NCBI GenBank assembly: GCA_003568415.1
Contig: PWXV01000169.1
Location: 1-59,673 of the forward strand
DNA length: 59,673 bases
Origin: Ignavibacteriales bacterium
GTDB lineage: Bacteria; Bacteroidota; Ignavibacteria; T3Sed10-11
Direction of reading: 5' to 3'
In this document: positions 1 to 59,673 of the stretch, piece after piece
Layout of the letters: the number at the start of each line of letters is the position of its first letter
Numbering within the stretch: the stretch's first letter is position 1
Notes under the pieces: model-generated
Database searches by the model: none
Told to the model about the DNA's origin: nothing
What the model saw: the letters and a program-made list of their open reading frames with translations, nothing else
Position numbers and translations under genes: made by a program

Positions 1-32
1 CAATTGAAATCAATAATTACCGGGAGGAATGT

Positions 33-1202
33 ATGTCGACTATAACAGATACGCCGGAGGGTATCAGCTTCGAGTTGTCTGAAAATCAAAGAATGGTACG
101 GGATGTTGCGCGCGATTTTGCCCAAAATGAGATTAAGCCCCACGTGATGAAATATGATGAAAGTCAGGAATTTCCGAAAGCGATATTTCAAAAATTGGGT
201 GAAATAGGTTTCCTCGGTTCGGTGTTTCCCGAACAGTACGGAGGTGCCGATATGAGTACGCTCGATTTTGTGGTATTGATGGAAGAAATATCCAAGGTCG
301 ATCCTTCGGTTGGGTTAGGTGTGGGAGCGCATAACGGTTTGTGTACGTCACATATATTTCTGTTCGGAAACGAGGAACAAAAGCAAAAATATTTACCCGA
401 TCTCTGCAGTGGGAAAAAATTGGGTGGATGGGGGTTGACCGAACCGGGTTCTGGCAGCGATGCCGGCGGTATGCAGTCGGTGGCGGAGCGAAATGGTGAT
501 CATTATATATTGAACGGAAGTAAAACCTTTTGTACCCACGGGTCGGTGGGAGATACCTATGTTGTTATGGCAAAAACCGAAAAAAACAAGGGCAAGGAAA
601 GTATTTCCGCTTTTATACTCGAAAAAGGTATGGACGGATTTTCAGTGGGGAAAAAGGAAGATAAACTTGGAATGCGTGCGAGCGATACCGCTACGTTGAT
701 ATTTGAAAATGTGAAAGTTCCTGTTGAAAACCGGCTTGGTGAGGAGGGTGAAGGATATAAGCAAGCGCTCAAAGTGCTGGATGGCGGACGAATCGGCATT
801 GCAGCATTGTCGGTCGGTATTGCACAGGGTGCACTTGAGCATAGTTTGAAATATGCACAGGAGCGGCAGCAGTTCGGTAAACCCCTTTCGGAATTCCAGG
901 CAATTCAGTTTAAGCTTGCCGATATGCATACTGAGGTTGAAGCTGCAAGGCTGCTTGCTTTCGAAGCGGCTTACCGTAAAGATAAGGGATTGGATTACAA
1001 AGTTGCTGCAGCGAAAGCAAAGTACTTTGCAAGCGAGATCGCAACCCGCGCCACAAACGAAGCAATTCAAATTCACGGCGGTTATGGTTTTATCAAAGAA
1101 TATCCCGTTGAAAAATTATATCGCGATGTGAAACTCATGACTATTGGTGAAGGTACATCCGAAGTACAGAAAATGGTCATAGCCAGGGAGTTACTAAAAT
1201 AG
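33..1202 (+). CDS. Acyl-CoA dehydrogenase (short-chain type)
   Basis: Predicted flavoprotein that oxidises a short-chain acyl-CoA to the trans-2-enoyl-CoA and passes electrons to electron-transfer flavoprotein in the cytoplasm. The 389-residue length is standard. Visible are the flavin-binding stretch around LTEPGSGSDAGG (about residue 137) and the C-terminal GEGTSEVQKMVIAREL block. The Glu of that block lies where the catalytic base sits in short- and medium-chain enzymes; isovaleryl-CoA dehydrogenases use a different Glu. The start at 33 is preceded by GGGAGGA. The carboxyltransferase gene follows after 14 bp, so the two are probably co-transcribed and act in one acyl-CoA breakdown pathway. 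The precise substrate cannot be read from the sequence. Confidence 0.93.
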   Translation: MSTITDTPEGISFELSENQRMVRDVARDFAQNEIKPHVMKYDESQEFPKAIFQKLGEIGFLGSVFPEQYGGADMSTLDFVVLMEEISKVDPSVGLGVGAHNGLCTSHIFLFGNEEQKQKYLPDLCSGKKLGGWGLTEPGSGSDAGGMQSVAERNGDHYILNGSKTFCTHGSVGDTYVVMAKTEKNKGKESISAFILEKGMDGFSVGKKEDKLGMRASDTATLIFENVKVPVENRLGEEGEGYKQALKVLDGGRIGIAALSVGIAQGALEHSLKYAQERQQFGKPLSEFQAIQFKLADMHTEVEAARLLAFEAAYRKDKGLDYKVAAAKAKYFASEIATRATNEAIQIHGGYGFIKEYPVEKLYRDVKLMTIGEGTSEVQKMVIARELLK

Positions 1203-1216
1203 GGGATGGATATCCA

Positions 1217-2872
1217 ATGCCACAAATCGGACAGGAAATAAAAAAAGATATTGCATTTAACCGCAATGAAGATGTCACGAAAAATCTTCTTCGCGTTCTA
1301 AAAGCTAAAGGTGATAAGGTAAAGCTCGGTGGTGGTGAAAAAGCGATCGAAAAGTTGCATGCGAAAAATAAACTTACCGCACGGGAACGAATTGATAAAC
1401 TTATCGATGAGGGCTCGTCATTTTTTGAAATAGGTCTGTTTACCGCGTACGATATGTATAAGGAGTACGGCGGGGCACCGTCATCCGGGACGGTATTCGG
1501 CATCGGTAAGATCCACGGACGCGATGTTGTTATCGTCGCAAACGACGCCACAGTAAAAGCGGGTGCCTGGTTTCCGATGACGTGCAAGAAAAACTTACGC
1601 GCACAGGAGATAGCAATAGAAAACCGGCTTCCCATTGTTTACCTTGTCGATTCTGCCGGTGTGTTTCTTCCTTTGCAGAGCAAAATATTTCCCGACAAAG
1701 AACATTTCGGCCGCATCTTCAGAAACAATGCCATAATGTCGTCACTCGGTATTACCCAGATTGCTGCCATTATGGGACCGTGTGTTGCCGGCGGAGCGTA
1801 TCTACCCATTATGAGCGATGAAGCGCTCATTGTCGATAAAACCGGTTATGTATTTTTAGCAGGTTCGCATCTTGTAAAAGCGGCAATTGGTGAGGAGATC
1901 GACAACGAGGATCTTGGTGGTGCCACGATTCATTGTGAAGTAAGCGGGGTGACGGATTATAAGATGGAGAATGATGAAACCTGCCTCAATCAAATTCGAA
2001 ATATCATCGAGAAACTGGGTGAGCGCCACACAACAGGATTTAACCGGATAGCCCCCTTATTGCCCAAATATGATAGTAAGGAATTATACGGACTTATTCC
2101 CGAAGACCGATCGCGCCCATATGATATGTACCAGGTACTCTCGCGTATTATCGATAACAGCGATCTGGATGAATATAAACGTGATTACGGTAAAACAGTA
2201 ATTACAGGGTACGCACGTATTGACGGATGGGCGGTAGGTATTGTTGCAAATCAACGTGCTATTGTGAAGAATGCCAAAGGTGAAATGCAGGTAGGAGGTG
2301 TTATTTACTCCGACAGTGCCGATAAAGCAGCCCGTTTTATAATGAATTGCAACCAGAAGAAGATACCGCTTGTTTTTTTCCAGGATGTGACGGGTTTTAT
2401 GGTCGGGAGCAGGGCTGAACATGGTGGAATCATCAAAGATGGTGCGAAGATGGTCAATGCCGTAGCAAACAGTGTTGTACCAAAACTGACGGTCATCGTC
2501 GGGAACAGTTATGGTGCCGGTAACTATGCAATGTGCGGTAAGGCATACGATCCCCGGTTTATTGTCGGATGGCCTTCGGCAAAAATTGCGGTGATGGGCG
2601 GCGACCAGGCAAGCAAAACGCTTCTCGGAATTCGCCTGCAGGCGATGAAGAAATCAGGCGAAGAATTAAGCGAAGAGGAAAAAGCAAAACAACTTAAAGA
2701 AATCAAAGACCGCTACGATAGCGAAACCGATCCGCTTTTCGCCGCAGCCCGTCTATGGATAGACGGTATTATCGATCCTGCCGATACCAGAACGTTCATC
2801 AGCCGGGGTATTGAAACAGCGAACTACCAGGGTGAGCTGCCAAAGTTTAATCCGGGGGTGATCCAAACGTAA
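1217..2872 (+). CDS. Acyl-CoA carboxylase carboxyltransferase (beta) subunit, methylcrotonyl-CoA type
   Basis: Carboxyltransferase subunit of a biotin-dependent acyl-CoA carboxylase, 551 residues, the normal length for the beta subunit. Crotonase-like oxyanion motifs are visible in both halves: the N half has a VFLP segment followed by HFGRIFRNNAIMSS and GPCVAGGAYLP (about residues 150-200), and the C half has DVTGFMVGSRAEHGGI and GNSYGAGNYAMCG (about residues 390-445). The HFGR segment resembles methylcrotonyl-CoA carboxylase beta more than propionyl-CoA carboxylase beta, which would suggest leucine degradation. The preceding dehydrogenase is not of the isovaleryl type, so that assignment is open. 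No biotin carboxylase/carrier subunit gene is in the window, so the partner must lie elsewhere. Confidence 0.9.
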   Translation: MPQIGQEIKKDIAFNRNEDVTKNLLRVLKAKGDKVKLGGGEKAIEKLHAKNKLTARERIDKLIDEGSSFFEIGLFTAYDMYKEYGGAPSSGTVFGIGKIHGRDVVIVANDATVKAGAWFPMTCKKNLRAQEIAIENRLPIVYLVDSAGVFLPLQSKIFPDKEHFGRIFRNNAIMSSLGITQIAAIMGPCVAGGAYLPIMSDEALIVDKTGYVFLAGSHLVKAAIGEEIDNEDLGGATIHCEVSGVTDYKMENDETCLNQIRNIIEKLGERHTTGFNRIAPLLPKYDSKELYGLIPEDRSRPYDMYQVLSRIIDNSDLDEYKRDYGKTVITGYARIDGWAVGIVANQRAIVKNAKGEMQVGGVIYSDSADKAARFIMNCNQKKIPLVFFQDVTGFMVGSRAEHGGIIKDGAKMVNAVANSVVPKLTVIVGNSYGAGNYAMCGKAYDPRFIVGWPSAKIAVMGGDQASKTLLGIRLQAMKKSGEELSEEEKAKQLKEIKDRYDSETDPLFAAARLWIDGIIDPADTRTFISRGIETANYQGELPKFNPGVIQT

Positions 2873-2908
2873 ATACTCGTTTGGATGTGCAAAAACGCAA
2901 ATACATTG

Positions 2909-2936
2909 TTGCCTGTGTGAATGGAATTATTATAAT
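2909..2936 (+). promoter_or_regulatory. Candidate sigma-70-type promoter upstream of the response regulator
   Basis: TTGCCT (2909-2914) and TATAAT (2931-2936) are separated by 16 bp in the AT-rich 188-bp gap between the carboxyltransferase and the response regulator. The -10 is perfect and the -35 is partial. It lies about 125 bp before the ATG at 3061. Confidence 0.4.
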
Positions 2937-3060
2937 GAAGGTCTTTTTGAAATTATATTTTAACAATTTGAATTTGTTTAAGATTTCGGATTTAGCACTC
3001 TTAGGTAACATCAGTTTTTCATTCATCTAAAAACCATCTTGATAACAATACAGTAATCAA

Positions 3061-4416
3061 ATGCAAAAAATCCTCATCGTAGATGACGAAAAATCCATCA
3101 GAGAGTCGTTGCAGATGATCCTTGAATATGAAGGGTATGAAACACTTTTTGCACAGAGTGGAAAACAAGCATTACAGACTCTTGAAGATGAACCCGTTGA
3201 TCTTGTTATGCTCGACATTAAGATGCCCGGTATGGACGGCCTGGAGGTGCTTGATGAAATACGTACGATGGATGCAGACTTACCGGTTATTATGATCTCC
3301 GGGCACGGTACTATCGAAACGGCTGTTGAGTCGACCAAAAAAGGTGCATATGATTTTTTAGAAAAACCTCTTGATCGGGATAAAGTTCTTGTTACCATCA
3401 GGAATGCACTACGGCAGCGAAAGCTCTCGAAAGAATATCGCGAGATCAAAGAGAAAGTGGAGACCGATGAAGAAATTCTCGGTGAAAGCAAAGCAATAAA
3501 AGATATTCTGGAATTGGTCAAGCGGGTTGGACCGACCGATGCCCGCATTTTGATCACCGGTGAAAACGGTACGGGTAAAGAGTTAGTGGCAAAAGCACTA
3601 CACCGATACAGCAAACGCAGTGAAACACCGTTTGTTGAAGTAAACTGCGCCGCAATTCCAAATGAATTACTCGAATCCGAATTATTCGGCCATGAGAAAG
3701 GTGCATTTACCGGCGCTGCGGCCCGGCGTATCGGTAAATTTGAGTATGCACAAAAGGGTACGCTGTTCCTCGATGAGATCGGTGATTTAAGTCTAACCGC
3801 ACAGGCAAAGGTATTGCGTGCAATAGAGGAAGGTAAAATTGAACGGCTCGGTTCGAATAAGATCATCGAGGTTGATGTTCGCGTTATTGCTGCTACGAAC
3901 AAGGACTTGCAGCAAATGATCGAGGATGCTACATTTCGTGAAGACCTTTATCACCGTATAAATGTTATTCCTATCAACATCCCGCCGCTGCAGGAACGGT
4001 CGGAGGATATTCCTGTGCTCGCACAATCATTCGCCGATGCAGTGTGTAAGCGAAACGGATTTCCAAAGAAAACACTTGACAGGGAAACGCTCAAAGTCCT
4101 GCAGACCTATGAATGGCGGGGCAATGTGCGTGAACTGCGCAATATAGTTGAACGACTTGTTATAATGACCCGCGGTAATAAAATAACCCCTAACGATCTC
4201 TCCCTCATAGCACCGAAGAAGAAAGGTGCGGTTGATTCAATAATAGACTCAGCCGATACATTTCAGGATTTTAAAGAAATTGCAGAACGTGAGTTCCTCC
4301 GCCACCAGCTTGAAAAACGAGGGTGGAATGTGAGTCAGACTGCAGAGGATTTACAGATCCAGCGGAGCCACCTCTATAATAAAATGAAAAAGTACGGACT
4401 CGAACGTGAGGAATAA
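3061..4416 (+). CDS. Sigma-54-dependent response regulator (NtrC/AtoC family), orphan
   Basis: Cytoplasmic enhancer-binding transcription activator of 451 residues. Domains in order: receiver (about 1-120, phospho-acceptor Asp52 in MLDIKMPG), AAA+ domain (about 145-380) with Walker A GENGTGKE, the sigma-54 contact loop GAFTGA and Walker B GTLFLDEIGD, and a C-terminal Fis-type helix-turn-helix (about 410-450). All three domains look intact, including the canonical GAFTGA. No histidine kinase is adjacent, so its partner and targets are unknown. It is convergent with the next gene, the stop codons lying 6 bp apart. It is distinct from the regulator at 38551, which has GSFTGA and a kinase beside it. 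Confidence 0.93.
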   Translation: MQKILIVDDEKSIRESLQMILEYEGYETLFAQSGKQALQTLEDEPVDLVMLDIKMPGMDGLEVLDEIRTMDADLPVIMISGHGTIETAVESTKKGAYDFLEKPLDRDKVLVTIRNALRQRKLSKEYREIKEKVETDEEILGESKAIKDILELVKRVGPTDARILITGENGTGKELVAKALHRYSKRSETPFVEVNCAAIPNELLESELFGHEKGAFTGAAARRIGKFEYAQKGTLFLDEIGDLSLTAQAKVLRAIEEGKIERLGSNKIIEVDVRVIAATNKDLQQMIEDATFREDLYHRINVIPINIPPLQERSEDIPVLAQSFADAVCKRNGFPKKTLDRETLKVLQTYEWRGNVRELRNIVERLVIMTRGNKITPNDLSLIAPKKKGAVDSIIDSADTFQDFKEIAEREFLRHQLEKRGWNVSQTAEDLQIQRSHLYNKMKKYGLEREE

Positions 4417-4422
4417 TTCTTG

Positions 4423-4689
4423 TTACTCCTCATCAAAATTCTGGTCGGGCAATTTTTGAAGGTTTCGAATGAATCTATCCCGATTGAACGGCTTTTGAGT
4501 TTTCATAACCAGATATGATTCGGCTGCAATGGCTGAAGCGATGAGCAATTTAGCATCCTGTTCGTTATACCCTTCTGAGCGCAGACGGTCAAATGTCTGA
4601 CGGGTTTCCGGTGGATCGTTGTCTTGTAATTGTTTATCGACAGCTTCAAGATATGCAGCACGTAGTAAGGGATTACTTTTATCTTTCAT
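4423..4689 (-). CDS. Small conserved hypothetical protein
   Basis: An 88-residue, charged, apparently all-helical protein without signal peptide or membrane segment. The core DPPETRQTFDRLRSEGYNEQ followed by an Ala-rich helix looks like a short helical domain found in uncharacterised bacterial proteins, but I cannot assign a function. The start at 4689 is chosen over the ATG at 4695 because AAAGGA then lies about 7 nt upstream; from 4695 the spacing would be too short. It sits 12 bp downstream of rlmB on the same strand and is probably the last gene of that transcript. Confidence 0.6.
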   Translation of the reverse strand: MKDKSNPLLRAAYLEAVDKQLQDNDPPETRQTFDRLRSEGYNEQDAKLLIASAIAAESYLVMKTQKPFNRDRFIRNLQKLPDQNFDEE

Positions 4690-4701
4690 ATACATATCCT
4701 T

Positions 4702-5463
4702 TCAGATACGTTCATGTGTTTGTGTGCGCTGCCGGACCGCCTCATACATTACAATTGCTCCGGCAACCGAAGCATTGAGCGAATCGATTTTCCCGCGTAT
4801 GGGAATTCGTACCAGAAAATCGCATTTCTCCTTCACCAATCGCCGCATTCCTTTCCCCTCTGCACCGATAATGACAGCAACAGGCGATGTGTAATCAATT
4901 TCATTGTAGTATTTTTCTGCTGCACCGTCGGTACCGACTATCCAGTAACCGTTTTCCTTTAACCGGTCGAGTGTCGTTGCAATGTTTGTGACACGCGATA
5001 CCGGGATGTGCTCAACAGCGCCTGCCGACGTTTTCACAACGGTATCGGTAAGCGAAGCTGCATGGTGTTTGGGGAGAATAATACCGTCTACTCCTGCACA
5101 TTCTGCAGTGCGAATCAATGCTCCGATATTATGCGGGTCGGTGATCTCATCGAGTATGAGCAGAAATGGTTTTTCATTCTCCTGTTTTGCTGCGGTTTTT
5201 TCAAGAAGAATCTCAAGGTCTTCATATTCTTTTACCCCGGTAAGCGCGGCGACACCCTGTGCCGATTCAGATCCGGCCAGATCCCGGAATTTATGCTTGT
5301 CGACTTCAGTAACAACAATATTGTTTTCTTTGGCGAGGCTTTTGATAATTCCGATCGGTTTGCCGTGGCTGCCGCGTAGTATAAAGATTTTTTCAATCGG
5401 TCGCTTTGCCTTAAGGGCTTCGATAACAGGATTTCTTCCGGTAATGAGGTTAGGTTTTACCAT
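4702..5463 (-). CDS. rlmB: 23S rRNA (guanosine-2'-O-)-methyltransferase, TrmH/SpoU family
   Basis: SPOUT-class methyltransferase of 253 residues, predicted to 2'-O-methylate a guanosine of 23S rRNA (G2251 in E. coli numbering). The N-terminal L30e-like substrate-binding domain covers about residues 1-85. The catalytic knot carries the three SpoU motifs: DPHNIGALIRTAECAG (motif 1), VIIGAEGKGMRRLV (motif 2) and a C-terminal SLNASVAGAIVMYEAVRQR (motif 3). The family includes tRNA and other rRNA 2'-O-methyltransferases, so the exact target is inferred from overall RlmB-like architecture. Confidence 0.88.
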   Translation of the reverse strand: MVKPNLITGRNPVIEALKAKRPIEKIFILRGSHGKPIGIIKSLAKENNIVVTEVDKHKFRDLAGSESAQGVAALTGVKEYEDLEILLEKTAAKQENEKPFLLILDEITDPHNIGALIRTAECAGVDGIILPKHHAASLTDTVVKTSAGAVEHIPVSRVTNIATTLDRLKENGYWIVGTDGAAEKYYNEIDYTSPVAVIIGAEGKGMRRLVKEKCDFLVRIPIRGKIDSLNASVAGAIVMYEAVRQRTQTHERI

Positions 5464-5500
5464 CGCAGAATGCTTAGTTCGTTATGGGTAATTCGTACCA

Positions 5501-5668
5501 TCATTTTGCCTCAACCTTTCGCTGTATAACATAACCTGCGAGAAAAATCCCTATTCCGGCAAAGAAGTAATAATATTGTGCCGCCATATCGCCTGTCAGT
5601 CCGAGTATTAATCCGATCATAAGCGATGCTATGCCGCCGGCCTGTAAAAGTTTAGCTACAAAATACAT
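5501..5668 (-). CDS. Small two-helix membrane protein (55 aa)
   Basis: A 55-codon frame, ATG at 5668 to TGA at 5501, fills the gap between the glutaredoxin-like gene and rlmB. The product starts MYFVAKLLQAGG and shows two hydrophobic segments (about residues 8-25 and 34-48) separated by a short loop with Asp, and a charged C-terminus (RKVEAK). An AGG lies about 11 nt upstream. Gene spacing is 32 bp to the upstream gene and 37 bp to rlmB on the same strand, which supports a real gene. No function can be given; it resembles small inner-membrane accessory proteins. Confidence 0.6.
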   Translation of the reverse strand: MYFVAKLLQAGGIASLMIGLILGLTGDMAAQYYYFFAGIGIFLAGYVIQRKVEAK

Positions 5669-5703
5669 AGTAATTAACCTGTTACGATGAACGATTAAAA
5701 ATG

Positions 5704-5934
5704 CTACAGCATTTCCAACAACGTCTGTTCATTAATCGTATAATAAAATACTCTTACGTTATTAATATAAATAACCGGAATCTTCTCTTTGTATTTGTCG
5801 TAATCGGAAGTTCCGGGTTGAATCTTTTTGATATCGAGTATAAACGGTTTTTTCTTACGTATCTTTTCAAGTGTTAGAAGTGCCTTGTCACATAACGAGC
5901 AATCGTCTTTTGAGATCAGGGTCACCGTTTTCAT
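5704..5934 (-). CDS. Glutaredoxin-like thioredoxin-fold protein
   Basis: A 76-residue thioredoxin-fold protein of the glutaredoxin-like (DUF836-type) group. It begins with a beta strand leading to DDCSLCDKA, a CxxC redox motif at about residues 12-15, and has the cis-Pro loop KIPVIYINN at about residues 50-58. It is probably a cytoplasmic dithiol oxidoreductase; the partner is unknown. It lies 14 bp downstream of lgt on the same strand. Confidence 0.8.
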   Translation of the reverse strand: MKTVTLISKDDCSLCDKALLTLEKIRKKKPFILDIKKIQPGTSDYDKYKEKIPVIYINNVRVFYYTINEQTLLEML

Positions 5935-5948
5935 AGTTTACCCGGTTT

Positions 5949-6812
5949 CTAACGTTGTTTTAACACATATATCATAATGAGTCCGGCTATGAATATTAAT
6001 ATCGAGAAAAGTTGTGCCTGACTTAATCCCAGTGCGACCACAGGATTAAGCCGCCAGAATTCAATCACGAAGCGTTGTGCCGCCATGAGCAATAGATATA
6101 CGGAGAACACCATCCCTGCCGGCTGGAGCATTGCTCTGAATTTCCATAATAGAAAGAACACAATTACTCCCATTATGAATTCATACACCGGTGTCGGGTG
6201 CATTGCAACAGTTGTATCGAATTCAGTAATCGAGCCAAACCGGTCGGCATCGACAATATTTGCAGCGAGTTCCTGATAATTCCACTTTTCTGCCGCTTCG
6301 GGATTGCGTGCAAAGTAATCTGCCGCCGCTGTGGTGGGTTTAACAGTGCCATTGGCATAGATCGTTCCCCATGGCAATTCTGTTGGAATGCCATAATCGC
6401 CATCCCCTGCAAAGTGACAGCCAAGACGTCCCACGGCATAACCGATCATACCGCCAAGCCCAATCATATCAAGGTATTGCAGTATCGGCAGCCGTTTTTT
6501 CCGTATATAATAAAACATACCGATAAGTCCGCCGGCAAAACCACCGTACCACACGAGACCGGCCGGAGAAAAGATCATACCGACAGGATCCTGTAGAAAG
6601 TGGCTCCATTCGGTTATGATAAATAATAATTTGGCTCCAACAATACCGCAGACCAGACCAATGATGAGCAAGGTGCCTGCATAATCAACGTTAAATTTTA
6701 ATCTTTTATGTTCCTTATGCAAAACGGTATATGCCGCCATAAAGCCAAGGGCCATCATGAGGCCATAGCTGTAAAGTGTAATGGGTCCGAGTTCTATAAG
6801 TATTGGTCGCAT
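5949..6812 (-). CDS. lgt: Prolipoprotein diacylglyceryl transferase
   Basis: Inner-membrane enzyme that transfers diacylglyceryl from phosphatidylglycerol to the lipobox Cys of prolipoproteins. It has seven predicted membrane segments and the family signature region GRLGCHFAGDGDYG (about residues 138-151), followed by a periplasmic insertion and MHPTPVYEF. The start at 6812 (MRPILIEL) is preferred to an ATG at 6842, because the upstream gene ends at 6820. Its presence fits the lipoproteins predicted in this window (NrfA at 34649 and the 54746 locus). Confidence 0.93.
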   Translation of the reverse strand: MRPILIELGPITLYSYGLMMALGFMAAYTVLHKEHKRLKFNVDYAGTLLIIGLVCGIVGAKLLFIITEWSHFLQDPVGMIFSPAGLVWYGGFAGGLIGMFYYIRKKRLPILQYLDMIGLGGMIGYAVGRLGCHFAGDGDYGIPTELPWGTIYANGTVKPTTAAADYFARNPEAAEKWNYQELAANIVDADRFGSITEFDTTVAMHPTPVYEFIMGVIVFFLLWKFRAMLQPAGMVFSVYLLLMAAQRFVIEFWRLNPVVALGLSQAQLFSILIFIAGLIMIYVLKQR

Positions 6813-6819
6813 AGTAATA

Positions 6820-7212
6820 TTATTCTTTGTGGGTGGTTTCAAGTTGAATAAATGAACGCTTGCCGCGTCCCTTTAGAACAGTTTTCTTAGGTGTAAAAGT
6901 AACGGTATAGGTCGTTTGCGGTCCGTTGAGTTTCGAAACAATGATGTCGTAGGTGCCCCGTAAGTTTGATACAGCTTTGGTGAACGTTGCCGGCCCATGT
7001 TCAGGGATCGAAAACTGCGGGGGACTGATACCATGGATCGTAAAATATATAGTGTCATTATCGACGGAAACATTCACCAGTATATCGTATTTAAATGTTT
7101 TAAATTCCTTGACCGTGATCAACTCAAACACATGTCCCTGTTCGCCTTTCCGTTCATCGGTGTACGGAAATATTTTTAAGTGATATTCAAGCTCTGCTTT
7201 TTTCTGTGGCAT
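6820..7212 (-). CDS. Hypothetical protein between hisS and lgt
   Basis: A 130-residue, probably cytoplasmic beta-rich protein that starts MPQKKAELEYHLK. It contains a strand-rich core (HVFELITVKEF, YDILVNVSV, DTIYFTIHGI) and a basic stretch near the C-terminus (KKTVLKGRGKRS). The start at 7212 lies inside the end of hisS (26-nt overlap), and the stop is 7 bp before lgt, so translation is probably coupled. I do not recognise a family. The shape would fit a small single-domain beta-sandwich. Confidence 0.6.
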   Translation of the reverse strand: MPQKKAELEYHLKIFPYTDERKGEQGHVFELITVKEFKTFKYDILVNVSVDNDTIYFTIHGISPPQFSIPEHGPATFTKAVSNLRGTYDIIVSKLNGPQTTYTVTFTPKKTVLKGRGKRSFIQLETTHKE

Positions 7213-8482
7213 TATGTTCCCCCGATAATTGCTGCTGGAGAATATGGACGAGGTCATCGACCGATACATTCTGCTGATCGCCGACTTCCATGTTTTTTAC
7301 AACTACTTCGTTATTTTTTCGTTCATCGGATCCTGCAATGATTACATATTGTGCATGCTGACGCGAGGCTTCACGCATCTGCGCTTTCAAACTCCTTTGC
7401 ATAAGGTCGGTATCACACGGTATATTATGTTTTCGTAATTGCCGGGTAATACCATACAACCAGGCTCTTGAGTCATTATCGGCAGCCGCAAGATATACAA
7501 CGGGATGTGGCTCTTCGCCTGTTTCTGTTCCAGATGCTTCCAGAACAAGGAGTAATCGTTCGATGCCGCCTGCAACACCCACTGCAGGTACATCTTTCCC
7601 GCCGATCTCTTTGGCAAGTAAATCATATCTACCGCCGCCGGAAAGAGCGTCCTGCGAACCGAGTGCAGAACTTATAAATTCGAATGCAGTTTTTGTATAG
7701 TAATCAAGGCCGCGTACAATTTTTCCATCAACGGAATATTCGATGTTCGCCTCATCCAATATTTCCTGAAGATGAGTAAAATGCTCATTGCATTCGGTGC
7801 ATAAATGATCCTTTTGCAACGGTGCATCTGCCGTTAATTCCCGATCACGATCATCTTTAGAATCGAGGATGCGTAGTGGGTTAGTTTCGAATCGCCGCTG
7901 GCTGTCCTCTGAGAGATGAGGAAGATTCGGCTGGAGAAATTCTTTTAATTTCTCCTTATATTGTGGCCGGCATTTTTCACACCCGACAGAATTAATCCGT
8001 AACTCCACATTTGTAATACCGAGTTGTACATAATAGTCGGCAGTCATCACGATAATTTCGGCATCGGCTTCGGCACCCGGTGTACCGATGATTTCAAGTC
8101 CGAATTGGTGAAATTGACGCAGGCGCCCTTTCTGCGGGCGTTCCTGGCGAAACATCGGTGCAAGATAATACAATTTAGTGACAGGTTGTTGCTGTCCGAG
8201 GTTGTGTTGCAGATAGGCACGCACTACCGCTGCGGTCATTTCGGGTTTCAGTGTTAATGAATTTCCGCTCCGGTCTTCAAACCTATACATCTCTTTGCTG
8301 ACGATATCGGTCAGCTCGCCGATGCCTCGAGCAAATAATTCTGTGTGTTCAAAAACCGGTGTCCGTATCTCCTTGAAATTATACCGATGAGCTAACTCCC
8401 GGAATATTTGTTCAACATATTGCCAGCGATGTGATTCAGCCGGCAGCAAATCCTTTGTACCGGTTATTGATTTAAACTTCAA
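7187..8482 (-). CDS. hisS: Histidyl-tRNA synthetase
   Basis: Class II aminoacyl-tRNA synthetase of 431 residues that charges tRNA-His. Visible motifs: motif 1 region near EIRTPVFEHTELF, motif 2 PMFRQERPQKGRLRQFHQFG (about residues 108-127), the histidine-A loop GLDYYTKTAFEF (about 260), and motif 3 with GGRYD and GVAGGIERL. An anticodon-binding domain forms about the last 95 residues. It is followed on the same strand by an overlapping hypothetical gene and lgt, and preceded by the PTS IIA gene. Confidence 0.96.
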   Translation of the reverse strand: MKFKSITGTKDLLPAESHRWQYVEQIFRELAHRYNFKEIRTPVFEHTELFARGIGELTDIVSKEMYRFEDRSGNSLTLKPEMTAAVVRAYLQHNLGQQQPVTKLYYLAPMFRQERPQKGRLRQFHQFGLEIIGTPGAEADAEIIVMTADYYVQLGITNVELRINSVGCEKCRPQYKEKLKEFLQPNLPHLSEDSQRRFETNPLRILDSKDDRDRELTADAPLQKDHLCTECNEHFTHLQEILDEANIEYSVDGKIVRGLDYYTKTAFEFISSALGSQDALSGGGRYDLLAKEIGGKDVPAVGVAGGIERLLLVLEASGTETGEEPHPVVYLAAADNDSRAWLYGITRQLRKHNIPCDTDLMQRSLKAQMREASRQHAQYVIIAGSDERKNNEVVVKNMEVGDQQNVSVDDLVHILQQQLSGEHNATEKSRA

Positions 8483-8507
8483 AGCTTTCCTTCAATTGTT
8501 TAATGTA

Positions 8508-8975
8508 TTATGCAAATTGCATTGTTTCTTCCTGGCGGAAGGCTTCGATGATGTCTTCCGGTGATGTCAGATTCAATAATTTATTTCTGAATGATTCATT
8601 ATTCATAAGCCGGGATACGCGGCTCAGTAATTTAATGTGTGAGCCTACCATACTTTCTTTACCAACGAGAATAAAAACCAATCTGATCGGTTTGTCGTCG
8701 AGGGCATCGTAATCGATGGGATGTTCGGTGATCCCGAAACCGGCGACGATATCCGATACCGAATCACTTTTACCGTGAGGAATTGCGAAACCATTACCGA
8801 CACCCGTTGACATAACCTGCTCACGCTCAAAAACGGCACGACGGACACTTTCAAAATCAAGTATCTTATCCGATTTACCGATAAGCTGTAACATTGCTTC
8901 GATAATATCATTTTTTGATTTTCCCTTAACCGAAGCATCTACAAATTGAGCGTTGAGATAATCAGTAATCTTCAT
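8508..8975 (-). CDS. PTS EIIA-type protein (fructose/nitrogen PtsN family)
   Basis: A 155-residue EIIA-2 domain protein. The phospho-acceptor histidine is His67 in NGFAIPHGKSDSV, followed by the conserved hydrophobic strand LVFILVGKE. There is no fused EIIB or EIIC domain and no sugar permease nearby, so a regulatory (PtsN-like) role is more likely than sugar transport. It lies 25 bp upstream of hisS and 30 bp downstream of the fused nucleotidyltransferase/mutase, all on the minus strand. Confidence 0.87.
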   Translation of the reverse strand: MKITDYLNAQFVDASVKGKSKNDIIEAMLQLIGKSDKILDFESVRRAVFEREQVMSTGVGNGFAIPHGKSDSVSDIVAGFGITEHPIDYDALDDKPIRLVFILVGKESMVGSHIKLLSRVSRLMNNESFRNKLLNLTSPEDIIEAFRQEETMQFA

Positions 8976-9005
8976 TTGATACCTTTCGTAGTCCCATCGA
9001 CAATA

Positions 9006-11510
9006 TCATGCATTTTGGTCACGCCAGGATATAATTTTCTGTTCGTATTCTTCAAGGAGCTCCTGACACCGGTTTTTATCGGGTGATTCTATGTTTATGT
9101 GAAACAATGGTCGTTCTTTATCCGGTATCAATAAAACGGATGTACTTGATGTATCAACATGGATTTTAACACCATCGACCAATTCACGGTCGTATCGTTC
9201 CGAGTCTTTCATCAAATTCCGCATCACCCGTCCTTTCGCTTCCCACGGGCATTTAATATTTCTCTTTAATATGTGATGCAGGGGGATTTGCTCATGTAAT
9301 TCACCCAGATGTGTTCCGGTTTTTGCCATCATTTCAAGAATTTTTGTCACCGCAAACATCGCGTCCGTTGCAAAAAGAAAATCGGTAAAGATAAAACCAC
9401 CCTTTGTGCCACCGACAAACGAAACCGAATCTTTAAGTGCCGCTTCCATCATTGCTAAATGACTGTTTTTTGTAAGAATCACTTCGACATTGTGTTCCTT
9501 TGCGACATCGAAAATTACATTGGGAGTGGTGACCGGAACCGCAATTTTTCTGGTGTCGGGATGTGTCATTAAATATAACTTTGTCACCAATACAAGCAGG
9601 CGGTCGGCATCAAATTCTTTACCGGATTCATCGACAACGAAAATTTTCTCACCGCCTGCATCGATCAAAAATCCCGCATCATATTCTATAGACGTTACTA
9701 TGTGCGAAAGCTGTGTCATTGCATAATCGAATTCGGATTTATCCCGTGTTAATTTTTGCGGGTCGAGATATGCATTGAGTGAAACAACCTGCATCTTCAT
9801 TTTTCCCAGTATGTTCGGGAAGATAGTTGCACTGCTGCCATTTGAATAATCCACAACAATGCGAAACTTTGCCTGGTTAATGGAATCAAAATCGATATGT
9901 TCCTGGAAGCGTTGCACGTAGCTTTCAGTCACACGCTCGGGGAAATTGATCGATCCGACATGGGTGTATGACGGCCGGTGAACATCTTCACCGAAGAAAA
10001 AGCGATCGATTTTCTTTGTTTTCTTTGACGGCAAATCGCGTCCATCACTATCAAAAAATATAATATCGGTTAAATTTTTGTCGAATGGTGATTTGCGTAT
10101 GTGAAAACCGCTCACTTCTTTGCCGGAGCTGAGAGCGTGCCGTACCATCGGAATTGGAGTTGCCCGCAAATCGTTAACGCTTACACCGGCGGAAATAAGA
10201 CCGCAGATGAGAGCGCGGTTCATCATTCGCGAAACATTATCCGAATCGCGGGAGGTAACAACAAGCTTCCCTTTACCAATAAATGTTCCATATGCTGTTC
10301 CTAATTTTGCTCCAAATTCCGGATTCATTTCAACATTTGAAATGCCGGTGATGCGTGCATCCGCAAACAATTCACGCAGCCATTTATCTTCCTGAACCAA
10401 ACTTCGCGAGAGCGATGCCCCGTCTTCAACTTCCTTATTTGGCCAGAGTTTTATGTTTGAGAACAGACGGGCTCGCCTGCCTATTTTGCAATTGTCACTG
10501 ATAAATACATTGTCGTCGATAACTGCTGCTTCACCCACCGAAGTTTTTGCACCGATGACACTCGAAGATATTTGTGCATTTGATCCGATGAATGCATTGT
10601 CCCATAACACCGAGTTAGTTATGACCGCACCATCTTCGATTACGCAATTATTACCGATAACGACATTTGATAATTTTACATTTTGTTGTATTTGTAAATT
10701 GTCACCGAGTATTATACTACCGTGTAAATTCTTTTCATCGGTTTGCAGTAAAGTGTTATTGCCTTTGACCAGACCGCCAGGATTTTTCAGATAGGGTACT
10801 TTCACATCGCCGCGCAGCGCATCAAGGTGGGCTTCCTGATATTCATTCAGGTTACCGATATCACGCCAGTAGCCGTTTGCCACATAACCATACAGCGCTT
10901 TCTTTTCGCGTAGCAACTGCGGGAAAATATCGTTACTCCAATCGCGTTCTTCTTTGGGTGGCATCATATCCAGTATTTCCGGCTCGATAATGTATATACC
11001 GGTATTTATTGTATCGCTGAATACTTCTCCCCAGGAGGGTTTTTCCAGGAACCGTATGATGCGGCCATCATCGCCTGTAATAACAATCCCGAACTGAAGC
11101 GGATTTACTGCGTGTGTGAGCACGATCGTGGCAAGTGATTTCTTCTCCTCGTGATATTTAACGGCAGCGGTAATGTCAATATCGGTCAATACATCGCCGC
11201 TGATTAATACGAAGCGTTCATCAAGATACTGTTGAGCATTTTTCACACTGCCGGCGGTACCATAATCTTCGGTTGCCTCAATGTGGTGCATCGTTACACC
11301 GAAATTCGATCCGTTTCCAAAATATCCCGTTATTGCCTCCGGTTGAAAGAAGAGTGTTGATACGATTTCTTGTATTCCGTGTTCACGTAGAAGATCGACG
11401 ATATGATGCATCATCGGTTTGTTCATAACAGGAACCATCGGCTTCGGAATGTTCATAGTAAGAGGACGAAGACGCGTACCGAATCCACCTGCCATAATGA
11501 CTGCTTTCAT
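9006..11510 (-). CDS. Fused NDP-sugar pyrophosphorylase / phosphomannomutase-like protein
   Basis: An 834-residue fusion. Residues 1-230 form a nucleotidyltransferase (AGGFGTRLRPLT signature, KPMVPV, and the SGDVL metal site). About 250-370 form a left-handed beta-helix of hexapeptide repeats. About 380-834 form a phosphohexomutase-like region. It would couple hexose-1-phosphate formation to NDP-sugar synthesis (GDP-mannose or similar) for the envelope or glycoconjugates. The mutase part lacks the usual phosphoserine TASHNP motif; the matching area reads SRDSDNVSRMMNRAL, as I recall for this fused group. Mutase activity is therefore uncertain. Confidence 0.85.
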   Translation of the reverse strand: MKAVIMAGGFGTRLRPLTMNIPKPMVPVMNKPMMHHIVDLLREHGIQEIVSTLFFQPEAITGYFGNGSNFGVTMHHIEATEDYGTAGSVKNAQQYLDERFVLISGDVLTDIDITAAVKYHEEKKSLATIVLTHAVNPLQFGIVITGDDGRIIRFLEKPSWGEVFSDTINTGIYIIEPEILDMMPPKEERDWSNDIFPQLLREKKALYGYVANGYWRDIGNLNEYQEAHLDALRGDVKVPYLKNPGGLVKGNNTLLQTDEKNLHGSIILGDNLQIQQNVKLSNVVIGNNCVIEDGAVITNSVLWDNAFIGSNAQISSSVIGAKTSVGEAAVIDDNVFISDNCKIGRRARLFSNIKLWPNKEVEDGASLSRSLVQEDKWLRELFADARITGISNVEMNPEFGAKLGTAYGTFIGKGKLVVTSRDSDNVSRMMNRALICGLISAGVSVNDLRATPIPMVRHALSSGKEVSGFHIRKSPFDKNLTDIIFFDSDGRDLPSKKTKKIDRFFFGEDVHRPSYTHVGSINFPERVTESYVQRFQEHIDFDSINQAKFRIVVDYSNGSSATIFPNILGKMKMQVVSLNAYLDPQKLTRDKSEFDYAMTQLSHIVTSIEYDAGFLIDAGGEKIFVVDESGKEFDADRLLVLVTKLYLMTHPDTRKIAVPVTTPNVIFDVAKEHNVEVILTKNSHLAMMEAALKDSVSFVGGTKGGFIFTDFLFATDAMFAVTKILEMMAKTGTHLGELHEQIPLHHILKRNIKCPWEAKGRVMRNLMKDSERYDRELVDGVKIHVDTSSTSVLLIPDKERPLFHINIESPDKNRCQELLEEYEQKIISWRDQNA

Positions 11511-11603
11511 TGTAGTTTCCCATCTGACGGTTTTATAAAATGGTAGTTGCTAAAATGTACTAAATATTGATGCATCATTCAAGGAGAAAAAACAAAATGT
11601 TTG

Positions 11604-12755
11604 TTATGCCAGGGCATTTTTAAGATCTGTAATAATGTCTTCAGCATCTTCTATCCCGACCGAAATTCGTACCAATCCATCCGTTACTCCGCTTGCCTCA
11701 CGCTCTTTTTTCGGGACCGACGCATGTGTCATTGTTGCAGGATGTGAGATAAGTGTCTCAACGCCGCCAAGACTTTCTGCAAGAGAACATACTTTAACTT
11801 TTTTCAGGATTTTATTGGCTTGTCTGAACGATCCAACATCAAAGGCGATCATACCTCCGAAACCGGTCATTTGTCGTTTTGCAAGTTCATGTTGCGGGTG
11901 ATCGGGTAGCCCCGGATAATACACTTTTTTAACCGCTTTATGACCGGTAAGATATTCAGCCACGTGTCGGGCGTTTTCATTATGCCGGTCCATCCGCACA
12001 GCAAGCGTTTTTGTGCCGCGGAGGCAAAGCCATGCATCGAATGGTGAAAGTATACCACCAATTGCTTTTTGGGTAAACCGTATTGCCTCGTCAACTTTAA
12101 GATCGTTCGTAACTATCAAGCCACCAAGCATATCGCTGTGACCGTTCAGATATTTTGTAGCACTGTGAACTACGATATCAATGCCCATATCAAGCGGACG
12201 CTGCAGGTATGGGGTAGCGAATGTATTGTCGACGACGGTTATAATCTTTTTCTTCCGGGCGAACTTTGCCGCAGCTTCAAGATCTGTGATTTCCATTGTC
12301 GGATTTGTCGGTGTTTCGATGAAAAGCATGCGGGTATTTTTGGTTAATGCTTTTTCAACATTTTTTAAGTCAGTTGTGTCGACAAACGTGTATGCAATGC
12401 CGTAGTTTTCATATACTAACTTTGCCGCGCGGTATGTCCCGCCGTATACATTGTGCGACATAATCACATGATCGCCCGGTTTCAGCAAATACATTATAGC
12501 ATCGATGGCAGCCATACCGGACGCAAATGCTGCACCATATTTACCGTTTTCGAGTGCGGCGATATTTTCTTCTAATGCGGTACGTGTTGGATTCGATACA
12601 CGGGAATATTCATATCCTTTATGTTTTCCGATAGCTTCCTGTACATACGTCGAAGTCAAATAGACAGGAGTCATTACCGATCCGGTGACCGGGTCGGGTT
12701 TTTGGCCTGCATGAATTGCATTTGTTGAAAATCCGTATTTATTCTTACTTTTCAT
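11604..12755 (-). CDS. Cystathionine gamma-lyase / gamma-synthase family PLP enzyme
   Basis: Cys/Met-metabolism PLP enzyme of 383 residues. It shows the N-terminal AGQKPDPVTGSVMTPVYLTS, the GYEYSRVSNPTR segment and the PLP-lysine site SATKYLNGHSD. Lyase and synthase cannot be told apart safely by eye. Pairing with a cystathionine beta-synthase immediately upstream (23-bp gap) favours cystathionine gamma-lyase in reverse transsulfuration, turning homocysteine into cysteine. Confidence 0.9.
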   Translation of the reverse strand: MKSKNKYGFSTNAIHAGQKPDPVTGSVMTPVYLTSTYVQEAIGKHKGYEYSRVSNPTRTALEENIAALENGKYGAAFASGMAAIDAIMYLLKPGDHVIMSHNVYGGTYRAAKLVYENYGIAYTFVDTTDLKNVEKALTKNTRMLFIETPTNPTMEITDLEAAAKFARKKKIITVVDNTFATPYLQRPLDMGIDIVVHSATKYLNGHSDMLGGLIVTNDLKVDEAIRFTQKAIGGILSPFDAWLCLRGTKTLAVRMDRHNENARHVAEYLTGHKAVKKVYYPGLPDHPQHELAKRQMTGFGGMIAFDVGSFRQANKILKKVKVCSLAESLGGVETLISHPATMTHASVPKKEREASGVTDGLVRISVGIEDAEDIITDLKNALA

Positions 12756-12778
12756 AAATCCTCATTATCTCGAAATTG

Positions 12779-14167
12779 TTAAACTGTGACATATTCTATT
12801 ATGTCATACCGTGATAGAATTCCGATATATTTATTGTTTTCTTTAACCAGAACGGCAGCATTTTTGCGTGTGAGTACATCAATTGCTTGCGTTACGCGAT
12901 CATCAGCATTTAGTTCCGGAAAAGGTTCTTCCATTAATTCAGCCACCGGTTTATCTGCTGTAGCAGAATTTTCAATGATCTTCCGCATAACCACCGATTC
13001 ATCGATACTGCCGACACAGGTATCGTTATCGAACACCGGTAATTGCGAAACATTGTGTTCTTTTATCAGTTCAAGGGCATTCCGTATTGTGTTTTTCGGA
13101 GTAACATATACCAGTTGCGGAATATCTCTCTTTTTCCCTTCGAGTACATATTTGATGGTAATTTTTTCAGGGGTAAGGAAACCATTCTCACGCATCCAGT
13201 CATCACTATATATTTTACTTAAATACCGTTCGCCCGTATCCGGAATTAATACCACGATAACATCGTCCGGTTTAAAGTTCTTAGCATATTTTAACAACCC
13301 TGCCACAGCAGTGCCGGCTGATCCTCCGACAAACATTCCTTCTTCTCTTGTCAGACGACGCGCCATGAGAAAAGATTCCTTATCGGTTACTTCAACGACT
13401 TCATCAAGATATTTCATATGTAAAGTACCCGGTACAAAATCCTGCCCGATACCTTCAACTTTATAAGGTTTTCCTTCGTGTTTTGCTTTCTTACTGTAAA
13501 ATACATCCCGCAAAATAGAACCATCCGGATCGATGCCGATGATTTTAATATCGGGGTTTTGTTCTTTTAAATATTTCCCTGCTCCGCTTATTGTACCGCC
13601 TGTTCCGATTCCGCCAATGAGGTAATCGATCTGACCGCCAGTTTCTTCCCACAATTCCGGTCCGGTTGTTTTGTAATGTGCTTCATTATTCTTTGGATTA
13701 TAATACTGGTTAGCGAGTATCGAGTTCGGCGTTTCACGAACAATTCGTTTTGCAACCTCCGTATAGCTGTCGGGTGAGTCGTGCGGTACTGCAGACGGGG
13801 TAATGATAACCTCGGCACCATACGCGCGTAATAATTTAATTTTTTCATCACTCATTTTATCCGGCATAGTAAAAATTGTATGATATCCTTTTACTGCGGC
13901 AACTATAGCCAATCCAACACCGGTGTTACCCGAAGTTGCTTCAACTATCGTTCCACCCGGTTTTAATTGTCCTGATTCTTCTGCTTCGGTTATGATATCG
14001 AGTCCGATCCTGTCTTTAACCGAGCCACCCGGGTTGAAATATTCAACCTTTGCGTAATAGTGCCCCTGATATCCGGCGGTGATCTTTTGTAATTGAACGA
14101 GCGGTGTCTTCCCGATCGTTTCGAGAATTGAATTGTATGCTTTAATTTTTGTTTTATTTTGAAGCAT
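12779..14167 (-). CDS. Cystathionine beta-synthase with CBS domain pair
   Basis: Fold-type II PLP enzyme of 462 residues that condenses serine (or O-acetylserine) with homocysteine. The PLP lysine lies in NPGGSVKDRIG (about residue 51), the phosphate loop is EATSGNTGVGLA, and GGIGTGGTISG follows. Two CBS modules make up about residues 340-462. There is no N-terminal haem-binding extension of the animal type. Together with the next gene it forms a transsulfuration operon. Confidence 0.9.
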   Translation of the reverse strand: MLQNKTKIKAYNSILETIGKTPLVQLQKITAGYQGHYYAKVEYFNPGGSVKDRIGLDIITEAEESGQLKPGGTIVEATSGNTGVGLAIVAAVKGYHTIFTMPDKMSDEKIKLLRAYGAEVIITPSAVPHDSPDSYTEVAKRIVRETPNSILANQYYNPKNNEAHYKTTGPELWEETGGQIDYLIGGIGTGGTISGAGKYLKEQNPDIKIIGIDPDGSILRDVFYSKKAKHEGKPYKVEGIGQDFVPGTLHMKYLDEVVEVTDKESFLMARRLTREEGMFVGGSAGTAVAGLLKYAKNFKPDDVIVVLIPDTGERYLSKIYSDDWMRENGFLTPEKITIKYVLEGKKRDIPQLVYVTPKNTIRNALELIKEHNVSQLPVFDNDTCVGSIDESVVMRKIIENSATADKPVAELMEEPFPELNADDRVTQAIDVLTRKNAAVLVKENNKYIGILSRYDIIEYVTV

Positions 14168-14199
14168 GGTAACCTGAATTTTGTTTGTGAGTTAATGTA

Positions 14200-14946
14200 T
14201 TACGTTTTATTCATTGTGTGTGCAGCAAAAGCCGCTCCGAATCCATTGTCGATGTTAACGACAGTTACACCCGAAGCACAGCTATTGAGCATTGCAAGAA
14301 GTGCTGCAAGACCCTTAAAACTTGCCCCATAACCAACTGAAGTTGGTACTGCAATAACCGGAACATCGACCAACCCTCCTACAACACTCGCAAGTGCTCC
14401 TTCCATTCCGGCTATAACAATAATAACAGACGCGTTCGATAGAACTTCCGCTTTGTCCAGTAGACGATGAATCCCTGCGACACCGACATCATTCACCTGT
14501 TGTGCGGGACTACCCAGGCATTTTAGTGTAATCAAAGCTTCTTCGGCCACCGGCATGTCTGAAGTTCCGGCGGTTACAATCGTAACAACACCGGTACGTA
14601 TGGGTTCCGGGAATGTATCAAGTGTGATGCAGCGTGCCATTTGATGATACCGGGCTTTACGGATCTTTTTCTGTACAGCGCGGTAATGGTCTGGTGTTGC
14701 ACGGGTTGCAAGCAGCCGGTGTTTATTAGCGGTTATTTTTGCTGCGATTGCAGCTACCTGCTCTGGAGTTTTTCCTTCGCAGTAAATAACTTCGGGGAAT
14801 CCCTTCCGGAGTTCACGATGCCGGTCCAGTAATGCAAATCCAATTTCGTCAATAGGAGGTTGTGAAAGCAGTGCAATAATTTTGCTTTCAGACAGTTCAC
14901 CTGTTTTATACTGTTTTAAAAGCTCTTTTAAAGCATCTTTTGTCAT
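14200..14946 (-). CDS. larB: Nickel-pincer cofactor biosynthesis protein LarB
   Basis: A 248-residue LarB family protein with the PurE-like C-terminal domain. LarB carboxylates and hydrolyses nicotinic acid adenine dinucleotide in the first step of the nickel-pincer cofactor pathway. Diagnostic stretches are the N-terminal helix region (KELLKQYKTGELSE), VTAGTSDMPVAEEA, AGMEGALASVVGGL and PTSVGYGASFKG. No larC, larE or larA gene is in the window, so this copy is alone. It lies 32 bp upstream of the transsulfuration pair. Confidence 0.9.
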   Translation of the reverse strand: MTKDALKELLKQYKTGELSESKIIALLSQPPIDEIGFALLDRHRELRKGFPEVIYCEGKTPEQVAAIAAKITANKHRLLATRATPDHYRAVQKKIRKARYHQMARCITLDTFPEPIRTGVVTIVTAGTSDMPVAEEALITLKCLGSPAQQVNDVGVAGIHRLLDKAEVLSNASVIIVIAGMEGALASVVGGLVDVPVIAVPTSVGYGASFKGLAALLAMLNSCASGVTVVNIDNGFGAAFAAHTMNKT

Positions 14947-15024
14947 TCTCTACATACGTTTAAATTTGAAATTGGCAGGTAGCGTTAAAAAAGCAATATA
15001 TTAGTTTTTATGTATACTTGCAAA

Positions 15025-15987
15025 CTATGATTGTGGTGCATTTACCGAAATAACGCTGTATCGAGCCGATCCATCCTTTAATTCATCCGGTATCGATTCA
15101 AGTATTTCACTCGCAAGGGTATCGAGTAAATTCTTTTTCAGGTATGCACGGCCGGATATGATACCGATATGACGTGCAGGTTTCGGTTCTTGAAAATACC
15201 GGAGAGAGTGTTCTTTTTCTGTGTTTTGTATATGAAGTGTTGCAAGATATGGCAGTAACGTGATTCCGAGTTGTGTGTCAACAAGATTACGCAATGTTTC
15301 GAGATTGCCGCTTTGGAATGAAGAAAATTCATGCCGTGATGTATTTAGCTGACCATTATGATCGCATAGTTTCAATGTTTGCTCACGAAAACAATGTCCT
15401 TGTTCGAGGAGGAGTATCTCGTCAGGTGAAAGATCCTTCGGGGAAATACTATTCCGTGAATACAATGTGTGTTGCTGATGGACGTATGCTATGAGTGGTT
15501 CGAAAAATAGAGGTGTGCTGTGGAATCCTCTTCGCGCAACCGGTAAGGCGACTATTCCTGCATCCAGTGTACCATTCTCAATGCCATCGACAATGTCTTT
15601 AGTCAGGAGTTCTTTAATGTGCAGTGAAATACCGGGATACTTTGTATAAAACGATTGAATGAAAAGTGGAAGAAGATATGGTGCGAGCGTAGAAATAATA
15701 CCCAGCCGGAGTGTTCCGCGTTTACGTCCACGTGCGTGATTGACAATTTCATTCAAACGCTCTGTCTCCTGCAGGATACATCGTGCCTGTTTAACTATTT
15801 CGGCTCCAAGATCGGTTGGAACAAGTGGTTGTTTACTTCTGTCAAAGATGAGGACATCGAGTTCTTTTTCAAGTTTGTGTATCTGCATACTTAAGGTCGG
15901 TTGAGTTACAAAACAATGATCGGCTGCGCCCTTAAAATTCCGGAACGTATCAAGTGCAACAATATATCGTAATTGGGTTAGCGTCAT
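15025..15987 (-). CDS. oxyR: LysR-type peroxide sensor OxyR
   Basis: A 320-residue LysR-family regulator with an N-terminal winged helix (MTLTQLRYIVALDTFRNFKG) and a periplasmic-binding-like effector domain. Within GHCFREQTLKLC the two cysteines fall at residues 199 and 208, exactly the numbering of the redox pair of E. coli OxyR, so hydrogen-peroxide sensing is well supported. It is transcribed away from plsY; the 301-bp gap between them probably holds its own promoter. Confidence 0.88.
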   Translation of the reverse strand: MTLTQLRYIVALDTFRNFKGAADHCFVTQPTLSMQIHKLEKELDVLIFDRSKQPLVPTDLGAEIVKQARCILQETERLNEIVNHARGRKRGTLRLGIISTLAPYLLPLFIQSFYTKYPGISLHIKELLTKDIVDGIENGTLDAGIVALPVARRGFHSTPLFFEPLIAYVHQQHTLYSRNSISPKDLSPDEILLLEQGHCFREQTLKLCDHNGQLNTSRHEFSSFQSGNLETLRNLVDTQLGITLLPYLATLHIQNTEKEHSLRYFQEPKPARHIGIISGRAYLKKNLLDTLASEILESIPDELKDGSARYSVISVNAPQS

Positions 15988-16288
15988 AATTTGTATTACT
16001 AATAAAAAACGGAAAGAAAATCAATGTGGCAGGTGAATAAAGTGTCTTTATCGGTACCACCGGATTAGATGCGGTGTATCATTGTAATAAAATGTAGGGA
16101 TAAGGAGGTAATTAGTCAAAATTGATTAATTTTTTATAGATTTTTCGTTTAAGTTTTGTCAGAATTTATATGTTTTATAGCGATTGGTGGTAGATAAAAC
16201 AAAAAAAATAGTGCCTTGAATATCACGCCAAATTTTCATAATTTACATCATAAATGTTTATTTTTCATAACTTTATTGCAGGGATTAC
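15988..16288. other. AT-rich divergent intergenic region, oxyR/plsY
   Basis: This 301-bp gap separates divergent oxyR and plsY. It is AT-rich and must hold two promoters. A weak candidate for plsY is a TTTACA/TCATAA pair with a 17-bp spacer ending about 15 bp before the GTG. An AGGAGGT at about 16105 is not followed by a start codon in range. I see no convincing OxyR box with ATAG-N7-CTAT spacing, no RNA gene and no open frame. Confidence 0.5.
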
Positions 16289-16903
16289 GTGAGCCAATTC
16301 GCCGTTGCGATAATTAGCGGTTATCTGATCGGCTCGATTCCCACCGCATATATTATTGTTCGCCTGTTTACGAATCAGGATATACGGTTGAGCGGAAGCG
16401 GAAGTGTCGGAGCGGCGAATACCCTAAAGGTTACAAAGTCTAAGTTCCTCGGTATCACTGTCGGTGTTTTCGATATAGTAAAAGGCATAGCCGCTTTTTA
16501 TCTTGGAATGTATGCAGGTGCAAATGAATTTCTGGTGGGAGCCATTGCCGGTGTTGCTGCTGTTGCGGGACACAACTACTCTATATGGTTACGGTTTAAA
16601 GGTGGAAGAGGTCTGGCAACCGCTGCCGGTATGTTATTGCCATGGATATGGCCCGCCCCGATTATTTGGCTGGCAATCTGGGGAATTGGCAAAAAAGTGA
16701 CGGGTAATACCCATTTGAGCAGCATTATTGCCGCTGGAGTACTTTTAGTATTCATATTTGTTGCTAAAAGTGAATGGCTGCTTGCTTTGACAAGCAATAT
16801 TGCTCATCCGGCTGAGACACGAATTGCAATGTTTCTGTTATGTGGTTTAATTGTAATTAAACATATTGATCCGGTTAGAAAAAAAAGTTCCGGTGATATG
16901 TAA
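16289..16903 (+). CDS. plsY: Acyl-phosphate glycerol-3-phosphate acyltransferase
   Basis: Inner-membrane acyltransferase of 204 residues, the first step of phosphatidic acid synthesis from acyl-phosphate. All three PlsY motifs are visible: SGYLIGSIPTAYI near the N-terminus, GSGSVGAANTLKV, and AGHNYSIWLRFKGGRG with multiple membrane helices. It starts with GTG (16289) in the frame that places the SGYLIGSIPTA motif at residue 10. Confidence 0.93.
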   Translation: MSQFAVAIISGYLIGSIPTAYIIVRLFTNQDIRLSGSGSVGAANTLKVTKSKFLGITVGVFDIVKGIAAFYLGMYAGANEFLVGAIAGVAAVAGHNYSIWLRFKGGRGLATAAGMLLPWIWPAPIIWLAIWGIGKKVTGNTHLSSIIAAGVLLVFIFVAKSEWLLALTSNIAHPAETRIAMFLLCGLIVIKHIDPVRKKSSGDM

Positions 16904-16925
16904 TGATTGAGGAGGAGATTATTAT

Positions 16926-18170
16926 ATGATGCGTAAGGCATTTGTTATAGGAACATCTCTCGTTCTTGCCGCCCTTATCGGTACCGGACTGGGGTTGCAT
17001 TTTAATGATCGGGAGATAGAGGAGATCATTGAACGTGAAGTGCAGACAACATCCGCTTTTGTGGAGGCGAAACCAACGGCGTACACACACGCAGAATTTA
17101 ATAAAGCGCAAAATGATATAACCGAGTCGCGGCAGAATGCTATTACACGCACCGTGGATAAAGTTAGTCCTGCAGTTGTCGGTATTAATGTTATCGAAGT
17201 ACGTGAAACGGTATATCGTGATCCTTTTCGTGAGTTTTTCGGCGACGATCCATTCTTCGGTCCGTTCTTTCGTGATAGATTCGGTGACCGAACACGCCGG
17301 CAGGAAGTTCGCGGACTCGGTTCCGGATTTATTATCTCACCTGATGGGTATATTTTGACAAATGATCACGTTGCCGGGAATGCCGAAGAAATAACGGTCA
17401 CCCTTTCGGATGGCAGGCAATTTCAGGCAGAGTTAATCGGCAGCGATCTTGTGTCGGATATTGCGCTGCTGAAGATCGATACCGAGGAAGAATTACCGTA
17501 TGCACCGCTCGGTAATTCGGATGATGTGATAATCGGTGAGTGGGTGGTTACGTTGGGCAATCCGTTTGGTTTATTCGAGCGAGGTCATAAACCGATTGTG
17601 ACGGTTGGTGTCATCAGTGCTAAAAATATGAACCTCAGTTCGGTTAACAACCGTGTATACCGGGGTATGCTGCAGACCGATGCAGCGATCAACAGTGGTA
17701 ACAGCGGTGGTCCACTGGTCAACAGTCTTGGTGAGGTCATTGGAGTCAACACATTAATTTATACCGGATCAGGGTATCAAACCGGTAATGTTGGGGTTGG
17801 ATTTGCAATACCGGTTAATCGTGTAAAAAATATAGTTGAAGAACTGCGGGAACACGGTAAGATTGATAGAAGTTTCTGGACAGGTTTGCGTATTCAGCCG
17901 GTCGATCAGAATTTTGCCCGAATTCTCGGGTTAGATAGAGTTGAAGGCGTGATTATAAATCAGGTAATACAGAATAGTCCTGCTGAGCGTGCTGGCCTTG
18001 AACCCGGTGATGTTCTAATAGAAGTGAATGGCGAGCGTATAACTGCACAGGAAGTCTTAATAGATATTGTAAATTCATCACGCGTTGGTGACGTGTTAGA
18101 ACTGAGGGTTTTGCGTGATAAAGAGGAAGAAAAGATAATTAACCTGCAACTTGAATCTCGTCAATCATAA
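16926..18170 (+). CDS. HtrA/Deg-family periplasmic serine protease
   Basis: A 414-residue trypsin-like protease with an N-terminal membrane or signal segment (about residues 4-22). The catalytic triad regions are visible: His in LTNDHVAGNAEE, Asp in VSDIALLKID, and Ser in NSGNSGGPLV. A single PDZ domain (about 320-410) follows, so it is more like DegS or a one-PDZ HtrA than DegP. It should act in envelope protein quality control. A strong GGAGGAG lies before the ATG. The purB gene follows after 9 bp. Confidence 0.9.
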   Translation: MMRKAFVIGTSLVLAALIGTGLGLHFNDREIEEIIEREVQTTSAFVEAKPTAYTHAEFNKAQNDITESRQNAITRTVDKVSPAVVGINVIEVRETVYRDPFREFFGDDPFFGPFFRDRFGDRTRRQEVRGLGSGFIISPDGYILTNDHVAGNAEEITVTLSDGRQFQAELIGSDLVSDIALLKIDTEEELPYAPLGNSDDVIIGEWVVTLGNPFGLFERGHKPIVTVGVISAKNMNLSSVNNRVYRGMLQTDAAINSGNSGGPLVNSLGEVIGVNTLIYTGSGYQTGNVGVGFAIPVNRVKNIVEELREHGKIDRSFWTGLRIQPVDQNFARILGLDRVEGVIINQVIQNSPAERAGLEPGDVLIEVNGERITAQEVLIDIVNSSRVGDVLELRVLRDKEEEKIINLQLESRQS

Positions 18171-18179
18171 GAGCATGAT

Positions 18180-19475
18180 TTGATTTCACGTTACACACGC
18201 CCCGAAATGGGGGCTATCTGGTCTGAAAAAAATAAGTTTTCAGTTTGGCTTGAAATAGAAATTCTCGCTTGCGAAGCCCAGGCGGAATTAGGTGTAATTC
18301 CGAAAGATGCTGTCGCTGGTATCCGTAAAAAAGCCGCATTTGATGTCGATCGGATATTAGAGATTGAAGAAGAAGTCAAACACGACGTTATAGCATTTCT
18401 AACCAATGTTGCAGAGTATGTCGGACCCGAATCGAGGTTTATTCACCTCGGTATGACTTCTTCCGATGTGCTCGACACAGCACTTGCAGTACAGATGAAG
18501 CAATCGGGTGAGTTGTTAGTAAAAGGATTGCATTCATTATCCGATATCTTGCGGCAACAAGCACGTAAATATAAATCCACCATTATGGTGGGACGCACGC
18601 ATGGAATTCATGCAGAACCGACAACCTTCGGATTAAAACTTGCGCTCTGGTATGAAGAAAATAAACGGAATATCGACCGACTTATGCGGGCTATTGATAC
18701 AGTTGCAACGGGAAAAATTTCGGGAGCAGTCGGAACATATGAACATCTTGACCCCTCGGTTGAGGAATATGTTTGCGGCAAGCTCGGATTAAAACCCGAA
18801 CCGGTATCAACGCAGGTTGTGCAGCGTGACCGCCATGCGGAATTCATGTCGACTATTGCTGGTATCGGAGCCTCACTGGAAAAGATTGCAACCGAAATAC
18901 GGCATTTGCAAAAGACCGAGGTGCTCGAAGCGGAAGAATATTTTGCAAAGGGGCAAAAGGGATCTTCTGCTATGCCGCATAAACGCAATCCTATTATTAG
19001 TGAACGTCTTGCAGGACTTGCACGGGTATTGCGCGGTAATGCAACTGCTGCACTTGAAAATGTTGCTCTCTGGCACGAACGGGATATTTCGCATTCATCG
19101 GTCGAGCGGATTGTTATTCCCGATAGCTGTATCCTGCTCGATTATATGATTGCCAAAGCAAATGACCTGATTGCTAACTTGCTCGTGTATCCGGAACGAA
19201 TGATGGAAAACCTGAACAGAACAAACGGATTGATCGCATCGCAATCGGTTTTGCTTGCACTTACAAATAAGGGCATGAAACGGGAAGATGCGTACCGGAT
19301 CGTACAGCGCAATGCAATGAAGACCTGGGAGAATGGAACTCCATTTCGTGACATGCTCGGGACTGATGCTGAAGTGACAGGTATATTGAACGATGATGAA
19401 CTTAATTCATTATTCGATCTGAAGCGAAGCATCCGGCATGTTGATACTATATTTAAACGGGTCGGATTAGAGTAA
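18180..19475 (+). CDS. purB: Adenylosuccinate lyase
   Basis: A 431-residue fumarase/aspartase-superfamily lyase acting twice in purine synthesis (SAICAR to AICAR, and adenylosuccinate to AMP). The N-terminus ISRYTRPEM is typical, TSSDVLDTALAVQMK is present, and the superfamily signature is SSAMPHKRNPI (about residues 261-271). The start is TTG at 18180, because the overlapping ATG at 18175 runs straight into a stop. Confidence 0.94.
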   Translation: MISRYTRPEMGAIWSEKNKFSVWLEIEILACEAQAELGVIPKDAVAGIRKKAAFDVDRILEIEEEVKHDVIAFLTNVAEYVGPESRFIHLGMTSSDVLDTALAVQMKQSGELLVKGLHSLSDILRQQARKYKSTIMVGRTHGIHAEPTTFGLKLALWYEENKRNIDRLMRAIDTVATGKISGAVGTYEHLDPSVEEYVCGKLGLKPEPVSTQVVQRDRHAEFMSTIAGIGASLEKIATEIRHLQKTEVLEAEEYFAKGQKGSSAMPHKRNPIISERLAGLARVLRGNATAALENVALWHERDISHSSVERIVIPDSCILLDYMIAKANDLIANLLVYPERMMENLNRTNGLIASQSVLLALTNKGMKREDAYRIVQRNAMKTWENGTPFRDMLGTDAEVTGILNDDELNSLFDLKRSIRHVDTIFKRVGLE

Positions 19476-19594
19476 AAGTTTATAGACAATTAAAATGAAT
19501 AATCACTAATTACACGAATAAACACTAATAGTTTTCTCAGCTATTGATTTTGGTGTAACAAAGCTATTCCCAATAAACCGAACAAGGAGGCCGT

Positions 19595-21082
19595 ATGGCT
19601 ACGAAATATCAAAACTTTATAAACGGAAAATGGGTTGACGCGAAATCCGGTGAGACATTTGAAAACCGGAACCCCGCAAACTGGAACGAACTTATCGGAA
19701 CATTTCCGAAATCGGGAAAGGAAGATGTAGATGAGGCTGTAAAAGCTGCACGGAAAGCATATGAAAAATGGCGTCTGGTACCCGCACCTGAGCGGGGTGA
19801 TATCATGAAAAAAGCCGGTGATATTATGGTCAGCCGGAAACGTGAGCTTGCTGAACTAATGACGCGTGAGATGGGGAAAGTACTTGCCGAGACAATGGGC
19901 GATGTTCAGGAAGGTATCGATACGGCATACTATGCATTTGGTGAGGGAAGACGGTTGTTCGGTAAAACGGTTCCGTCTGAGTTGCGGGATAAATTTGCTA
20001 TGGCTATGCGTGTACCGATTGGTGTCGCAGGTATGATTACACCATGGAATTTCCCGATGGCAATTCCAACCTGGAAGATCTTTCCTGCATTGCTCTGCGG
20101 CAATACGGTAGTATTTAAACCGGCATCCGATACTCCGGCAACTGCGACCGAATTTGTAAAGATATTAGTTGAAGCGGGTGTCCCCGAGGGTGCAGTAAAC
20201 ATTGTACATGGAGGTGGTGGTGCGGTTGGTAATGCTATTACCGAACATCCGGATATTGATCTTATCGGATTTACCGGTTCATCCGATATAGGTAAAAAAA
20301 TTTCTGCCTCAGCAGCAGGCACTTTAAAGCGTGTGTCGCTCGAACTCGGCGGTAAGAATGCACAAATTGTGATGGATGACGCCGACCTAAAGCTCGCCCT
20401 CGATGGTGTATTATGGGGTGCCTTTGGTACAACAGGGCAAAGATGTACTGCAACGAGCCGTCTGTTAGTCCATGAAAAAGTATATGATAAATTTATGTCC
20501 GATTTAATTGAGCGTACCAAACAGCTGAAACTCGGTGACGGTTTGAAGAAGGATGTCGAAGTAGGTCCGTTGATCAATGAAGGGCAGCGAAAAAGTGTTC
20601 ACAGCTACGTCGAGATCGGACAAAAAGAAGGTGCCAAAATGCTGACAGGTGGTGACAGTGCAACAGGTGATGGATTGAGTGATGGATGGTTCTATCAACC
20701 GACAATATTTACGGATGTCACTGCCGATATGCGGATTGCAAAAGAGGAGATATTTGGTCCGGTATTATCGATCATCAAAATTAAATCCCTTGAGGAGGGA
20801 ATTAAAACACTGAATGATTCGATATACGGGTTATCTTCATCGATATATACTCAGGATGTAAATAATGCATTCAAAGCCATGCGCGATATGGAAGCAGGTA
20901 TCAGTTATATTAATGGGCCGACTATCGGTGCTGAATGCCATATGCCGTTTGGCGGTGTGAAAGAGACCGGTAACGGCCATCGCGAAGGCGGCTGGGCAGT
21001 ATATGAATTTTATTCAGAATGGAAATCTGTCTACGTCGACTTCAGCGGTAAATTACAACGCGCACAGATTGATAATTACTAA
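19595..21082 (+). CDS. NAD(P)+-dependent aldehyde dehydrogenase, probably 2-aminoadipate 6-semialdehyde dehydrogenase
   Basis: A 495-residue aldehyde dehydrogenase with the Rossmann signature TPWNFPMAIPTWK, the GFTGSSDIG loop, the general base in LELGGKNAQ and the catalytic Cys in TTGQRCTATSR. AAGGAGG precedes the ATG. The lysine 6-aminotransferase gene follows after 56 bp. Its product is 2-aminoadipate semialdehyde (or cyclic piperideine carboxylate), so oxidation to 2-aminoadipate is the likely reaction. The substrate is inferred from this context. Confidence 0.88.
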   Translation: MATKYQNFINGKWVDAKSGETFENRNPANWNELIGTFPKSGKEDVDEAVKAARKAYEKWRLVPAPERGDIMKKAGDIMVSRKRELAELMTREMGKVLAETMGDVQEGIDTAYYAFGEGRRLFGKTVPSELRDKFAMAMRVPIGVAGMITPWNFPMAIPTWKIFPALLCGNTVVFKPASDTPATATEFVKILVEAGVPEGAVNIVHGGGGAVGNAITEHPDIDLIGFTGSSDIGKKISASAAGTLKRVSLELGGKNAQIVMDDADLKLALDGVLWGAFGTTGQRCTATSRLLVHEKVYDKFMSDLIERTKQLKLGDGLKKDVEVGPLINEGQRKSVHSYVEIGQKEGAKMLTGGDSATGDGLSDGWFYQPTIFTDVTADMRIAKEEIFGPVLSIIKIKSLEEGIKTLNDSIYGLSSSIYTQDVNNAFKAMRDMEAGISYINGPTIGAECHMPFGGVKETGNGHREGGWAVYEFYSEWKSVYVDFSGKLQRAQIDNY

Positions 21083-21138
21083 AAACTACGGAAGTATTAT
21101 CCGCAAACTGAATACTCGAAACTAAAAACTGAATATAT

Positions 21139-22482
21139 ATGACTTCAAACACTATCTTAAACCCGAATATCCACATCGATCCGTCCGAGGTGCATAGTAC
21201 GCTCAAAAAGTATATGGTCGCTGACGGTATGCCGATCGTTGTGGATCTGGAAAAGAGCAGCGGAACCGATATTATCGATGCTAAAACCGGCAATCGGTAT
21301 ATTGATCTGTTTAGCTTCTTTGCTTCACTACCGGTGAGTTTAAATCACCCTAAATTACACGATCCGGATTTTGAGGAGAAATTGCTCCGCGCGGCACGGA
21401 CGAAAACGGCAAATCCCGATGCGTTTACCGTCGAGATGGCTGAGTTTGTTGAAACATTTGCGCGTATAGCAAAACCGGAATCATTTATCCATACCTTTTT
21501 TATTGAGGGAGGTGCACTCGGAGTTGAAAATGCACTGAAAGCGGCATTTGATTGGAAGGTTCGGAAAAACTTCGAACGCGGATACCGGGAAGAACGGGGG
21601 CACCAGGTTATTCATTTCCGGCAGGCATTCCACGGCCGGACAGGGTACACTATGTCGCTCACTAATACCAATCCGCTGAAAGTGAAATATTTCCCGAAAT
21701 TCAAATGGCCCCGTGTTATCAACCCGGCGCTGCGTTATCCGATTAATGAAAACACACTCAATGATACCGAAAAGCTTGAACAGCAGGCGATTGCACAGGT
21801 GAAGGATGCATTTCACTATCATAAAGATGACATTGCCGCGATTATTATCGAGCCAATTCAATCCGAAGGTGGGGATAATCACTTCCGGAGAGAATTCCTC
21901 CAGGAACTTCGCCGTCTTGCCGATGAAAATGAAGCGATGTTGATCTTTGATGAGGTCCAAACCGGTATGGGACTCACCGGTAAGATGTGGGCTTATGAAT
22001 GGTTCGTTGAACCTGATATGGTGGCATTTGGAAAGAAGATGCAGGTGTGCGGCTTCATGAGCACAAAGCGAGTTGATGAAGTTGAGGATAACGTGTTTAG
22101 CACCGCCTGGCGAATTAATTCTACCTGGGGTGGAAGTTTGACCGACATGGTACGAGCTACCAGATATTTACAGATCATAGAAGAGGATACCCTCATTGAT
22201 AATGCAGCAAGTATGGGCGAAGTAATTCTTCGACGATGCAATAAACTGCGTGAAGACTATCCTGAATTAGTGAGCAATGTTCGCGGACGTGGTTTGCTTG
22301 CTGCCATTGATCTTCCATCAGGATCACAGCGTGATATGTTCCGCAAGAAATTACTTGAAAATGGTGTGATCATGCTTCCGTGTGGTGAACGCGGTATGCG
22401 CTTCCGGCCGCCGCTCGATATAAAAGAGGAGGCGATAGACGAAGCTATTGATATTATGAGAAAAGTGCTGAAGGATATCTAA
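21139..22482 (+). CDS. lat: L-lysine 6-transaminase
   Basis: Class III PLP aminotransferase of 447 residues that moves the epsilon-amino group of lysine to 2-oxoglutarate. Features typical of the Lat group include the start region NIHIDPSEVHSTLKKYMV, FHGRTGYTMSLTN, IIEPIQSEGGDNHFR, the LIFDEVQTGMG active-site Asp and FGKKMQVCG with the PLP lysine. With the preceding aldehyde dehydrogenase it forms a two-step lysine catabolism module. Confidence 0.9.
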   Translation: MTSNTILNPNIHIDPSEVHSTLKKYMVADGMPIVVDLEKSSGTDIIDAKTGNRYIDLFSFFASLPVSLNHPKLHDPDFEEKLLRAARTKTANPDAFTVEMAEFVETFARIAKPESFIHTFFIEGGALGVENALKAAFDWKVRKNFERGYREERGHQVIHFRQAFHGRTGYTMSLTNTNPLKVKYFPKFKWPRVINPALRYPINENTLNDTEKLEQQAIAQVKDAFHYHKDDIAAIIIEPIQSEGGDNHFRREFLQELRRLADENEAMLIFDEVQTGMGLTGKMWAYEWFVEPDMVAFGKKMQVCGFMSTKRVDEVEDNVFSTAWRINSTWGGSLTDMVRATRYLQIIEEDTLIDNAASMGEVILRRCNKLREDYPELVSNVRGRGLLAAIDLPSGSQRDMFRKKLLENGVIMLPCGERGMRFRPPLDIKEEAIDEAIDIMRKVLKDI

Positions 22483-22507
22483 GGAAAAGATTAAAGGCAC
22501 ACTGTAC

Positions 22508-22583
22508 GCATGCATGCAATCATGCGAATATTACTATGGTAGCGTAAAAGTATGGATGCAATGCTCCATGATTGCATGTATGC
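22508..22583. repeat. Imperfect inverted repeat downstream of lat
   Basis: A 17-nt arm at 22508-22524 (GCATGCATGCAATCATG) and its complement at 22567-22583 differ at one position, with 42 nt between. It lies 25 bp after the lat stop. The loop is long and there is no T-run, so it is not a typical terminator. The core TGCAATCATGC recurs at 25791-25801 before glnS. Confidence 0.55.
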
Positions 22584-22644
22584 AGCGTGGTTACATAATT
22601 GTAGCTTTTTACAGTAATATCGTTGAGAATGATTATATATTACT

Positions 22645-23487
22645 ATGGAAACATTACGTTCCGATAAAGAACCCCTGAAACTCGACTATAAACTTGTTGA
22701 GAAAGTTCTTGTTAAGTTTATTAAGGAAGAACTTGCATCTGCAGGACTATCTAAAGCAGTAATCGGTTTATCCGGCGGTGTTGATTCAGCGGTATCGTGT
22801 GCTCTGGCTGCACGCGCCCTCGGACCGGAAAATGTGCTTGCGGTTATCATACCTTTTAAAACCAGCAGTCCTGACTCAATAACCGATGCTGAAAAAGTAA
22901 TTGGCAGTACAGGGATACAAAGTGAAATCGTCGATATTACACAAATGGCTGAGCCTTACCTGAACGATAATGATGAACTCGGGAAGGTACGTATCGGTAA
23001 TGTGCTGGCACGTTTGCGAATGATCGTTCTGTATGACAGGTCCGCACGTGAGAAAGCACTTGTCATCGGTGCAAGCAATAAATCGGAACTGATGCTCGGC
23101 TACGGTACACTACACGGCGATCTCGCCTCGGCAATAAATCCGATCGGTGATCTGTATAAAACACAGGTATGGGATCTTGCCCGGCATCTCGGTTTACCGG
23201 AAAGTGTGATTGTGAAAAAACCGACGGCTGATCTCTGGGAAGGACAAACCGACGAAGATGAACTCGGTTTTACCTATCAGGAGGTGGATAGATTATTGTA
23301 TTATATGATCGATGAACGGCGCAGCGATACTGAACTGCAAGGTTTGGGATATTCAAAGAGTTTTATTCATCAGGTGCGCGAAATGGTTCGGAAGAATCAA
23401 TTCAAACGTCGTATGCCGCTCATTGCAAAAATATCAAACAGAACGGTGAATGTCGATTTCAGATATGTCCGGGATTGGGGGACGTAG
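22645..23487 (+). CDS. nadE: NH3-dependent NAD+ synthetase
   Basis: A 280-residue adenine-nucleotide alpha-hydrolase enzyme that amidates deamido-NAD+. The ATP-binding P-loop SGGVDSAVS (about residues 45-53) and the downstream GTLHGDLASAINPIGDLYK and KKPTADLWEGQTDEDELG segments are diagnostic. There is no N-terminal glutaminase domain, so ammonia is the predicted nitrogen donor. Confidence 0.93.
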   Translation: METLRSDKEPLKLDYKLVEKVLVKFIKEELASAGLSKAVIGLSGGVDSAVSCALAARALGPENVLAVIIPFKTSSPDSITDAEKVIGSTGIQSEIVDITQMAEPYLNDNDELGKVRIGNVLARLRMIVLYDRSAREKALVIGASNKSELMLGYGTLHGDLASAINPIGDLYKTQVWDLARHLGLPESVIVKKPTADLWEGQTDEDELGFTYQEVDRLLYYMIDERRSDTELQGLGYSKSFIHQVREMVRKNQFKRRMPLIAKISNRTVNVDFRYVRDWGT

Positions 23488-23563
23488 CAATACATCAAGA
23501 ACCAGTAAATCACCATAAATCAATCAACCATTCGTTCAATCTTTTAGATTATTTGGAGAGATG

Positions 23564-23587
23564 GATTGATGGAATGATGAATTGATG
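23564..23587 (+). repeat. Three tandem 8-nt units before rsmI
   Basis: GATTGATG, GAATGATG and AATTGATG follow each other directly, ending 7 nt before the rsmI start codon. The tract is short and imperfect. It replaces an obvious Shine-Dalgarno sequence. Confidence 0.4.
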
Positions 23588-23594
23588 GGTACTT

Positions 23595-24290
23595 ATGAAT
23601 ACCGAAACATATTCCGGTATACTTTATATCGTCTCGACACCGATTGGTAATCTTGATGACATTACACGGCGTGCGGTGAAAGTGCTTGAGGAAGTCGATG
23701 CGGTTGTGGCTGAGGATACCCGAAAAACCTCGATCTTGCTGCAACATCTCGGCGTATCAAAAACGTTAGTAAGTTATCACGAACATAACGAGCATAAGCG
23801 GACGGGTGAGCTTATCCGTAAACTCGAATCGGGTATGTCGCTGGCATTGGTTTCGGATGCCGGGACACCGGGAATTTCCGACCCGGGTTTTCTTATTGTC
23901 CGCGAATGCTTGAAGTATAATATACGTGTTGTTCCTATCCCCGGTGCATCGGCATTGCTTGCGGCATTGGTCGTGGGCGGCTTGCCGATGGACAGGTTTG
24001 TGTTTGAGGGTTTTCTTCCTCATAAAAAAGGTCGCAAAACGCGCATTGAATCTTTCAAACAGGAGGAGCGGACGGTCGTTCTCTATGAGTCGCCGCACCG
24101 TATAGTACGCACCCTCAGAGAACTACGTGAAGTGTTGGGAGACCGACAGGCGGTTATCGGTCGCGAGTTGACGAAAAAGTTCGAAGAAATCGTCCGAGGC
24201 AGACTCAGCGAACTCGAACAACATTTTGCATCGAAGCCAATCAAAGGTGAATTTGTTTTAATTGTTGCTGGCAGTAAATATAAAGAATAA
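23595..24290 (+). CDS. rsmI: 16S rRNA (cytidine(1402)-2'-O)-methyltransferase
   Basis: Tetrapyrrole-methylase-fold enzyme of 231 residues that 2'-O-methylates C1402 of 16S rRNA. Diagnostic stretches are LYIVSTPIGNLDDITRRAV, VVAEDTRKTSILL, LVSDAGTPGISDPGF, VPIPGASALLAALV and the ESPHRIVRTL motif. It ends 6 bp before gltX. Confidence 0.94.
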   Translation: MNTETYSGILYIVSTPIGNLDDITRRAVKVLEEVDAVVAEDTRKTSILLQHLGVSKTLVSYHEHNEHKRTGELIRKLESGMSLALVSDAGTPGISDPGFLIVRECLKYNIRVVPIPGASALLAALVVGGLPMDRFVFEGFLPHKKGRKTRIESFKQEERTVVLYESPHRIVRTLRELREVLGDRQAVIGRELTKKFEEIVRGRLSELEQHFASKPIKGEFVLIVAGSKYKE

Positions 24291-24296
24291 AAATAT

Positions 24297-25727
24297 ATGA
24301 TAAGAACCAGGTTTGCACCAAGTCCGACCGGCTTTTTACACGTCGGCGGTTTACGAACAGCGTTGTTTAACTATCTTCTAGCCCGAAAAGAGGGTGGCAA
24401 GCTTGTTCTTCGAATCGAAGATACCGACCAGAAACGCCGCGTCGATGAGGCGGTTCAGCAGATAATCGATATGCTGCACTGGGCAGGTATCGATTATGAT
24501 GAAGGTCCGGGAAAAGAAGATAAATACGGTCCGTATATACAATCCGAACGGCTCGAATTGTATAAACAACATGCACAACAATTAATTGAGGCAGGACACG
24601 CATATTATTGTTTCTGTTCATCTGAACGCATTGAGCGGGTCCGTCAGGAACAGATTGCTAACAAACAACATCCGGGATATGACCGTGCGTGCAGAAATAT
24701 ATCGCCGGATGATGCAAGGGAAAATATCGAGAGCGGGGATACGTATGTTGTACGGATGAAACTTCCGCTTGAAGGGGAACGGGTGTTTACCGATCTTGTG
24801 CGCGGTGTAGTTCGTATTCCGTATAATGTGCTGGATGATCAGGTAATTATCAAGTCTGACGGATACCCGACATATCATCTTGCAGTGGTGGTCGATGATC
24901 ACCATATGCACGTATCCCATATAATACGGGGAGAGGAATGGCTCTCAAGTACGCCGAAGCATTTTTTATTGTATGAATATTTTGGTTGGGAGCCGCCGCA
25001 GATGGCACATCTCCCGCTGCTGCTTAATCCTGACCGGTCAAAGTTAAGTAAACGTTCGGGCCATGTCGCTGTTGAGGATTATAAAGCGATGGGTATATTA
25101 CCTGAAGCGCTTGTAAACTTCGTTGCGTTGCTGGGATGGAATCCCGGTGATGATCGTGAGCTGTTTACAATTGAGGAGCTCGTCGAAGAATTTTCCATTG
25201 AAAAAGTAAATAAAGCCGGTGCAGTATTCGATATTGAAAAGCTTAAATGGATGAACAGTGAGTATATCAAAAAATGTCCCGTCGGTAGACTTACTGATCT
25301 CGTGAAACCGTATTTACAGGATGCCGGTTATGATATTTCAGATTCCAACAAACTGGAAAAGGTTGTCGAGATCATCCGTACAAGAATCACAACTCTTCCG
25401 GAAGCCGCCGAACAGGCGCAGTTTGCGTATCAATCTGAGATTGCCCCTGAAGATGACGAAGCAAAAGAGTTGGTGAGTATGGAGTCATCCAAAAAGCTTT
25501 TCTCGGTTTTACACGAAAGGTTGACTGAGAATGCTATTGTAAATGGTGATGAGTTTAAGGCTAAAGTTCAGGAAATCGGTAAGGAGCTTGCATTAAAAGG
25601 AAAACTACTGTTTATGCCGATCCGCGTTGCGCTAACCGGTAGAGCAAAAGGTCCCGATCTGCCACATCTTGTGGATATCCTGGGCGTTGACGAGGTGATG
25701 AAGCGTATTGCAAAATGGAAAGAATAA
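24297..25727 (+). CDS. gltX: Glutamyl-tRNA synthetase
   Basis: Class I synthetase of 476 residues. The HIGH-type motif is in FAPSPTGFLHVGGLRTALFN and the KMSKS-type motif is KLSKRSG. The C-terminal helical anticodon-binding domain is complete. Since glnS is present downstream, a discriminating (Glu-specific) enzyme is likely. Confidence 0.95.
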   Translation: MIRTRFAPSPTGFLHVGGLRTALFNYLLARKEGGKLVLRIEDTDQKRRVDEAVQQIIDMLHWAGIDYDEGPGKEDKYGPYIQSERLELYKQHAQQLIEAGHAYYCFCSSERIERVRQEQIANKQHPGYDRACRNISPDDARENIESGDTYVVRMKLPLEGERVFTDLVRGVVRIPYNVLDDQVIIKSDGYPTYHLAVVVDDHHMHVSHIIRGEEWLSSTPKHFLLYEYFGWEPPQMAHLPLLLNPDRSKLSKRSGHVAVEDYKAMGILPEALVNFVALLGWNPGDDRELFTIEELVEEFSIEKVNKAGAVFDIEKLKWMNSEYIKKCPVGRLTDLVKPYLQDAGYDISDSNKLEKVVEIIRTRITTLPEAAEQAQFAYQSEIAPEDDEAKELVSMESSKKLFSVLHERLTENAIVNGDEFKAKVQEIGKELALKGKLLFMPIRVALTGRAKGPDLPHLVDILGVDEVMKRIAKWKE

Positions 25728-25856
25728 CATTGATCACTTAAACACCTCATCATTCGATCCCAATTATAACAGATATAACGGAATATAATTTGCAATCATG
25801 CATTAATGCAAACATATTATAATAATTGATTGAACAACTAATTGATAGCAGGACAT

Positions 25857-27539
25857 ATGGAAGAAAAAACAACTACACCATCACATTTTATACGTACTAT
25901 TATTCGTGAAGATAAAAAGAATGGCAAGAACGACGGCCGTGTGCACACCCGGTTCCCTCCCGAGCCGAATGGCTACCTGCATATCGGTCATGCAAAGTCG
26001 ATATGTCTTAACTTCGGTATGGCGGAGGAGTTCGACGGGAAATGTAATCTTCGTTTCGACGACACAAATCCCGAGAAAGAAGAAGTTGAATATGTTGAGT
26101 CAATCAAGGAGGATGTGCGCTGGCTCGGATTCGACTGGGAGGATCGTGAGTATTATGCATCCGATTATTTTGAACAATTATATGAATTTGCAATAGAGTT
26201 GATTAAGAAGGGGAAGGCGTATGTCGATCACCTGACACCGGATCAGATACGTAAGTATCGGGGGACATTGACTGAGCCCGGTAAAAATAGTCCCTATCGT
26301 GACCGCACGGTGGAAGAAAACCTCGAGTTGTTTGAGAAAATGCGCAACGGTGATTTCGGAGAGGGAGAGTGTGTCTTACGTGCAAAAATAGACATGGCAT
26401 CACCGAATATTAATATGCGCGATCCGGCGTTATACCGGATTAAAAAAGCTCACCATCATCGTACCGGTGATAAATGGGTGATCTATCCGATGTATGATTT
26501 TGCGCATGCCCTGTCAGATGCGATTGAGCATATCACACACTCATTATGTACGCTTGAATTTGAGGATCATCGTCCGTTATACGATTGGTGTGTTGAAAAT
26601 GTATCCGCACCGTCCCGGCCAGTGCAAATAGAATTTGCCCGGTTGAATTTAAGCTATACGGTTTTGAGTAAACGCAAACTGCTGCAGTTGGTACGTGAGA
26701 AATATGTCGATGGTTGGGATGACCCGCGTATGCCGACCATTTCCGGGTTCCGTAGGCGCGGTTACACGCCGGAGTCCGTACGTGACTTCTCAGAGCGTAT
26801 CGGTGTAGCAAAGAAAGACAGTATCGTGGATCTTTCATTACTTGAATTCTGCTTACGTGAAGATCTTAATAAACGAGCAGAACGAAGAATGGCAGTATTA
26901 CGGCCACTAAAAGTCGTCATCGAAAATTATCCGGAAGGTCAGACCGAAGAACTTGATGCAGTTAATAATCCGGAAGACGATTCTATGGGGATGCGTAAAG
27001 TACCGTTCTCCCGGGAGATTTACATCGAACGAACCGACTTTATGGAAGATCCGCCAAAGAAATTTTTCAGATTATATCCGGGCAATGAGGTGCGTTTGCG
27101 ATACGCCTATTTCATTACATGCACAGATGTGGTTAAGGACGAAAATGGTGAGATAATTGAGCTTCGTTGTACGTATGATCCGGCATCACGCGGTGGAAAT
27201 TCTCCCGATGGTAGAAAAGTACGCGGAACGATTCACTGGGTATCAGTTCCGCACGCAGTTGATGCTGAAGTGCGGTTATACGATAATCTCTTTAAGAAAC
27301 CCGACCCGGATGATGTCGATGAAGGCCGGACATTTCTCGATAATATCAATCCGAATTCACTCGAGGTAGTCAATACCAAAGCGGAGCCGGCAATTGGCGA
27401 GGTGCAAGCAGGTGATAATTTTCAGTTTGAAAGAATGGGTTACTTCGTCGCAGATAAAAAGGAACATACTTCAGGGAAGCCGGTCTTCAACCGGTCAGTA
27501 ACCCTTCGTGATACATGGGCGAAGATAAGTAAGAAATAA
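25857..27539 (+). CDS. glnS: Glutaminyl-tRNA synthetase
   Basis: Class I synthetase of 560 residues that charges tRNA-Gln directly. [18 protein letters not shown] holds the HIGH motif, and VLSKRKL the KMSKS-type motif. [15 protein letters not shown] and two C-terminal anticodon-binding beta-barrels are typical of GlnS and not of GltX. The ATG at 25857 is chosen because AGGA lies about 7 nt upstream; the frame also has a TTG at 25842. A directly charging GlnS in bacteria is usually thought to have come from eukaryotes by transfer. Confidence 0.95.
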
Positions 27540-27614
27540 AAAATCGCCGTATGTAAATACATGCCGGCATGGTGAGTTCCATATTACCTTAATTATTCTA
27601 TTCTGTCATACCCC

Positions 27615-27643
27615 TTGACATTCCAGTTTCATATCATTATATT
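27615..27643 (+). promoter_or_regulatory. sigma-70-type promoter of groESL
   Basis: A perfect -35 TTGACA (27615-27620), a 17-bp spacer, and a -10 TATATT (27638-27643) lie just upstream of the CIRCE operator. The predicted start site falls within the operator, as expected for HrcA repression. Confidence 0.85.
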
Positions 27644-27644
27644 A

Positions 27645-27671
27645 TTAGCACTCTTTAAAAATGAGTGCTAA
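27645..27671 (+). promoter_or_regulatory. CIRCE operator (HrcA binding site)
   Basis: A perfect inverted repeat, TTAGCACTC, nine bases, GAGTGCTAA, matches the CIRCE consensus exactly. It sits immediately after the groESL -10 box, so heat-shock control by HrcA is strongly indicated. The hrcA gene is not in the window. Confidence 0.95.
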
Positions 27672-27739
27672 TAATTAGCGGCAAATCCATTATAAATAAT
27701 AACTTATAAACAATGGTTTACTAACTTGGAGGATATTCT

Positions 27740-28024
27740 ATGAACATTAAACCATTAGCAGATCGTGTGGTAGTAAAACCTGCCCCAGCCGAAGAGAAGA
27801 CAAAAGGGGGCATCATCCTTCCCGATACCGCAAAAGAAAAACCGGTTCAGGGCGAAGTAGTTGCAGTTGGTCCCGGCCGTGTTTCTGACGACGGTAAGAA
27901 AATCCCGATGGAAGTTAAAAAGGGAGACAAAGTTTTATACGGCAAGTACTCTGGCACTGAAGTAACAATCGACGGTGAAGAGTACCTCATTATGCGCGAA
28001 AGCGATCTTTTCGCAATTGTCTAA
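27740..28024 (+). CDS. groS: Co-chaperonin GroES
   Basis: A 94-residue Hsp10 that caps the GroEL ring. The N-terminus [14 protein letters not shown], the mobile-loop region [13 protein letters not shown] and the C-terminal [15 protein letters not shown] are canonical. The Shine-Dalgarno GGAGG lies 8 nt before the ATG. Confidence 0.97.
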
Positions 28025-28077
28025 CCAAAAAGTTTGAAATAATAACTATAAATCAAAGAAGAAGGAGAAGTTGACAT

Positions 28078-29733
28078 ATGGCATCAAAACTTATCTACTA
28101 TGATTCGGAAGCGCGGACTAAACTTCGCAAAGGTGTTGATAAACTTTCGAATGCAGTTCGTGTAACACTCGGTCCGAAGGGGCGTAACGTTGTCATCGAT
28201 AAAAAGTTCGGTGCACCGACAGTTACCAAAGATGGTGTGACCGTAGCAAAAGAAATTGAACTCGATGATCCCGTTGAGAACATGGGCGCACAAATGTTGC
28301 GTGAGGTTGCATCGAAAACATCGGATAATGCAGGTGACGGTACGACGACCGCGACTATACTTGCACAGGCGATCGTTCGAGAAGGTATTAAGAACGTTAC
28401 TGCCGGTGCAAACCCGATGGACCTCAAACGCGGTATTGATTCAGCAGTATTAAAAGTGGTTGAAGAACTCAAAAAACTCAGCCGCGATGTAGAAAACCAG
28501 CAGGAGATTGCCCAGGTGGGTACCATCTCTGCAAACAATGATAAAGAGATTGGTAAACTCATCGCCGATGCGATGGAGAAAGTCGGTAAAGACGGTGTGA
28601 TAACGGTCGAAGAAGCAAAGGGTCTCGAAACAACACTTGAGGTTGTAGAGGGTATGCAGTTCGACCGTGGATATCTTTCACCGTATTTTGTAACCAATGC
28701 AGAATCCATGGAAGCGGAGCTCGAAAATCCGTACATCCTTATTCACGACAAGAAGATCTCCACAATGAAGGATCTCTTGCCGATACTCGAGAAGACCGCT
28801 CAATCAGGCAAGCCATTATTGATCGTTGCCGAGGATATCGAAGGTGAAGCACTGGCAACACTCGTTGTCAACAAATTGCGCGGGACATTAAAAGTATGTG
28901 CCGTCAAAGCACCGGGATTCGGCGATCGCCGCAAGGCAATGCTTGAAGATATCGCAATCTTAACCGGTGGTACTGTTATTTCGGAAGAGAAAGGATTCAA
29001 GCTCGAGAATGCGACAATATCCTATCTCGGAACAGCCAAGAAGGTCAATATCGATAAAGATAACACCACGATCGTTGAAGGCGCAGGCGAGTCAGATGAT
29101 ATTAAGAAACGCATTAACGAAATAAAAACTCAGATCGAGAAAACAACTTCCGATTACGATCGTGAGAAGTTGCAGGAACGCCTTGCAAAACTCTCCGGTG
29201 GTGTTGCGGTGCTTGAAGTCGGCGCAGCAACAGAAGTTGAGATGAAGGAAAAGAAAGCTCGCGTCGAAGATGCGTTGCACGCAACACGGGCAGCAGTTGA
29301 GGAAGGTATTGTTCCCGGCGGTGGTGTTGCATTCCTTCGTGCAATGAAAGCTATCGAAAACCTGCAGGGTGAAAACGAAGATCAGACGATCGGTGTCAGT
29401 ATCGTATTGAAAGCACTTGAAGAACCGCTCCGTCAGATCGTGAACAACACCGGTCTTGAGGGATCGGTCGTCTTAGTGAAAGTTAAGGAAGGAAAAGACG
29501 ATTTCGGCTTTAATGCGCAGACTGAGCAGTATGAGAATCTGTACAAAGCCGGTGTCATAGATCCGACAAAGGTAACCCGTATGGCACTCGAAAATGCAGC
29601 AAGTGTAGCATCGTTGCTGCTTACCACTGAAGCTGTCGTCGTTGAGAAACCTGAAGAAGAAGAGAAAGGCGGTGGCGGTATGCCTCCAGGTGGTATGGGC
29701 GGCATGGGCGGCGGTATGGGTGATATGTACTAA
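28078..29733 (+). CDS. groL: Chaperonin GroEL
   Basis: A 551-residue Hsp60 chaperonin. [16 protein letters not shown], the ATP-binding [14 protein letters not shown], the apical domain and the conserved [12 protein letters not shown] are all present. The C-terminus ends in the Gly/Met-rich tail [14 protein letters not shown]. It is encoded 53 bp after groS with a GAAGGAG site. Confidence 0.98.
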
Positions 29734-29761
29734 ACCCATTACCCTCCATATAGATTCAAAT

Positions 29762-29803
29762 AAAAAGCCCGTTCTCCCCGATTGTTGGGGAGGCGGGCTT
29801 TTT
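29762..29803 (+). terminator. Rho-independent terminator of groESL
   Basis: A strong hairpin: AAAAAGCCCG and CTCCCC pair with GGGGAG and CGGGCTTTTT around a GATTGTT loop, with a small internal bulge. The T-tract forms the 3' end. It lies 28 bp after the groL stop. Confidence 0.9.
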
Positions 29804-29840
29804 AGTTGGAAACCGGAGTTCAAAAGTCTCCGGTGAAAGC

Positions 29841-29914
29841 AATAACAAGAAACTTAAAACCCGAAACCCGAAACTCGAACAGTAAATCCTACACACTGTA
29901 CCGCTCAATCACCC
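29841..29914 (+). repeat. Direct repeat copy A flanking the toxin-antitoxin pair
   Basis: About 74 nt that match 30449-30523. The first 22 nt are identical and the last 24 nt are identical, with a few differences and one indel in the middle. Copy B runs into the 3' end of the intact thioesterase gene. The toxin-antitoxin genes lie exactly between the two copies. Confidence 0.8.
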
Positions 29915-29960
29915 GATCAGTGATTACTTCAAAATCTGTTTTTACTTTGCATGCTTTCAT
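29889..29960 (-). pseudogene. Remnant of a thioesterase 3' end
   Basis: Read on the minus strand, this frame ends EVITDRVIERYSV-stop, almost the same as the intact thioesterase at 30498 (EVIPDWVIERYSV-stop). Upstream of that the similarity is lost, and only a short 23-codon frame remains. It looks like the tail of a duplicated or recombined thioesterase gene, not a functional gene. Confidence 0.65.
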
Positions 29961-30002
29961 AGGTATTATTATATTGCTTAATAAATTAGGGAGATGAAAC
30001 CA

Positions 30003-30212
30003 ATGAATGAATCCGGTAAAACTATTAAAGATCTAACGGTTAAAGAATTAAAAGATCTTATTCAAGTGACAATCAAAGAAACGCTTGAAGATGAATTGGA
30101 AGATTATATTGCACTTCGCAGTAAGGAATATATACAATCCATTCGTGAGGCACGTGAGGATTACAAATCGGGGAATATAAAAAAGTTTGACGAGCACTTC
30201 CCGGATGTATGA
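30003..30212 (+). CDS. Antitoxin of a RelBE/ParDE-like module
   Basis: A 69-residue acidic helical protein (starts MNESGKTIKDLTVKELKDLI) encoded directly before a RelE-type toxin and overlapping it by 8 nt. The ATG at 30003 is preferred to the one at 29994, because GGGAGA then has normal spacing. It has no obvious ribbon-helix-helix motif; the central helix DELEDYIALRSKEYI and C-terminal DEHFPDV tail resemble short toxin-binding antitoxins. Its role rests on the neighbour. Confidence 0.75.
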   Translation: MNESGKTIKDLTVKELKDLIQVTIKETLEDELEDYIALRSKEYIQSIREAREDYKSGNIKKFDEHFPDV

Positions 30213-30453
30213 AATTATAATTACAAGGCGTGCATCTGATGATTTGGATTCTATAGAATCTAACACAAAGAAGCGGATAGGGGAAAAACTCAAAGAATAT
30301 GCTGCTAATCCCCATTTATACTCACGAAAGCTGAAACACTCGGAAATCGGGACATTCCGTTTTCAGATAGGAGATTACAGGGTAATCTTTGATATAGAAG
30401 ACGACAAATTAATTATTTTACGTGTTGGGCATAGAAAGGATATCTATAAATAA
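30205..30453 (+). CDS. RelE/ParE-type toxin
   Basis: An 82-residue toxin of the RelE/ParE superfamily. It starts MYEIIITRRASDDLDSI and has the family core LKHSEIGTFRFQIGDYRVIF and the C-terminal strand and tail IILRVGHRKDIYK. The arrangement of basic residues (Arg in FRFQ, Arg of DYRVIF, His-Arg-Lys at the end) fits an mRNA interferase of the RelE branch, though gyrase poisoning (ParE) cannot be excluded. The ATG at 30205 lies inside the end of the antitoxin gene. Confidence 0.85.
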   Translation: MYEIIITRRASDDLDSIESNTKKRIGEKLKEYAANPHLYSRKLKHSEIGTFRFQIGDYRVIFDIEDDKLIILRVGHRKDIYK

Positions 30454-30523
30454 CAAGAAACTTAAAACCCGGAACTCGAAACTCACAACAGTAAACCCTA
30501 CACACTGTACCGCTCAATCACCC
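30449..30523 (+). repeat. Direct repeat copy B flanking the toxin-antitoxin pair
   Basis: Partner of the repeat at 29841-29914. It begins within the last codons of the toxin gene and runs to the last nine codons of the thioesterase gene, which reads on the opposite strand. Confidence 0.8.
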
Positions 30524-30908
30524 AATCCGGTATCACCTCAGCCCTTCCTGTTGTTGTGTTGATCATCGTATAGAGAAAATAGCCGTTTGCGGCAAGTTTA
30601 TTGGTTTTGTTCCGGATTATTTCGAATTTTACCCTCACATCTGTTCTGTCCACCTCTAAAACACCGGTACGTACCGTGATCTCATCGCCGAGAAAAAGCG
30701 GTCGTTTGTATTCTATCCAGCAATTCTTAACCACCCAACCGTACCCTTTTTCCAGAAACTCCTCCATCGGGAATTTATAATTATCCCGCATTTGCTGATA
30801 TCGTGCAAATAATACAAAATCGAGATACCGTGAGTTGTGTACATGCTGGTTCATATCGATATCATCGGGACGGACGGTTATCTTTGTTTCGAAGGTAGAA
30901 TATTTCAT
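30498..30908 (-). CDS. Acyl-CoA thioesterase, hot-dog fold
   Basis: A 136-residue 4-hydroxybenzoyl-CoA thioesterase/YbgC-like protein. It contains VRPDDIDMNQHVHNSRYLDF, in which the Asp-x-Asn-x-His-x-x-N-x-x-Y pattern marks the active site. The start at 30908 (MKYSTFETKITV) has GAGGA about 10 nt upstream and leaves 13 bp to the preceding LOG-family gene. Predicted to hydrolyse acyl-CoA or acyl-ACP thioesters in the cytoplasm; substrate unknown. Confidence 0.85.
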   Translation of the reverse strand: MKYSTFETKITVRPDDIDMNQHVHNSRYLDFVLFARYQQMRDNYKFPMEEFLEKGYGWVVKNCWIEYKRPLFLGDEITVRTGVLEVDRTDVRVKFEIIRNKTNKLAANGYFLYTMINTTTGRAEVIPDWVIERYSV

Positions 30909-30921
30909 GGAATTATTATCC

Positions 30922-31455
30922 TCACAATCTTTCCCGCAGCAACTCGATCGCTTCTTCGGGGGTCTCAAACAACTGCACATATTTCGTTCTGTCGCTTTTA
31001 CCTTCTTCAATCAATGCATTGTTGATTGTATCGATGACCGGTTGCCAGACCTCTCTGTACACGACAAGAGGTTTGGGAATGATGACTCCTTTGTTAATGT
31101 ATTCCCAGACTGTGGAAAGTTCGACAAGTGTTCCTGTTCCTCCGGGCAATACAATATAGCCCTGTGCAAGCTCAATAAGCCGTAACAACCTTTCGACGAC
31201 GTTCTTGGTTCTTATCTCTTCGGATAGAAATCTGTTTGCCGTTGATTTATAGTATTCGCTTGTCACACCGATTGCCTTGCCGCCTGCCTCAACGGCGCCC
31301 CGTGCACTGGCTTCCATACTACCGCCGTACCCGCCGTTACAGACGGTCCACCCCTGCTCGGCAATGAGTTCGCCGATTAGCCGTGCCTGTTCATATTCAG
31401 GTGAACCCGAAACCGGATACGCGCTGCCGAAAACTGATATGATTATTTGTGTCAT
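30922..31455 (-). CDS. LOG-family (Rossmann-like nucleotide phosphoribohydrolase) protein
   Basis: A 177-residue protein of the LOG family (often annotated as a lysine decarboxylase-like or TIGR00725 protein). The motifs GGYGGSMEASARGA and LPGGTGTLVELSTVWE correspond to the conserved GGxxGxM and PGGxGTxxE elements. Known LOG enzymes release a free base from a nucleoside 5'-monophosphate. The physiological substrate here is unknown. Confidence 0.82.
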   Translation of the reverse strand: MTQIIISVFGSAYPVSGSPEYEQARLIGELIAEQGWTVCNGGYGGSMEASARGAVEAGGKAIGVTSEYYKSTANRFLSEEIRTKNVVERLLRLIELAQGYIVLPGGTGTLVELSTVWEYINKGVIIPKPLVVYREVWQPVIDTINNALIEEGKSDRTKYVQLFETPEEAIELLRERL

Positions 31456-31556
31456 ATTGGAAAAGAGTTATAAAGTAGAATTATTTTTATGAATATTATC
31501 CACACGTATCTTTATTAAAATTATTGGTGGTGATTAGGGCATATTCGTGGGTGACT

Positions 31557-33587
31557 TCAATTTAAAAATTCCCAGGTAATCCCGAACCGCAGGTACGACT
31601 CATACATCGGATAGAACGGCGTGCGCATGTATTCTGTGCTTGTTATATTCTGATAGGTTAGATGAACATATGCGTTACTGATTTTACCGACAATGCTGCC
31701 GTTCAGTACTCCAGAGGGCCCGATGCGGGCAAACCTTTGCCGTGCTGAGAAAAATGTTTCGGGGTCGAAGTCGACGCCGTATTGTTCTGTTAAATACAAT
31801 GCTTCCAGTTTAACCTGTAAATCCAATGCACCATCAAACAGCTCGCCGCGAAATTTCACCGACGAACTAATATCGAAATCGGGCAGGGAATGCATTCGTT
31901 CACCATCTTCGATGATTCTGTACGCATTAACGTTACTCTGAAATGTGAATTTGCCCAATTGGTATTTACCTCTGGCATAACCGGTATATGTTTCGGAATA
32001 TTCACCCTGTTGAATAGTTATATCCGGAAACGTTCGTGATACTTCACCCTGTTCATAAGTAATTGGGTCGGAGATTTTGCGGTACATACCTCCCACTGTG
32101 AATTTCAATTGTGATAAGGGTTTCAAGGTGACTTCAGCAAACAGCATATCATGTGTCTCGGGTACGAGAAATGCCGGACGGGTAATCGTTGAATCCTGCC
32201 AGTGAAGCTCCTGTAATGTCGGATGACGGTATGAATGCGCACCTCCTCCGGTTACTGATATAAACTCAAGCGGTGTCAGGGTAAGGTCGGCACCGTAAGA
32301 AGTATAATTTGTGCTGCGCATCCAATCACCCCGGAGCATAATATTTGCCGTAATTTGAGGGAAGGGTTCAAATATTGAGCGAAAGAATGTGCTGAATTCT
32401 TGTTCGTGATGTTTACCGGTTTTGTCGCTTTCGGTAATGTGGATATCCTGAAACGCGCCGCCTGCATGAAAGCGAACGGGTCCCACCGTAAACCACTGTT
32501 TAAAATCTATACCGCTTAATAAACTACGGTAATCGTTACTATACGCAAGGGTATCGGGAGTAGCTGCTCCGCGGTCCTGTTCACGGTATTCACGATAATG
32601 ATTGGAATAGTATGCGGTTAGATTACTGGTATCGAGTGAATCGGGTAGTAATTGAGCACTTGCCGAAAGATTCACATCGTGACGCTTGACCCGGTGAAAG
32701 GCGCGTAGTGTCCGCACTTCTGCTTCAAGTTGATCGAAGATATCTTCAGGCGGTGTGGTAAAAACATCGATGCCGCCGCTGAGCCCTGTATTAATGTTCG
32801 TATAGGAATATGCGGCTGCTATGTTTATAAGCTCCTGTAAATTCCAACGAACTTTTGAACGATAATGTTGATTACGGTAATTCATGTTCGGAAATCTACC
32901 ACGGAAATTTGTTCGTTGCTCTGCCCGCCCGAAGAATTGCCGTTGTATACCAGCCATAAAATTTACACCGGGTGCAATATCCTGACTTAAAATGACATCG
33001 GTTTGCGAATAATTATGCGGCCCTTCACTGTATCTGAGTTTGGTGTATGGTGACGGTGCTATGTAGCTTTGCGTCGTGAAATTATATGCTGCACCGACAG
33101 CATTACGCTGATATAAAAAAGATCGTGATGGCGGCAGATACTCTATATCACCGATAAATTCAGTTGCAAACAGGTTGAAATCGTACACGCCGGTCATAGG
33201 ATCATTTGCAGGGCGGCCGTCGATCATTACACCAAGAGACCGCCATCCTGTACCATACGCGGTTACTTCATGCGGCTGACCAACCGCTCCTTTGTCGCGG
33301 ACGTAAATACCCGGAAATTCATTTAAATTATCGATCGGTGCTGTATATTCCAGAAGCAGGTGATCGAGATAGGTAAATGACGGTAGTCGGGGATCCTGCA
33401 ATGAACCCATATCAGGTATGACCAACACACGTATCGGTTCTTCAAGTTCTTCGACCACATCATTTGTATCGGCTTCTTCTTCCTGAAATGTATCTATATC
33501 CTGGCTAAACAAAGGGAGCTGAATGATTACAAAAAGGGAAAATGCCGTAATAAATAAATAGGGAAACATTCCAGTCAATCTACGCAT
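31557..33587 (-). CDS. TonB-dependent receptor-like outer-membrane protein
   Basis: A 676-residue outer-membrane protein with a signal peptide (MRRLTGMFPYLFITAFSLFV to about residue 28), an acidic linker, a plug-like domain (about 55-180; AVGAAYNFTTQSY is the plug's end) and a long beta-barrel rich in alternating aromatic residues ending in a C-terminal strand. No carboxypeptidase-like repeat is present and the TonB box is not clear. The ATG at 33587 overlaps the end of ispE by 8 nt, so the two are translationally coupled. Substrate unknown. Confidence 0.75.
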   Translation of the reverse strand: MRRLTGMFPYLFITAFSLFVIIQLPLFSQDIDTFQEEEADTNDVVEELEEPIRVLVIPDMGSLQDPRLPSFTYLDHLLLEYTAPIDNLNEFPGIYVRDKGAVGQPHEVTAYGTGWRSLGVMIDGRPANDPMTGVYDFNLFATEFIGDIEYLPPSRSFLYQRNAVGAAYNFTTQSYIAPSPYTKLRYSEGPHNYSQTDVILSQDIAPGVNFMAGIQRQFFGRAEQRTNFRGRFPNMNYRNQHYRSKVRWNLQELINIAAAYSYTNINTGLSGGIDVFTTPPEDIFDQLEAEVRTLRAFHRVKRHDVNLSASAQLLPDSLDTSNLTAYYSNHYREYREQDRGAATPDTLAYSNDYRSLLSGIDFKQWFTVGPVRFHAGGAFQDIHITESDKTGKHHEQEFSTFFRSIFEPFPQITANIMLRGDWMRSTNYTSYGADLTLTPLEFISVTGGGAHSYRHPTLQELHWQDSTITRPAFLVPETHDMLFAEVTLKPLSQLKFTVGGMYRKISDPITYEQGEVSRTFPDITIQQGEYSETYTGYARGKYQLGKFTFQSNVNAYRIIEDGERMHSLPDFDISSSVKFRGELFDGALDLQVKLEALYLTEQYGVDFDPETFFSARQRFARIGPSGVLNGSIVGKISNAYVHLTYQNITSTEYMRTPFYPMYESYLRFGITWEFLN

Positions 33588-34479
33588 CAGCCTTCCGCTC
33601 CGATAGTATTGGTTCCGGCAAGAAAAATGGTGGGGTAATCCACACATCATACATCTCTGATAATGATTCTGCAATTTCCTTCGCATACGTCCCGTCCTGA
33701 TATAAGCCGAATACACTCGAGCCGCTTCCCGACATAAGAGCGAAATCTGCTCCGCTTTTGATCAAGGTTTCTTTTATTCTCATAATTACGGGTTGTTCAC
33801 GGAATACAACCGGTTCGAAGTCGTTGCGAAGTGCATTTGTCCAGATACGAGGTTGCAGGATATTTTCACGCACAAGTGATTTTAAATTGATATTTTTTAA
33901 TGTATGGTTTGGAGTAAAAGATTGATACGCCCATTTTGTATCAATATGAATTCGGGGATATACAAGCACAATCCAGTATGGTAGTTCAAGATCAAAATAT
34001 TCAAGTATCTCACCACGCCCTGTTGCATAGGCACTGCCGTTTTGCAGAAAATAGGGAACGTCCGAACCGATTTGCAGTGCGATTTTCGATAGTGCTTGTT
34101 CACTCAGTGGATATCCGAAAAGTATATTGCAAGCATGTAAAACAGCCGCCGCATTCGAACTTCCGCCACCAAGTCCCGCACCGACGGGAATATTTTTATC
34201 GATAGTAATATGCAATCCATGACGCTGCCCGATTTCCGAATAAAAGAGGTTGGCAGCTTTATAGCAAAGATTATTTTTATCAACCGGAATTTCCGGATGT
34301 GTCGTTTGTATACTAATGTTACCGGTATCGCTTCGTTCAACTTCTACAATGTCGAATAAATTCACCCGGTGGAATATCGTTTCGATATCGTGATAGCCGT
34401 CTTCACGTTTTCTTACTATCTGCAAGCCAAGATTTATCTTTGCATAAGCACGAAGTGAAGTGGATGTTGGTTGTTGCAT
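33580..34479 (-). CDS. ispE: 4-diphosphocytidyl-2-C-methyl-D-erythritol kinase
   Basis: GHMP-family kinase of 299 residues in the non-mevalonate isoprenoid pathway. It has the N-terminal AYAKINLGLQIVRKREDGYH, the ATP-binding loop PVGAGLGGGSSNAAAVL (about residues 91-107) and the late MSGSGSSVFGLY motif. It may supply precursors for the carotenoids implied by the gene at 58430, though that link is only by pathway. Confidence 0.94.
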   Translation of the reverse strand: MQQPTSTSLRAYAKINLGLQIVRKREDGYHDIETIFHRVNLFDIVEVERSDTGNISIQTTHPEIPVDKNNLCYKAANLFYSEIGQRHGLHITIDKNIPVGAGLGGGSSNAAAVLHACNILFGYPLSEQALSKIALQIGSDVPYFLQNGSAYATGRGEILEYFDLELPYWIVLVYPRIHIDTKWAYQSFTPNHTLKNINLKSLVRENILQPRIWTNALRNDFEPVVFREQPVIMRIKETLIKSGADFALMSGSGSSVFGLYQDGTYAKEIAESLSEMYDVWITPPFFLPEPILSERKADA

Positions 34480-34554
34480 TACAATGGTTACTAATAAATG
34501 TATGACTCTATCATCTTCTGTAATAATATAAAAAAAGCTGTTGAGAAATCATAC

Positions 34555-34583
34555 TTGACATAGAGGTCGCAAATATTTATCTT
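34555..34583 (+). promoter_or_regulatory. Candidate promoter of the first nrfA unit
   Basis: TTGACA (34555-34560), a 17-bp spacer and TATCTT (34578-34583) lie 66 bp before the nrfA start. A CTTAATTAAG palindrome overlaps at 34581-34590 and could be an operator. No sigma-54 -24/-12 pair is seen here, unlike the two downstream units. Confidence 0.5.
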
Positions 34584-34648
34584 AATTAAGACTATTTTAT
34601 CTTGAAATAGATGCGTGATTTTTGCTCAACTTTATACGGAGTAATGTA

Positions 34649-35983
34649 ATGTTAGTAAAACAGGTTCCTACATTATTTTTATCTTTTTTTCTTGCTTCAT
34701 TGATAGTACTTACCGGATGTGGACCAACCGAAGAACCGCCGGAACCCTTAACCGAAGACGAAACCGATCCTGCCCGCTTTGGAGAGTTTTATCCGTTCCA
34801 ATATGAAACCTTTATGAGAACAAAGGAGATGGAGGAAACAGAATACGGCGGTTCATATAACTATTCATATGTTGAGCGATTTCCTCAGTTGGAAAGAATA
34901 TTCGGCGGTGTCGGCTATGGACTTGATTATAATCGTGCCCGCGGACATTATTGGGCGATGAAGGATATGCTTTCTATTGAACGTTCTCCGAAATTTGTAA
35001 CGTGTTTTACCTGTAAATCTGCAGATGCTCCGAGGCTTATGGAGGAAATGGGGGATGCATATTATACAACTCCAATGGAAGAGTTTCTGGATGTCGAAGC
35101 CGAAATCGAACGACACGATGAACATCCCTATATGGATGTAAAGCATGCCTCAATTTCGTGCAGCGACTGTCATCATCCCGAAACAATGGATCTCAGAATA
35201 ACACGCCCGGCTTTAAAAGAAGCATTGGAACGCCGCGGCACTCTTGTTGAAGAATTAAGCCGCAATGATATGCGATCAATGGTTTGTGCACAGTGCCACG
35301 TTGAGTATTATTTCCATCCCGATCCGGATAACCGCAAGGTCATATTCCCGTGGGACGAAGGATTCGATCCGCAAGATATGGAACAGTATTGGGATTATCG
35401 CTTTACCGATATGGAACAATTTACGGAAACAGGTTTTTATGATTATCGACATCCGGACGTCGATGTTCCGTTACGTATTATTCAACACCCTGAATTCGAG
35501 ATGTTCCAGGGAGGTACCCATCAAACAAACAACGTAAGTTGTGCCGACTGCCACATGCCGGTGATCGAGGTTGACGGGCGACGGGAAATATCACATCACA
35601 TTACGAGTCCGTTAAAATATATTGAAGAAACTTGCCAGCAATGTCACAATCAAACAGCAGAGTATCTTGAAGGAAGAGTACATGCTGCTCAGGAACGAAC
35701 ATTGCGTATGCGAAGTCGTGCGGAGAATGCTATGCTTGCAGCACTTGATGTGCTCGAAGCTGCAAAAAATGCAAGTGGTGTAGATCAGGAACTCTTGTTT
35801 GAAGCCCGCCGTGCTTATACCGGTGCACATCTCAGATGGCAATATGTAAAAGCTGAGAACAGTATTGGTTGGCATAACCCGCAGAAAGCATTGGAGGCAC
35901 TTGGTGAATCGATCGATTTTGCCCATCAGGCACGAGATAAGGCGAACCGTGCTATGGGTGGAAGGGGGGTAGCCGGGCGATGA
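34649..35983 (+). CDS. nrfA: Pentahaem cytochrome c nitrite reductase NrfA, lipoprotein form
   Basis: Periplasmic ammonia-forming nitrite reductase of 444 residues. Five c-type haem sites are present: the active-site haem with lysine ligand CFTCK (about residue 118), then CSDCH, CAQCH (in the classic CAQCHVEYYF), CADCH and CQQCH. The signal peptide ends in the lipobox LTGC (Cys24), so the enzyme is lipid-anchored. The late ENSIGWHNPQ corresponds to the conserved C-terminal His ligand region. The ATG at 34649 is used because CGGAG lies upstream. It overlaps its tetrahaem partner gene by 4 nt. Confidence 0.93.
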   Translation: MLVKQVPTLFLSFFLASLIVLTGCGPTEEPPEPLTEDETDPARFGEFYPFQYETFMRTKEMEETEYGGSYNYSYVERFPQLERIFGGVGYGLDYNRARGHYWAMKDMLSIERSPKFVTCFTCKSADAPRLMEEMGDAYYTTPMEEFLDVEAEIERHDEHPYMDVKHASISCSDCHHPETMDLRITRPALKEALERRGTLVEELSRNDMRSMVCAQCHVEYYFHPDPDNRKVIFPWDEGFDPQDMEQYWDYRFTDMEQFTETGFYDYRHPDVDVPLRIIQHPEFEMFQGGTHQTNNVSCADCHMPVIEVDGRREISHHITSPLKYIEETCQQCHNQTAEYLEGRVHAAQERTLRMRSRAENAMLAALDVLEAAKNASGVDQELLFEARRAYTGAHLRWQYVKAENSIGWHNPQKALEALGESIDFAHQARDKANRAMGGRGVAGR

Positions 35984-36714
35984 GAGTACGAACCTTCATT
36001 ATTACCGGAATGCTTCTATTCATCGGTGTTGTAACAGTATATGCAGATCGACCGTTATCCGAGATCGGACACCCGGCTGTTGGTACTACCTTTACCGATA
36101 TTGTCCGGATCGCTACTATCCTTGCGGCATTCGCTTCATTGATATTGATAATTTATTTACAATTTTTCAGACAGCAACAGGAGATCGATACCGGCAGGAA
36201 GTGGCTGTATTTTATTGCATTGTTTATGCTGCCGGCCTTTGTGATGTTCGGCGGAACATATTTTTCACTGGAAGAATTCAAAGATGTAGAATCCTGTATG
36301 GATTGCCACCAGATGCATCCGTTTGGTGCGGATATGATGCTCAATCGTGAGTCGAATACGCTGGCTGCAAAACATTTCCGTAACAACTGGGTGAACGATC
36401 ATCAGTGTTACAGTTGTCATACCGGATACGGGGTTGCCGGAACGGTTCAATCGAAAATGGATGGATTGAGGCATCTTTACGGACGTGTAACAGGATTGTA
36501 TGAACGGCCGATTCGCTTTCGCGGGGTATTCCCCAATGCTAACTGTCTCAACTGTCACATCGGTGGAGAAAAATACGAATCGGTTGAATTGCACCGCTCG
36601 TTACACGAACGTATTCTCGAAGACAAAATATCCTGTATGCGCTGTCACGGCAATGTGCATCCATCGATGCAACACCGCTATTATCCGGTTGTAACGTACA
36701 GGGAGGAAAGATAG
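35980..36714 (+). CDS. Tetrahaem quinol dehydrogenase, NapC/NrfH-like, with extra membrane helices
   Basis: A 244-residue membrane cytochrome c predicted to pass electrons from the quinol pool to the upstream NrfA. Four CxxCH sites are visible: CMDCHQM (about residue 105, with the Met spacing of NrfH haem 1), CYSCH (142), CLNCH (187) and CMRCH (218). Before them lie an N-terminal hydrophobic or signal segment and two further membrane helices (about 40-63 and 74-95), whereas standard NrfH/NapC proteins have one. Encoded with a 4-nt overlap after nrfA and 2 bp before a small membrane protein gene. Confidence 0.85.
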   Translation: MRVRTFIITGMLLFIGVVTVYADRPLSEIGHPAVGTTFTDIVRIATILAAFASLILIIYLQFFRQQQEIDTGRKWLYFIALFMLPAFVMFGGTYFSLEEFKDVESCMDCHQMHPFGADMMLNRESNTLAAKHFRNNWVNDHQCYSCHTGYGVAGTVQSKMDGLRHLYGRVTGLYERPIRFRGVFPNANCLNCHIGGEKYESVELHRSLHERILEDKISCMRCHGNVHPSMQHRYYPVVTYREER

Positions 36715-36716
36715 TT

Positions 36717-36908
36717 ATGACATATATACTTACTGCCGCTAAAGGTTTCATTATCCTCGGGCTTTTACTCGCCATCTTTGCTGTGTTCTTTACAGGACCG
36801 GGCTCATTAACTTTGTTCCTTTCATTCGGACAGGTTAGTATAATGATCGGTATCATATTGTATCTGACCGTAGTGATCCGTGATATGAAGGAACGGCGGG
36901 TGTTGTGA
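36717..36908 (+). CDS. Small membrane protein of the nrf unit
   Basis: A 63-residue protein with two predicted membrane helices (about residues 8-30 and 35-54) and a basic C-terminus (RDMKERRVL). It begins 2 bp after the tetrahaem gene, with GGGAGGA upstream, so it is surely translated with that unit. It carries no cysteine or haem site. It may be a structural subunit of the membrane complex; function is unknown. Confidence 0.7.
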   Translation: MTYILTAAKGFIILGLLLAIFAVFFTGPGSLTLFLSFGQVSIMIGIILYLTVVIRDMKERRVL

Positions 36909-37281
36909 ACGACTAAGTGACGACGCAACATTAATAATAGTGCAGCCGGTGCATTCGATGAACTGACCACGATACTACAATTGTTTTTCAAATCATTTGA
37001 CCTCGATGTTTTTTATCGGGAGAAAATATTCCGATTTCCACGACAGCAGGACTGATGGGTAAGTGAATATTCACCTGACTCTTAATGTGTTCAGTGCGAG
37101 AAAAATAATAAATAATCGCATCTGAAACTCTCTTTTAATTCCTACATTTAAAAAATAATTCCAATATTATACTTAGAACACTCAAAAAATTCCGGAATTT
37201 CGGGATTTTTATATGGCACGAATTTTGATTATTTATTATTGAGTAAATCGCTAACAATGAATTGTAATCCTATCAGACTAC
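36909..37281 (+). promoter_or_regulatory. Intergenic control region before the kinase gene
   Basis: This 373-bp gap holds a sigma-54-type promoter (listed separately), a perfect AATTCCGGAATT palindrome at 37188-37199, and an ATCGG/CCGAT inverted repeat at 37015-37035. The latter runs into CCGATTTCCACGACA (37031-37045), which resembles the repeated motif upstream of the porin gene. No gene or clear terminator was found. Confidence 0.5.
37214..37229 (+). promoter_or_regulatory. Sigma-54 promoter-like site before the histidine kinase
   Basis: TGGCAC, five bases, TTGAT matches the -24/-12 consensus TGGCAC-N5-TTGCW with a single change (A for C in the -12 element). It lies 52 bp before the kinase ATG. 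With a sigma-54 activator encoded in the same unit, autoregulation is plausible. Confidence 0.65.
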
Positions 37282-38538
37282 ATGAGTATCGAAATTTCAA
37301 AAAAGCAATTAATGCAAATCCTCGAAACACTCGATGTCGGGGTGATATATACCGATATCGACGGTAATATGTTGTACATAAACGAGCTTGCTGAAGAAAT
37401 CCGCGCTATCGATAGAGAAGATAAATTGGGTACCAATGTCATTGATTGCCACGCCATAAAAGGGAGACCGCACGTAAAGAAATTACTCGATGATTTCAAG
37501 GATGGTTCTGTAGATCACCGTCACCGGCTGGTGCGTATCAGAGATAAGTTTTTTGATAATAAATATCTTGTGGTACGTGAACCCGGCGGGGAACCGTCAG
37601 GTATTGTATTGATGAGTCAGGATGTGACCGAAAAAATTCAGCTCAAGAAAAAGCTCGATGAACATTACCAAACCCTGGAGTATGAAATTGGAAAGAAATC
37701 AAACGAGATCGAAGCCCGATATGAAGAGATGATGAAAATGCAGCAACGTTTGATGCATTCAGAGAAAATGTCTTCGGTCGGTCAGTTTGTATCGATCATT
37801 GCTCACGAAGTAAACAACCCGCTGGATGGCATTAAGAACTGTTTGCAGGAGATCAAGGAGGAACCGGATAACCTCGAACAGACGAAGAAGTACTCTTCAC
37901 TTGCGCTTGATGCATTAACAAAAATAGAAGAAGTTACCCGATTGATTCTGAATTATGCCCGGCCGGATAATTATTATATGGATGAAGTCAGTATTAAAGA
38001 GGTCATTGAGGAAAGTATCAAGTTTGCACAATATAAACTAACGCGAAATAATATTCATCTTGATGCCGCACTCGATCACGATATCAGTGTCAATGGCAGC
38101 AGGCAGCATTTGGCTCAGGTTTTTGTCAATATGATCATGAACAGTATCGATGCTATAAATGAGAAGCGCGACCGCTCTCCTGAAAACGGAAATACCAATG
38201 GCAGTTCAGATTATGTTCGTATCAGCATACAGGACTGCGGTGAACATGCCTGCATTAAGGTTGTGGACAGCGGATGCGGTATTGCAACAGAAAATGTTAA
38301 CGAGCTATTTAAGCCATTTTATACAACAAAACAGGAAAAGGGTACCGGCTTAGGATTATATATCTGTTTTAACATTGTATATATTCATAATGGAAAGATT
38401 TCTGTAAACAGTACCCCGGGTAAAGGCACGTGTTTTACCATTCATATTCCAAAATATTCTTACAGCGATGTCGGTAAAAGTATGGAAAGAGTTTCAGAAC
38501 TGAAGGACCGTGTTCTACAGGGATATATAGAGCAGTAG
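37282..38538 (+). CDS. Cytoplasmic PAS-domain sensor histidine kinase
   Basis: A 418-residue soluble sensor kinase without membrane segments. A PAS domain covers about residues 8-120, a coiled-coil linker about 120-160, the DHp helix has the phospho-acceptor His175 in IIAHEVNNPLDG, and the HATPase domain has N and G boxes (NMIMNSIDAI, VDSGCGI, GTGLGLYI). The PAS core has an adjacent Cys56-His57 (NVIDCH), which could bind a metal or haem or act as a redox switch; this is inference. The gene is followed after 12 bp by a sigma-54 response regulator and lies between the two nitrite/nitrate reduction units. Confidence 0.9.
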   Translation: MSIEISKKQLMQILETLDVGVIYTDIDGNMLYINELAEEIRAIDREDKLGTNVIDCHAIKGRPHVKKLLDDFKDGSVDHRHRLVRIRDKFFDNKYLVVREPGGEPSGIVLMSQDVTEKIQLKKKLDEHYQTLEYEIGKKSNEIEARYEEMMKMQQRLMHSEKMSSVGQFVSIIAHEVNNPLDGIKNCLQEIKEEPDNLEQTKKYSSLALDALTKIEEVTRLILNYARPDNYYMDEVSIKEVIEESIKFAQYKLTRNNIHLDAALDHDISVNGSRQHLAQVFVNMIMNSIDAINEKRDRSPENGNTNGSSDYVRISIQDCGEHACIKVVDSGCGIATENVNELFKPFYTTKQEKGTGLGLYICFNIVYIHNGKISVNSTPGKGTCFTIHIPKYSYSDVGKSMERVSELKDRVLQGYIEQ

Positions 38539-38550
38539 GATCGGAACAGC

Positions 38551-39906
38551 ATGAAAGTTATTATCATAGAAGACGAAAATATTAAGCTTGTTACACTTAC
38601 CGATGCATTACGTAAAAACGGATATGACGTGTATCCGTTCGACCATCCGAAACCGGCGTTGCAGGAATTTCACGCAAACGGCGCGGATATCGTCATTACT
38701 GATATGCGGTTACCATCGGTCAGCGGACTTGATATACTCAAAGATGTGAAACAACACGCACCCGATACCTATGTTATTGTGATAACGGCATACGGCACGA
38801 TTGAAATGGCCGTCGAAGCTATGAAGGCAGGAGCGCACGATTTCGTCATGAAGCCGTTTAAGTCTGATGAGATGGTTGCCGTCCTCAATAAAATAAAACG
38901 CTTCATTGATCTCGAGGAAGAGAATAAAGAGTTGCGGAGAAAGTTGTACGAGCGATATAAGTTTCACAATATTGTCGGCAAATCAAAGCCGATGCAGGAA
39001 ATATATGATGTGATTGAAACGGTTGCCGACAGCGATCATACCGTTCTCGTTGAAGGTGAAAGCGGTACCGGCAAGGAAATGATCGCAAATGCAATACACT
39101 ATAACAGTAACAGAAAAAACAAACCATTTATAAAAGTAAGTTGTGCAGCACTGACAGAGACTTTGCTTGAATCGGAGTTATTCGGTCATGCAAAGGGTTC
39201 GTTTACCGGTGCAATAAAAGACAAGAAAGGACGATTCGAGCTTGCCGACGGCGGCACGATTTTTCTCGATGATATAGATGATATTCCCGTTACTGTGCAG
39301 GTAAAATTGTTACGTGTGCTTGAACATAAAGGATTCGAACGGGTTGGTGGCACCGAAACGATTGACGTCGATATACGGGTTATTTGTGCAACAAAGGTAG
39401 ATCTGCTGGAGCATGTCCGGGAAGGAAAATTCAGAGAAGATCTGTATTACCGGCTTCGGGTAATTCCAATTCATATTCCTCCTTTACGGGAACGCAAAGA
39501 AGATATCCCATTGCTTATAGAACATTTTCTCAAACAAAATAAATCGGAAATACAATTAGAAGACGCTCTTCTCTCGAAATTTCTGGAATATAACTGGCCC
39601 GGGAATGTCAGACAGTTGTTTAATGCTGTTTCCCGTATTGCCACATTCATTAAAAAACCGGTCGTGACCATCGATGATGTACCATCCGACATATTTCAAC
39701 CCGGATCCGGTGACCACGAAACGAAAGTATCATTTAACGGAGGCGGTCGGTTTGATCTCCAGCGAGCCGTACATGATCTCGAAAGCAAAGCAATCTGCTG
39801 GGCGCTTGAGAAAACCGGAGGCAACAAAAAGCAAGCCGCTGAATTGCTCGGATTAAAGCGTAGCACCTTCCTTGATAGATTAAAAAATATAGATACACAG
39901 TTTTAA
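38551..39906 (+). CDS. Sigma-54-dependent response regulator of the nitrate/nitrite cluster
   Basis: NtrC-family regulator of 451 residues: receiver (phospho-acceptor Asp51 in ITDMRLPS), AAA+ domain with Walker A GESGTGKE and Walker B GTIFLDDIDD, and a Fis-type helix-turn-helix at the C-terminus. The sigma-54 contact loop is GSFTGA (about residue 216), a Ser for the usual Ala. The adjacent kinase is its likely partner, and sigma-54 sites before both the kinase and the porin gene are its likely targets. Confidence 0.92.
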   Translation: MKVIIIEDENIKLVTLTDALRKNGYDVYPFDHPKPALQEFHANGADIVITDMRLPSVSGLDILKDVKQHAPDTYVIVITAYGTIEMAVEAMKAGAHDFVMKPFKSDEMVAVLNKIKRFIDLEEENKELRRKLYERYKFHNIVGKSKPMQEIYDVIETVADSDHTVLVEGESGTGKEMIANAIHYNSNRKNKPFIKVSCAALTETLLESELFGHAKGSFTGAIKDKKGRFELADGGTIFLDDIDDIPVTVQVKLLRVLEHKGFERVGGTETIDVDIRVICATKVDLLEHVREGKFREDLYYRLRVIPIHIPPLRERKEDIPLLIEHFLKQNKSEIQLEDALLSKFLEYNWPGNVRQLFNAVSRIATFIKKPVVTIDDVPSDIFQPGSGDHETKVSFNGGGRFDLQRAVHDLESKAICWALEKTGGNKKQAAELLGLKRSTFLDRLKNIDTQF

Positions 39907-39929
39907 GCATTATCCGACCGGTGTGATGC

Positions 39930-39988
39930 GCCGGATTTTCGACAATGGTGCCGGAATTCCGACATAGGTGTGTGGTCGGAACCTCACA
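39930..39988 (+). promoter_or_regulatory. Repeated upstream activator motif before the porin gene
   Basis: GCCGGATTTTCGACA (39930-39944) and GCCGGAATTCCGACA (39950-39964) are near-identical and start 20 bp apart, two helical turns. A weaker third copy, GTCGGAACCTCACA, follows at 39975-39988. They lie about 28-86 bp upstream of the sigma-54 -24 element, where enhancer-binding regulators often act. Confidence 0.6.
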
Positions 39989-40015
39989 AAAAGCTCGTAA
40001 AATGCATTTTTGTAT

Positions 40016-40031
40016 CGGCATAAGAATTGTA
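40016..40031 (+). promoter_or_regulatory. Sigma-54 promoter-like site before the porin-napA unit
   Basis: CGGCAT, five bases, TTGTA keeps the invariant GG and the -12 TTG at correct spacing, with mismatches at outer positions compared with TGGCAC-N5-TTGCW. It lies 59 bp before the porin ATG and just downstream of the repeated motif. Confidence 0.55.
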
Positions 40032-40089
40032 TGTCTATTAGTGTCGATAATTTCACTATTAACGAAAATGTAAAAGGAGTTATAAAAAA

Positions 40090-41622
40090 ATGAGATCAAG
40101 TATTGTAGTATTATTGATAATGCTCTTTTTAATTCCGGCCGCTCAATCACAGATCAAAGTCAATGATGATGTGTCAATTGATCTGAACGGTGTGTTTACA
40201 ACCTGGTTCCAGTATCAAAATGATTTTTGGTTTGGACGATCGGATTATAAAGATTGGTATGCAGTCCAGATGCTGCGTTTCAGACCGGTTGTTAATTACG
40301 GGGAGAATATAAAAGTTGTGACCCGGTTTGATATGGGACAGGGTTGGTGGGGCGTCAATAATGAACCGCCATCAAATCCTGTTAATGCTCCGGGTCAGCA
40401 TCAGCGTCCGGGTAGTGCAACAGGTTTATTCGACAATAAAGATACCCATTACTTTTTCCACGTCGATCAGGCATATGTCTGGTTTAATGTTCCCAGCATC
40501 AATACTGCGTTCACGGTGGGACGTTCACAATGGCTTGCCGGGCACCGTCTCGTTATAGATAATCAGTATGACGGTGTGAAAGCTGATATTTCAATGAACA
40601 ACGGAAGTACATTATCGTTCGGATGGGCATTCGTCGCAAGCGGTGTTGACGGAATAAGTACGCTCGATAATGTTGCACCGGATTGGAGAGGTGCAACGGA
40701 TGCACGTAACTCTTATCTGTATCTTGCAAATTATAATACAAGACTTCAGAATTTTGGCAATACCGATCTCGATGTGTACACATTTTACTATCAGGACCTC
40801 TCGACTAACGATCACTTAGCATATATTCCGAACCGACTGGATTATAAGCGGCCTCGCTTTACACCGCAGGTGTCTCAGTTATTCGGTATTGGTGTCGCGG
40901 GTAACTCGAAGTTCGGCGATCTTTCACTCGAGTGGGAGGCTAACTACCTGACCGGTAAAGATGATTTTGGAAATAATGGCTATGGTGCAGCGCTTGATAT
41001 GGATATTAATGACGGAGACCTTCGCGGATACAATGCGTATGTACGTGGTCAGTATGCAGTATCACCTGCATTTTCACTCGGTGGTTTTCTCGGACTCGGA
41101 TCGGGTGATCCCGATGGTCCGTGGGGTGGAACGGGTAACGTAAATAAATTACGCACCGCTGGATTCTGGTATCTGACTGAGGTTTGGGAGGATTCAATAA
41201 TGCCGGATGAAGAGGGTATTACTCCGCAGGGCCTCGGTGCACCGAACGTTCGAGGCTATCGTGAGCTCGAAAACACAACTGCAGGCCAGATTAATTTTAC
41301 CTATCGCCCGATTCCCCGGCTCAGTGCATTTTTCTCATATACATTGCTACGTGCTACCGAACCTATCTACGCCTGGCAAGTTGATATCAATGAAGACGGC
41401 ACACCCGGTTCTGACCACGGTCCCGTCCAGAATGTAAGTGCTCAGGATATCGGTTGGGAATTCGATTTTAAATTCGACTATCGCTTGCTTGACGGATTAA
41501 CGTTGACTGCACGCGGTGGATATTTCGATCCGGGTACCGCAGCAGGTTATCTGATTAACGGTTCGGATCAGTGGCTGGATCCTGCATGGGAATTGAAAGG
41601 TGAAGTTACATTTGCTTTCTAA
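40090..41622 (+). CDS. Outer-membrane porin of the nitrate reduction unit
   Basis: A 510-residue beta-barrel with a cleavable signal peptide (MRSSIVVLLIMLFLIPAAQS) and a terminal Phe (GEVTFAF), the usual outer-membrane insertion signal. The repeated amphipathic strands and Gly/Asp-rich turns resemble alginate-export-type or other large porins. It has the strong Shine-Dalgarno AAAGGAG. As the first gene of the nap unit it probably admits nitrate or nitrite; substrate specificity is inferred only from context. Confidence 0.78.
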   Translation: MRSSIVVLLIMLFLIPAAQSQIKVNDDVSIDLNGVFTTWFQYQNDFWFGRSDYKDWYAVQMLRFRPVVNYGENIKVVTRFDMGQGWWGVNNEPPSNPVNAPGQHQRPGSATGLFDNKDTHYFFHVDQAYVWFNVPSINTAFTVGRSQWLAGHRLVIDNQYDGVKADISMNNGSTLSFGWAFVASGVDGISTLDNVAPDWRGATDARNSYLYLANYNTRLQNFGNTDLDVYTFYYQDLSTNDHLAYIPNRLDYKRPRFTPQVSQLFGIGVAGNSKFGDLSLEWEANYLTGKDDFGNNGYGAALDMDINDGDLRGYNAYVRGQYAVSPAFSLGGFLGLGSGDPDGPWGGTGNVNKLRTAGFWYLTEVWEDSIMPDEEGITPQGLGAPNVRGYRELENTTAGQINFTYRPIPRLSAFFSYTLLRATEPIYAWQVDINEDGTPGSDHGPVQNVSAQDIGWEFDFKFDYRLLDGLTLTARGGYFDPGTAAGYLINGSDQWLDPAWELKGEVTFAF

Positions 41623-41643
41623 CAATGGAAAGGAGTGACCCTA

Positions 41644-42162
41644 ATGAAAATACAAACAAAAGATGCGGGAATATTTCTCGTATTACTCTTCTTCGGGATA
41701 TTTTTTGTTTTGAGTTTTACAACCCGGGAAGATACGTATGCTTTTCTGAATAGCGCACCGAGTTTTGAATGTATGGACTGCCATATCGGTGCTGAGGATT
41801 ATGTCATAGATATAATGCTTGAGGGGATGCCTGAACGGTATGAACCCAGCAAGACGTATGAACTCAAACTCATTATAAGAAGCGATCTTGAAAGTATCAG
41901 CGATATTAAAGGCGGATTTGCTGCACAAGCAACCGCGGGTGAATTATTGGAAAAGGATGAACTAAACACACAGATAAGCGGGGATTATTTGACCCATACG
42001 ATGGAAGGGAATAAATATCGTGAATGGACAATCGGCTGGAAGGCACCACAGGTCGCCGATGAGCGGGTGGATATAGAAGTTATGGTTGTCGCTGCAAATG
42101 GTGATTATTCTCCGTCAATGGATGCAGTCGGTTTTGAAACATTTCGAACCGACCCGGAATAA
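41644..42162 (+). CDS. Membrane-anchored monohaem cytochrome c with Reeler-like domain
   Basis: A 172-residue protein with an N-terminal membrane anchor or signal (about residues 8-25), a single haem site CMDCHIG (about residue 42) and a C-terminal beta-sandwich. The pattern YEPSKTYELKL, then GGFAAQ, then WKAPQ and VVAANGDYS resembles Reeler-type domains. It lies where other nap operons often have napB or napC. A role in electron transfer to NapA is suggested by position alone. The ATG at 41644 has AAAGGAG about 10 nt upstream; the frame also has a GTG at 41635. Confidence 0.7.
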   Translation: MKIQTKDAGIFLVLLFFGIFFVLSFTTREDTYAFLNSAPSFECMDCHIGAEDYVIDIMLEGMPERYEPSKTYELKLIIRSDLESISDIKGGFAAQATAGELLEKDELNTQISGDYLTHTMEGNKYREWTIGWKAPQVADERVDIEVMVVAANGDYSPSMDAVGFETFRTDPE

Positions 42163-42209
42163 GTTTAGAAATGTATTCTAATTATAAAAAAATCAAAACG
42201 AGGTAAACT

Positions 42210-45200
42210 ATGAAACTTAAACGTCGTGATTTTCTCCGGCTAACAGCACTTGTTACAGCGTCGGCTGCAGCGGGGTTCTATCACACCGACAAATTGCTCG
42301 GGGTACCTGCTTCGGTGAAGGATGTACCGGTGGGGCAATGCCGGTACTGTGCGATCGGGTGTACCACGATGGCTCAGGTTGAACTCGATCAGGATGGCAA
42401 AGTAATGAATGTGCTGGGCATTAAAGGAGATTTGAACAGCTCCGTTAATCGTGGTGTCCTCTGTACGAAGGCATTTTATCTGCATCGAGCACTCGAGTAT
42501 GCAGACCGTCCGAAGCGTCCACTCATCAGGCGCGAATGGATAAACACCGAGACCGGTAAACCCGATCTTGCGAATTCACCGCGCGTACGTGAGGGAAGAA
42601 CCACAAAGGATGCATATGGCTTGAAGCCGTCTGAAGAAGATATGAAAGAAAATTTTGTTGCCGTTTCGTGGGAAGATGCACTTGAATTTATTACATCTTC
42701 AGTAGAGAAATCAATAAACGAGCACGGGAAATTCAGTGTCGGCTATTACGGCAGTGGACAGGCAGGTACCGAAGAGACGCACATCTTTAACAAAACCTTT
42801 AAAGGCGGCGGTATGCTTGCCAACAACACGATTGAGGGCCAACCGAGGACGTGTATGGCGAGCGCTGTGGTCGGGTATTTATACGCCTTCGGTAAAGACG
42901 AGCCGTACGGTTCCTTGAACGATCTCGATGTACCGGATCCGGATTTCGGCAAGCACGCAGATACCTATTTCCTTGTCGGTAACAATACTGCCGAGGCACA
43001 TCCGATTTTATTTAACAGGATTGCCGCGGTAAAAAATAAAAATCCCGATGAGGTGAAAGTTATACTGGCAGATCCGCGTAAAACACGATCGGGAACGATA
43101 TCGGATCTCTGGCTACCGCTGGCAAGTGGTCGCGATCTTGCATTACTTAACTCGATGACGTATGTCATCGCAACCGAACTTGATAAAGCCAAGTACGATG
43201 TGGAGAATGGAACCGTCGAAGCGGAGTGGAAGTATCTCGATAAAGAATTCATTCGCCGTCACGTTAACTTCGGTATTCACGAAGATGTAAAAATGAACTG
43301 GATCAAGACCGAATACGGCGGTGTTCGTGAATCGACGTGGGATCTTGCATACTCAAATAATCCGCGCCAAACGTATCCCGATCCGAAAAAGGTATACGAA
43401 TCTGAAGAGGAAGTTGAAAAGGATCTTTACAAAGGCTTTGCCATCTTTCTGAAATTCCTCGAAGATTACAGTCCTGAAAAGGTTGCAGACCTGATCTTTG
43501 ACGGGGAAAGTCCGCAGCGCTACGACCGGGAAACACGTACGTGGTCAAAGATCGGCGGTGAAGAGGCGATCCGCCTTGTGGCGAAATGGTTTGCCGAAGG
43601 ATATACCACAACAACGTGGTGTATGGGCATTAACCAGAAACTGCAGGGAGTATGGTCGAATGCGACCCTTCATATGCTTCACCTCATAACAGGGAAAGCA
43701 TGTAAGCCGGGTCGTCACGCATTCAGCTTTACCGGTCAACCCAACGCCTGCGGTGGTATACGTGCACCGGGTGCATTGTGCCACGCGCTGCCATATGGCC
43801 GGTTGGTCGCAAATCCGGTTCATCGTGCACACGTTGAAGGTATATGGAAGAGACGGGTGGAAAACTACCTCCAGGCAAAAGGAGTGTCGAGTTCACTTAT
43901 CCGGGAAGAGGTGGATAAGATTGCAGTTCATCCGCAGCCCGGTCCACATACCATGGAAATGTTCCGCCGGTATGCTGCAGGTCAGATTAAAGTAATGTTC
44001 ACATCGACCGTAAACCCGGGCGCAAGCTTACCGTATGCATATCCTTATCGGTTAGCCTGTGCCGCGGCACATCAGGGAGATCCGTTCCCTGTTACAGCTG
44101 TGCTTGAAGCATATCCAAACGCGACGACACAAGTTGCGGATATTGTCTTCCCTGCTTCGAGCTGGTATGAGAAAGAGTTCTCTTACGGAAACCTTGAGCG
44201 AAGGCATCAGCTCATACGAAAGGTGCTTGATTTCCCGGGCGAGACGTTACCCGATTCGGTTATCTTTGGTATGATAATCAGGCGGCTTGAAGATAAAGGT
44301 CTCGTACCAAAAGGTCACGTTGCTCAGTTCTGGCCGGAAGAGTACGGTGACGATTGGGTACAGAAAACCGTCGAGGATTCAAATAAAGAAGGATGGATGC
44401 GGAAATTTACCGCCAACATATGGGAAGAATTGCAGGAGCTTACCGGCGGTACCGGTTACGATATGACTGGTATGGATCGTGAGAAATTAATCGAACGTAA
44501 CTGGGGATACCGGCAGCCGTTTCCCAAGGAATATCATACCGATGCCGATATCAAAGCAAGATACGATAAGTACGAATCCAGTATTCAGTATGCATATCCC
44601 TACGATCCGATTGTTGATAACCGGACACAGGGATATATAAACAATCTGAAAAAATGGAACCCGCAATATGCATCGTATATCGAAAAACGGCTGGAAGAAG
44701 AGAAGCGGGATACCGATTATCACCGGAAACATAATGTTCCGGAAGGTTGGTACGTCAGCTTCTATCACGCGAATCCGTTCCATCACGGTATGGTCGATGA
44801 CCCGACGCAGGACGGTGGCAGATTGTTTGTCGTAGATGGACGTGCAACTGCCTGGGCCAATCCGTGGTGGGCATGCAAATGGGATGGTAAAGAGTTCAAG
44901 AAATATGATCGAGTTCAGATCACCGAACGACGGTTTAATGAAGAGAAAATACAAGAAAACGTGACCGCGCCGTTCGATGTCGTTCAGTCATATGAAGGAT
45001 CGGTTATTGGTAATCCCGACCGTGATAAGAATGCATTGCTCAGTATTGCATTGAGTCCTGGTGAATTCCCCGGCGTCCGGCAAGCGTATCGTCATAATGG
45101 TAATGAAATCGTCATTTACGATACAAGGGAATACAATATCGGTGCGTGTACAGGTCGTATACTTGAACACTGGCACACCGGAAGTATGACGACCCGGGTG

Positions 45201-45536
45201 CGTGAACTTGCCCGTGCGGCACCGGGAGCGTTTGTCGAGATCAATTCTGAACTCGCGGAGGAGCTTGGTATCAGTTCAGGCGACCGGGTTATTGTGGAGG
45301 CGTTGCGCGGTCAGATCGAGCTCGAAGCGCGTATTCTCGATGCAACACGAATGACCGGTGGTCCTCGCAAGGATTACGTGTTCATTCCGTTCTTCGATGA
45401 GAAGAAACTGATCAATATGATATTGCCCGACCGGTTCGATCCGTTCAGCTTCCAGATGGATTACAAGATGTTTGCTGTGAAGCTTCGGAAAGGAACTATG
45501 CGTGAAACCCAGGCGGTGCCGGGTAAGGTGATATAG
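42210..45536 (+). CDS. napA: Periplasmic nitrate reductase NapA, oversized form
   Basis: Molybdopterin oxidoreductase of 1108 residues, with a Tat signal (KRRDFLRL at 4-11). The [4Fe-4S] site is Cys44, 47, 51 and 85. The Mo-ligand Cys (about 215) lies in RTCMASAVVGY, the NapA pattern. Further NapA-like blocks are GINQKLQGVWSNATLHMLHL, FTGQPNACGG (about 508) and TGRILEHWHTGSMTTRV (about 980). E. coli NapA has about 830 residues, so roughly 280 extra residues are spread over several insertions, most between the TGQP and EHWHTG blocks. Nitrate is the best-supported substrate; another oxyanion cannot be excluded. Confidence 0.88.
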   Translation: MKLKRRDFLRLTALVTASAAAGFYHTDKLLGVPASVKDVPVGQCRYCAIGCTTMAQVELDQDGKVMNVLGIKGDLNSSVNRGVLCTKAFYLHRALEYADRPKRPLIRREWINTETGKPDLANSPRVREGRTTKDAYGLKPSEEDMKENFVAVSWEDALEFITSSVEKSINEHGKFSVGYYGSGQAGTEETHIFNKTFKGGGMLANNTIEGQPRTCMASAVVGYLYAFGKDEPYGSLNDLDVPDPDFGKHADTYFLVGNNTAEAHPILFNRIAAVKNKNPDEVKVILADPRKTRSGTISDLWLPLASGRDLALLNSMTYVIATELDKAKYDVENGTVEAEWKYLDKEFIRRHVNFGIHEDVKMNWIKTEYGGVRESTWDLAYSNNPRQTYPDPKKVYESEEEVEKDLYKGFAIFLKFLEDYSPEKVADLIFDGESPQRYDRETRTWSKIGGEEAIRLVAKWFAEGYTTTTWCMGINQKLQGVWSNATLHMLHLITGKACKPGRHAFSFTGQPNACGGIRAPGALCHALPYGRLVANPVHRAHVEGIWKRRVENYLQAKGVSSSLIREEVDKIAVHPQPGPHTMEMFRRYAAGQIKVMFTSTVNPGASLPYAYPYRLACAAAHQGDPFPVTAVLEAYPNATTQVADIVFPASSWYEKEFSYGNLERRHQLIRKVLDFPGETLPDSVIFGMIIRRLEDKGLVPKGHVAQFWPEEYGDDWVQKTVEDSNKEGWMRKFTANIWEELQELTGGTGYDMTGMDREKLIERNWGYRQPFPKEYHTDADIKARYDKYESSIQYAYPYDPIVDNRTQGYINNLKKWNPQYASYIEKRLEEEKRDTDYHRKHNVPEGWYVSFYHANPFHHGMVDDPTQDGGRLFVVDGRATAWANPWWACKWDGKEFKKYDRVQITERRFNEEKIQENVTAPFDVVQSYEGSVIGNPDRDKNALLSIALSPGEFPGVRQAYRHNGNEIVIYDTREYNIGACTGRILEHWHTGSMTTRVRELARAAPGAFVEINSELAEELGISSGDRVIVEALRGQIELEARILDATRMTGGPRKDYVFIPFFDEKKLINMILPDRFDPFSFQMDYKMFAVKLRKGTMRETQAVPGKVI

Positions 45537-45544
45537 AAAAACAA

Positions 45545-45577
45545 AGACCTGACAGGTTTTCAAAACCTGTCAGGTCT
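45545..45577. repeat. Perfect 16-bp palindrome between napA and napG
   Basis: AGACCTGACAGGTTTT and its exact complement are separated by one base. It sits 8 bp after the napA stop and 21 bp before napG. It could be a repetitive palindromic element of the kind spread in FCB-group genomes, an mRNA-stabilising hairpin, or a partial terminator. There is no T-run at the end. Confidence 0.9.
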
Positions 45578-45598
45578 ATTAAAAATATTGAAATAATT

Positions 45599-46420
45599 TT
45601 GAAAAAACGTTCATTCATAAAATCAATAACAACGTTTCTCGGTGGACTATTAACAGCCGGGTTGTCCTCAATCCAGGCAAGAGGCAACGGACAAGAGCTA
45701 CCTGAAATACCCGAGGACGAGGCAAACGATGCATTGGAACGTCCGTTGCATTCGTTTCTGAATAAATATGATATCGTACCGCGAAGAGGACGCCCGGCAT
45801 CATATATACGACCTCCGGGAGCGTTGTTGCATGAAAGAAGATTTCAATCGCAGTGTATAAGCTGCGGTGCATGTGTGAACGTTTGTCATATAGAGAAATA
45901 TAACGCAGTTGTTCTTGACGGTGCAGGCGATGTGAGAAATTTCGGAACACCGTATGTAAAAGATATGCGGGATTTCCCATGCACATTGTGTATGAAGTGT
46001 CCCGATGTTTGTCCGACCGACGCACTGTCGCCGATTGAAATAGACGATGTTGAGATGGGCATGGCATTAATTGACTATTCAATATGTCTCGGATGGAACG
46101 GTGATGTTTGCCTTTCGTGCAGTAAGGCGTGTCCGCTCGGTGAACGGGTATTTGATTTTTATCATGGTGAATGGGGAAATCAGCCCGATATCAATCAGGA
46201 TTGTGTCGGCTGTGGTTTATGTGTGAAGTTTTGTCCGGTAGGTGGTTCGGCTATCGCAGTCGTGACCCCGAAACAATATGAACAACTGAAGAATGAATTT
46301 TTACATGAACGGGATTCAATCCTTCAGATGGATCATATGGAGCGATACGATTTAATTTACGGTGAGAATTTACCAAAGCTAATGCAGCGGGGTACGATTG
46401 AAGAACGTTGGTATAACTAA
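45599..46420 (+). CDS. napG: Ferredoxin-type protein NapG
   Basis: A 273-residue periplasmic iron-sulfur protein that with NapH forms a quinol dehydrogenase feeding NapA. It has an N-terminal Tat-like segment (KKRSFIKS with a KR pair in place of RR) and four [4Fe-4S] motifs: CISCGACVNVCH, CTLCMKCPDVCP, a variant CLGWNGDVCLSCSKACP and CVGCGLCVKFCP. The start is a TTG at 45599 without a clear Shine-Dalgarno; no better start lies nearby. It overlaps napH by 23 nt. Confidence 0.9.
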   Translation: MKKRSFIKSITTFLGGLLTAGLSSIQARGNGQELPEIPEDEANDALERPLHSFLNKYDIVPRRGRPASYIRPPGALLHERRFQSQCISCGACVNVCHIEKYNAVVLDGAGDVRNFGTPYVKDMRDFPCTLCMKCPDVCPTDALSPIEIDDVEMGMALIDYSICLGWNGDVCLSCSKACPLGERVFDFYHGEWGNQPDINQDCVGCGLCVKFCPVGGSAIAVVTPKQYEQLKNEFLHERDSILQMDHMERYDLIYGENLPKLMQRGTIEERWYN

Positions 46421-47270
46421 ATTGTCCGTCATCAGACGAGCAGTAATGCTCGGTATCCTGACAGTGTTCGTTTTACAGTTTTTCAGGATTGATGCACTTA
46501 TCGGCGGATTATCCGGAGCTGATATATTCGGCATTATAAAGATGCTCGATGTATTTGCGTTTATCGAGACAGTTGCAGCATCGTTGAGCATTACATGGAC
46601 GGTAACAACGTCAGTATTGGCAGTTGTTATAATTTATCTGTTATTCGGCCGGTCATTTTGCGGCTGGGTATGTCCGTACGATCTGTTTTTTTCCTGGGTT
46701 CAAAAAATACGCCGGATTGTATTCCGGGCAAAAAGAAATAAACCCATTGTTGCTGAACGTGCGGGAAAACTACATAAAGCAGGATATATACTTATTGGAT
46801 TGCTGCTCATTGCATCAGTCATTATCGGGATACCGTTCTTTACAAAGTATTTTTCGCATTTGACGAATTTCTTCAGAATGATATCCACAGGTGTGTATTA
46901 TTCATCGGATGTGCCGGTGAGTGTCTACATGCTTGTTATCTCGGCGGGTATTGTTGCAGCGTTTTTAATTCTGGAATTGATATTTCCCCGCTATTGGTGT
47001 CGTTACTTTTGTCCGGTTGGCAAGGTGTACGGTGGTTTTAATAAAGTGAGCGTTATTAAATTGCGTTTTAAAGATATGGAAACCTGTACACAATGTTATC
47101 TCTGTCAGAGTAATTGCTATATGGATGTGCCGCTTACGGAATTCATCGATCAAATGAAAAATAACGAGGTGAAAACCGCGACACTGCGGTCAACCGATTG
47201 TATCTATTGTGGTTTGTGTGAGGAACATTGCGGTACCCAAGCGAATATAAAGATTAGTATGAAACCTTAA
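46398..47270 (+). CDS. napH: Membrane ferredoxin-type protein NapH
   Basis: A 290-residue inner-membrane protein with about four to five membrane helices. Two cytoplasmic Cys motifs (CGWVCPYDLFF and CRYFCPVGKVYG) and two C-terminal [4Fe-4S] motifs (CTQCYLCQSNC and CIYCGLCEEHCG) match NapH. It should oxidise quinol and pass electrons to NapG. The start is uncertain: TTG at 46398 keeps the basic N-terminus; other options are TTG at 46422 and ATG at 46446. Confidence 0.9.
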   Translation: MKNVGITKLSVIRRAVMLGILTVFVLQFFRIDALIGGLSGADIFGIIKMLDVFAFIETVAASLSITWTVTTSVLAVVIIYLLFGRSFCGWVCPYDLFFSWVQKIRRIVFRAKRNKPIVAERAGKLHKAGYILIGLLLIASVIIGIPFFTKYFSHLTNFFRMISTGVYYSSDVPVSVYMLVISAGIVAAFLILELIFPRYWCRYFCPVGKVYGGFNKVSVIKLRFKDMETCTQCYLCQSNCYMDVPLTEFIDQMKNNEVKTATLRSTDCIYCGLCEEHCGTQANIKISMKP

Positions 47271-47294
47271 AATCAATAAAAAAGTGAGGTTATT

Positions 47295-47549
47295 ATGATA
47301 GTCGCGAGTGGATTTGTTGAAGTCAATTCATCCGATGATGTAGTCAACGTCAAACATGAATTATTCGACCGCGGAATTGAAATCCCTGAAGGTGACAAGG
47401 AAAAACTGGTATTTCTGATCGAACGAGAGACTGAACCGGAAATTAAAAATCTGCTTCAAGAGATGCAGCATATTGAGGGTGTCAGATCGGTTTTTCTTAA
47501 TTATTACAGTTTACCCGGTGCCGATAAAGGACCCGATCTTCAGATTTAA
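47295..47549 (+). CDS. napD: NapD-type maturation chaperone
   Basis: An 84-residue cytoplasmic ferredoxin-like-fold protein. NapD binds the Tat signal of NapA and holds export until the cofactor is inserted. It begins MIVASGFVEVNSSDD and has the spaced IEGVRSVFLNYYSL strand of the family. Encoded between napH and the second nrfA with a GAGG site. Confidence 0.82.
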   Translation: MIVASGFVEVNSSDDVVNVKHELFDRGIEIPEGDKEKLVFLIERETEPEIKNLLQEMQHIEGVRSVFLNYYSLPGADKGPDLQI

Positions 47550-47593
47550 CATTGCTATGTAACAGTTAATTATATCATAGAAGGAGAACCACA

Positions 47594-48934
47594 ATGAGTG
47601 AAAATAAATCAAAGCGATACCTCATTTTCGGAGGTGTTGTAGTTCTGACAATTGCTGTACTTGCACTGCTGGTAACGATCATTGAACGTGTGCATGAAGG
47701 GCGGGTCGATTACTTAATGATCACCAAGATCGAGCCGCTTGAGCCCGATCCTGATAAATGGAAAGTAAATTTCACGAAACACTACGATGATTATATGAAA
47801 ACATACCGGACTGCCGACCTGGTCGATTATCCTAAGTTTGGAAAGTACGGTGGTCCCGTGCAGTTTTCAAAGCTGGAAGAATATGAACATCTGAAACGTT
47901 TGTGGGCCGGATATCCTTTTTCCCTTGACTATAATCAAGCGCGGGGTCATATGAATGCGCTGCAGGATATGCTTGATTCGGAGCGGTTGGGAGATGATAA
48001 ACCGGGCACCTGTATGAGCTGTAAGAGTCCGGAGGTGCCGTTGTTTATGGAGGAATACGGGATAGAAACATTTTACCGAACTCCTGTCCGAGAGCTCGTG
48101 GACGTCCATGGATTTGAACATTCAGTTTCCTGTGCAGATTGCCATGATGCAGAGACAATGGACTTAAGGATCTCCCGACCGGCGTTTACAGAAGCGATGG
48201 AACGGAGGGGAGTTGACCTGTCGCAGGCAACACGGCAGGAAATGAGAAGTTATGCTTGTGCACAATGCCATGTTGAGTATTATTTCAAAGGAGAGGGAAA
48301 TTATTTAACCTTCCCCTGGGATTACGGACTTACAATCGATGATATCGAAGAATATTTCGACGAGCGGGATTTTGCCGATTGGGTACATGCCGAAACCAAG
48401 GCACCGATGATCAAAATCCAGCATCCGGAATTTGAATTGTGGTCGACAGGTGTCCACAGCAGAGCGAATGTCTCCTGTGCGGACTGTCATATGACATATA
48501 AACGAGAAGGTGCCGTGAAAATAACCGATCACTGGATTCGGTCACCGTTGGTAAATATATCCCAATCCTGTCTCACATGTCATCGTCAGGATGAGGAGGA
48601 GATGCGAGACCGGGTAATTCAAATACAGGAACGTACCAAGAAATTGCTTGCACGAACGGAGGATGCATTGATCGATGCTATCGATGCAATAGTCGAGGCT
48701 ATGGAGGCAGGTGCAAGTGATGCGGCTCTGGAAGAAGCACGGCAATATCATAGAAGTTCACAAATTCGATGGGATTTCATTTTTTCGGAGAACAGTACCG
48801 GTTTCCATAGTCCGCAGGAATCCGCCAGAATACTTGGCGATGCCATCGATTATGCACGGAAAGCAGAGTTTGCCGCATTTCGTGCTATGGTGGGTGCGGA
48901 TCCAATACGAGTAACATTTCAAAATAACCAATGA
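47594..48934 (+). CDS. nrfA: Pentahaem nitrite reductase NrfA, membrane-anchored form
   Basis: A second ammonia-forming nitrite reductase, 446 residues. Haem sites are CMSCK (active site, about residue 138), CADCH, CAQCH (again CAQCHVEYYF), CADCH and CLTCH, with ENSTGFHSPQE near the C-terminus. The N-terminal hydrophobic helix (about 9-30) lacks a clear cleavage site or lipobox, so it is probably an uncleaved anchor. It differs widely from the first NrfA outside the motifs, so the two are old paralogues or separately acquired. It has GAAGGAG upstream and nrfH follows after 10 bp. Confidence 0.94.
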   Translation: MSENKSKRYLIFGGVVVLTIAVLALLVTIIERVHEGRVDYLMITKIEPLEPDPDKWKVNFTKHYDDYMKTYRTADLVDYPKFGKYGGPVQFSKLEEYEHLKRLWAGYPFSLDYNQARGHMNALQDMLDSERLGDDKPGTCMSCKSPEVPLFMEEYGIETFYRTPVRELVDVHGFEHSVSCADCHDAETMDLRISRPAFTEAMERRGVDLSQATRQEMRSYACAQCHVEYYFKGEGNYLTFPWDYGLTIDDIEEYFDERDFADWVHAETKAPMIKIQHPEFELWSTGVHSRANVSCADCHMTYKREGAVKITDHWIRSPLVNISQSCLTCHRQDEEEMRDRVIQIQERTKKLLARTEDALIDAIDAIVEAMEAGASDAALEEARQYHRSSQIRWDFIFSENSTGFHSPQESARILGDAIDYARKAEFAAFRAMVGADPIRVTFQNNQ

Positions 48935-48944
48935 GAAAATCGTT

Positions 48945-49382
48945 ATGAAAAAGTTACAAATGAGTTTGATTATCTTTATTGCGATTCTCATCGGTGCCGG
49001 TGCCTATACGGTTTATTATGGACAGGGATATTCATATCTCTCCGACGATCCATCTGCGTGTATGAATTGTCACGTTATGGAGGATATGTATCTTACCTGG
49101 GAAACATCATCACACCGGGATGTAACGTGTAACGAATGCCACGTACCGCACGGGTTTATCCGGCAATATACGGCAAAAGCTACCGACGGTATTTACCACG
49201 CAGCCGTGTTTACCTTTGATGAGCCACAGGTAATCCGTTTACGGGAGTCGCGCTATGAACGAATATCGGAAAATTGTATCCGGTGTCATGAGTCGATGGT
49301 TGCATTCATCAACCGGGGGGACGGACAACTTTGTACCGATTGTCATATAGGTGTAGGACATCCATTGCAGTATAAAAAATAA
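48945..49382 (+). CDS. nrfH: Tetrahaem quinol dehydrogenase NrfH
   Basis: A 145-residue NapC/NirT-family cytochrome with one N-terminal membrane helix (about 5-25). Four haem sites are CMNCHVM (residue 39, with the Met ligand spacing typical of NrfH), CNECH (about 62), CIRCH (about 111) and CTDCH (about 129). It anchors NrfA and feeds it electrons from menaquinol. The gene lies after nrfA here, the reverse of the common nrfHA order. Confidence 0.93.
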   Translation: MKKLQMSLIIFIAILIGAGAYTVYYGQGYSYLSDDPSACMNCHVMEDMYLTWETSSHRDVTCNECHVPHGFIRQYTAKATDGIYHAAVFTFDEPQVIRLRESRYERISENCIRCHESMVAFINRGDGQLCTDCHIGVGHPLQYKK

Positions 49383-49412
49383 TTTCGAGAATCGCATGTG
49401 ATTTAATTATAG

Positions 49413-49706
49413 TATAAAAATAACGACCTGCCGGATGCGGTCAGTCATAATACTGATAGATACGATTTATTTGTTTTTTTATGAACCACCTGCACGTATC
49501 CGGCATGGGACGTATATTCTCCGAGTTATATAACCTAACGCTCCGGCTATGGTTATATAAACGATGAGTTTCAGAACTCCTCCGGTCACGTACCGGAGCA
49601 CGGCAGCGAAGGAAACGCCGCTGCCTCCCGGCTTTGGAAAGGAGGAAACAGGAGGAAGCAGTAGGATTAAACCCTATCCTGGCCAAAGCCGGGATAGGGT
49701 TTTTTT
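49413..49706 (+). ncRNA. Structured leader RNA with alternative terminator/antiterminator
   Basis: A TATAAA at 49413-49418 is followed by a string of inverted repeats: TGCCGGAT (49429-49436) with ATCCGGCA (49498-49505), TTATATAACC/GGTTATATAA (49526-49560), GAGTT/AACTC, CTCCGGT/ACCGGAG (49580-49598) and GGCAGC/GCTGCC (49602-49625). TCCCGGCTTTGG (49626-49637) is the exact complement of 49683-49694, which is also the 3' arm of the terminator, so the two helices exclude each other. This is the layout of a riboswitch or attenuator. I do not recognise the class. The mobA gene downstream makes a molybdenum-cofactor-type switch the first candidate. Confidence 0.6.
49670..49706 (+). terminator. Rho-independent terminator within the leader
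   Basis: A 14-bp stem (AACCCTATCC..GGC with GCC..GGATAGGGTT, one G-T wobble) around a CAAA loop, followed by seven Ts. Its 3' arm can instead pair with 49626-49637. Confidence 0.88.
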
Positions 49707-49811
49707 ATGAAATGATATGTAACACGAAATGAAGCGAAGGAAGCGTGGTGGGATTTTCGCGTACTTACAAGAAACGAAAAACTTTTTCGACATACATCTA
49801 TTTTATAATCC

Positions 49812-49829
49812 GGCGAAAAATATTTCGCC
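49812..49829 (+). promoter_or_regulatory. Hairpin in the 5' untranslated region of the AhpD-like gene
   Basis: GGCGAAA and TTTCGCC form a perfect 7-bp stem with an AATA loop, 27 bp before the ATG and upstream of the GGAAGGA site. A TATAAT at 49804-49809 just before it could be a second -10 box, without a clear -35. It could affect translation or mRNA stability. Confidence 0.45.
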
Positions 49830-49856
49830 TTTACAGAAAATCGGAAGGATAACAAT

Positions 49857-50171
49857 ATGGAAGATTTGCCAAGACTCTTTAAAAAATTCAAGGAAGAAAA
49901 TCCGGAAATTACCGAATCGTACGAGAAACTCGGTAGTACTGTACACAATGCGGGTCCGCTGGACGATAAAACACGTGCTCTGATAAAAATTGCACTCTCA
50001 ACAGGTGCAGGACTCGAAGGTGCAGTTCACGCACATGTACGAAGAGCGCTTGCAGCGGGGATTACCAAAGAAGAAATATTACATACGATATTTCTTGCTC
50101 TTCCGACCCTCGGTTGGCCGAGAATGCACGCGGCATGGACCTGGGCCAATGATATCTTTGAAGACAGATGA
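49857..50171 (+). CDS. Carboxymuconolactone decarboxylase/AhpD-like protein
   Basis: A 104-residue all-helical AhpD-fold protein. It keeps the family pattern DDKTRALIKIALSTGAGLEG, AHVRRALAAGITKEEI and the C-terminal Trp-rich helix, but lacks the CxxC motif of peroxidase-active AhpD (the site reads GAVHAHV). A redox role of AhpD type is therefore unlikely. It overlaps mobA by 4 nt. Confidence 0.82.
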   Translation: MEDLPRLFKKFKEENPEITESYEKLGSTVHNAGPLDDKTRALIKIALSTGAGLEGAVHAHVRRALAAGITKEEILHTIFLALPTLGWPRMHAAWTWANDIFEDR

Positions 50172-50743
50172 CCAGGCGATATGATACCATATCTGCCGTG
50201 GTTCTCGCCGGCGGACAGAGCAGGAGAATGGGTGCAAATAAAGCGTTGCTCCGTATCGATGATATAACATTTATTGCACGTATTATCAATACTCTGCAGG
50301 AACGGTTCCCCGGGATTTATATCAGTGCGAATAAACAGGAGGAGTATGAAGTTCTCAAACGTCCTGTTATAACCGATATCTTTACCGGCTACGGACCTCT
50401 GGCAGGCATTCATGCTGCTCTGAATACAATTCCAACAAATTATGTATTCACTGTACCGTGCGATGTACCATTCATTTCAACCGGTGTCGTCGATATGCTT
50501 GTCGATGCAATAGAGTCCGATACTATAGTGATCGCATATGACGGTGAGCGTACACATCCGTTAATTGGAATATATCCCCGGTCGGCGTGTAAATCGCTTG
50601 AAGAATATCTGCAAAACAATGAAAGACAGGTTCACAAGTTTTTGGAAATGTCAAAACATAGACGAGTTGATATTGCAAAGTTTGCCGAAGCTGTAAAAAA
50701 TATTAATACCGTTGAAGAATATAAAAGGATAGTGGGGCGATGA
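50168..50743 (+). CDS. mobA: Molybdenum cofactor guanylyltransferase
   Basis: A 191-residue nucleotidyltransferase that attaches GMP to Mo-molybdopterin, giving the bis-MGD cofactor needed by NapA. The signature VVLAGGQSRRMGANKALL and the metal-binding VPCDVPFIS are present. It lies about 0.8 kb downstream of the nap/nrf unit and overlaps neighbours on both sides by 4 nt, so the four-gene unit is tightly coupled. Confidence 0.9.
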   Translation: MTRRYDTISAVVLAGGQSRRMGANKALLRIDDITFIARIINTLQERFPGIYISANKQEEYEVLKRPVITDIFTGYGPLAGIHAALNTIPTNYVFTVPCDVPFISTGVVDMLVDAIESDTIVIAYDGERTHPLIGIYPRSACKSLEEYLQNNERQVHKFLEMSKHRRVDIAKFAEAVKNINTVEEYKRIVGR

Positions 50744-52455
50744 ACTATAACCGTCATAATGATGTCTGGTTAAAAGCTGCCGTGATCGGGAGTGTCTGGG
50801 GTGCGTCGGAGATCGTCTTCGGAAGTTTTCTGCATAATCTGCGCATTCCCTTCAGCGGTAATTTGCTGACGGCAATTGGTATTATCATTATGATCGCCGG
50901 TCACCGGATGTGGCCCGAGAAAGGATTATTCTGGCGTGCTGGCCTGATTTGTGCAGCAATGAAAACCCTTTCCCCGAGTCCGGTTATCTTCGGTCCGATG
51001 CTTGCAATTTTTATGCAATCGGTTTCAATGCAGATCGGTGTTCTCCTTGGCGGCAGGACGGGGATCGGCTACCTCATCGGTGGCGGTCTTGCGATGGCGT
51101 GGAATATCGTTCAAAGAATTCTTACCGCATTGCTTGTATATGGTGCCTCTATCATAGAACTCTATCAAAGTCTTGTCGATTATCTCAATCAGAATATCGG
51201 AATACCGCTATCGGGATACTGGACACCGGTCGGGACATTGTTCGGATTGTTTTTTGCAGGAGGAGTGGTCGCTGCAACTGCGGGAATTCTTATCTCCCGG
51301 GCAGCATTATCAGGCAAAACCACCCTTAACTTTGGAATGCCTACCGATAAGGATTCACCAATGAAATCCTCGTTTGAGTCACATCAATCATTCTCAGCAA
51401 TCCGGTTGGCCGGAATTTTTGTATTATTATTCGGTGGCTTGTATGTAATATATGCATTTCCACTTTATGTCTCTGCAATGTATGTTGCAGGTTTTCTCAC
51501 ATTAATTACCCTGTACGACAGACGACTTATTTACCGCTTTGTGTACAAACCGGGGTTCTGGATCGGTTTGTTGATGATATCGATGCTGACCGGCTTCTTC
51601 CTGGGCGGTACAAAGGGAAACGCGGCTTTTACCATGGACGGGTTGCGTATTGGTATTGAAATGAATTTTCGTGCGATTGTCGTGGTAGCGGGATTCGGTG
51701 CTGTGAGTGTACAGTTGCGGAATCCTGTTCTCATGCAATGGTTCGAAAACAAACGGATGAAAAATTTCCTTTCCGCCGTGCGCGTTTCATTTCAGACGAT
51801 TCCGTTCATTATTGCTATGATACCGAAGGGAAGAGCATGGCGAAATCCGGTCACCGTTCTTTCGGGTCTGATACAACAGATGGACGACTACCTCGTAATG
51901 ATGAGAAAAGAACATCAAAAAAGAAATACGGTATTTATTGTTACCGGTAAACGGGGTACTGGAAAAACTACCGTTACCCGGCAGATCGTGGATAAACTGC
52001 GGGATAGCGGATATGCCGTGTCCGGAATAATCCAGCCTGAATATATAGCAAACGGTAAGCGTGCAGGATTTTATGTTGAAGATATAGCAACCGGTAAACG
52101 TTTACTATTATGTACACGCGATAGTTCAATATCAAACCGGAAGCCGGTATTGTTTAATTTCAGCAATGATGCTTTTACATTTGGTGAAGCAGCGCTCGCT
52201 GTTTCAAGGATACGTCATGCCGATATCGTTGCGATAGATGAGATCGGTCCGCTTGAACTTGAAGATCAGGGATGGTCGAATGCAATACATTCACTACGTT
52301 CGCAATGGTCAGGCCCGATGATCTGGGTGGTGCGTGAAAAATTGATCGATGATGTTGTGAAGAAATGGAATATCGAAGACTACACGGTCTTTGATATAAA
52401 TTATACGGATGTAATTACAATTGCAGTACATATAGAAGAAAAGATGAATAGTTAA
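50740..52455 (+). CDS. Membrane protein fused to a THEP1-like NTPase
   Basis: A 571-residue fusion. About residues 1-190 hold five to six membrane helices and resemble a small-solute membrane component. About 215-390 hold a second membrane block whose late part (EMNFRAIVVVAGFGAVSVQLRNP) recalls the transmembrane (T) component of ECF/CbiQ transporters. About 395-571 form a P-loop NTPase of THEP1 type with Walker A VTGKRGTGKTT and Walker B AIDEIGPLEL. No ABC signature is present. Translational overlap with mobA suggests a link to molybdenum or its cofactor. The domain readings are mine by eye; function is not established. Confidence 0.65.
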   Translation: MNYNRHNDVWLKAAVIGSVWGASEIVFGSFLHNLRIPFSGNLLTAIGIIIMIAGHRMWPEKGLFWRAGLICAAMKTLSPSPVIFGPMLAIFMQSVSMQIGVLLGGRTGIGYLIGGGLAMAWNIVQRILTALLVYGASIIELYQSLVDYLNQNIGIPLSGYWTPVGTLFGLFFAGGVVAATAGILISRAALSGKTTLNFGMPTDKDSPMKSSFESHQSFSAIRLAGIFVLLFGGLYVIYAFPLYVSAMYVAGFLTLITLYDRRLIYRFVYKPGFWIGLLMISMLTGFFLGGTKGNAAFTMDGLRIGIEMNFRAIVVVAGFGAVSVQLRNPVLMQWFENKRMKNFLSAVRVSFQTIPFIIAMIPKGRAWRNPVTVLSGLIQQMDDYLVMMRKEHQKRNTVFIVTGKRGTGKTTVTRQIVDKLRDSGYAVSGIIQPEYIANGKRAGFYVEDIATGKRLLLCTRDSSISNRKPVLFNFSNDAFTFGEAALAVSRIRHADIVAIDEIGPLELEDQGWSNAIHSLRSQWSGPMIWVVREKLIDDVVKKWNIEDYTVFDINYTDVITIAVHIEEKMNS

Positions 52456-52517
52456 AATATTTATTTGAGATGGAAGAAATGAAATACCGGAGAATAGGAA
52501 TCGTCAAATATCAATTC

Positions 52518-52544
52518 AACGCAGAGGCCGCAAAGAACGCAGAG
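52518..52544 (+). repeat. Two direct AACGCAGAG units upstream of the receptor gene
   Basis: AACGCAGAG occurs at 52518-52526 and 52536-52544, with GCCGCAAAG between. Similar Ade/Gua-rich 'CGCAGAG' arrays are common between genes in several phyla. It is the reason the upstream part of this open frame (NAEAAKNAEK) is not taken as coding. Confidence 0.55.
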
Positions 52545-52565
52545 AAAGCGATAATTTCTAAAACT

Positions 52566-54566
52566 ATGCTTTCATATATGCTCAAAACAGTATCAATACT
52601 ATTAATAACTTTATTTGGAACAGACAATCTTTTTTCATCCTCACCACCGGATACGGTTAAAGGATCGTTTTCGTTAGGTGAGATCGAAGTTATCGGTACA
52701 CCGGTACCCAGGACTCCCGTGACAGTCGACCGGGTGATTGAGCCGTCGGCAAAGAATCCGGACAAACCGACGATTGCAGATGCAGTCGGGCGATTGCCCG
52801 GTGTGCATCTTGCCCACGTTGGTGAGCGAAATGAAACGGCAGTGTATGTACGCGGATTTGATGTAAAGCGTGTGCCGCTATTTCTTGATGGTATTCCCAT
52901 CTACGTGCCGTATGACGGATATCCCGATTTCGGCCGCTTTCTGATATATGATATTTCGGCGGTTGTGGTATCGAAGGGATACAGCTCGGTTCTGTACGGT
53001 CCCAACACGATGGGGGGCGCGATCAACATGGTATCGCGTAAACCGGAAGAAACCTTGGAGGGAACCGCGGGCATTTCCTATGCATCGGGGAATTCCCGGA
53101 GATCGTTTATTAATGTCGGTTCGCGGCACGAAAACTGGTATCTCCAGGCAGGCGGAGTTTATTCTGCATCGGATTATTTTCGCGTTTCGGGACGTAATGG
53201 AGATATTGCAGGTAAGAAAAGAGATAATGCATTTGAGAACGATGTGAAGGGGAGTTTTAAGATCGGATTTACACCCAACAGATTTGATGAGTATGCAATC
53301 GGCTATTCGTATCAAAGCGGTGAGAAGGGTACACCCGTCTATCTCGGTTCTCATCCGGCAATGCCGGTACGCTACTGGCGATGGCCCGAATGGAATAAAG
53401 AAAGCATATATTTCACATCCACTACCCGTGTATTCGGGTTGCATCGCGTCAAGACGAGATTGTATTACGATACGTTTGAGAATGCCCTTTACAGTTATGA
53501 CGATGATACCTATTCAACAATGAATATGGGGCGTTCTTTCCGGAGTTATTATAATGATTACACCTATGGCGGGTCGGCAGAGATGTCGGTAGATGCCGGT
53601 TCATTTGGAAGTATACGTACCGCAGTTCATTATAAAAAGGATGTTCACCGGGAACGGCAGGATGATGAACCGCAGCTCACTTTTGCCGATGAAATTCTCT
53701 CGGCGGCGGTTGAGATATCGGCACCCGTTGCCCGGGATGTTTCAATCGTAGCCGGTGCAAGTATTGACCGTTTGAGTTCCTATCGTGCAGAATACTTTGA
53801 CGATGATGATGGTTCCATTAACCGGTTTCCCAATACAGGTACAACTGCATTTAACCCGCAACTGGCGGCGCTTCTGGATCTTTCAGCTAATGGAACACTT
53901 CACGCATCGGTAGCACGGAAAACCCGGTTGCCTTCAATGCGCGACCGGTATTCCTTTCGACTCGGTCGTACTATTCCCAATCCATCAATAGGCGAGGAAC
54001 GGGCGACACATTTTGAGATTGGCTACTCGGATCTGCTGTTTGATGATGTGTTTATAAAAACGGAAGTGTTCTTCAGCGACGTGGATGATTTCATCATGTT
54101 CGTCACCGTTCCTGATCCCGGTAACCCGGAGCATATTGTTGAGCAGAACGTGAATATCGGCAGCTTGCACAAATACGGGTTTGATCTCCATGCATTTTAC
54201 CAACCGCACGCACGTTTTGATATCGACCTTGTATATTCATTTATTCACATCGACAACCGCACGACGGATGATAAGATCATCAACATTCCCGATCACGCCC
54301 TGCGTACGGAGACAGCATACACTTTATTCGATACATTCCGGCTGCGGTCAATCGTTACAATGTATACGGACCGGTACAGTTCGTCCGACGGCGAACGTGT
54401 TGCGGACGGGTTTATTACGGCGGATCTGCACGTTGAGTTTCCGTGGCAGGACAGGGTGACAGTGAATGCCGGCGTGAACAATCTATTCGACACGGCTTAT
54501 GAATACTTTGAAGGATACCCGCAGCCGGGGAGGAATTATTTTGCAGGGTTGAGGTTGAGGTGGTAA
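52566..54566 (+). CDS. TonB-dependent receptor
   Basis: A 666-residue outer-membrane receptor with a signal peptide (MLSYMLKTVSILLITLFGT), a TonB-box-like strand (GEIEVIGTP), a plug domain (ADAVGRLPGVHL, VRGFDVKRVPLFLDGIPI, YGPNTMGGAINMVSRK) and a 22-strand-type barrel ending in LRLRW. The ATG at 52566 is chosen because the longer frame back to 52470 runs through an intergenic repeat. It follows the mobA-NTPase genes in the same direction. The substrate is unknown; a molybdenum chelate or cofactor precursor is a contextual guess. Confidence 0.88.
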   Translation: MLSYMLKTVSILLITLFGTDNLFSSSPPDTVKGSFSLGEIEVIGTPVPRTPVTVDRVIEPSAKNPDKPTIADAVGRLPGVHLAHVGERNETAVYVRGFDVKRVPLFLDGIPIYVPYDGYPDFGRFLIYDISAVVVSKGYSSVLYGPNTMGGAINMVSRKPEETLEGTAGISYASGNSRRSFINVGSRHENWYLQAGGVYSASDYFRVSGRNGDIAGKKRDNAFENDVKGSFKIGFTPNRFDEYAIGYSYQSGEKGTPVYLGSHPAMPVRYWRWPEWNKESIYFTSTTRVFGLHRVKTRLYYDTFENALYSYDDDTYSTMNMGRSFRSYYNDYTYGGSAEMSVDAGSFGSIRTAVHYKKDVHRERQDDEPQLTFADEILSAAVEISAPVARDVSIVAGASIDRLSSYRAEYFDDDDGSINRFPNTGTTAFNPQLAALLDLSANGTLHASVARKTRLPSMRDRYSFRLGRTIPNPSIGEERATHFEIGYSDLLFDDVFIKTEVFFSDVDDFIMFVTVPDPGNPEHIVEQNVNIGSLHKYGFDLHAFYQPHARFDIDLVYSFIHIDNRTTDDKIINIPDHALRTETAYTLFDTFRLRSIVTMYTDRYSSSDGERVADGFITADLHVEFPWQDRVTVNAGVNNLFDTAYEYFEGYPQPGRNYFAGLRLRW

Positions 54567-54601
54567 TAATTTTTGATGTCAAAATATTTTTTGAAGTAGT
54601 G

Positions 54602-54628
54602 TTGACTTTTGATTTTATTGTGTATAAA
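54602..54628 (+). promoter_or_regulatory. Candidate promoter of the CT-tract locus
   Basis: TTGACT (54602-54607) and TATAAA (54623-54628, preceded by TG) are 15 bp apart, short of the ideal 17. It lies about 118 bp before the ATG at 54746 and after the stop of the receptor gene. Confidence 0.4.
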
Positions 54629-54765
54629 TTCGCTTAAGTCATCAATTCTCTTTCCACCATTGGCGATGACGGAGTAATCGCAGCACATACCGAATTAAAG
54701 GGGAGCTCTATACCCGCACTCAAAATAATATTTGGGAGTACTACCATGAAATGGCTCAATATTTG

Positions 54766-54796
<31 letters not shown>

Positions 54797-54800
54797 TCTT

Positions 54801-56123
54801 TTGCTGTTTATGAACATGGGATGCGAGCAAGCGGTAGAAGTATCGAATGAATTCGGAATTGAAAATCCCGTATCCACTTCGCATGCTGAATTAGATCCCG
54901 CCACATTAGAGATACTCGAAGCCGCGTATCAGCAAACACCGATAGAAAAAAGTAACTGGTATACCTACGGCGTTCTCGACCGTGATAGAACCGATTCGTT
55001 TTGTTATGTAGCTTATTCTAATGCAGATGTATACCAGGAATATAGCATGCAAAAAATTGACGGTGAGTGGGTGCTGGGTGAACTGATTAAAAACGAATCG
55101 GCAATCAGAATAGAAAAGAAATCAATACAAAAGACTTTATCCGATACGGCATATACAAAAAAGATCGCAGAGATATTTACAGGACAGCTCCATAATCAGC
55201 TAAGAGATGAATGGTATGTGCCCGGCAATCATCAAGAAACTGGTATATGGACTATTGGCCCTATTCAATATCAAACTGATTTACCTACCCGAGCTGTTTT
55301 CATCGAAGGAACACAAATTGTCGGTAATAAAGAACACAAGATAGAATGGGTTGGACCCTGGGTGTGGACACGTTACTCACATCCATCGGGAAGTCAATCA
55401 TCTAATAATAAGAATACATTTACCGAAATTTTTCATAATGGAGTTTATTATCCATCTCAAGAATTAAAGGCAACATATAGGCATCGAATAACAGAGATAG
55501 GTGTACCGAGTGTTCCTACACAAATATCTCCTGCGAATGGTTTTAACGCAATTGGAACATCTATTTATTTTTCATGGTCGGCATCAAGCGGCGGAGGTAC
55601 AATAACATACAGACTTCAAATTTCGACTCAATCTAATTTTTCAAGTCTGTTTCTAAATCAATCCGGTATTACTAACACAAATAGATCCGTGAGCGGATTT
55701 TCACCGGGTACAAAATATTATTGGAGAGTAAGAGCGGAAAATGAACAAGGAGCGAGTGCATGGTCCTCTGTACGCAGCTTTACATCTCCATTGTCAACAC
55801 CGTCTGTCTCCGCTTCGATTCAAAATGGACATCCGAGAGTCACATGGTCATCAGTGCAGAATGCAAATTATTATGAGATATATAAAAAAATAGATACAAG
55901 TTCTACTTGGTATTTGTACGGATCGACAACAGGTACAACATATACTGACATACATGCAAATGTTTCCGGTTATCAGGGGAGCGGCTATCCAAGGCGAACT
56001 CCGTATGTAGCATATTATGTAGTTGCAAGAGGCAATAATGGATCAAAAAGCAGTAATTCAGTCCAGCATTATTTTGATCTTTCCGATATAACGCCACTTG
56101 GCGATGGAGAAATTATACAATAA
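54801..56123 (+). CDS. Phase-variable lipoprotein with fibronectin type III-like domains (OFF frame)
   Basis: A 440-codon frame that lacks a good start of its own (first TTG at 54801). The natural start is the ATG at 54746, out of frame by one CT unit. One more unit would give a signal peptide MKWLNICSL...ILLLFMNMGC ending in a lipobox-like Cys, so the product should be a surface or outer-membrane lipoprotein. About residues 235-330 and 335-425 look like two fibronectin III-type modules (TKYYWRVRAENEQGASAW is typical). An assembly error in the tract could also explain the frame break. The next gene starts 10 bp after the stop. Confidence 0.8.
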   Translation: MLFMNMGCEQAVEVSNEFGIENPVSTSHAELDPATLEILEAAYQQTPIEKSNWYTYGVLDRDRTDSFCYVAYSNADVYQEYSMQKIDGEWVLGELIKNESAIRIEKKSIQKTLSDTAYTKKIAEIFTGQLHNQLRDEWYVPGNHQETGIWTIGPIQYQTDLPTRAVFIEGTQIVGNKEHKIEWVGPWVWTRYSHPSGSQSSNNKNTFTEIFHNGVYYPSQELKATYRHRITEIGVPSVPTQISPANGFNAIGTSIYFSWSASSGGGTITYRLQISTQSNFSSLFLNQSGITNTNRSVSGFSPGTKYYWRVRAENEQGASAWSSVRSFTSPLSTPSVSASIQNGHPRVTWSSVQNANYYEIYKKIDTSSTWYLYGSTTGTTYTDIHANVSGYQGSGYPRRTPYVAYYVVARGNNGSKSSNSVQHYFDLSDITPLGDGEIIQ

Positions 56124-56133
56124 AAGGTGTGCC

Positions 56134-57744
56134 GTGGAATATAAAAATAAAGTTATCATAAGTATAATTCTTTTATTTTTCCCTGCGTTGCTGTTTACGC
56201 AGGGAAAATATAATTCATTCTCCATTGGCGTTGAATTGCAGACCGGCTATGGATTTGTATCGGGCGTTGGATTTTCAGATCCAAGACCTATAGAAAATAT
56301 AGCCGGTGAATGGCTTAATGAGATAACTCATGGTTATATAATATCACCCCGCGTTCATTTGTCTATGCCGTTTGGTTTTCGGTTATACGGCGGCTATCAT
56401 TACGGTTCTTTCCCCGAGCAAAATGCCGATGCTGATTATTGGTCGAATATATACAGACAGGATATGAGAAACCGCTTTGAAATGTACGATAATAAAATCC
56501 GTAACACCAGCCGTGGGTTTTTAGCAGGTATTTCTTATGCACCGTCTTTTTTGCAGTATTATGTTCAGCCGTATTTTTTTACCGAGCTCCGAAGTGAGCG
56601 TTTTGAGTCAAGAACATATATTCTTGGCCGGTCGGATGAATGGTGGTCAATCTTCGGTCTACTAACCGGTGAAGTCTCGGGAACCACTTTAATGAGAACA
56701 AAACGGGTACGGAATATTGTGTATGGACTTGGATTTGAGATATCGCTTAGGAATAATATAAAAATTACTTCTGAATGGAAGAATCACTCTGGGATTTCTC
56801 CGATAGAAGAACGTATAATACGCCATGAAATTGGTCAGGAAAATATATACAAAATACGATCATTGGGTGAACTTGATATACTCGACGAACAAAAAATAAA
56901 AATGGATTACAATTCAATTAATTTTGGTATTCGGTATGATTTTCCGGATGCCTTCATTTCGCACAAAATGCTGTTTCCAAAAAGAAATGATAATTCGTTT
57001 CGAGTAGCACTGGAATTACAGGTAGGGATGGGGTTCGGATTTTATGGTATTAACGGAACTATAACAAAGGAAAGACCTTTTTTTGGTTACTTTAATAGTA
57101 TGATGATAAGTGATATCACTAATGTTTATTTGTTGTCCGGTAAAGCAATAATGTACGTTCCATACGGGATGCGTATTTATGCCGGATACCATAATGACTC
57201 GTATCCTGAGGATGATGTAAATTCTTTGTTCTGGGAATTATTATTTGGATTGAACTCTTCGGAAGAATACCGGACAGATCAATATCAAATATCAAATAAT
57301 AGCCGGGGTTTTATATACGGCGCTGCCTATGCACCTCCTTTTTTGAAGTTGTTTGTGCAGCCTTATGTATTCGGGGAAATAAGAAGTGAACGGCTGCGGT
57401 TAAACAAAAAACTGCACGGTGAAGTTGTCCAATTTCAGCCCCGGGATATTAACCAAACACTGACAGGCGAGTTTGAAGGTAACTCAAGCGTGATAACCGA
57501 TCGTGTAATAGGTTTTTCATATGGGGTCGGTATCGAGAAGCAATGGGGGAGAATAGTGGTAAGTCCCGAATGGAGATATCTCGCAACGAGTTTACCGGTT
57601 CTTGAAAGGAGGAGTAATTACTCTGTTATTACAGACAACGGTGAAAAAGTTGCGGGCATAGTGTGGCTGCATAAACCCGAAGATGAAAAGATAATGTTAC
57701 GGTATCATTCTATCCAATTGGGGGTCAGATTTATGATTTTCTAA
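56134..57744 (+). CDS. Outer-membrane protein made of two tandem related modules
   Basis: A 536-residue protein with a signal peptide (residues 1-24, MEYKNKVIISIILLFF) and two homologous halves. Matching segments are RLYGGYHYGSFPEQ with RIYAGYHNDSYPED, and SRGFLAGISYAPSFLQYYVQ with SRGFIYGAAYAPPFLKLFVQ, each followed by PY.F.E.RSER. Each half is probably a beta-barrel or beta-sandwich module. GTG at 56134 is chosen as start with AAAAGG upstream. It is probably co-expressed with the phase-variable lipoprotein. Function unknown. Confidence 0.75.
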   Translation: MEYKNKVIISIILLFFPALLFTQGKYNSFSIGVELQTGYGFVSGVGFSDPRPIENIAGEWLNEITHGYIISPRVHLSMPFGFRLYGGYHYGSFPEQNADADYWSNIYRQDMRNRFEMYDNKIRNTSRGFLAGISYAPSFLQYYVQPYFFTELRSERFESRTYILGRSDEWWSIFGLLTGEVSGTTLMRTKRVRNIVYGLGFEISLRNNIKITSEWKNHSGISPIEERIIRHEIGQENIYKIRSLGELDILDEQKIKMDYNSINFGIRYDFPDAFISHKMLFPKRNDNSFRVALELQVGMGFGFYGINGTITKERPFFGYFNSMMISDITNVYLLSGKAIMYVPYGMRIYAGYHNDSYPEDDVNSLFWELLFGLNSSEEYRTDQYQISNNSRGFIYGAAYAPPFLKLFVQPYVFGEIRSERLRLNKKLHGEVVQFQPRDINQTLTGEFEGNSSVITDRVIGFSYGVGIEKQWGRIVVSPEWRYLATSLPVLERRSNYSVITDNGEKVAGIVWLHKPEDEKIMLRYHSIQLGVRFMIF

Positions 57745-57827
57745 CCATTTCAATATCGTTTGTTTTCCTTGTAATAATTACCGGCCAAATAAACTACTAA
57801 TCAAAATAAATAAAAAGGGGCAGAACT

Positions 57828-58433
57828 ATGAGAACGTCGATAGCGGTTATACTCTGTGTCATTATTACCGGTTTCCAGAGCATATTGGCCGGTTCACACG
57901 CTACGGAAAATAATGCCGATTCCCGTTGGGGATTTAGTGCGGAATTGTTCAATCAGGATGCAACTGAACTTTCCGTTTCGAAAAAGGTCTCACGTACAAC
58001 GATGCTGCTGTTTTCCATCGGGCTTGGCTGGTCGGATGTTGAAGAGGAGCATGGTCTGGAGTCTTATCGGACTGTCAATGAATTTTTAATAACCGCAGGG
58101 CCTGAAATTCGACGGCTTTATTATCGGCATCCTTCTATTGCTTTATATGCTGGTATTCAACCGGCTGCCGGATACTCTCGTATAAGTAAAGAAATTGTAC
58201 AAACATCTGCGGAGGATACCAGGAAGACTTTATCGTTGGGTGTAAATTTTACACTCGGTGTGGAGTATGAAATAATAAATAATCTCAGCTTATCCGTTCA
58301 TTTCCTTCCGCTGCGATATTCATACAATGAAGTTACGAATGAAGCCGGACAGAATTCACCGGATATAACAACAAAGGTTCATCATATACAATTTGCCCAG
58401 CAGACCGGGTTGTATGTTCGGATTTATTTTTAA
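57828..58433 (+). CDS. Small outer-membrane beta-barrel protein
   Basis: A 201-residue protein with a signal peptide (MRTSIAVILCVIITGFQSILA), alternating strands suited to an 8- to 10-strand barrel and a terminal Phe (GLYVRIYF). AAAAGGGG lies before the ATG. It overlaps the convergent carotenoid gene by 4 nt. Function unknown. Confidence 0.72.
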   Translation: MRTSIAVILCVIITGFQSILAGSHATENNADSRWGFSAELFNQDATELSVSKKVSRTTMLLFSIGLGWSDVEEEHGLESYRTVNEFLITAGPEIRRLYYRHPSIALYAGIQPAAGYSRISKEIVQTSAEDTRKTLSLGVNFTLGVEYEIINNLSLSVHFLPLRYSYNEVTNEAGQNSPDITTKVHHIQFAQQTGLYVRIYF

Positions 58434-59074
58434 AGCAGTACAATCAATGCGATAAAGAATAAGCTCTGGGCAATAAAATAGTGTATAGCAACCGGAGTAT
58501 AAAAAGCAACTTTGAATTGTTTTAATACAAACGCCGCTGCAAAGCTGATGACAAACCATGCCGCATAGTTTTGCAGCGGTACATATCCCGTATCCCATGT
58601 CCAGTATCCTAATTGTATCGCAACAGGCTCAAGGATTGTATCGAACAGAACCGCAATAAGTCCTGTAATCAATGCAAACATGAGGGGACGTGTAATATAA
58701 TGCTGTGCTATACACGCTGCTCCAAGTACGACGAACACCCAGTTATACCCTATGATGAGCGGTACCCCGAATAACAGCGGTGCAAGCACCTCGCCGTAAT
58801 CGTACCCGCCGAAAACTAAACCGGTATGAACGCCTATCGCTTCAAGCGTGAACGTTACTATATACGTCCCTGCCATCCAGAGAATTACCGGTAAACCGTT
58901 TTTCCTGACCGTATGATATAATACGAAGGTTCCCATAATAAAGAGCGTGTATGGTGTAATCGCTACCATAGGATCGAACAATGGTTTCGTGGTATGGCCG
59001 ATCACACCAACCAGAAAAATGATATACACAAAAACGTATTTTCCGTATTGTTTTATATACGTCTCCCTTTCCAT
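58430..59074 (-). CDS. CruF-like carotenoid biosynthesis protein
   Basis: A 214-residue integral membrane protein with about seven helices of the carotenoid biosynthesis (DUF422/CruF) family. Conserved polar stretches are TFTLEAIGVHTGLVFGGYDYG, GVPLIIGYNW and FDTILEPVAIQLGYW followed by PLQNYAAWF. Known members hydrate the psi end of acyclic or monocyclic carotenoids. It overlaps the upstream glycosyltransferase by 22 nt, fitting a pathway in which the new hydroxyl is glycosylated. Confidence 0.83.
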   Translation of the reverse strand: MERETYIKQYGKYVFVYIIFLVGVIGHTTKPLFDPMVAITPYTLFIMGTFVLYHTVRKNGLPVILWMAGTYIVTFTLEAIGVHTGLVFGGYDYGEVLAPLLFGVPLIIGYNWVFVVLGAACIAQHYITRPLMFALITGLIAVLFDTILEPVAIQLGYWTWDTGYVPLQNYAAWFVISFAAAFVLKQFKVAFYTPVAIHYFIAQSLFFIALIVLL

Positions 59075-59673
59075 ACAATCTGTCCTTTAGAATATGTCTC
59101 AACCGAGCGGATACCGATAATGAGCATGAGTAAAATCTGAAATGGATGTAAAATGATATTATACAGCGGCGCCTGTTGCGATATGATTGAGATGAACAAT
59201 CTGTTCAGGATTATAAGGGTAATCGGATATATAAATAATCCGTTTTCAAGAACTGCTATAAAAGGCACTAAATAAACAACAGCAAGTACTGCAATGAATA
59301 GTATAAACAGCCATTGCGGGATATTGAAGCCCGCATAAAAGTTCTTTGTGAATCCGTTCGCTGCGTCGACCAGATTATCGTACATTCTGCACGAGATAAG
59401 CTCACCGCCAAGAAGCGTCATGATCTTGTTCCCATTGTTTTTTATTTTTCTCGCCAATTCCATATCTTCAACAATTTTACCTTTAACCGCATCGTGACCG
59501 CCAATTACAGAATATATTTCTCTGCTGAGTAAAATAAACTGTCCGTTTGCAGCCACAAACTTCGGGTTGGGTGAATCGGACACAAAACGAAGCGGTAAAA
59601 ATGAAAGCAGGATCCAGTTCATCATCGGAACCACCAACCGCTCGCTCAACGATTGCATTATTTGTGTGGGAAA
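59053..59673 (-). CDS. Family 2 glycosyltransferase, partial (probable carotenoid glycosyltransferase)
   Basis: The C-terminal part of a glycosyltransferase, open to the window edge at 59673, so the N-terminus is missing. It shows AANGQFILLSREIYSVIGGHDAVKGKIVEDMELARKIKNNG (split here only by reading), typical of the acceptor-side EDxxLxxxI region of GT2 enzymes, then several C-terminal membrane helices. The overlap with the CruF-like gene suggests a CruC-type enzyme adding sugar to a carotenoid hydroxyl. This is inferred from context. Confidence 0.75.
   Translation of the reverse strand, partial: FPTQIMQSLSERLVVPMMNWILLSFLPLRFVSDSPNPKFVAANGQFILLSREIYSVIGGHDAVKGKIVEDMELARKIKNNGNKIMTLLGGELISCRMYDNLVDAANGFTKNFYAGFNIPQWLFILFIAVLAVVYLVPFIAVLENGLFIYPITLIILNRLFISIISQQAPLYNIILHPFQILLMLIIGIRSVETYSKGQIVWKGRRI

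Follow-up and report, generated by a model that had tools for sequence, protein, structure and literature searches.

The stretch of DNA analysed here, referred to as the window and 59.7 kb in length, carries a cluster of respiratory nitrogen genes on its forward strand together with a two-component system. A PAS-domain sensor histidine kinase (HK, 37282-38538) is followed by an NtrC-type response regulator (RR, 38551-39906), the proposed activator, and then by a porin-like gene (40090-41622), the first of the operon, whose product matches NF033939 below the cut-off and whose place is conserved. The next genes encode a choice-of-anchor V domain protein (anchV, 41635-42162; NF041895 above the cut-off), a 1108 aa periplasmic nitrate reductase NapA of a novel type (42210-45536; PMC5516251), a NapG-like ferredoxin (45599-46420) and a NapH-like quinol dehydrogenase (46398-47270), and after a small gene that is NapD-like by eye come a second NrfA, the ammonia-forming nitrite reductase (47594-48934; PF02335), and an NrfH-like cytochrome (48945-49382) named from its CxxCH motifs and position only. 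The gaps between the downstream genes are short, and the nitrate-to-ammonium gene set, which is complete, could be read as one transcript. An nrfA and an nrfH-like gene are also found upstream of the HK gene, and two distinct nrfA/nrfH-like pairs (34622-36714 and 47594-49382) flank the HK-RR system, with only the second lying within the nap operon.

Two further features accompany these genes. A perfect 15 bp inverted repeat, AGACCTGACAGGTTTT C AAAACCTGTCAGGTCT, occupies 45545-45577 in the gap between napA and napG and is present as a single copy in the window; it could be a mobile palindrome or form an mRNA hairpin by which the amount of NapA relative to the other products is set. Directly after the nap-nrf operon lies a Moco riboswitch (RF01055, 49507-49660, forward strand, 56.6 bits), followed by two genes named by eye, a small one resembling carboxymuconolactone decarboxylase and a mobA-like one.

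The RR combines three domains scoring above the cut-off, namely a receiver (PF00072, Response_reg), a sigma-54 activator domain (PF00158, Sigma54_activat) and a Fis-type DNA-binding domain (PF02954, HTH_8). The receiver aspartate is present, as are the Walker A motif GESGTGKE at residue 169 and the GSFTGA loop at residue 216, the counterpart of the GAFTGA motif that contacts sigma-54. NtrC-family activators usually have a Glu as the second acidic residue of Walker B, whereas the RR reads GTIFLDDIDD at residues 235-244 and thus has Asp-Asp in place of Asp-Glu, as do its orthologues in Candidatus Kryptonia and a relative in a genome of the window's own genus (G005). This is a conservative change that is, to our knowledge, not exclusive to inactive proteins. 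When the RR was used as a query against viral contigs no match was obtained. The N-terminal PAS domain of the HK includes a Cys-His pair (DCHA, ECHP, MCHP and QCHP) that is conserved in all four orthologues and points to a ligand or cofactor inside the cell; that the signal is nitrate, nitrite or NO is a guess, and a literature search on a role of haem in this type of PAS domain gave nothing useful.

Of 391 genomes in the class, only three apart from the window's own carry NapA of this kind: Candidatus Kryptonium thompsonii (G071, locus L041), Candidatus Chrysopegis kryptomonas (G138, locus L047) and a member of the same genus group (G039). The gene order HK-RR-porin-anchV-napA-napG-napH is identical in the window and in these three genomes of hot-spring bacteria (Candidatus Kryptonia), where the RR orthologues are 56-57% identical to the RR of the window. 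Four further Kryptonia genomes do not encode nap; three of them have only a 46% identical RR paralogue and the fourth, which is 71% complete, has no match at the threshold used. This co-occurrence is the pattern expected of a dedicated regulator and, together with the adjacency of the genes in all four genomes, it argues in favour of the proposed connection between the regulator and the nap genes lying downstream of it. The nap loci outside the Kryptonia (L042-L046) have neither an orthologous HK-RR pair next door nor a sigma-54 element before nap, and for that reason this form of control seems to be limited to the lineage of the window and the Kryptonia.

The intergenic region between the end of the RR gene (39906) and the start of the porin-like gene (40090) holds two 20 bp direct repeats, at 39930-39949 (GCCGGATTTTCGACAATGGT) and 39950-39969 (GCCGGAATTCCGACATAGGT), which share 16 of 20 bases and lie 20 bp apart. 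The original prediction had spoken of near-identical tandem units with the sequence GCCGGA-TTnnCGACA; the repeat is real, but this wording of the unit was not the best one, and GCCGGAnTTnCGACA describes it better. A 20-mer match of such quality at a spacing of 20 occurs nowhere else in the window, and a pattern scan allowing up to three mismatches located the tandem pair a single time in the 4.0 Mb genome to which the window belongs and not at all in the genomes of eight relatives. Exact CCGGAWTTYCGACA has three matches in the genome, of which two are the repeat units themselves and the third (C80:7027) was discarded as coding, being located inside a 292 aa ORF.

The activator site is probably better described as a 16 bp dyad, TGNC-N8-GNCA, which was predicted by phylogenetic footprinting. 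The downstream dyad (39949-39964, TGCCGGAATTCCGACA) agrees with it at all six positions, is palindromic in seven of its eight base pairs and has its centre 60 bp before the GG of the -24 element, whereas the upstream dyad (39929-39944, CGCCGGATTTTCGACA) agrees at five of six positions and is centred 80 bp before the GG. A weight matrix built from Kryptonia sites only ranks them 2nd and 8th, respectively, among 59,658 positions of the window. A single dyad is common, with 15 perfect matches in the window, which is about the expectation from base counts. The weaker third copy that had been proposed (39973-39988, TGGTCGGAACCTCACA) is probably not a site, as it retains only four of the six dyad positions, ranks 3411th with the matrix and is offset by 24 rather than 20 bp from the second copy.

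The putative sigma-54 promoter of the nap operon is a -24/-12 element at 40016-40031 (CGGCATAAGAATTGTA) that begins 28 bp past the end of the third copy, just where it had been anticipated, and from which transcription is predicted to start near 40042. It differs from the consensus TGGCACG-N4-TTGCW at more than three positions and, given that even at three or fewer mismatches the window contains 90 matches compared to 73 expected, it is unconvincing when taken by itself. It becomes credible because it is conserved: the core GGCA-N6-TTG precedes the porin-like gene in all four genomes (CGGCATAAGAATTGTA, TGGCAGGAAATTTGAT, TGGCATAAATTTTGAT and TGGCATAGAGTTTGAA), 65-74 bp before the start codon position as taken from alignments, and such a match arises by chance about 0.004 times per shuffled region. 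A second element (TGGCACGAATTTTGAT, 37214-37229) precedes the HK-RR genes; with one mismatch it is nearer to the consensus than its nap counterpart, and equivalents are present in all three Kryptonia loci. The GG at -24 and a TTG-type -12 are hence found at fixed spacing in each of the eight promoters (nap and HK in four genomes), and rpoN is found in all four genomes, the match to PF04552 in the window's genome scoring 206 bits. It is also conceivable that the operon has a housekeeping-type promoter, that the GGCA...TTG is incidental and that the dyads are recognised by another class of regulator, for instance one of the CRP/FNR type, whose dimers would suit the size of the dyads and for which there is a precedent in Desulfovibrio desulfuricans HcpR1, which binds TGTGA-N6-TCACA before nap (PMC5701242). 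Such an arrangement is improbable, however, considering the recurrence of GGCA-N6-TTG in 8/8 promoters, the presence of a sigma-54 activator as the neighbouring gene and the lack of a sigma-70-like match on the plus strand between the dyads and the porin-like gene.

The comparison of the four genomes extends to the activator sites. A TTYCGAC half-site is located 58 bp from the -24 GG in the window, 57 bp in G039 and 59 bp in G071, each of which has a frequency of less than 0.001 in shuffles. Within 160 bp upstream of each of the eight promoters there are in total 4 perfect and 14 near matches to TGNC-N8-GNCA, as opposed to means of 0.08 and 2.1 in shuffles, and for Kryptonia alone with the window left out the counts are 3 perfect and 12 near against 0.05 and 1.4, although the corresponding P values are optimistic since the promoters being scored are also the source of the mask. 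The stronger points are the matched distances and the specificity for the spacer, as spacers other than 8 give only 2-6 near matches. The dyads occur in series, mostly in steps of 11 or 18-20 bp: at the nap promoters they are centred 80 and 60 bp before the -24 GG in the window, 79 and 61 bp in G071 (with another at 50) and 101 and 83 bp in G138, and at the HK promoters 75, 64, 53 and 42 bp in G071 (with another at 33) and 52 and 41 bp in G138. The nap promoter of G039 is the exception with a single half-site only. Hence the footprinting that had been suggested as a check recovered the gene order and the sigma-54 element in all three relatives and phased dyads before nap in two of them. The recurrence of phased dyads with a sigma-54-type element, next to a regulator with NtrC-family domains and a GSFTGA loop, is consistent with the site design of NtrC-family regulators that had been recognised in the window. 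That a pair of similar words has by chance come together with a degenerate match to a promoter is extremely unlikely; such a coincidence would accord with the background level of the -24/-12 element taken alone and with the outcome of dinucleotide-shuffling the intergenic region, which yields an equally good 20-mer self-match at any spacing of 12-45 bp in 21 of 5000 trials (~0.4%), but not with the reappearance of both kinds of element at matching distances in other genomes.

Other candidate sites in the neighbourhood are less clear. No TGNC-N8-GNCA dyad lies within 160 bp of the -24 element of the HK promoter in the window, and autoregulation of HK-RR through such a dyad was rejected for the window, where the nearest 5/6 match is 243 bp away, yet G071 and G138 do have close sites. 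A palindrome that resembles an activator site (TTCCGGAATTTCGGGA, 37190-37205) ends 8 bp upstream of the HK-RR -24/-12 element and is perhaps a site of autorepression. The first nrfA (34622) was also considered as a target and discarded, with one 5/6 dyad at 34556 and no sigma-54 element seen. A paralogous arrangement is found in the same-genus genome G005 (L037, C294, 2962-8106), in which genes for a periplasmic-binding-like protein, an HK and an RR come first; they are followed by the sigma-54 element TTGGCATATTGTTTGA at 6999 and then by a gene for a porin-like protein, and dyads that agree at five of six positions lie 94 and 113 bp ahead of the -24.

Taken together, these features suggest, with a probability of about 0.83, that an NtrC-family two-component system activates a sigma-54-dependent operon for dissimilatory nitrate reduction to ammonium and that the adjacent RR binds the phased dyads. 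It has been established for the NtrC family in general that dimers bind DNA, assemble an AAA+ ring and activate sigma-54 RNA polymerase. By analogy, the PAS kinase would phosphorylate the RR in response to an intracellular signal, probably nitrate, nitrite or something formed from them, for instance NO, and phosphorylated RR dimers would occupy the dyads at 39929-39944 and 39949-39964. Dimers on the phased sites may then assemble the AAA+ ring, which would span the approximately 60 bp to the promoter and open it where sigma-54 RNA polymerase keeps it closed at 40016-40031, such that transcription would begin near 40042. The operon under control would comprise the genes for the porin, anchV, napA, napG, napH, the small gene, nrfA and the nrfH-like cytochrome and would enable the respiration of nitrate to ammonium. 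With around 20 sigma-54 activator genes in the window's genome and with close paralogues in existence, the sigma-54 promoter could be real while another activator binds the dyads and the adjacent RR controls something else. This is unlikely, though less so than the alternatives considered above, as HK-RR adjoin nap in 4/4 genomes, the orthologue is missing from the nap-less Kryptonia and the tandem site occurs nowhere but at this locus.

The -12 element of these promoters is unusual. The GC doublet is missing, TTGC being present in 0/8 promoters, and the nap element ends in the non-canonical TTGT. Occurrences of YTGGCAYRN4TTG+X were counted in forward and reverse orientation and compared to a reversed-pattern control. 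For the window's genus, represented by six genomes, this gave 23 observed versus 25 control sites for C, 64 versus 14 for A and 78 versus 33 for T, whereas Kryptonia gave 23 versus 2, 33 versus 4 and 9 versus 4, respectively; inspection of 30 TTGA sites taken from across the 14 searched genomes placed 20 of them outside ORFs of at least 110 aa. As a lead, it appears that the enrichment of sigma-54-like sites in the window's genus concerns those having A or T at -12 and not those having the canonical C, and the TTGT of the nap promoter, weak though it looks, is in keeping with a genus in which TTGA and TTGT are enriched. Tentatively, and with the odds somewhat against it, sigma-54 in this genus may have shifted its -12 specificity towards TTGA/TTGT with a loss of TTGC enrichment, while Kryptonia would use both TTGC and TTGA. 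If this were true, the nap promoter would be ordinary for a sigma-54 system that has drifted, and the lineage would offer a natural experiment on how a global sigma factor changes its promoter. Two promoter consensus sequences that differ at -12 are on record for Bradyrhizobium japonicum (PMC3162934).

The proposed system would give an uncultured lineage and Candidatus Kryptonia a dedicated switch and a likely DNA site for nitrate reduction, and no such switch for these lineages is described in the literature searched. A 2025 survey of sigma-54 regulons found that the control of nitrogen metabolism fades and is then absent in many classes (PMC12316311); the locus would be an exception to this fading for respiratory nitrogen genes and may extend sigma-54 two-component control of nitrate and nitrite respiration beyond Desulfovibrio, besides hinting that the -12 element may have shifted. 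The NapA of the window is of the type reported as novel from Candidatus Kryptonia and Desulfurivibrio alkaliphilus, and the enzyme of the latter is similar to that of Kryptonia; the D. alkaliphilus operon napAGHD is highly expressed in nitrate respiration (PMC5516251) and likewise pairs this NapA with napG and napH while lacking napB. Unlike the locus of the window, the nap loci of L042-L046 are without the adjacent two-component genes and promoter element. The RR resembles regulators of the NtrC/AtoC/ZraR type in its domain set, its GSFTGA loop and the tandem, phased sites that precede a sigma-54 element, but differs in its own site sequence, the Asp in place of the usual Glu of Walker B and a -12 ending in TTGT. 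The nearest functional match appears to be NrfS-NrfR of Desulfovibrio, a two-component system that acts with sigma-54 on nrfHA and for which a site is also predicted in front of nap (PMC6456213, PMC5701242). Both are sigma-54 two-component systems beside nrf/nap genes, but the system described here belongs to another phylum and its regulator gene immediately precedes a nap operon of the novel type that contains nrfA. Sites of the NrfR relative LurR, such as GTCCGCTTTTTCAGAC, have outer GTC/GAC triplets 10 bases apart in place of TGNC-N8-GNCA; 39948-39963 (GTGCCGGAATTCCGAC) agrees by eye with GTC-N10-GAC at 5/6 positions, but the conserved dyad has a different centre. With NrfSR compared by description, the system is thus classed as working like NrfSR rather than as NrfSR, because site geometry and lineage differ.

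Follow-up and report, generated by a model that had tools for sequence, protein, structure and literature searches.

What does the structured leader upstream of the mobA operon sense, and what do the genes behind it provide? The initial annotation had proposed an unrecognised, ligand-sensing RNA at this position of the window, by which we mean the whole 59.7-kb stretch of DNA analysed, and had recommended an Infernal search against Rfam with RF01055 included. This search (Rfam 15, cmscan) gave a match to exactly that family (Molybdenum, Moco RNA motif) at 49507-49660 on the + strand, covering the full model (1-135) with 56.6 bits (E 2.2e-12), about 20 bits over the curated gathering score of 36. 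The ligand-sensing leader was thus supported, and its description as unrecognised had to be dropped; the CTCCGA at 49519-49524, noted earlier as a hint of the Moco family, proved to be the conserved CUCCGA at the start of the aptamer. RF01055 is the sole Rfam match across the window, and the window copy is the only one in the whole 4.0-Mb source genome. The remaining Rfam matches of the leader all fell far under their own cut-offs, and cobalamin was not supported as its ligand. The leader is almost certainly a Moco riboswitch, with sensing predicted from the family match, built from the following elements:

49507-49660, + strand: Moco riboswitch aptamer (RF01055), full-length cmscan match
49517-49522, + strand: P1 5' strand, pairing with 49641-49646 in the fold; conserved in 36 class loci
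49526-49560, + strand: P2 with tetraloop receptor, 49526-49535 pairing with 49551-49560 in 10 of 10 base pairs
49566-49598, + strand: P3 region, two hairpins in the fold
49602-49625, + strand: P4 with GAAA tetraloop (49612-49615), stem 49602-49608/49619-49625
49626-49640, + strand: P5, overlapping the antiterminator 5' strand
49626-49643, + strand: antiterminator 5' strand, overlapping P5 and the P1 3' strand
49669-49706, + strand: intrinsic terminator hairpin and U run, 15-bp stem; conserved in two congeners

P1, P2, P4, P5, the GAAA tetraloop and its receptor (CCUAA at 49534-49538 and UAUGG at 49548-49552, read from the sequence) were all found in the window aptamer. P3 is present as well, as it is in the aptamers of the window's congeners, placing the RNA in the P3-bearing type that is tied to Moco rather than in the P3-less type tied to the tungsten cofactor, Tuco (PMC2408646). 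The RNA from 49507 to 49710 has a folding energy of -79.6 kcal/mol, compared to -58.1 +/- 4.8 for shuffles (z -4.5). The count of at least five hairpins made in the initial annotation is reached with P2, the two in the P3 region, P4 and P5, plus an inverted repeat further upstream, and the covariation of stems that it had asked for was indeed observed in relatives. RF01055 occurs in 35 of 197 genomes of the same class, and 36 loci from these genomes, anchored on the tetraloop, gave 34 distinct sequences, among which P4 is paired in 239 of 272 cells (shuffles: mean 144, maximum 168) and each of its 8 pairs changes on both sides. In P5, CUGCC always occurs with GCAAAGG, and CUCCC or CACCC with GGAAAGG, a C-G/G-C exchange to which two apparent exceptions were motif-parser artefacts. 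The window RNA is therefore a further member of an already known riboswitch class.

The upstream inverted repeat (49429-49444/49490-49505, TGCCGGATGCG / CGTATCCGGCA) is 81% complementary over 16 nt. It is not conserved in the two congeners, and for this reason we left it out of the switch, outside which it probably lies. 11-mers related to this repeat (49429-49505) occur 8 times in the window, with 2.1 expected.

The strong terminator and the competing antiterminator read earlier from the letters were both recovered. The terminator stem (49669-49683/49688-49702) has 15 bp and a loop of 4, followed by the U run, and 49626-49637 (TCCCGGCTTTGG) is an exact 12-bp complement of 49683-49694 in its 3' arm, the core of an 18-nt inverted repeat (49626-49643/49677-49694) that is 89% complementary. 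Full folds gave -76.8 kcal/mol with the terminator and -74.6 kcal/mol with the antiterminator, a gap of only 2.2, and a transcript ending at 49694 folds most stably into the antiterminator; together, these two features provide what a co-transcriptional switch needs. Because ligand binding and the antiterminator use the same strands, Moco would be expected to favour termination, and the leader very probably acts as an OFF switch through transcription termination, a direction of control that we infer from this strand sharing. At low Moco, P5 and the P1 3' strand would pair with the terminator 3' arm and allow read-through of the operon; with ample Moco, the ligand would stabilise the aptamer, the terminator would form and the operon would be off. 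The class-wide comparison points the same way. Terminators were called downstream of 30 of 37 class aptamers, and the duplex between the P5/P1 3' strand and the terminator of its own locus averages -17.1 kcal/mol, compared to -13.6 +/- 0.56 with terminators swapped among loci, none of 2000 such permutations being as good. Sister loci thus have the same kind of locus-specific switch, by which the OFF termination switch is well supported. The initial annotation had named a transcription start downstream of 49706 as an observation that would speak against a leader; in our sequence scan, the only promoter-like sites nearby (49355-49383 and 49385-49413) are both upstream of the aptamer and weak, with such sites being no commoner than chance.

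Behind the leader, the genes follow in the order CMD, mobA, a 571-aa protein and a TonB receptor, overlapping or near-abutting:

49857-50171, + strand: CMD/AhpD-like protein, first gene of the unit (PF02627, 1.4e-17)
50168-50743, + strand: mobA, Moco guanylyltransferase (TIGR02665, 156 bits, over cut-off)
50740-52455, + strand: 571-aa protein, with three domains fused in one chain
50740-51339, + strand: its ECF S-like membrane domain (AlphaFold pLDDT 88, pTM 0.82; PDB 5edl)
51391-51918, + strand: its CbiQ/EcfT-like membrane domain, a weak assignment (PF02361 E 0.038 in homologue L041; position between S and NTPase)
51919-52455, + strand: its THEP1-type NTPase domain (PF03266, 3.5e-25; GKRGTGKT and DEIGPLEL intact)
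52470-54566, + strand: TonB-dependent outer-membrane receptor, with plug (PF07715) and beta-barrel (PF00593) domains both over cut-off; orthologues in sister operons

In the two congeners, we found no TonB receptor adjoining the unit, and one of them has the 571-aa gene split into two frames (L055/L077), a frameshift in the genome or the assembly. A CMD/AhpD-like gene often leads riboswitch operons of both types described below, as in the window (49857-50171) and 11 sister loci. Immediately upstream of the leader lies a Nap/Nrf-type cluster (42210-49382) with NapG-, NapH- and NapD-like as well as NrfA- and NrfH-like genes; it includes a 1108-aa NapA-like enzyme that scores well under the NapA equivalog cut-off. 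A further NrfA-like gene is found in the window at 34622-35983.

In the 571-aa protein, Pfam recognised only the C-terminal NTPase_1/THEP1 domain, and neither Pfam nor NCBIfam gave a match to an ABC permease (ModB). AlphaFold gave confident models, with pLDDT 84 and pTM 0.70 for the full protein, and pLDDT 88 and pTM 0.82 for its first 202 residues. The structure search with the full-length protein was dominated by the NTPase domain, which matches THEP1 (1ye8 and 2i3b). The S-like domain model aligned best in PDB with 5edl, an ECF S-component (probability 1.00, TM 0.53, E 0.17); the next match listed has a probability of 0.21, and none listed after 5edl is over 0.33. Alignment by sequence against PDB gave no useful match for the S domain and no EcfT for the T domain, and S weakly resembles PF09819. 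Among relatives, S, T and NTPase occur as separate proteins, fused as S-T-NTPase or fused as NTPase-S-T, and these varied arrangements argue for joint working of the three. In one NTPase-S-T fusion (L056, 4156-5571), the domain order differs from that of the window protein. The 571-aa protein thus resembles an ECF-type importer built as a single chain, in which a THEP1-type NTPase takes the place of the ABC ATPases; since no ABC ATPase is present, we call it ECF-like, not an ECF transporter.

We confirmed 319 relatives of this protein in GTDB genomes, the best 80 of the 319 being mostly from Bacteroidota. In other Bacteroidota, the fused protein occurs without the riboswitch, many copies standing beside NapA-like, MobA, XdhC and DUF364 genes. 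A motif screen of the best 80 fused-protein loci found the Moco riboswitch only in the two congeners, plus a weak pattern match in L138, and no cobalamin or other riboswitch was found beside the transporter family in 21 related loci. In Bacteroidales, the fused transporter repeatedly has a DUF364/DUF4213 'putative heavy-metal chelation' gene as its neighbour, in many loci about 800 bp upstream (7193-7999 in L102). In a deltaproteobacterial draft genome, a selenocysteine tRNA lies near the transporter locus (L083, 6897-6985).

Within the class, comparison of the 197 genomes revealed two kinds of Moco riboswitch operon, one with genes for Moco biosynthesis and one with the transport set. Biosynthesis-type operons contain MoaA, MoaC, MOSC, MoeA and MobA, often with CMD and a ChrA-like gene first, and the set of S, T, TonB receptor and NTPase is found downstream of Moco riboswitches in many genera. 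The transport type is present in 17 genomes and the biosynthesis type in 19, with 1 genome having both. Within one genus (g66, family f23), one species is of the biosynthesis type (G120) and one of the transport type (G153); the aptamers of both, like those found in the family relatives G140 and G165, are of the same P3-bearing type.

Biosynthesis was scored with TIGR02666 (MoaA), TIGR00581 (MoaC) and PF03453 (MoeA), and Moco enzymes with PF01568 or PF02738, excluding PF01568 matches of about 1200 aa, which we take to be probable alternative complex III subunits. MoaA and MoaC are both absent from 10 of 17 transport-type genomes, compared to 0 of 19 of the biosynthesis type. All 10 encode Moco enzymes, and 8 of them also lack MoeA. 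One of the genomes without MoaA and MoaC, G112, is a single contig in which a NapA-type enzyme immediately precedes the riboswitch; the other class genomes are for the most part incomplete drafts. G057 and G153 lack MoaA and MoaC and keep MoeA, which molybdopterin as the substrate fits as well as Moco.

The S domain, counted class-wide with an S-domain profile (A4), was found in 55 genomes, 51 of which encode a Moco enzyme. Among the 121 genomes with Moco enzymes, 34 of the 46 that lack MoaA/MoaC carry it, compared to 17 of the 75 that have them (Fisher 5e-8; the lists of enzymes, biosynthesis genes and genera behind these statistics were copied by hand from search output). The imbalance persists with one genome per genus (22 of 30 without compared to 10 of 49 with biosynthesis, p 5e-6), and when labels were shuffled within families, the observed count was reached once in 20,000. 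ModB behaves in the opposite manner, with biosynthesis present in 16 of 17 ModB genomes and a Moco riboswitch in 0 of 17. Neither biosynthesis nor the S domain was found in 12 Moco-enzyme genomes, suggesting that other routes or missed genes exist. As a separate observation, G112 carries a second set of CMD, S-T and NTPase (L149, G112:C1:760000-774000, at 8123-9969) without TonB receptor or riboswitch, adjoining a PsrA-type molybdoenzyme, NrfD and MobA. S-T paralogues similar to this second set lie near molybdoenzymes in G029, G085, G092, G164 and G065, and the S family contains paralogues whose substrates may differ. In the source genome, MoaA, MoaE and MoeA are present, MoaC was not found (assembly 95% complete) and no ModB scored over the cut-off; with these three genes the source organism probably makes Moco itself, and the system would only be a supplement.

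A molybdate importer should accompany biosynthesis, whereas an importer that replaces biosynthesis should not. The opposite distributions of the S domain and of biosynthesis, with ModB alongside biosynthesis, are thus the main argument that the transport set imports Moco or molybdopterin for salvage, a reading in which our belief and our doubt are evenly matched. Moco is oxygen-labile and usually protein-bound, which counts against import of the cofactor. So does the modelling, in that the T assignment is weak and that of S comes from fold similarity without sequence support.

The alternative that survives best, unlikely in our estimate, is that the transport set imports molybdate or tungstate like ModABC and the cell builds its own Moco. 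It would agree with the molybdate transporters found under known Moco riboswitches (PMC2408646), with the metals carried by ECF-like systems near the cobalt/nickel families together with the weak likeness of S to PF09819, and with a source genome that has MoaA, MoaE and MoeA and no ModB over the cut-off. Molybdate is, however, of no use to a cell unable to make molybdopterin, and MoaA and MoaC are missing from most set-bearing genomes, and MoeA from several, although these genomes do encode Moco enzymes; the distribution of ModB is, in addition, the reverse of that of the transport set. Less probable still is a substrate other than finished Mo-MPT, namely a molybdopterin precursor (cPMP or MPT) or a nucleotide form. 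G057 and G153, which retain MoeA without MoaA and MoaC, are compatible with it, as is the standing of cPMP as the most stable intermediate (PMC2408646), but the 8 transport-type genomes also lacking MoeA would then need another means of molybdenum insertion, and MobA in the operon suits Mo-MPT as the input. That the RNA senses Tuco instead of Moco appears improbable: some sister transport-type aptamers seem by eye to be P3-less, the Tuco-linked type, but the window aptamer and its congeners are of the P3-bearing, Moco-linked type (PMC2408646) and the neighbour is a NapA-like enzyme. Finally, the view that the leader senses no ligand and is simply an attenuator or an ordinary terminator, for which one could cite the strong terminator and an aptamer ligand that is predicted, can be practically dismissed given the full RF01055 match, the covariation and the conserved, locus-specific switch.

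Returning to import of Moco or molybdopterin, the TonB receptor would move the cofactor through the outer membrane, and the S-like and T-like domains, with the THEP1-type NTPase as driver, would move it through the inner membrane. MobA would then convert it to the guanine dinucleotide form for enzymes such as the adjacent NapA-like protein. Taken as a whole, we moderately favour a P3-bearing Moco OFF riboswitch over a predicted Moco/molybdopterin uptake operon. The aptamer, the switch, the operon and the phylogenetic pattern can be read from sequence, whereas we infer that the RNA binds its ligand, which way it acts on the operon, and what is transported. The wider proposal, that Bacteroidota and relatives have a dedicated uptake of intact Moco through a TonB receptor and an ECF-like importer with THEP1-type NTPase, turned off by a Moco riboswitch and making the whole pathway dispensable, could equally prove right or wrong. 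If true, bacteria with Moco enzymes could do without the whole Moco biosynthetic pathway, and the widespread THEP1-type NTPase would become a candidate transport motor. A study of C. elegans, an animal that obtains Moco from the bacteria it eats, named the passage of Moco across membranes as an open question (PMC9793310); the present locus offers a concrete gene set, a riboswitch reporting the likely substrate and auxotroph-like genomes. Our literature search, confined to open-access papers with subscription papers outside its scope, found no paper that connects a Moco riboswitch with a TonB or ECF-like system or that describes an importer of Moco in bacteria, and none of its top matches links THEP1 to ECF.

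The novelty lies in the controlled transport set, not in the RNA class. Moco riboswitches were described from gamma- and deltaproteobacteria, Clostridia, Actinobacteria and Deinococcus-Thermus (PMC2408646; Regulski et al. 2008), and the window RNA shares with them P1-P5, the GAAA tetraloop and receptor, the conserved CUCCGA and GGAAAGGAG, a terminator-type expression platform and mobA downstream (PMC2408646); unlike the described cases, it controls an S/T/THEP1/TonB-receptor transport set. Caldithrix abyssi, of the same superphylum, also has a Moco riboswitch at a molybdenum locus, but there the genes behind it are those for biosynthesis and for an MFS molybdate transporter (PMC5317091) instead of an ECF-like/TonB set. 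Likeness to ECF transporters (5edl, CbiMNQO) extends to the S-component-like fold, the weak CbiQ-like T domain and the small-cofactor or metal context, whereas those systems combine S, T and two ABC ATPases and the window has a THEP1 NTPase (PF03266, 1ye8) and three domains in one chain. With ModABC, which a Moco riboswitch controls in some bacteria, the set shares a part in molybdenum supply; there is no sequence relation, and ModB in the class accompanies biosynthesis and never the riboswitch. A further parallel is the BtuB-type TonB receptor and inner-membrane importer under a cobalamin riboswitch, likewise a cofactor-sensing RNA over two-membrane uptake genes, from which the window differs in its Moco aptamer and its other inner-membrane machinery.
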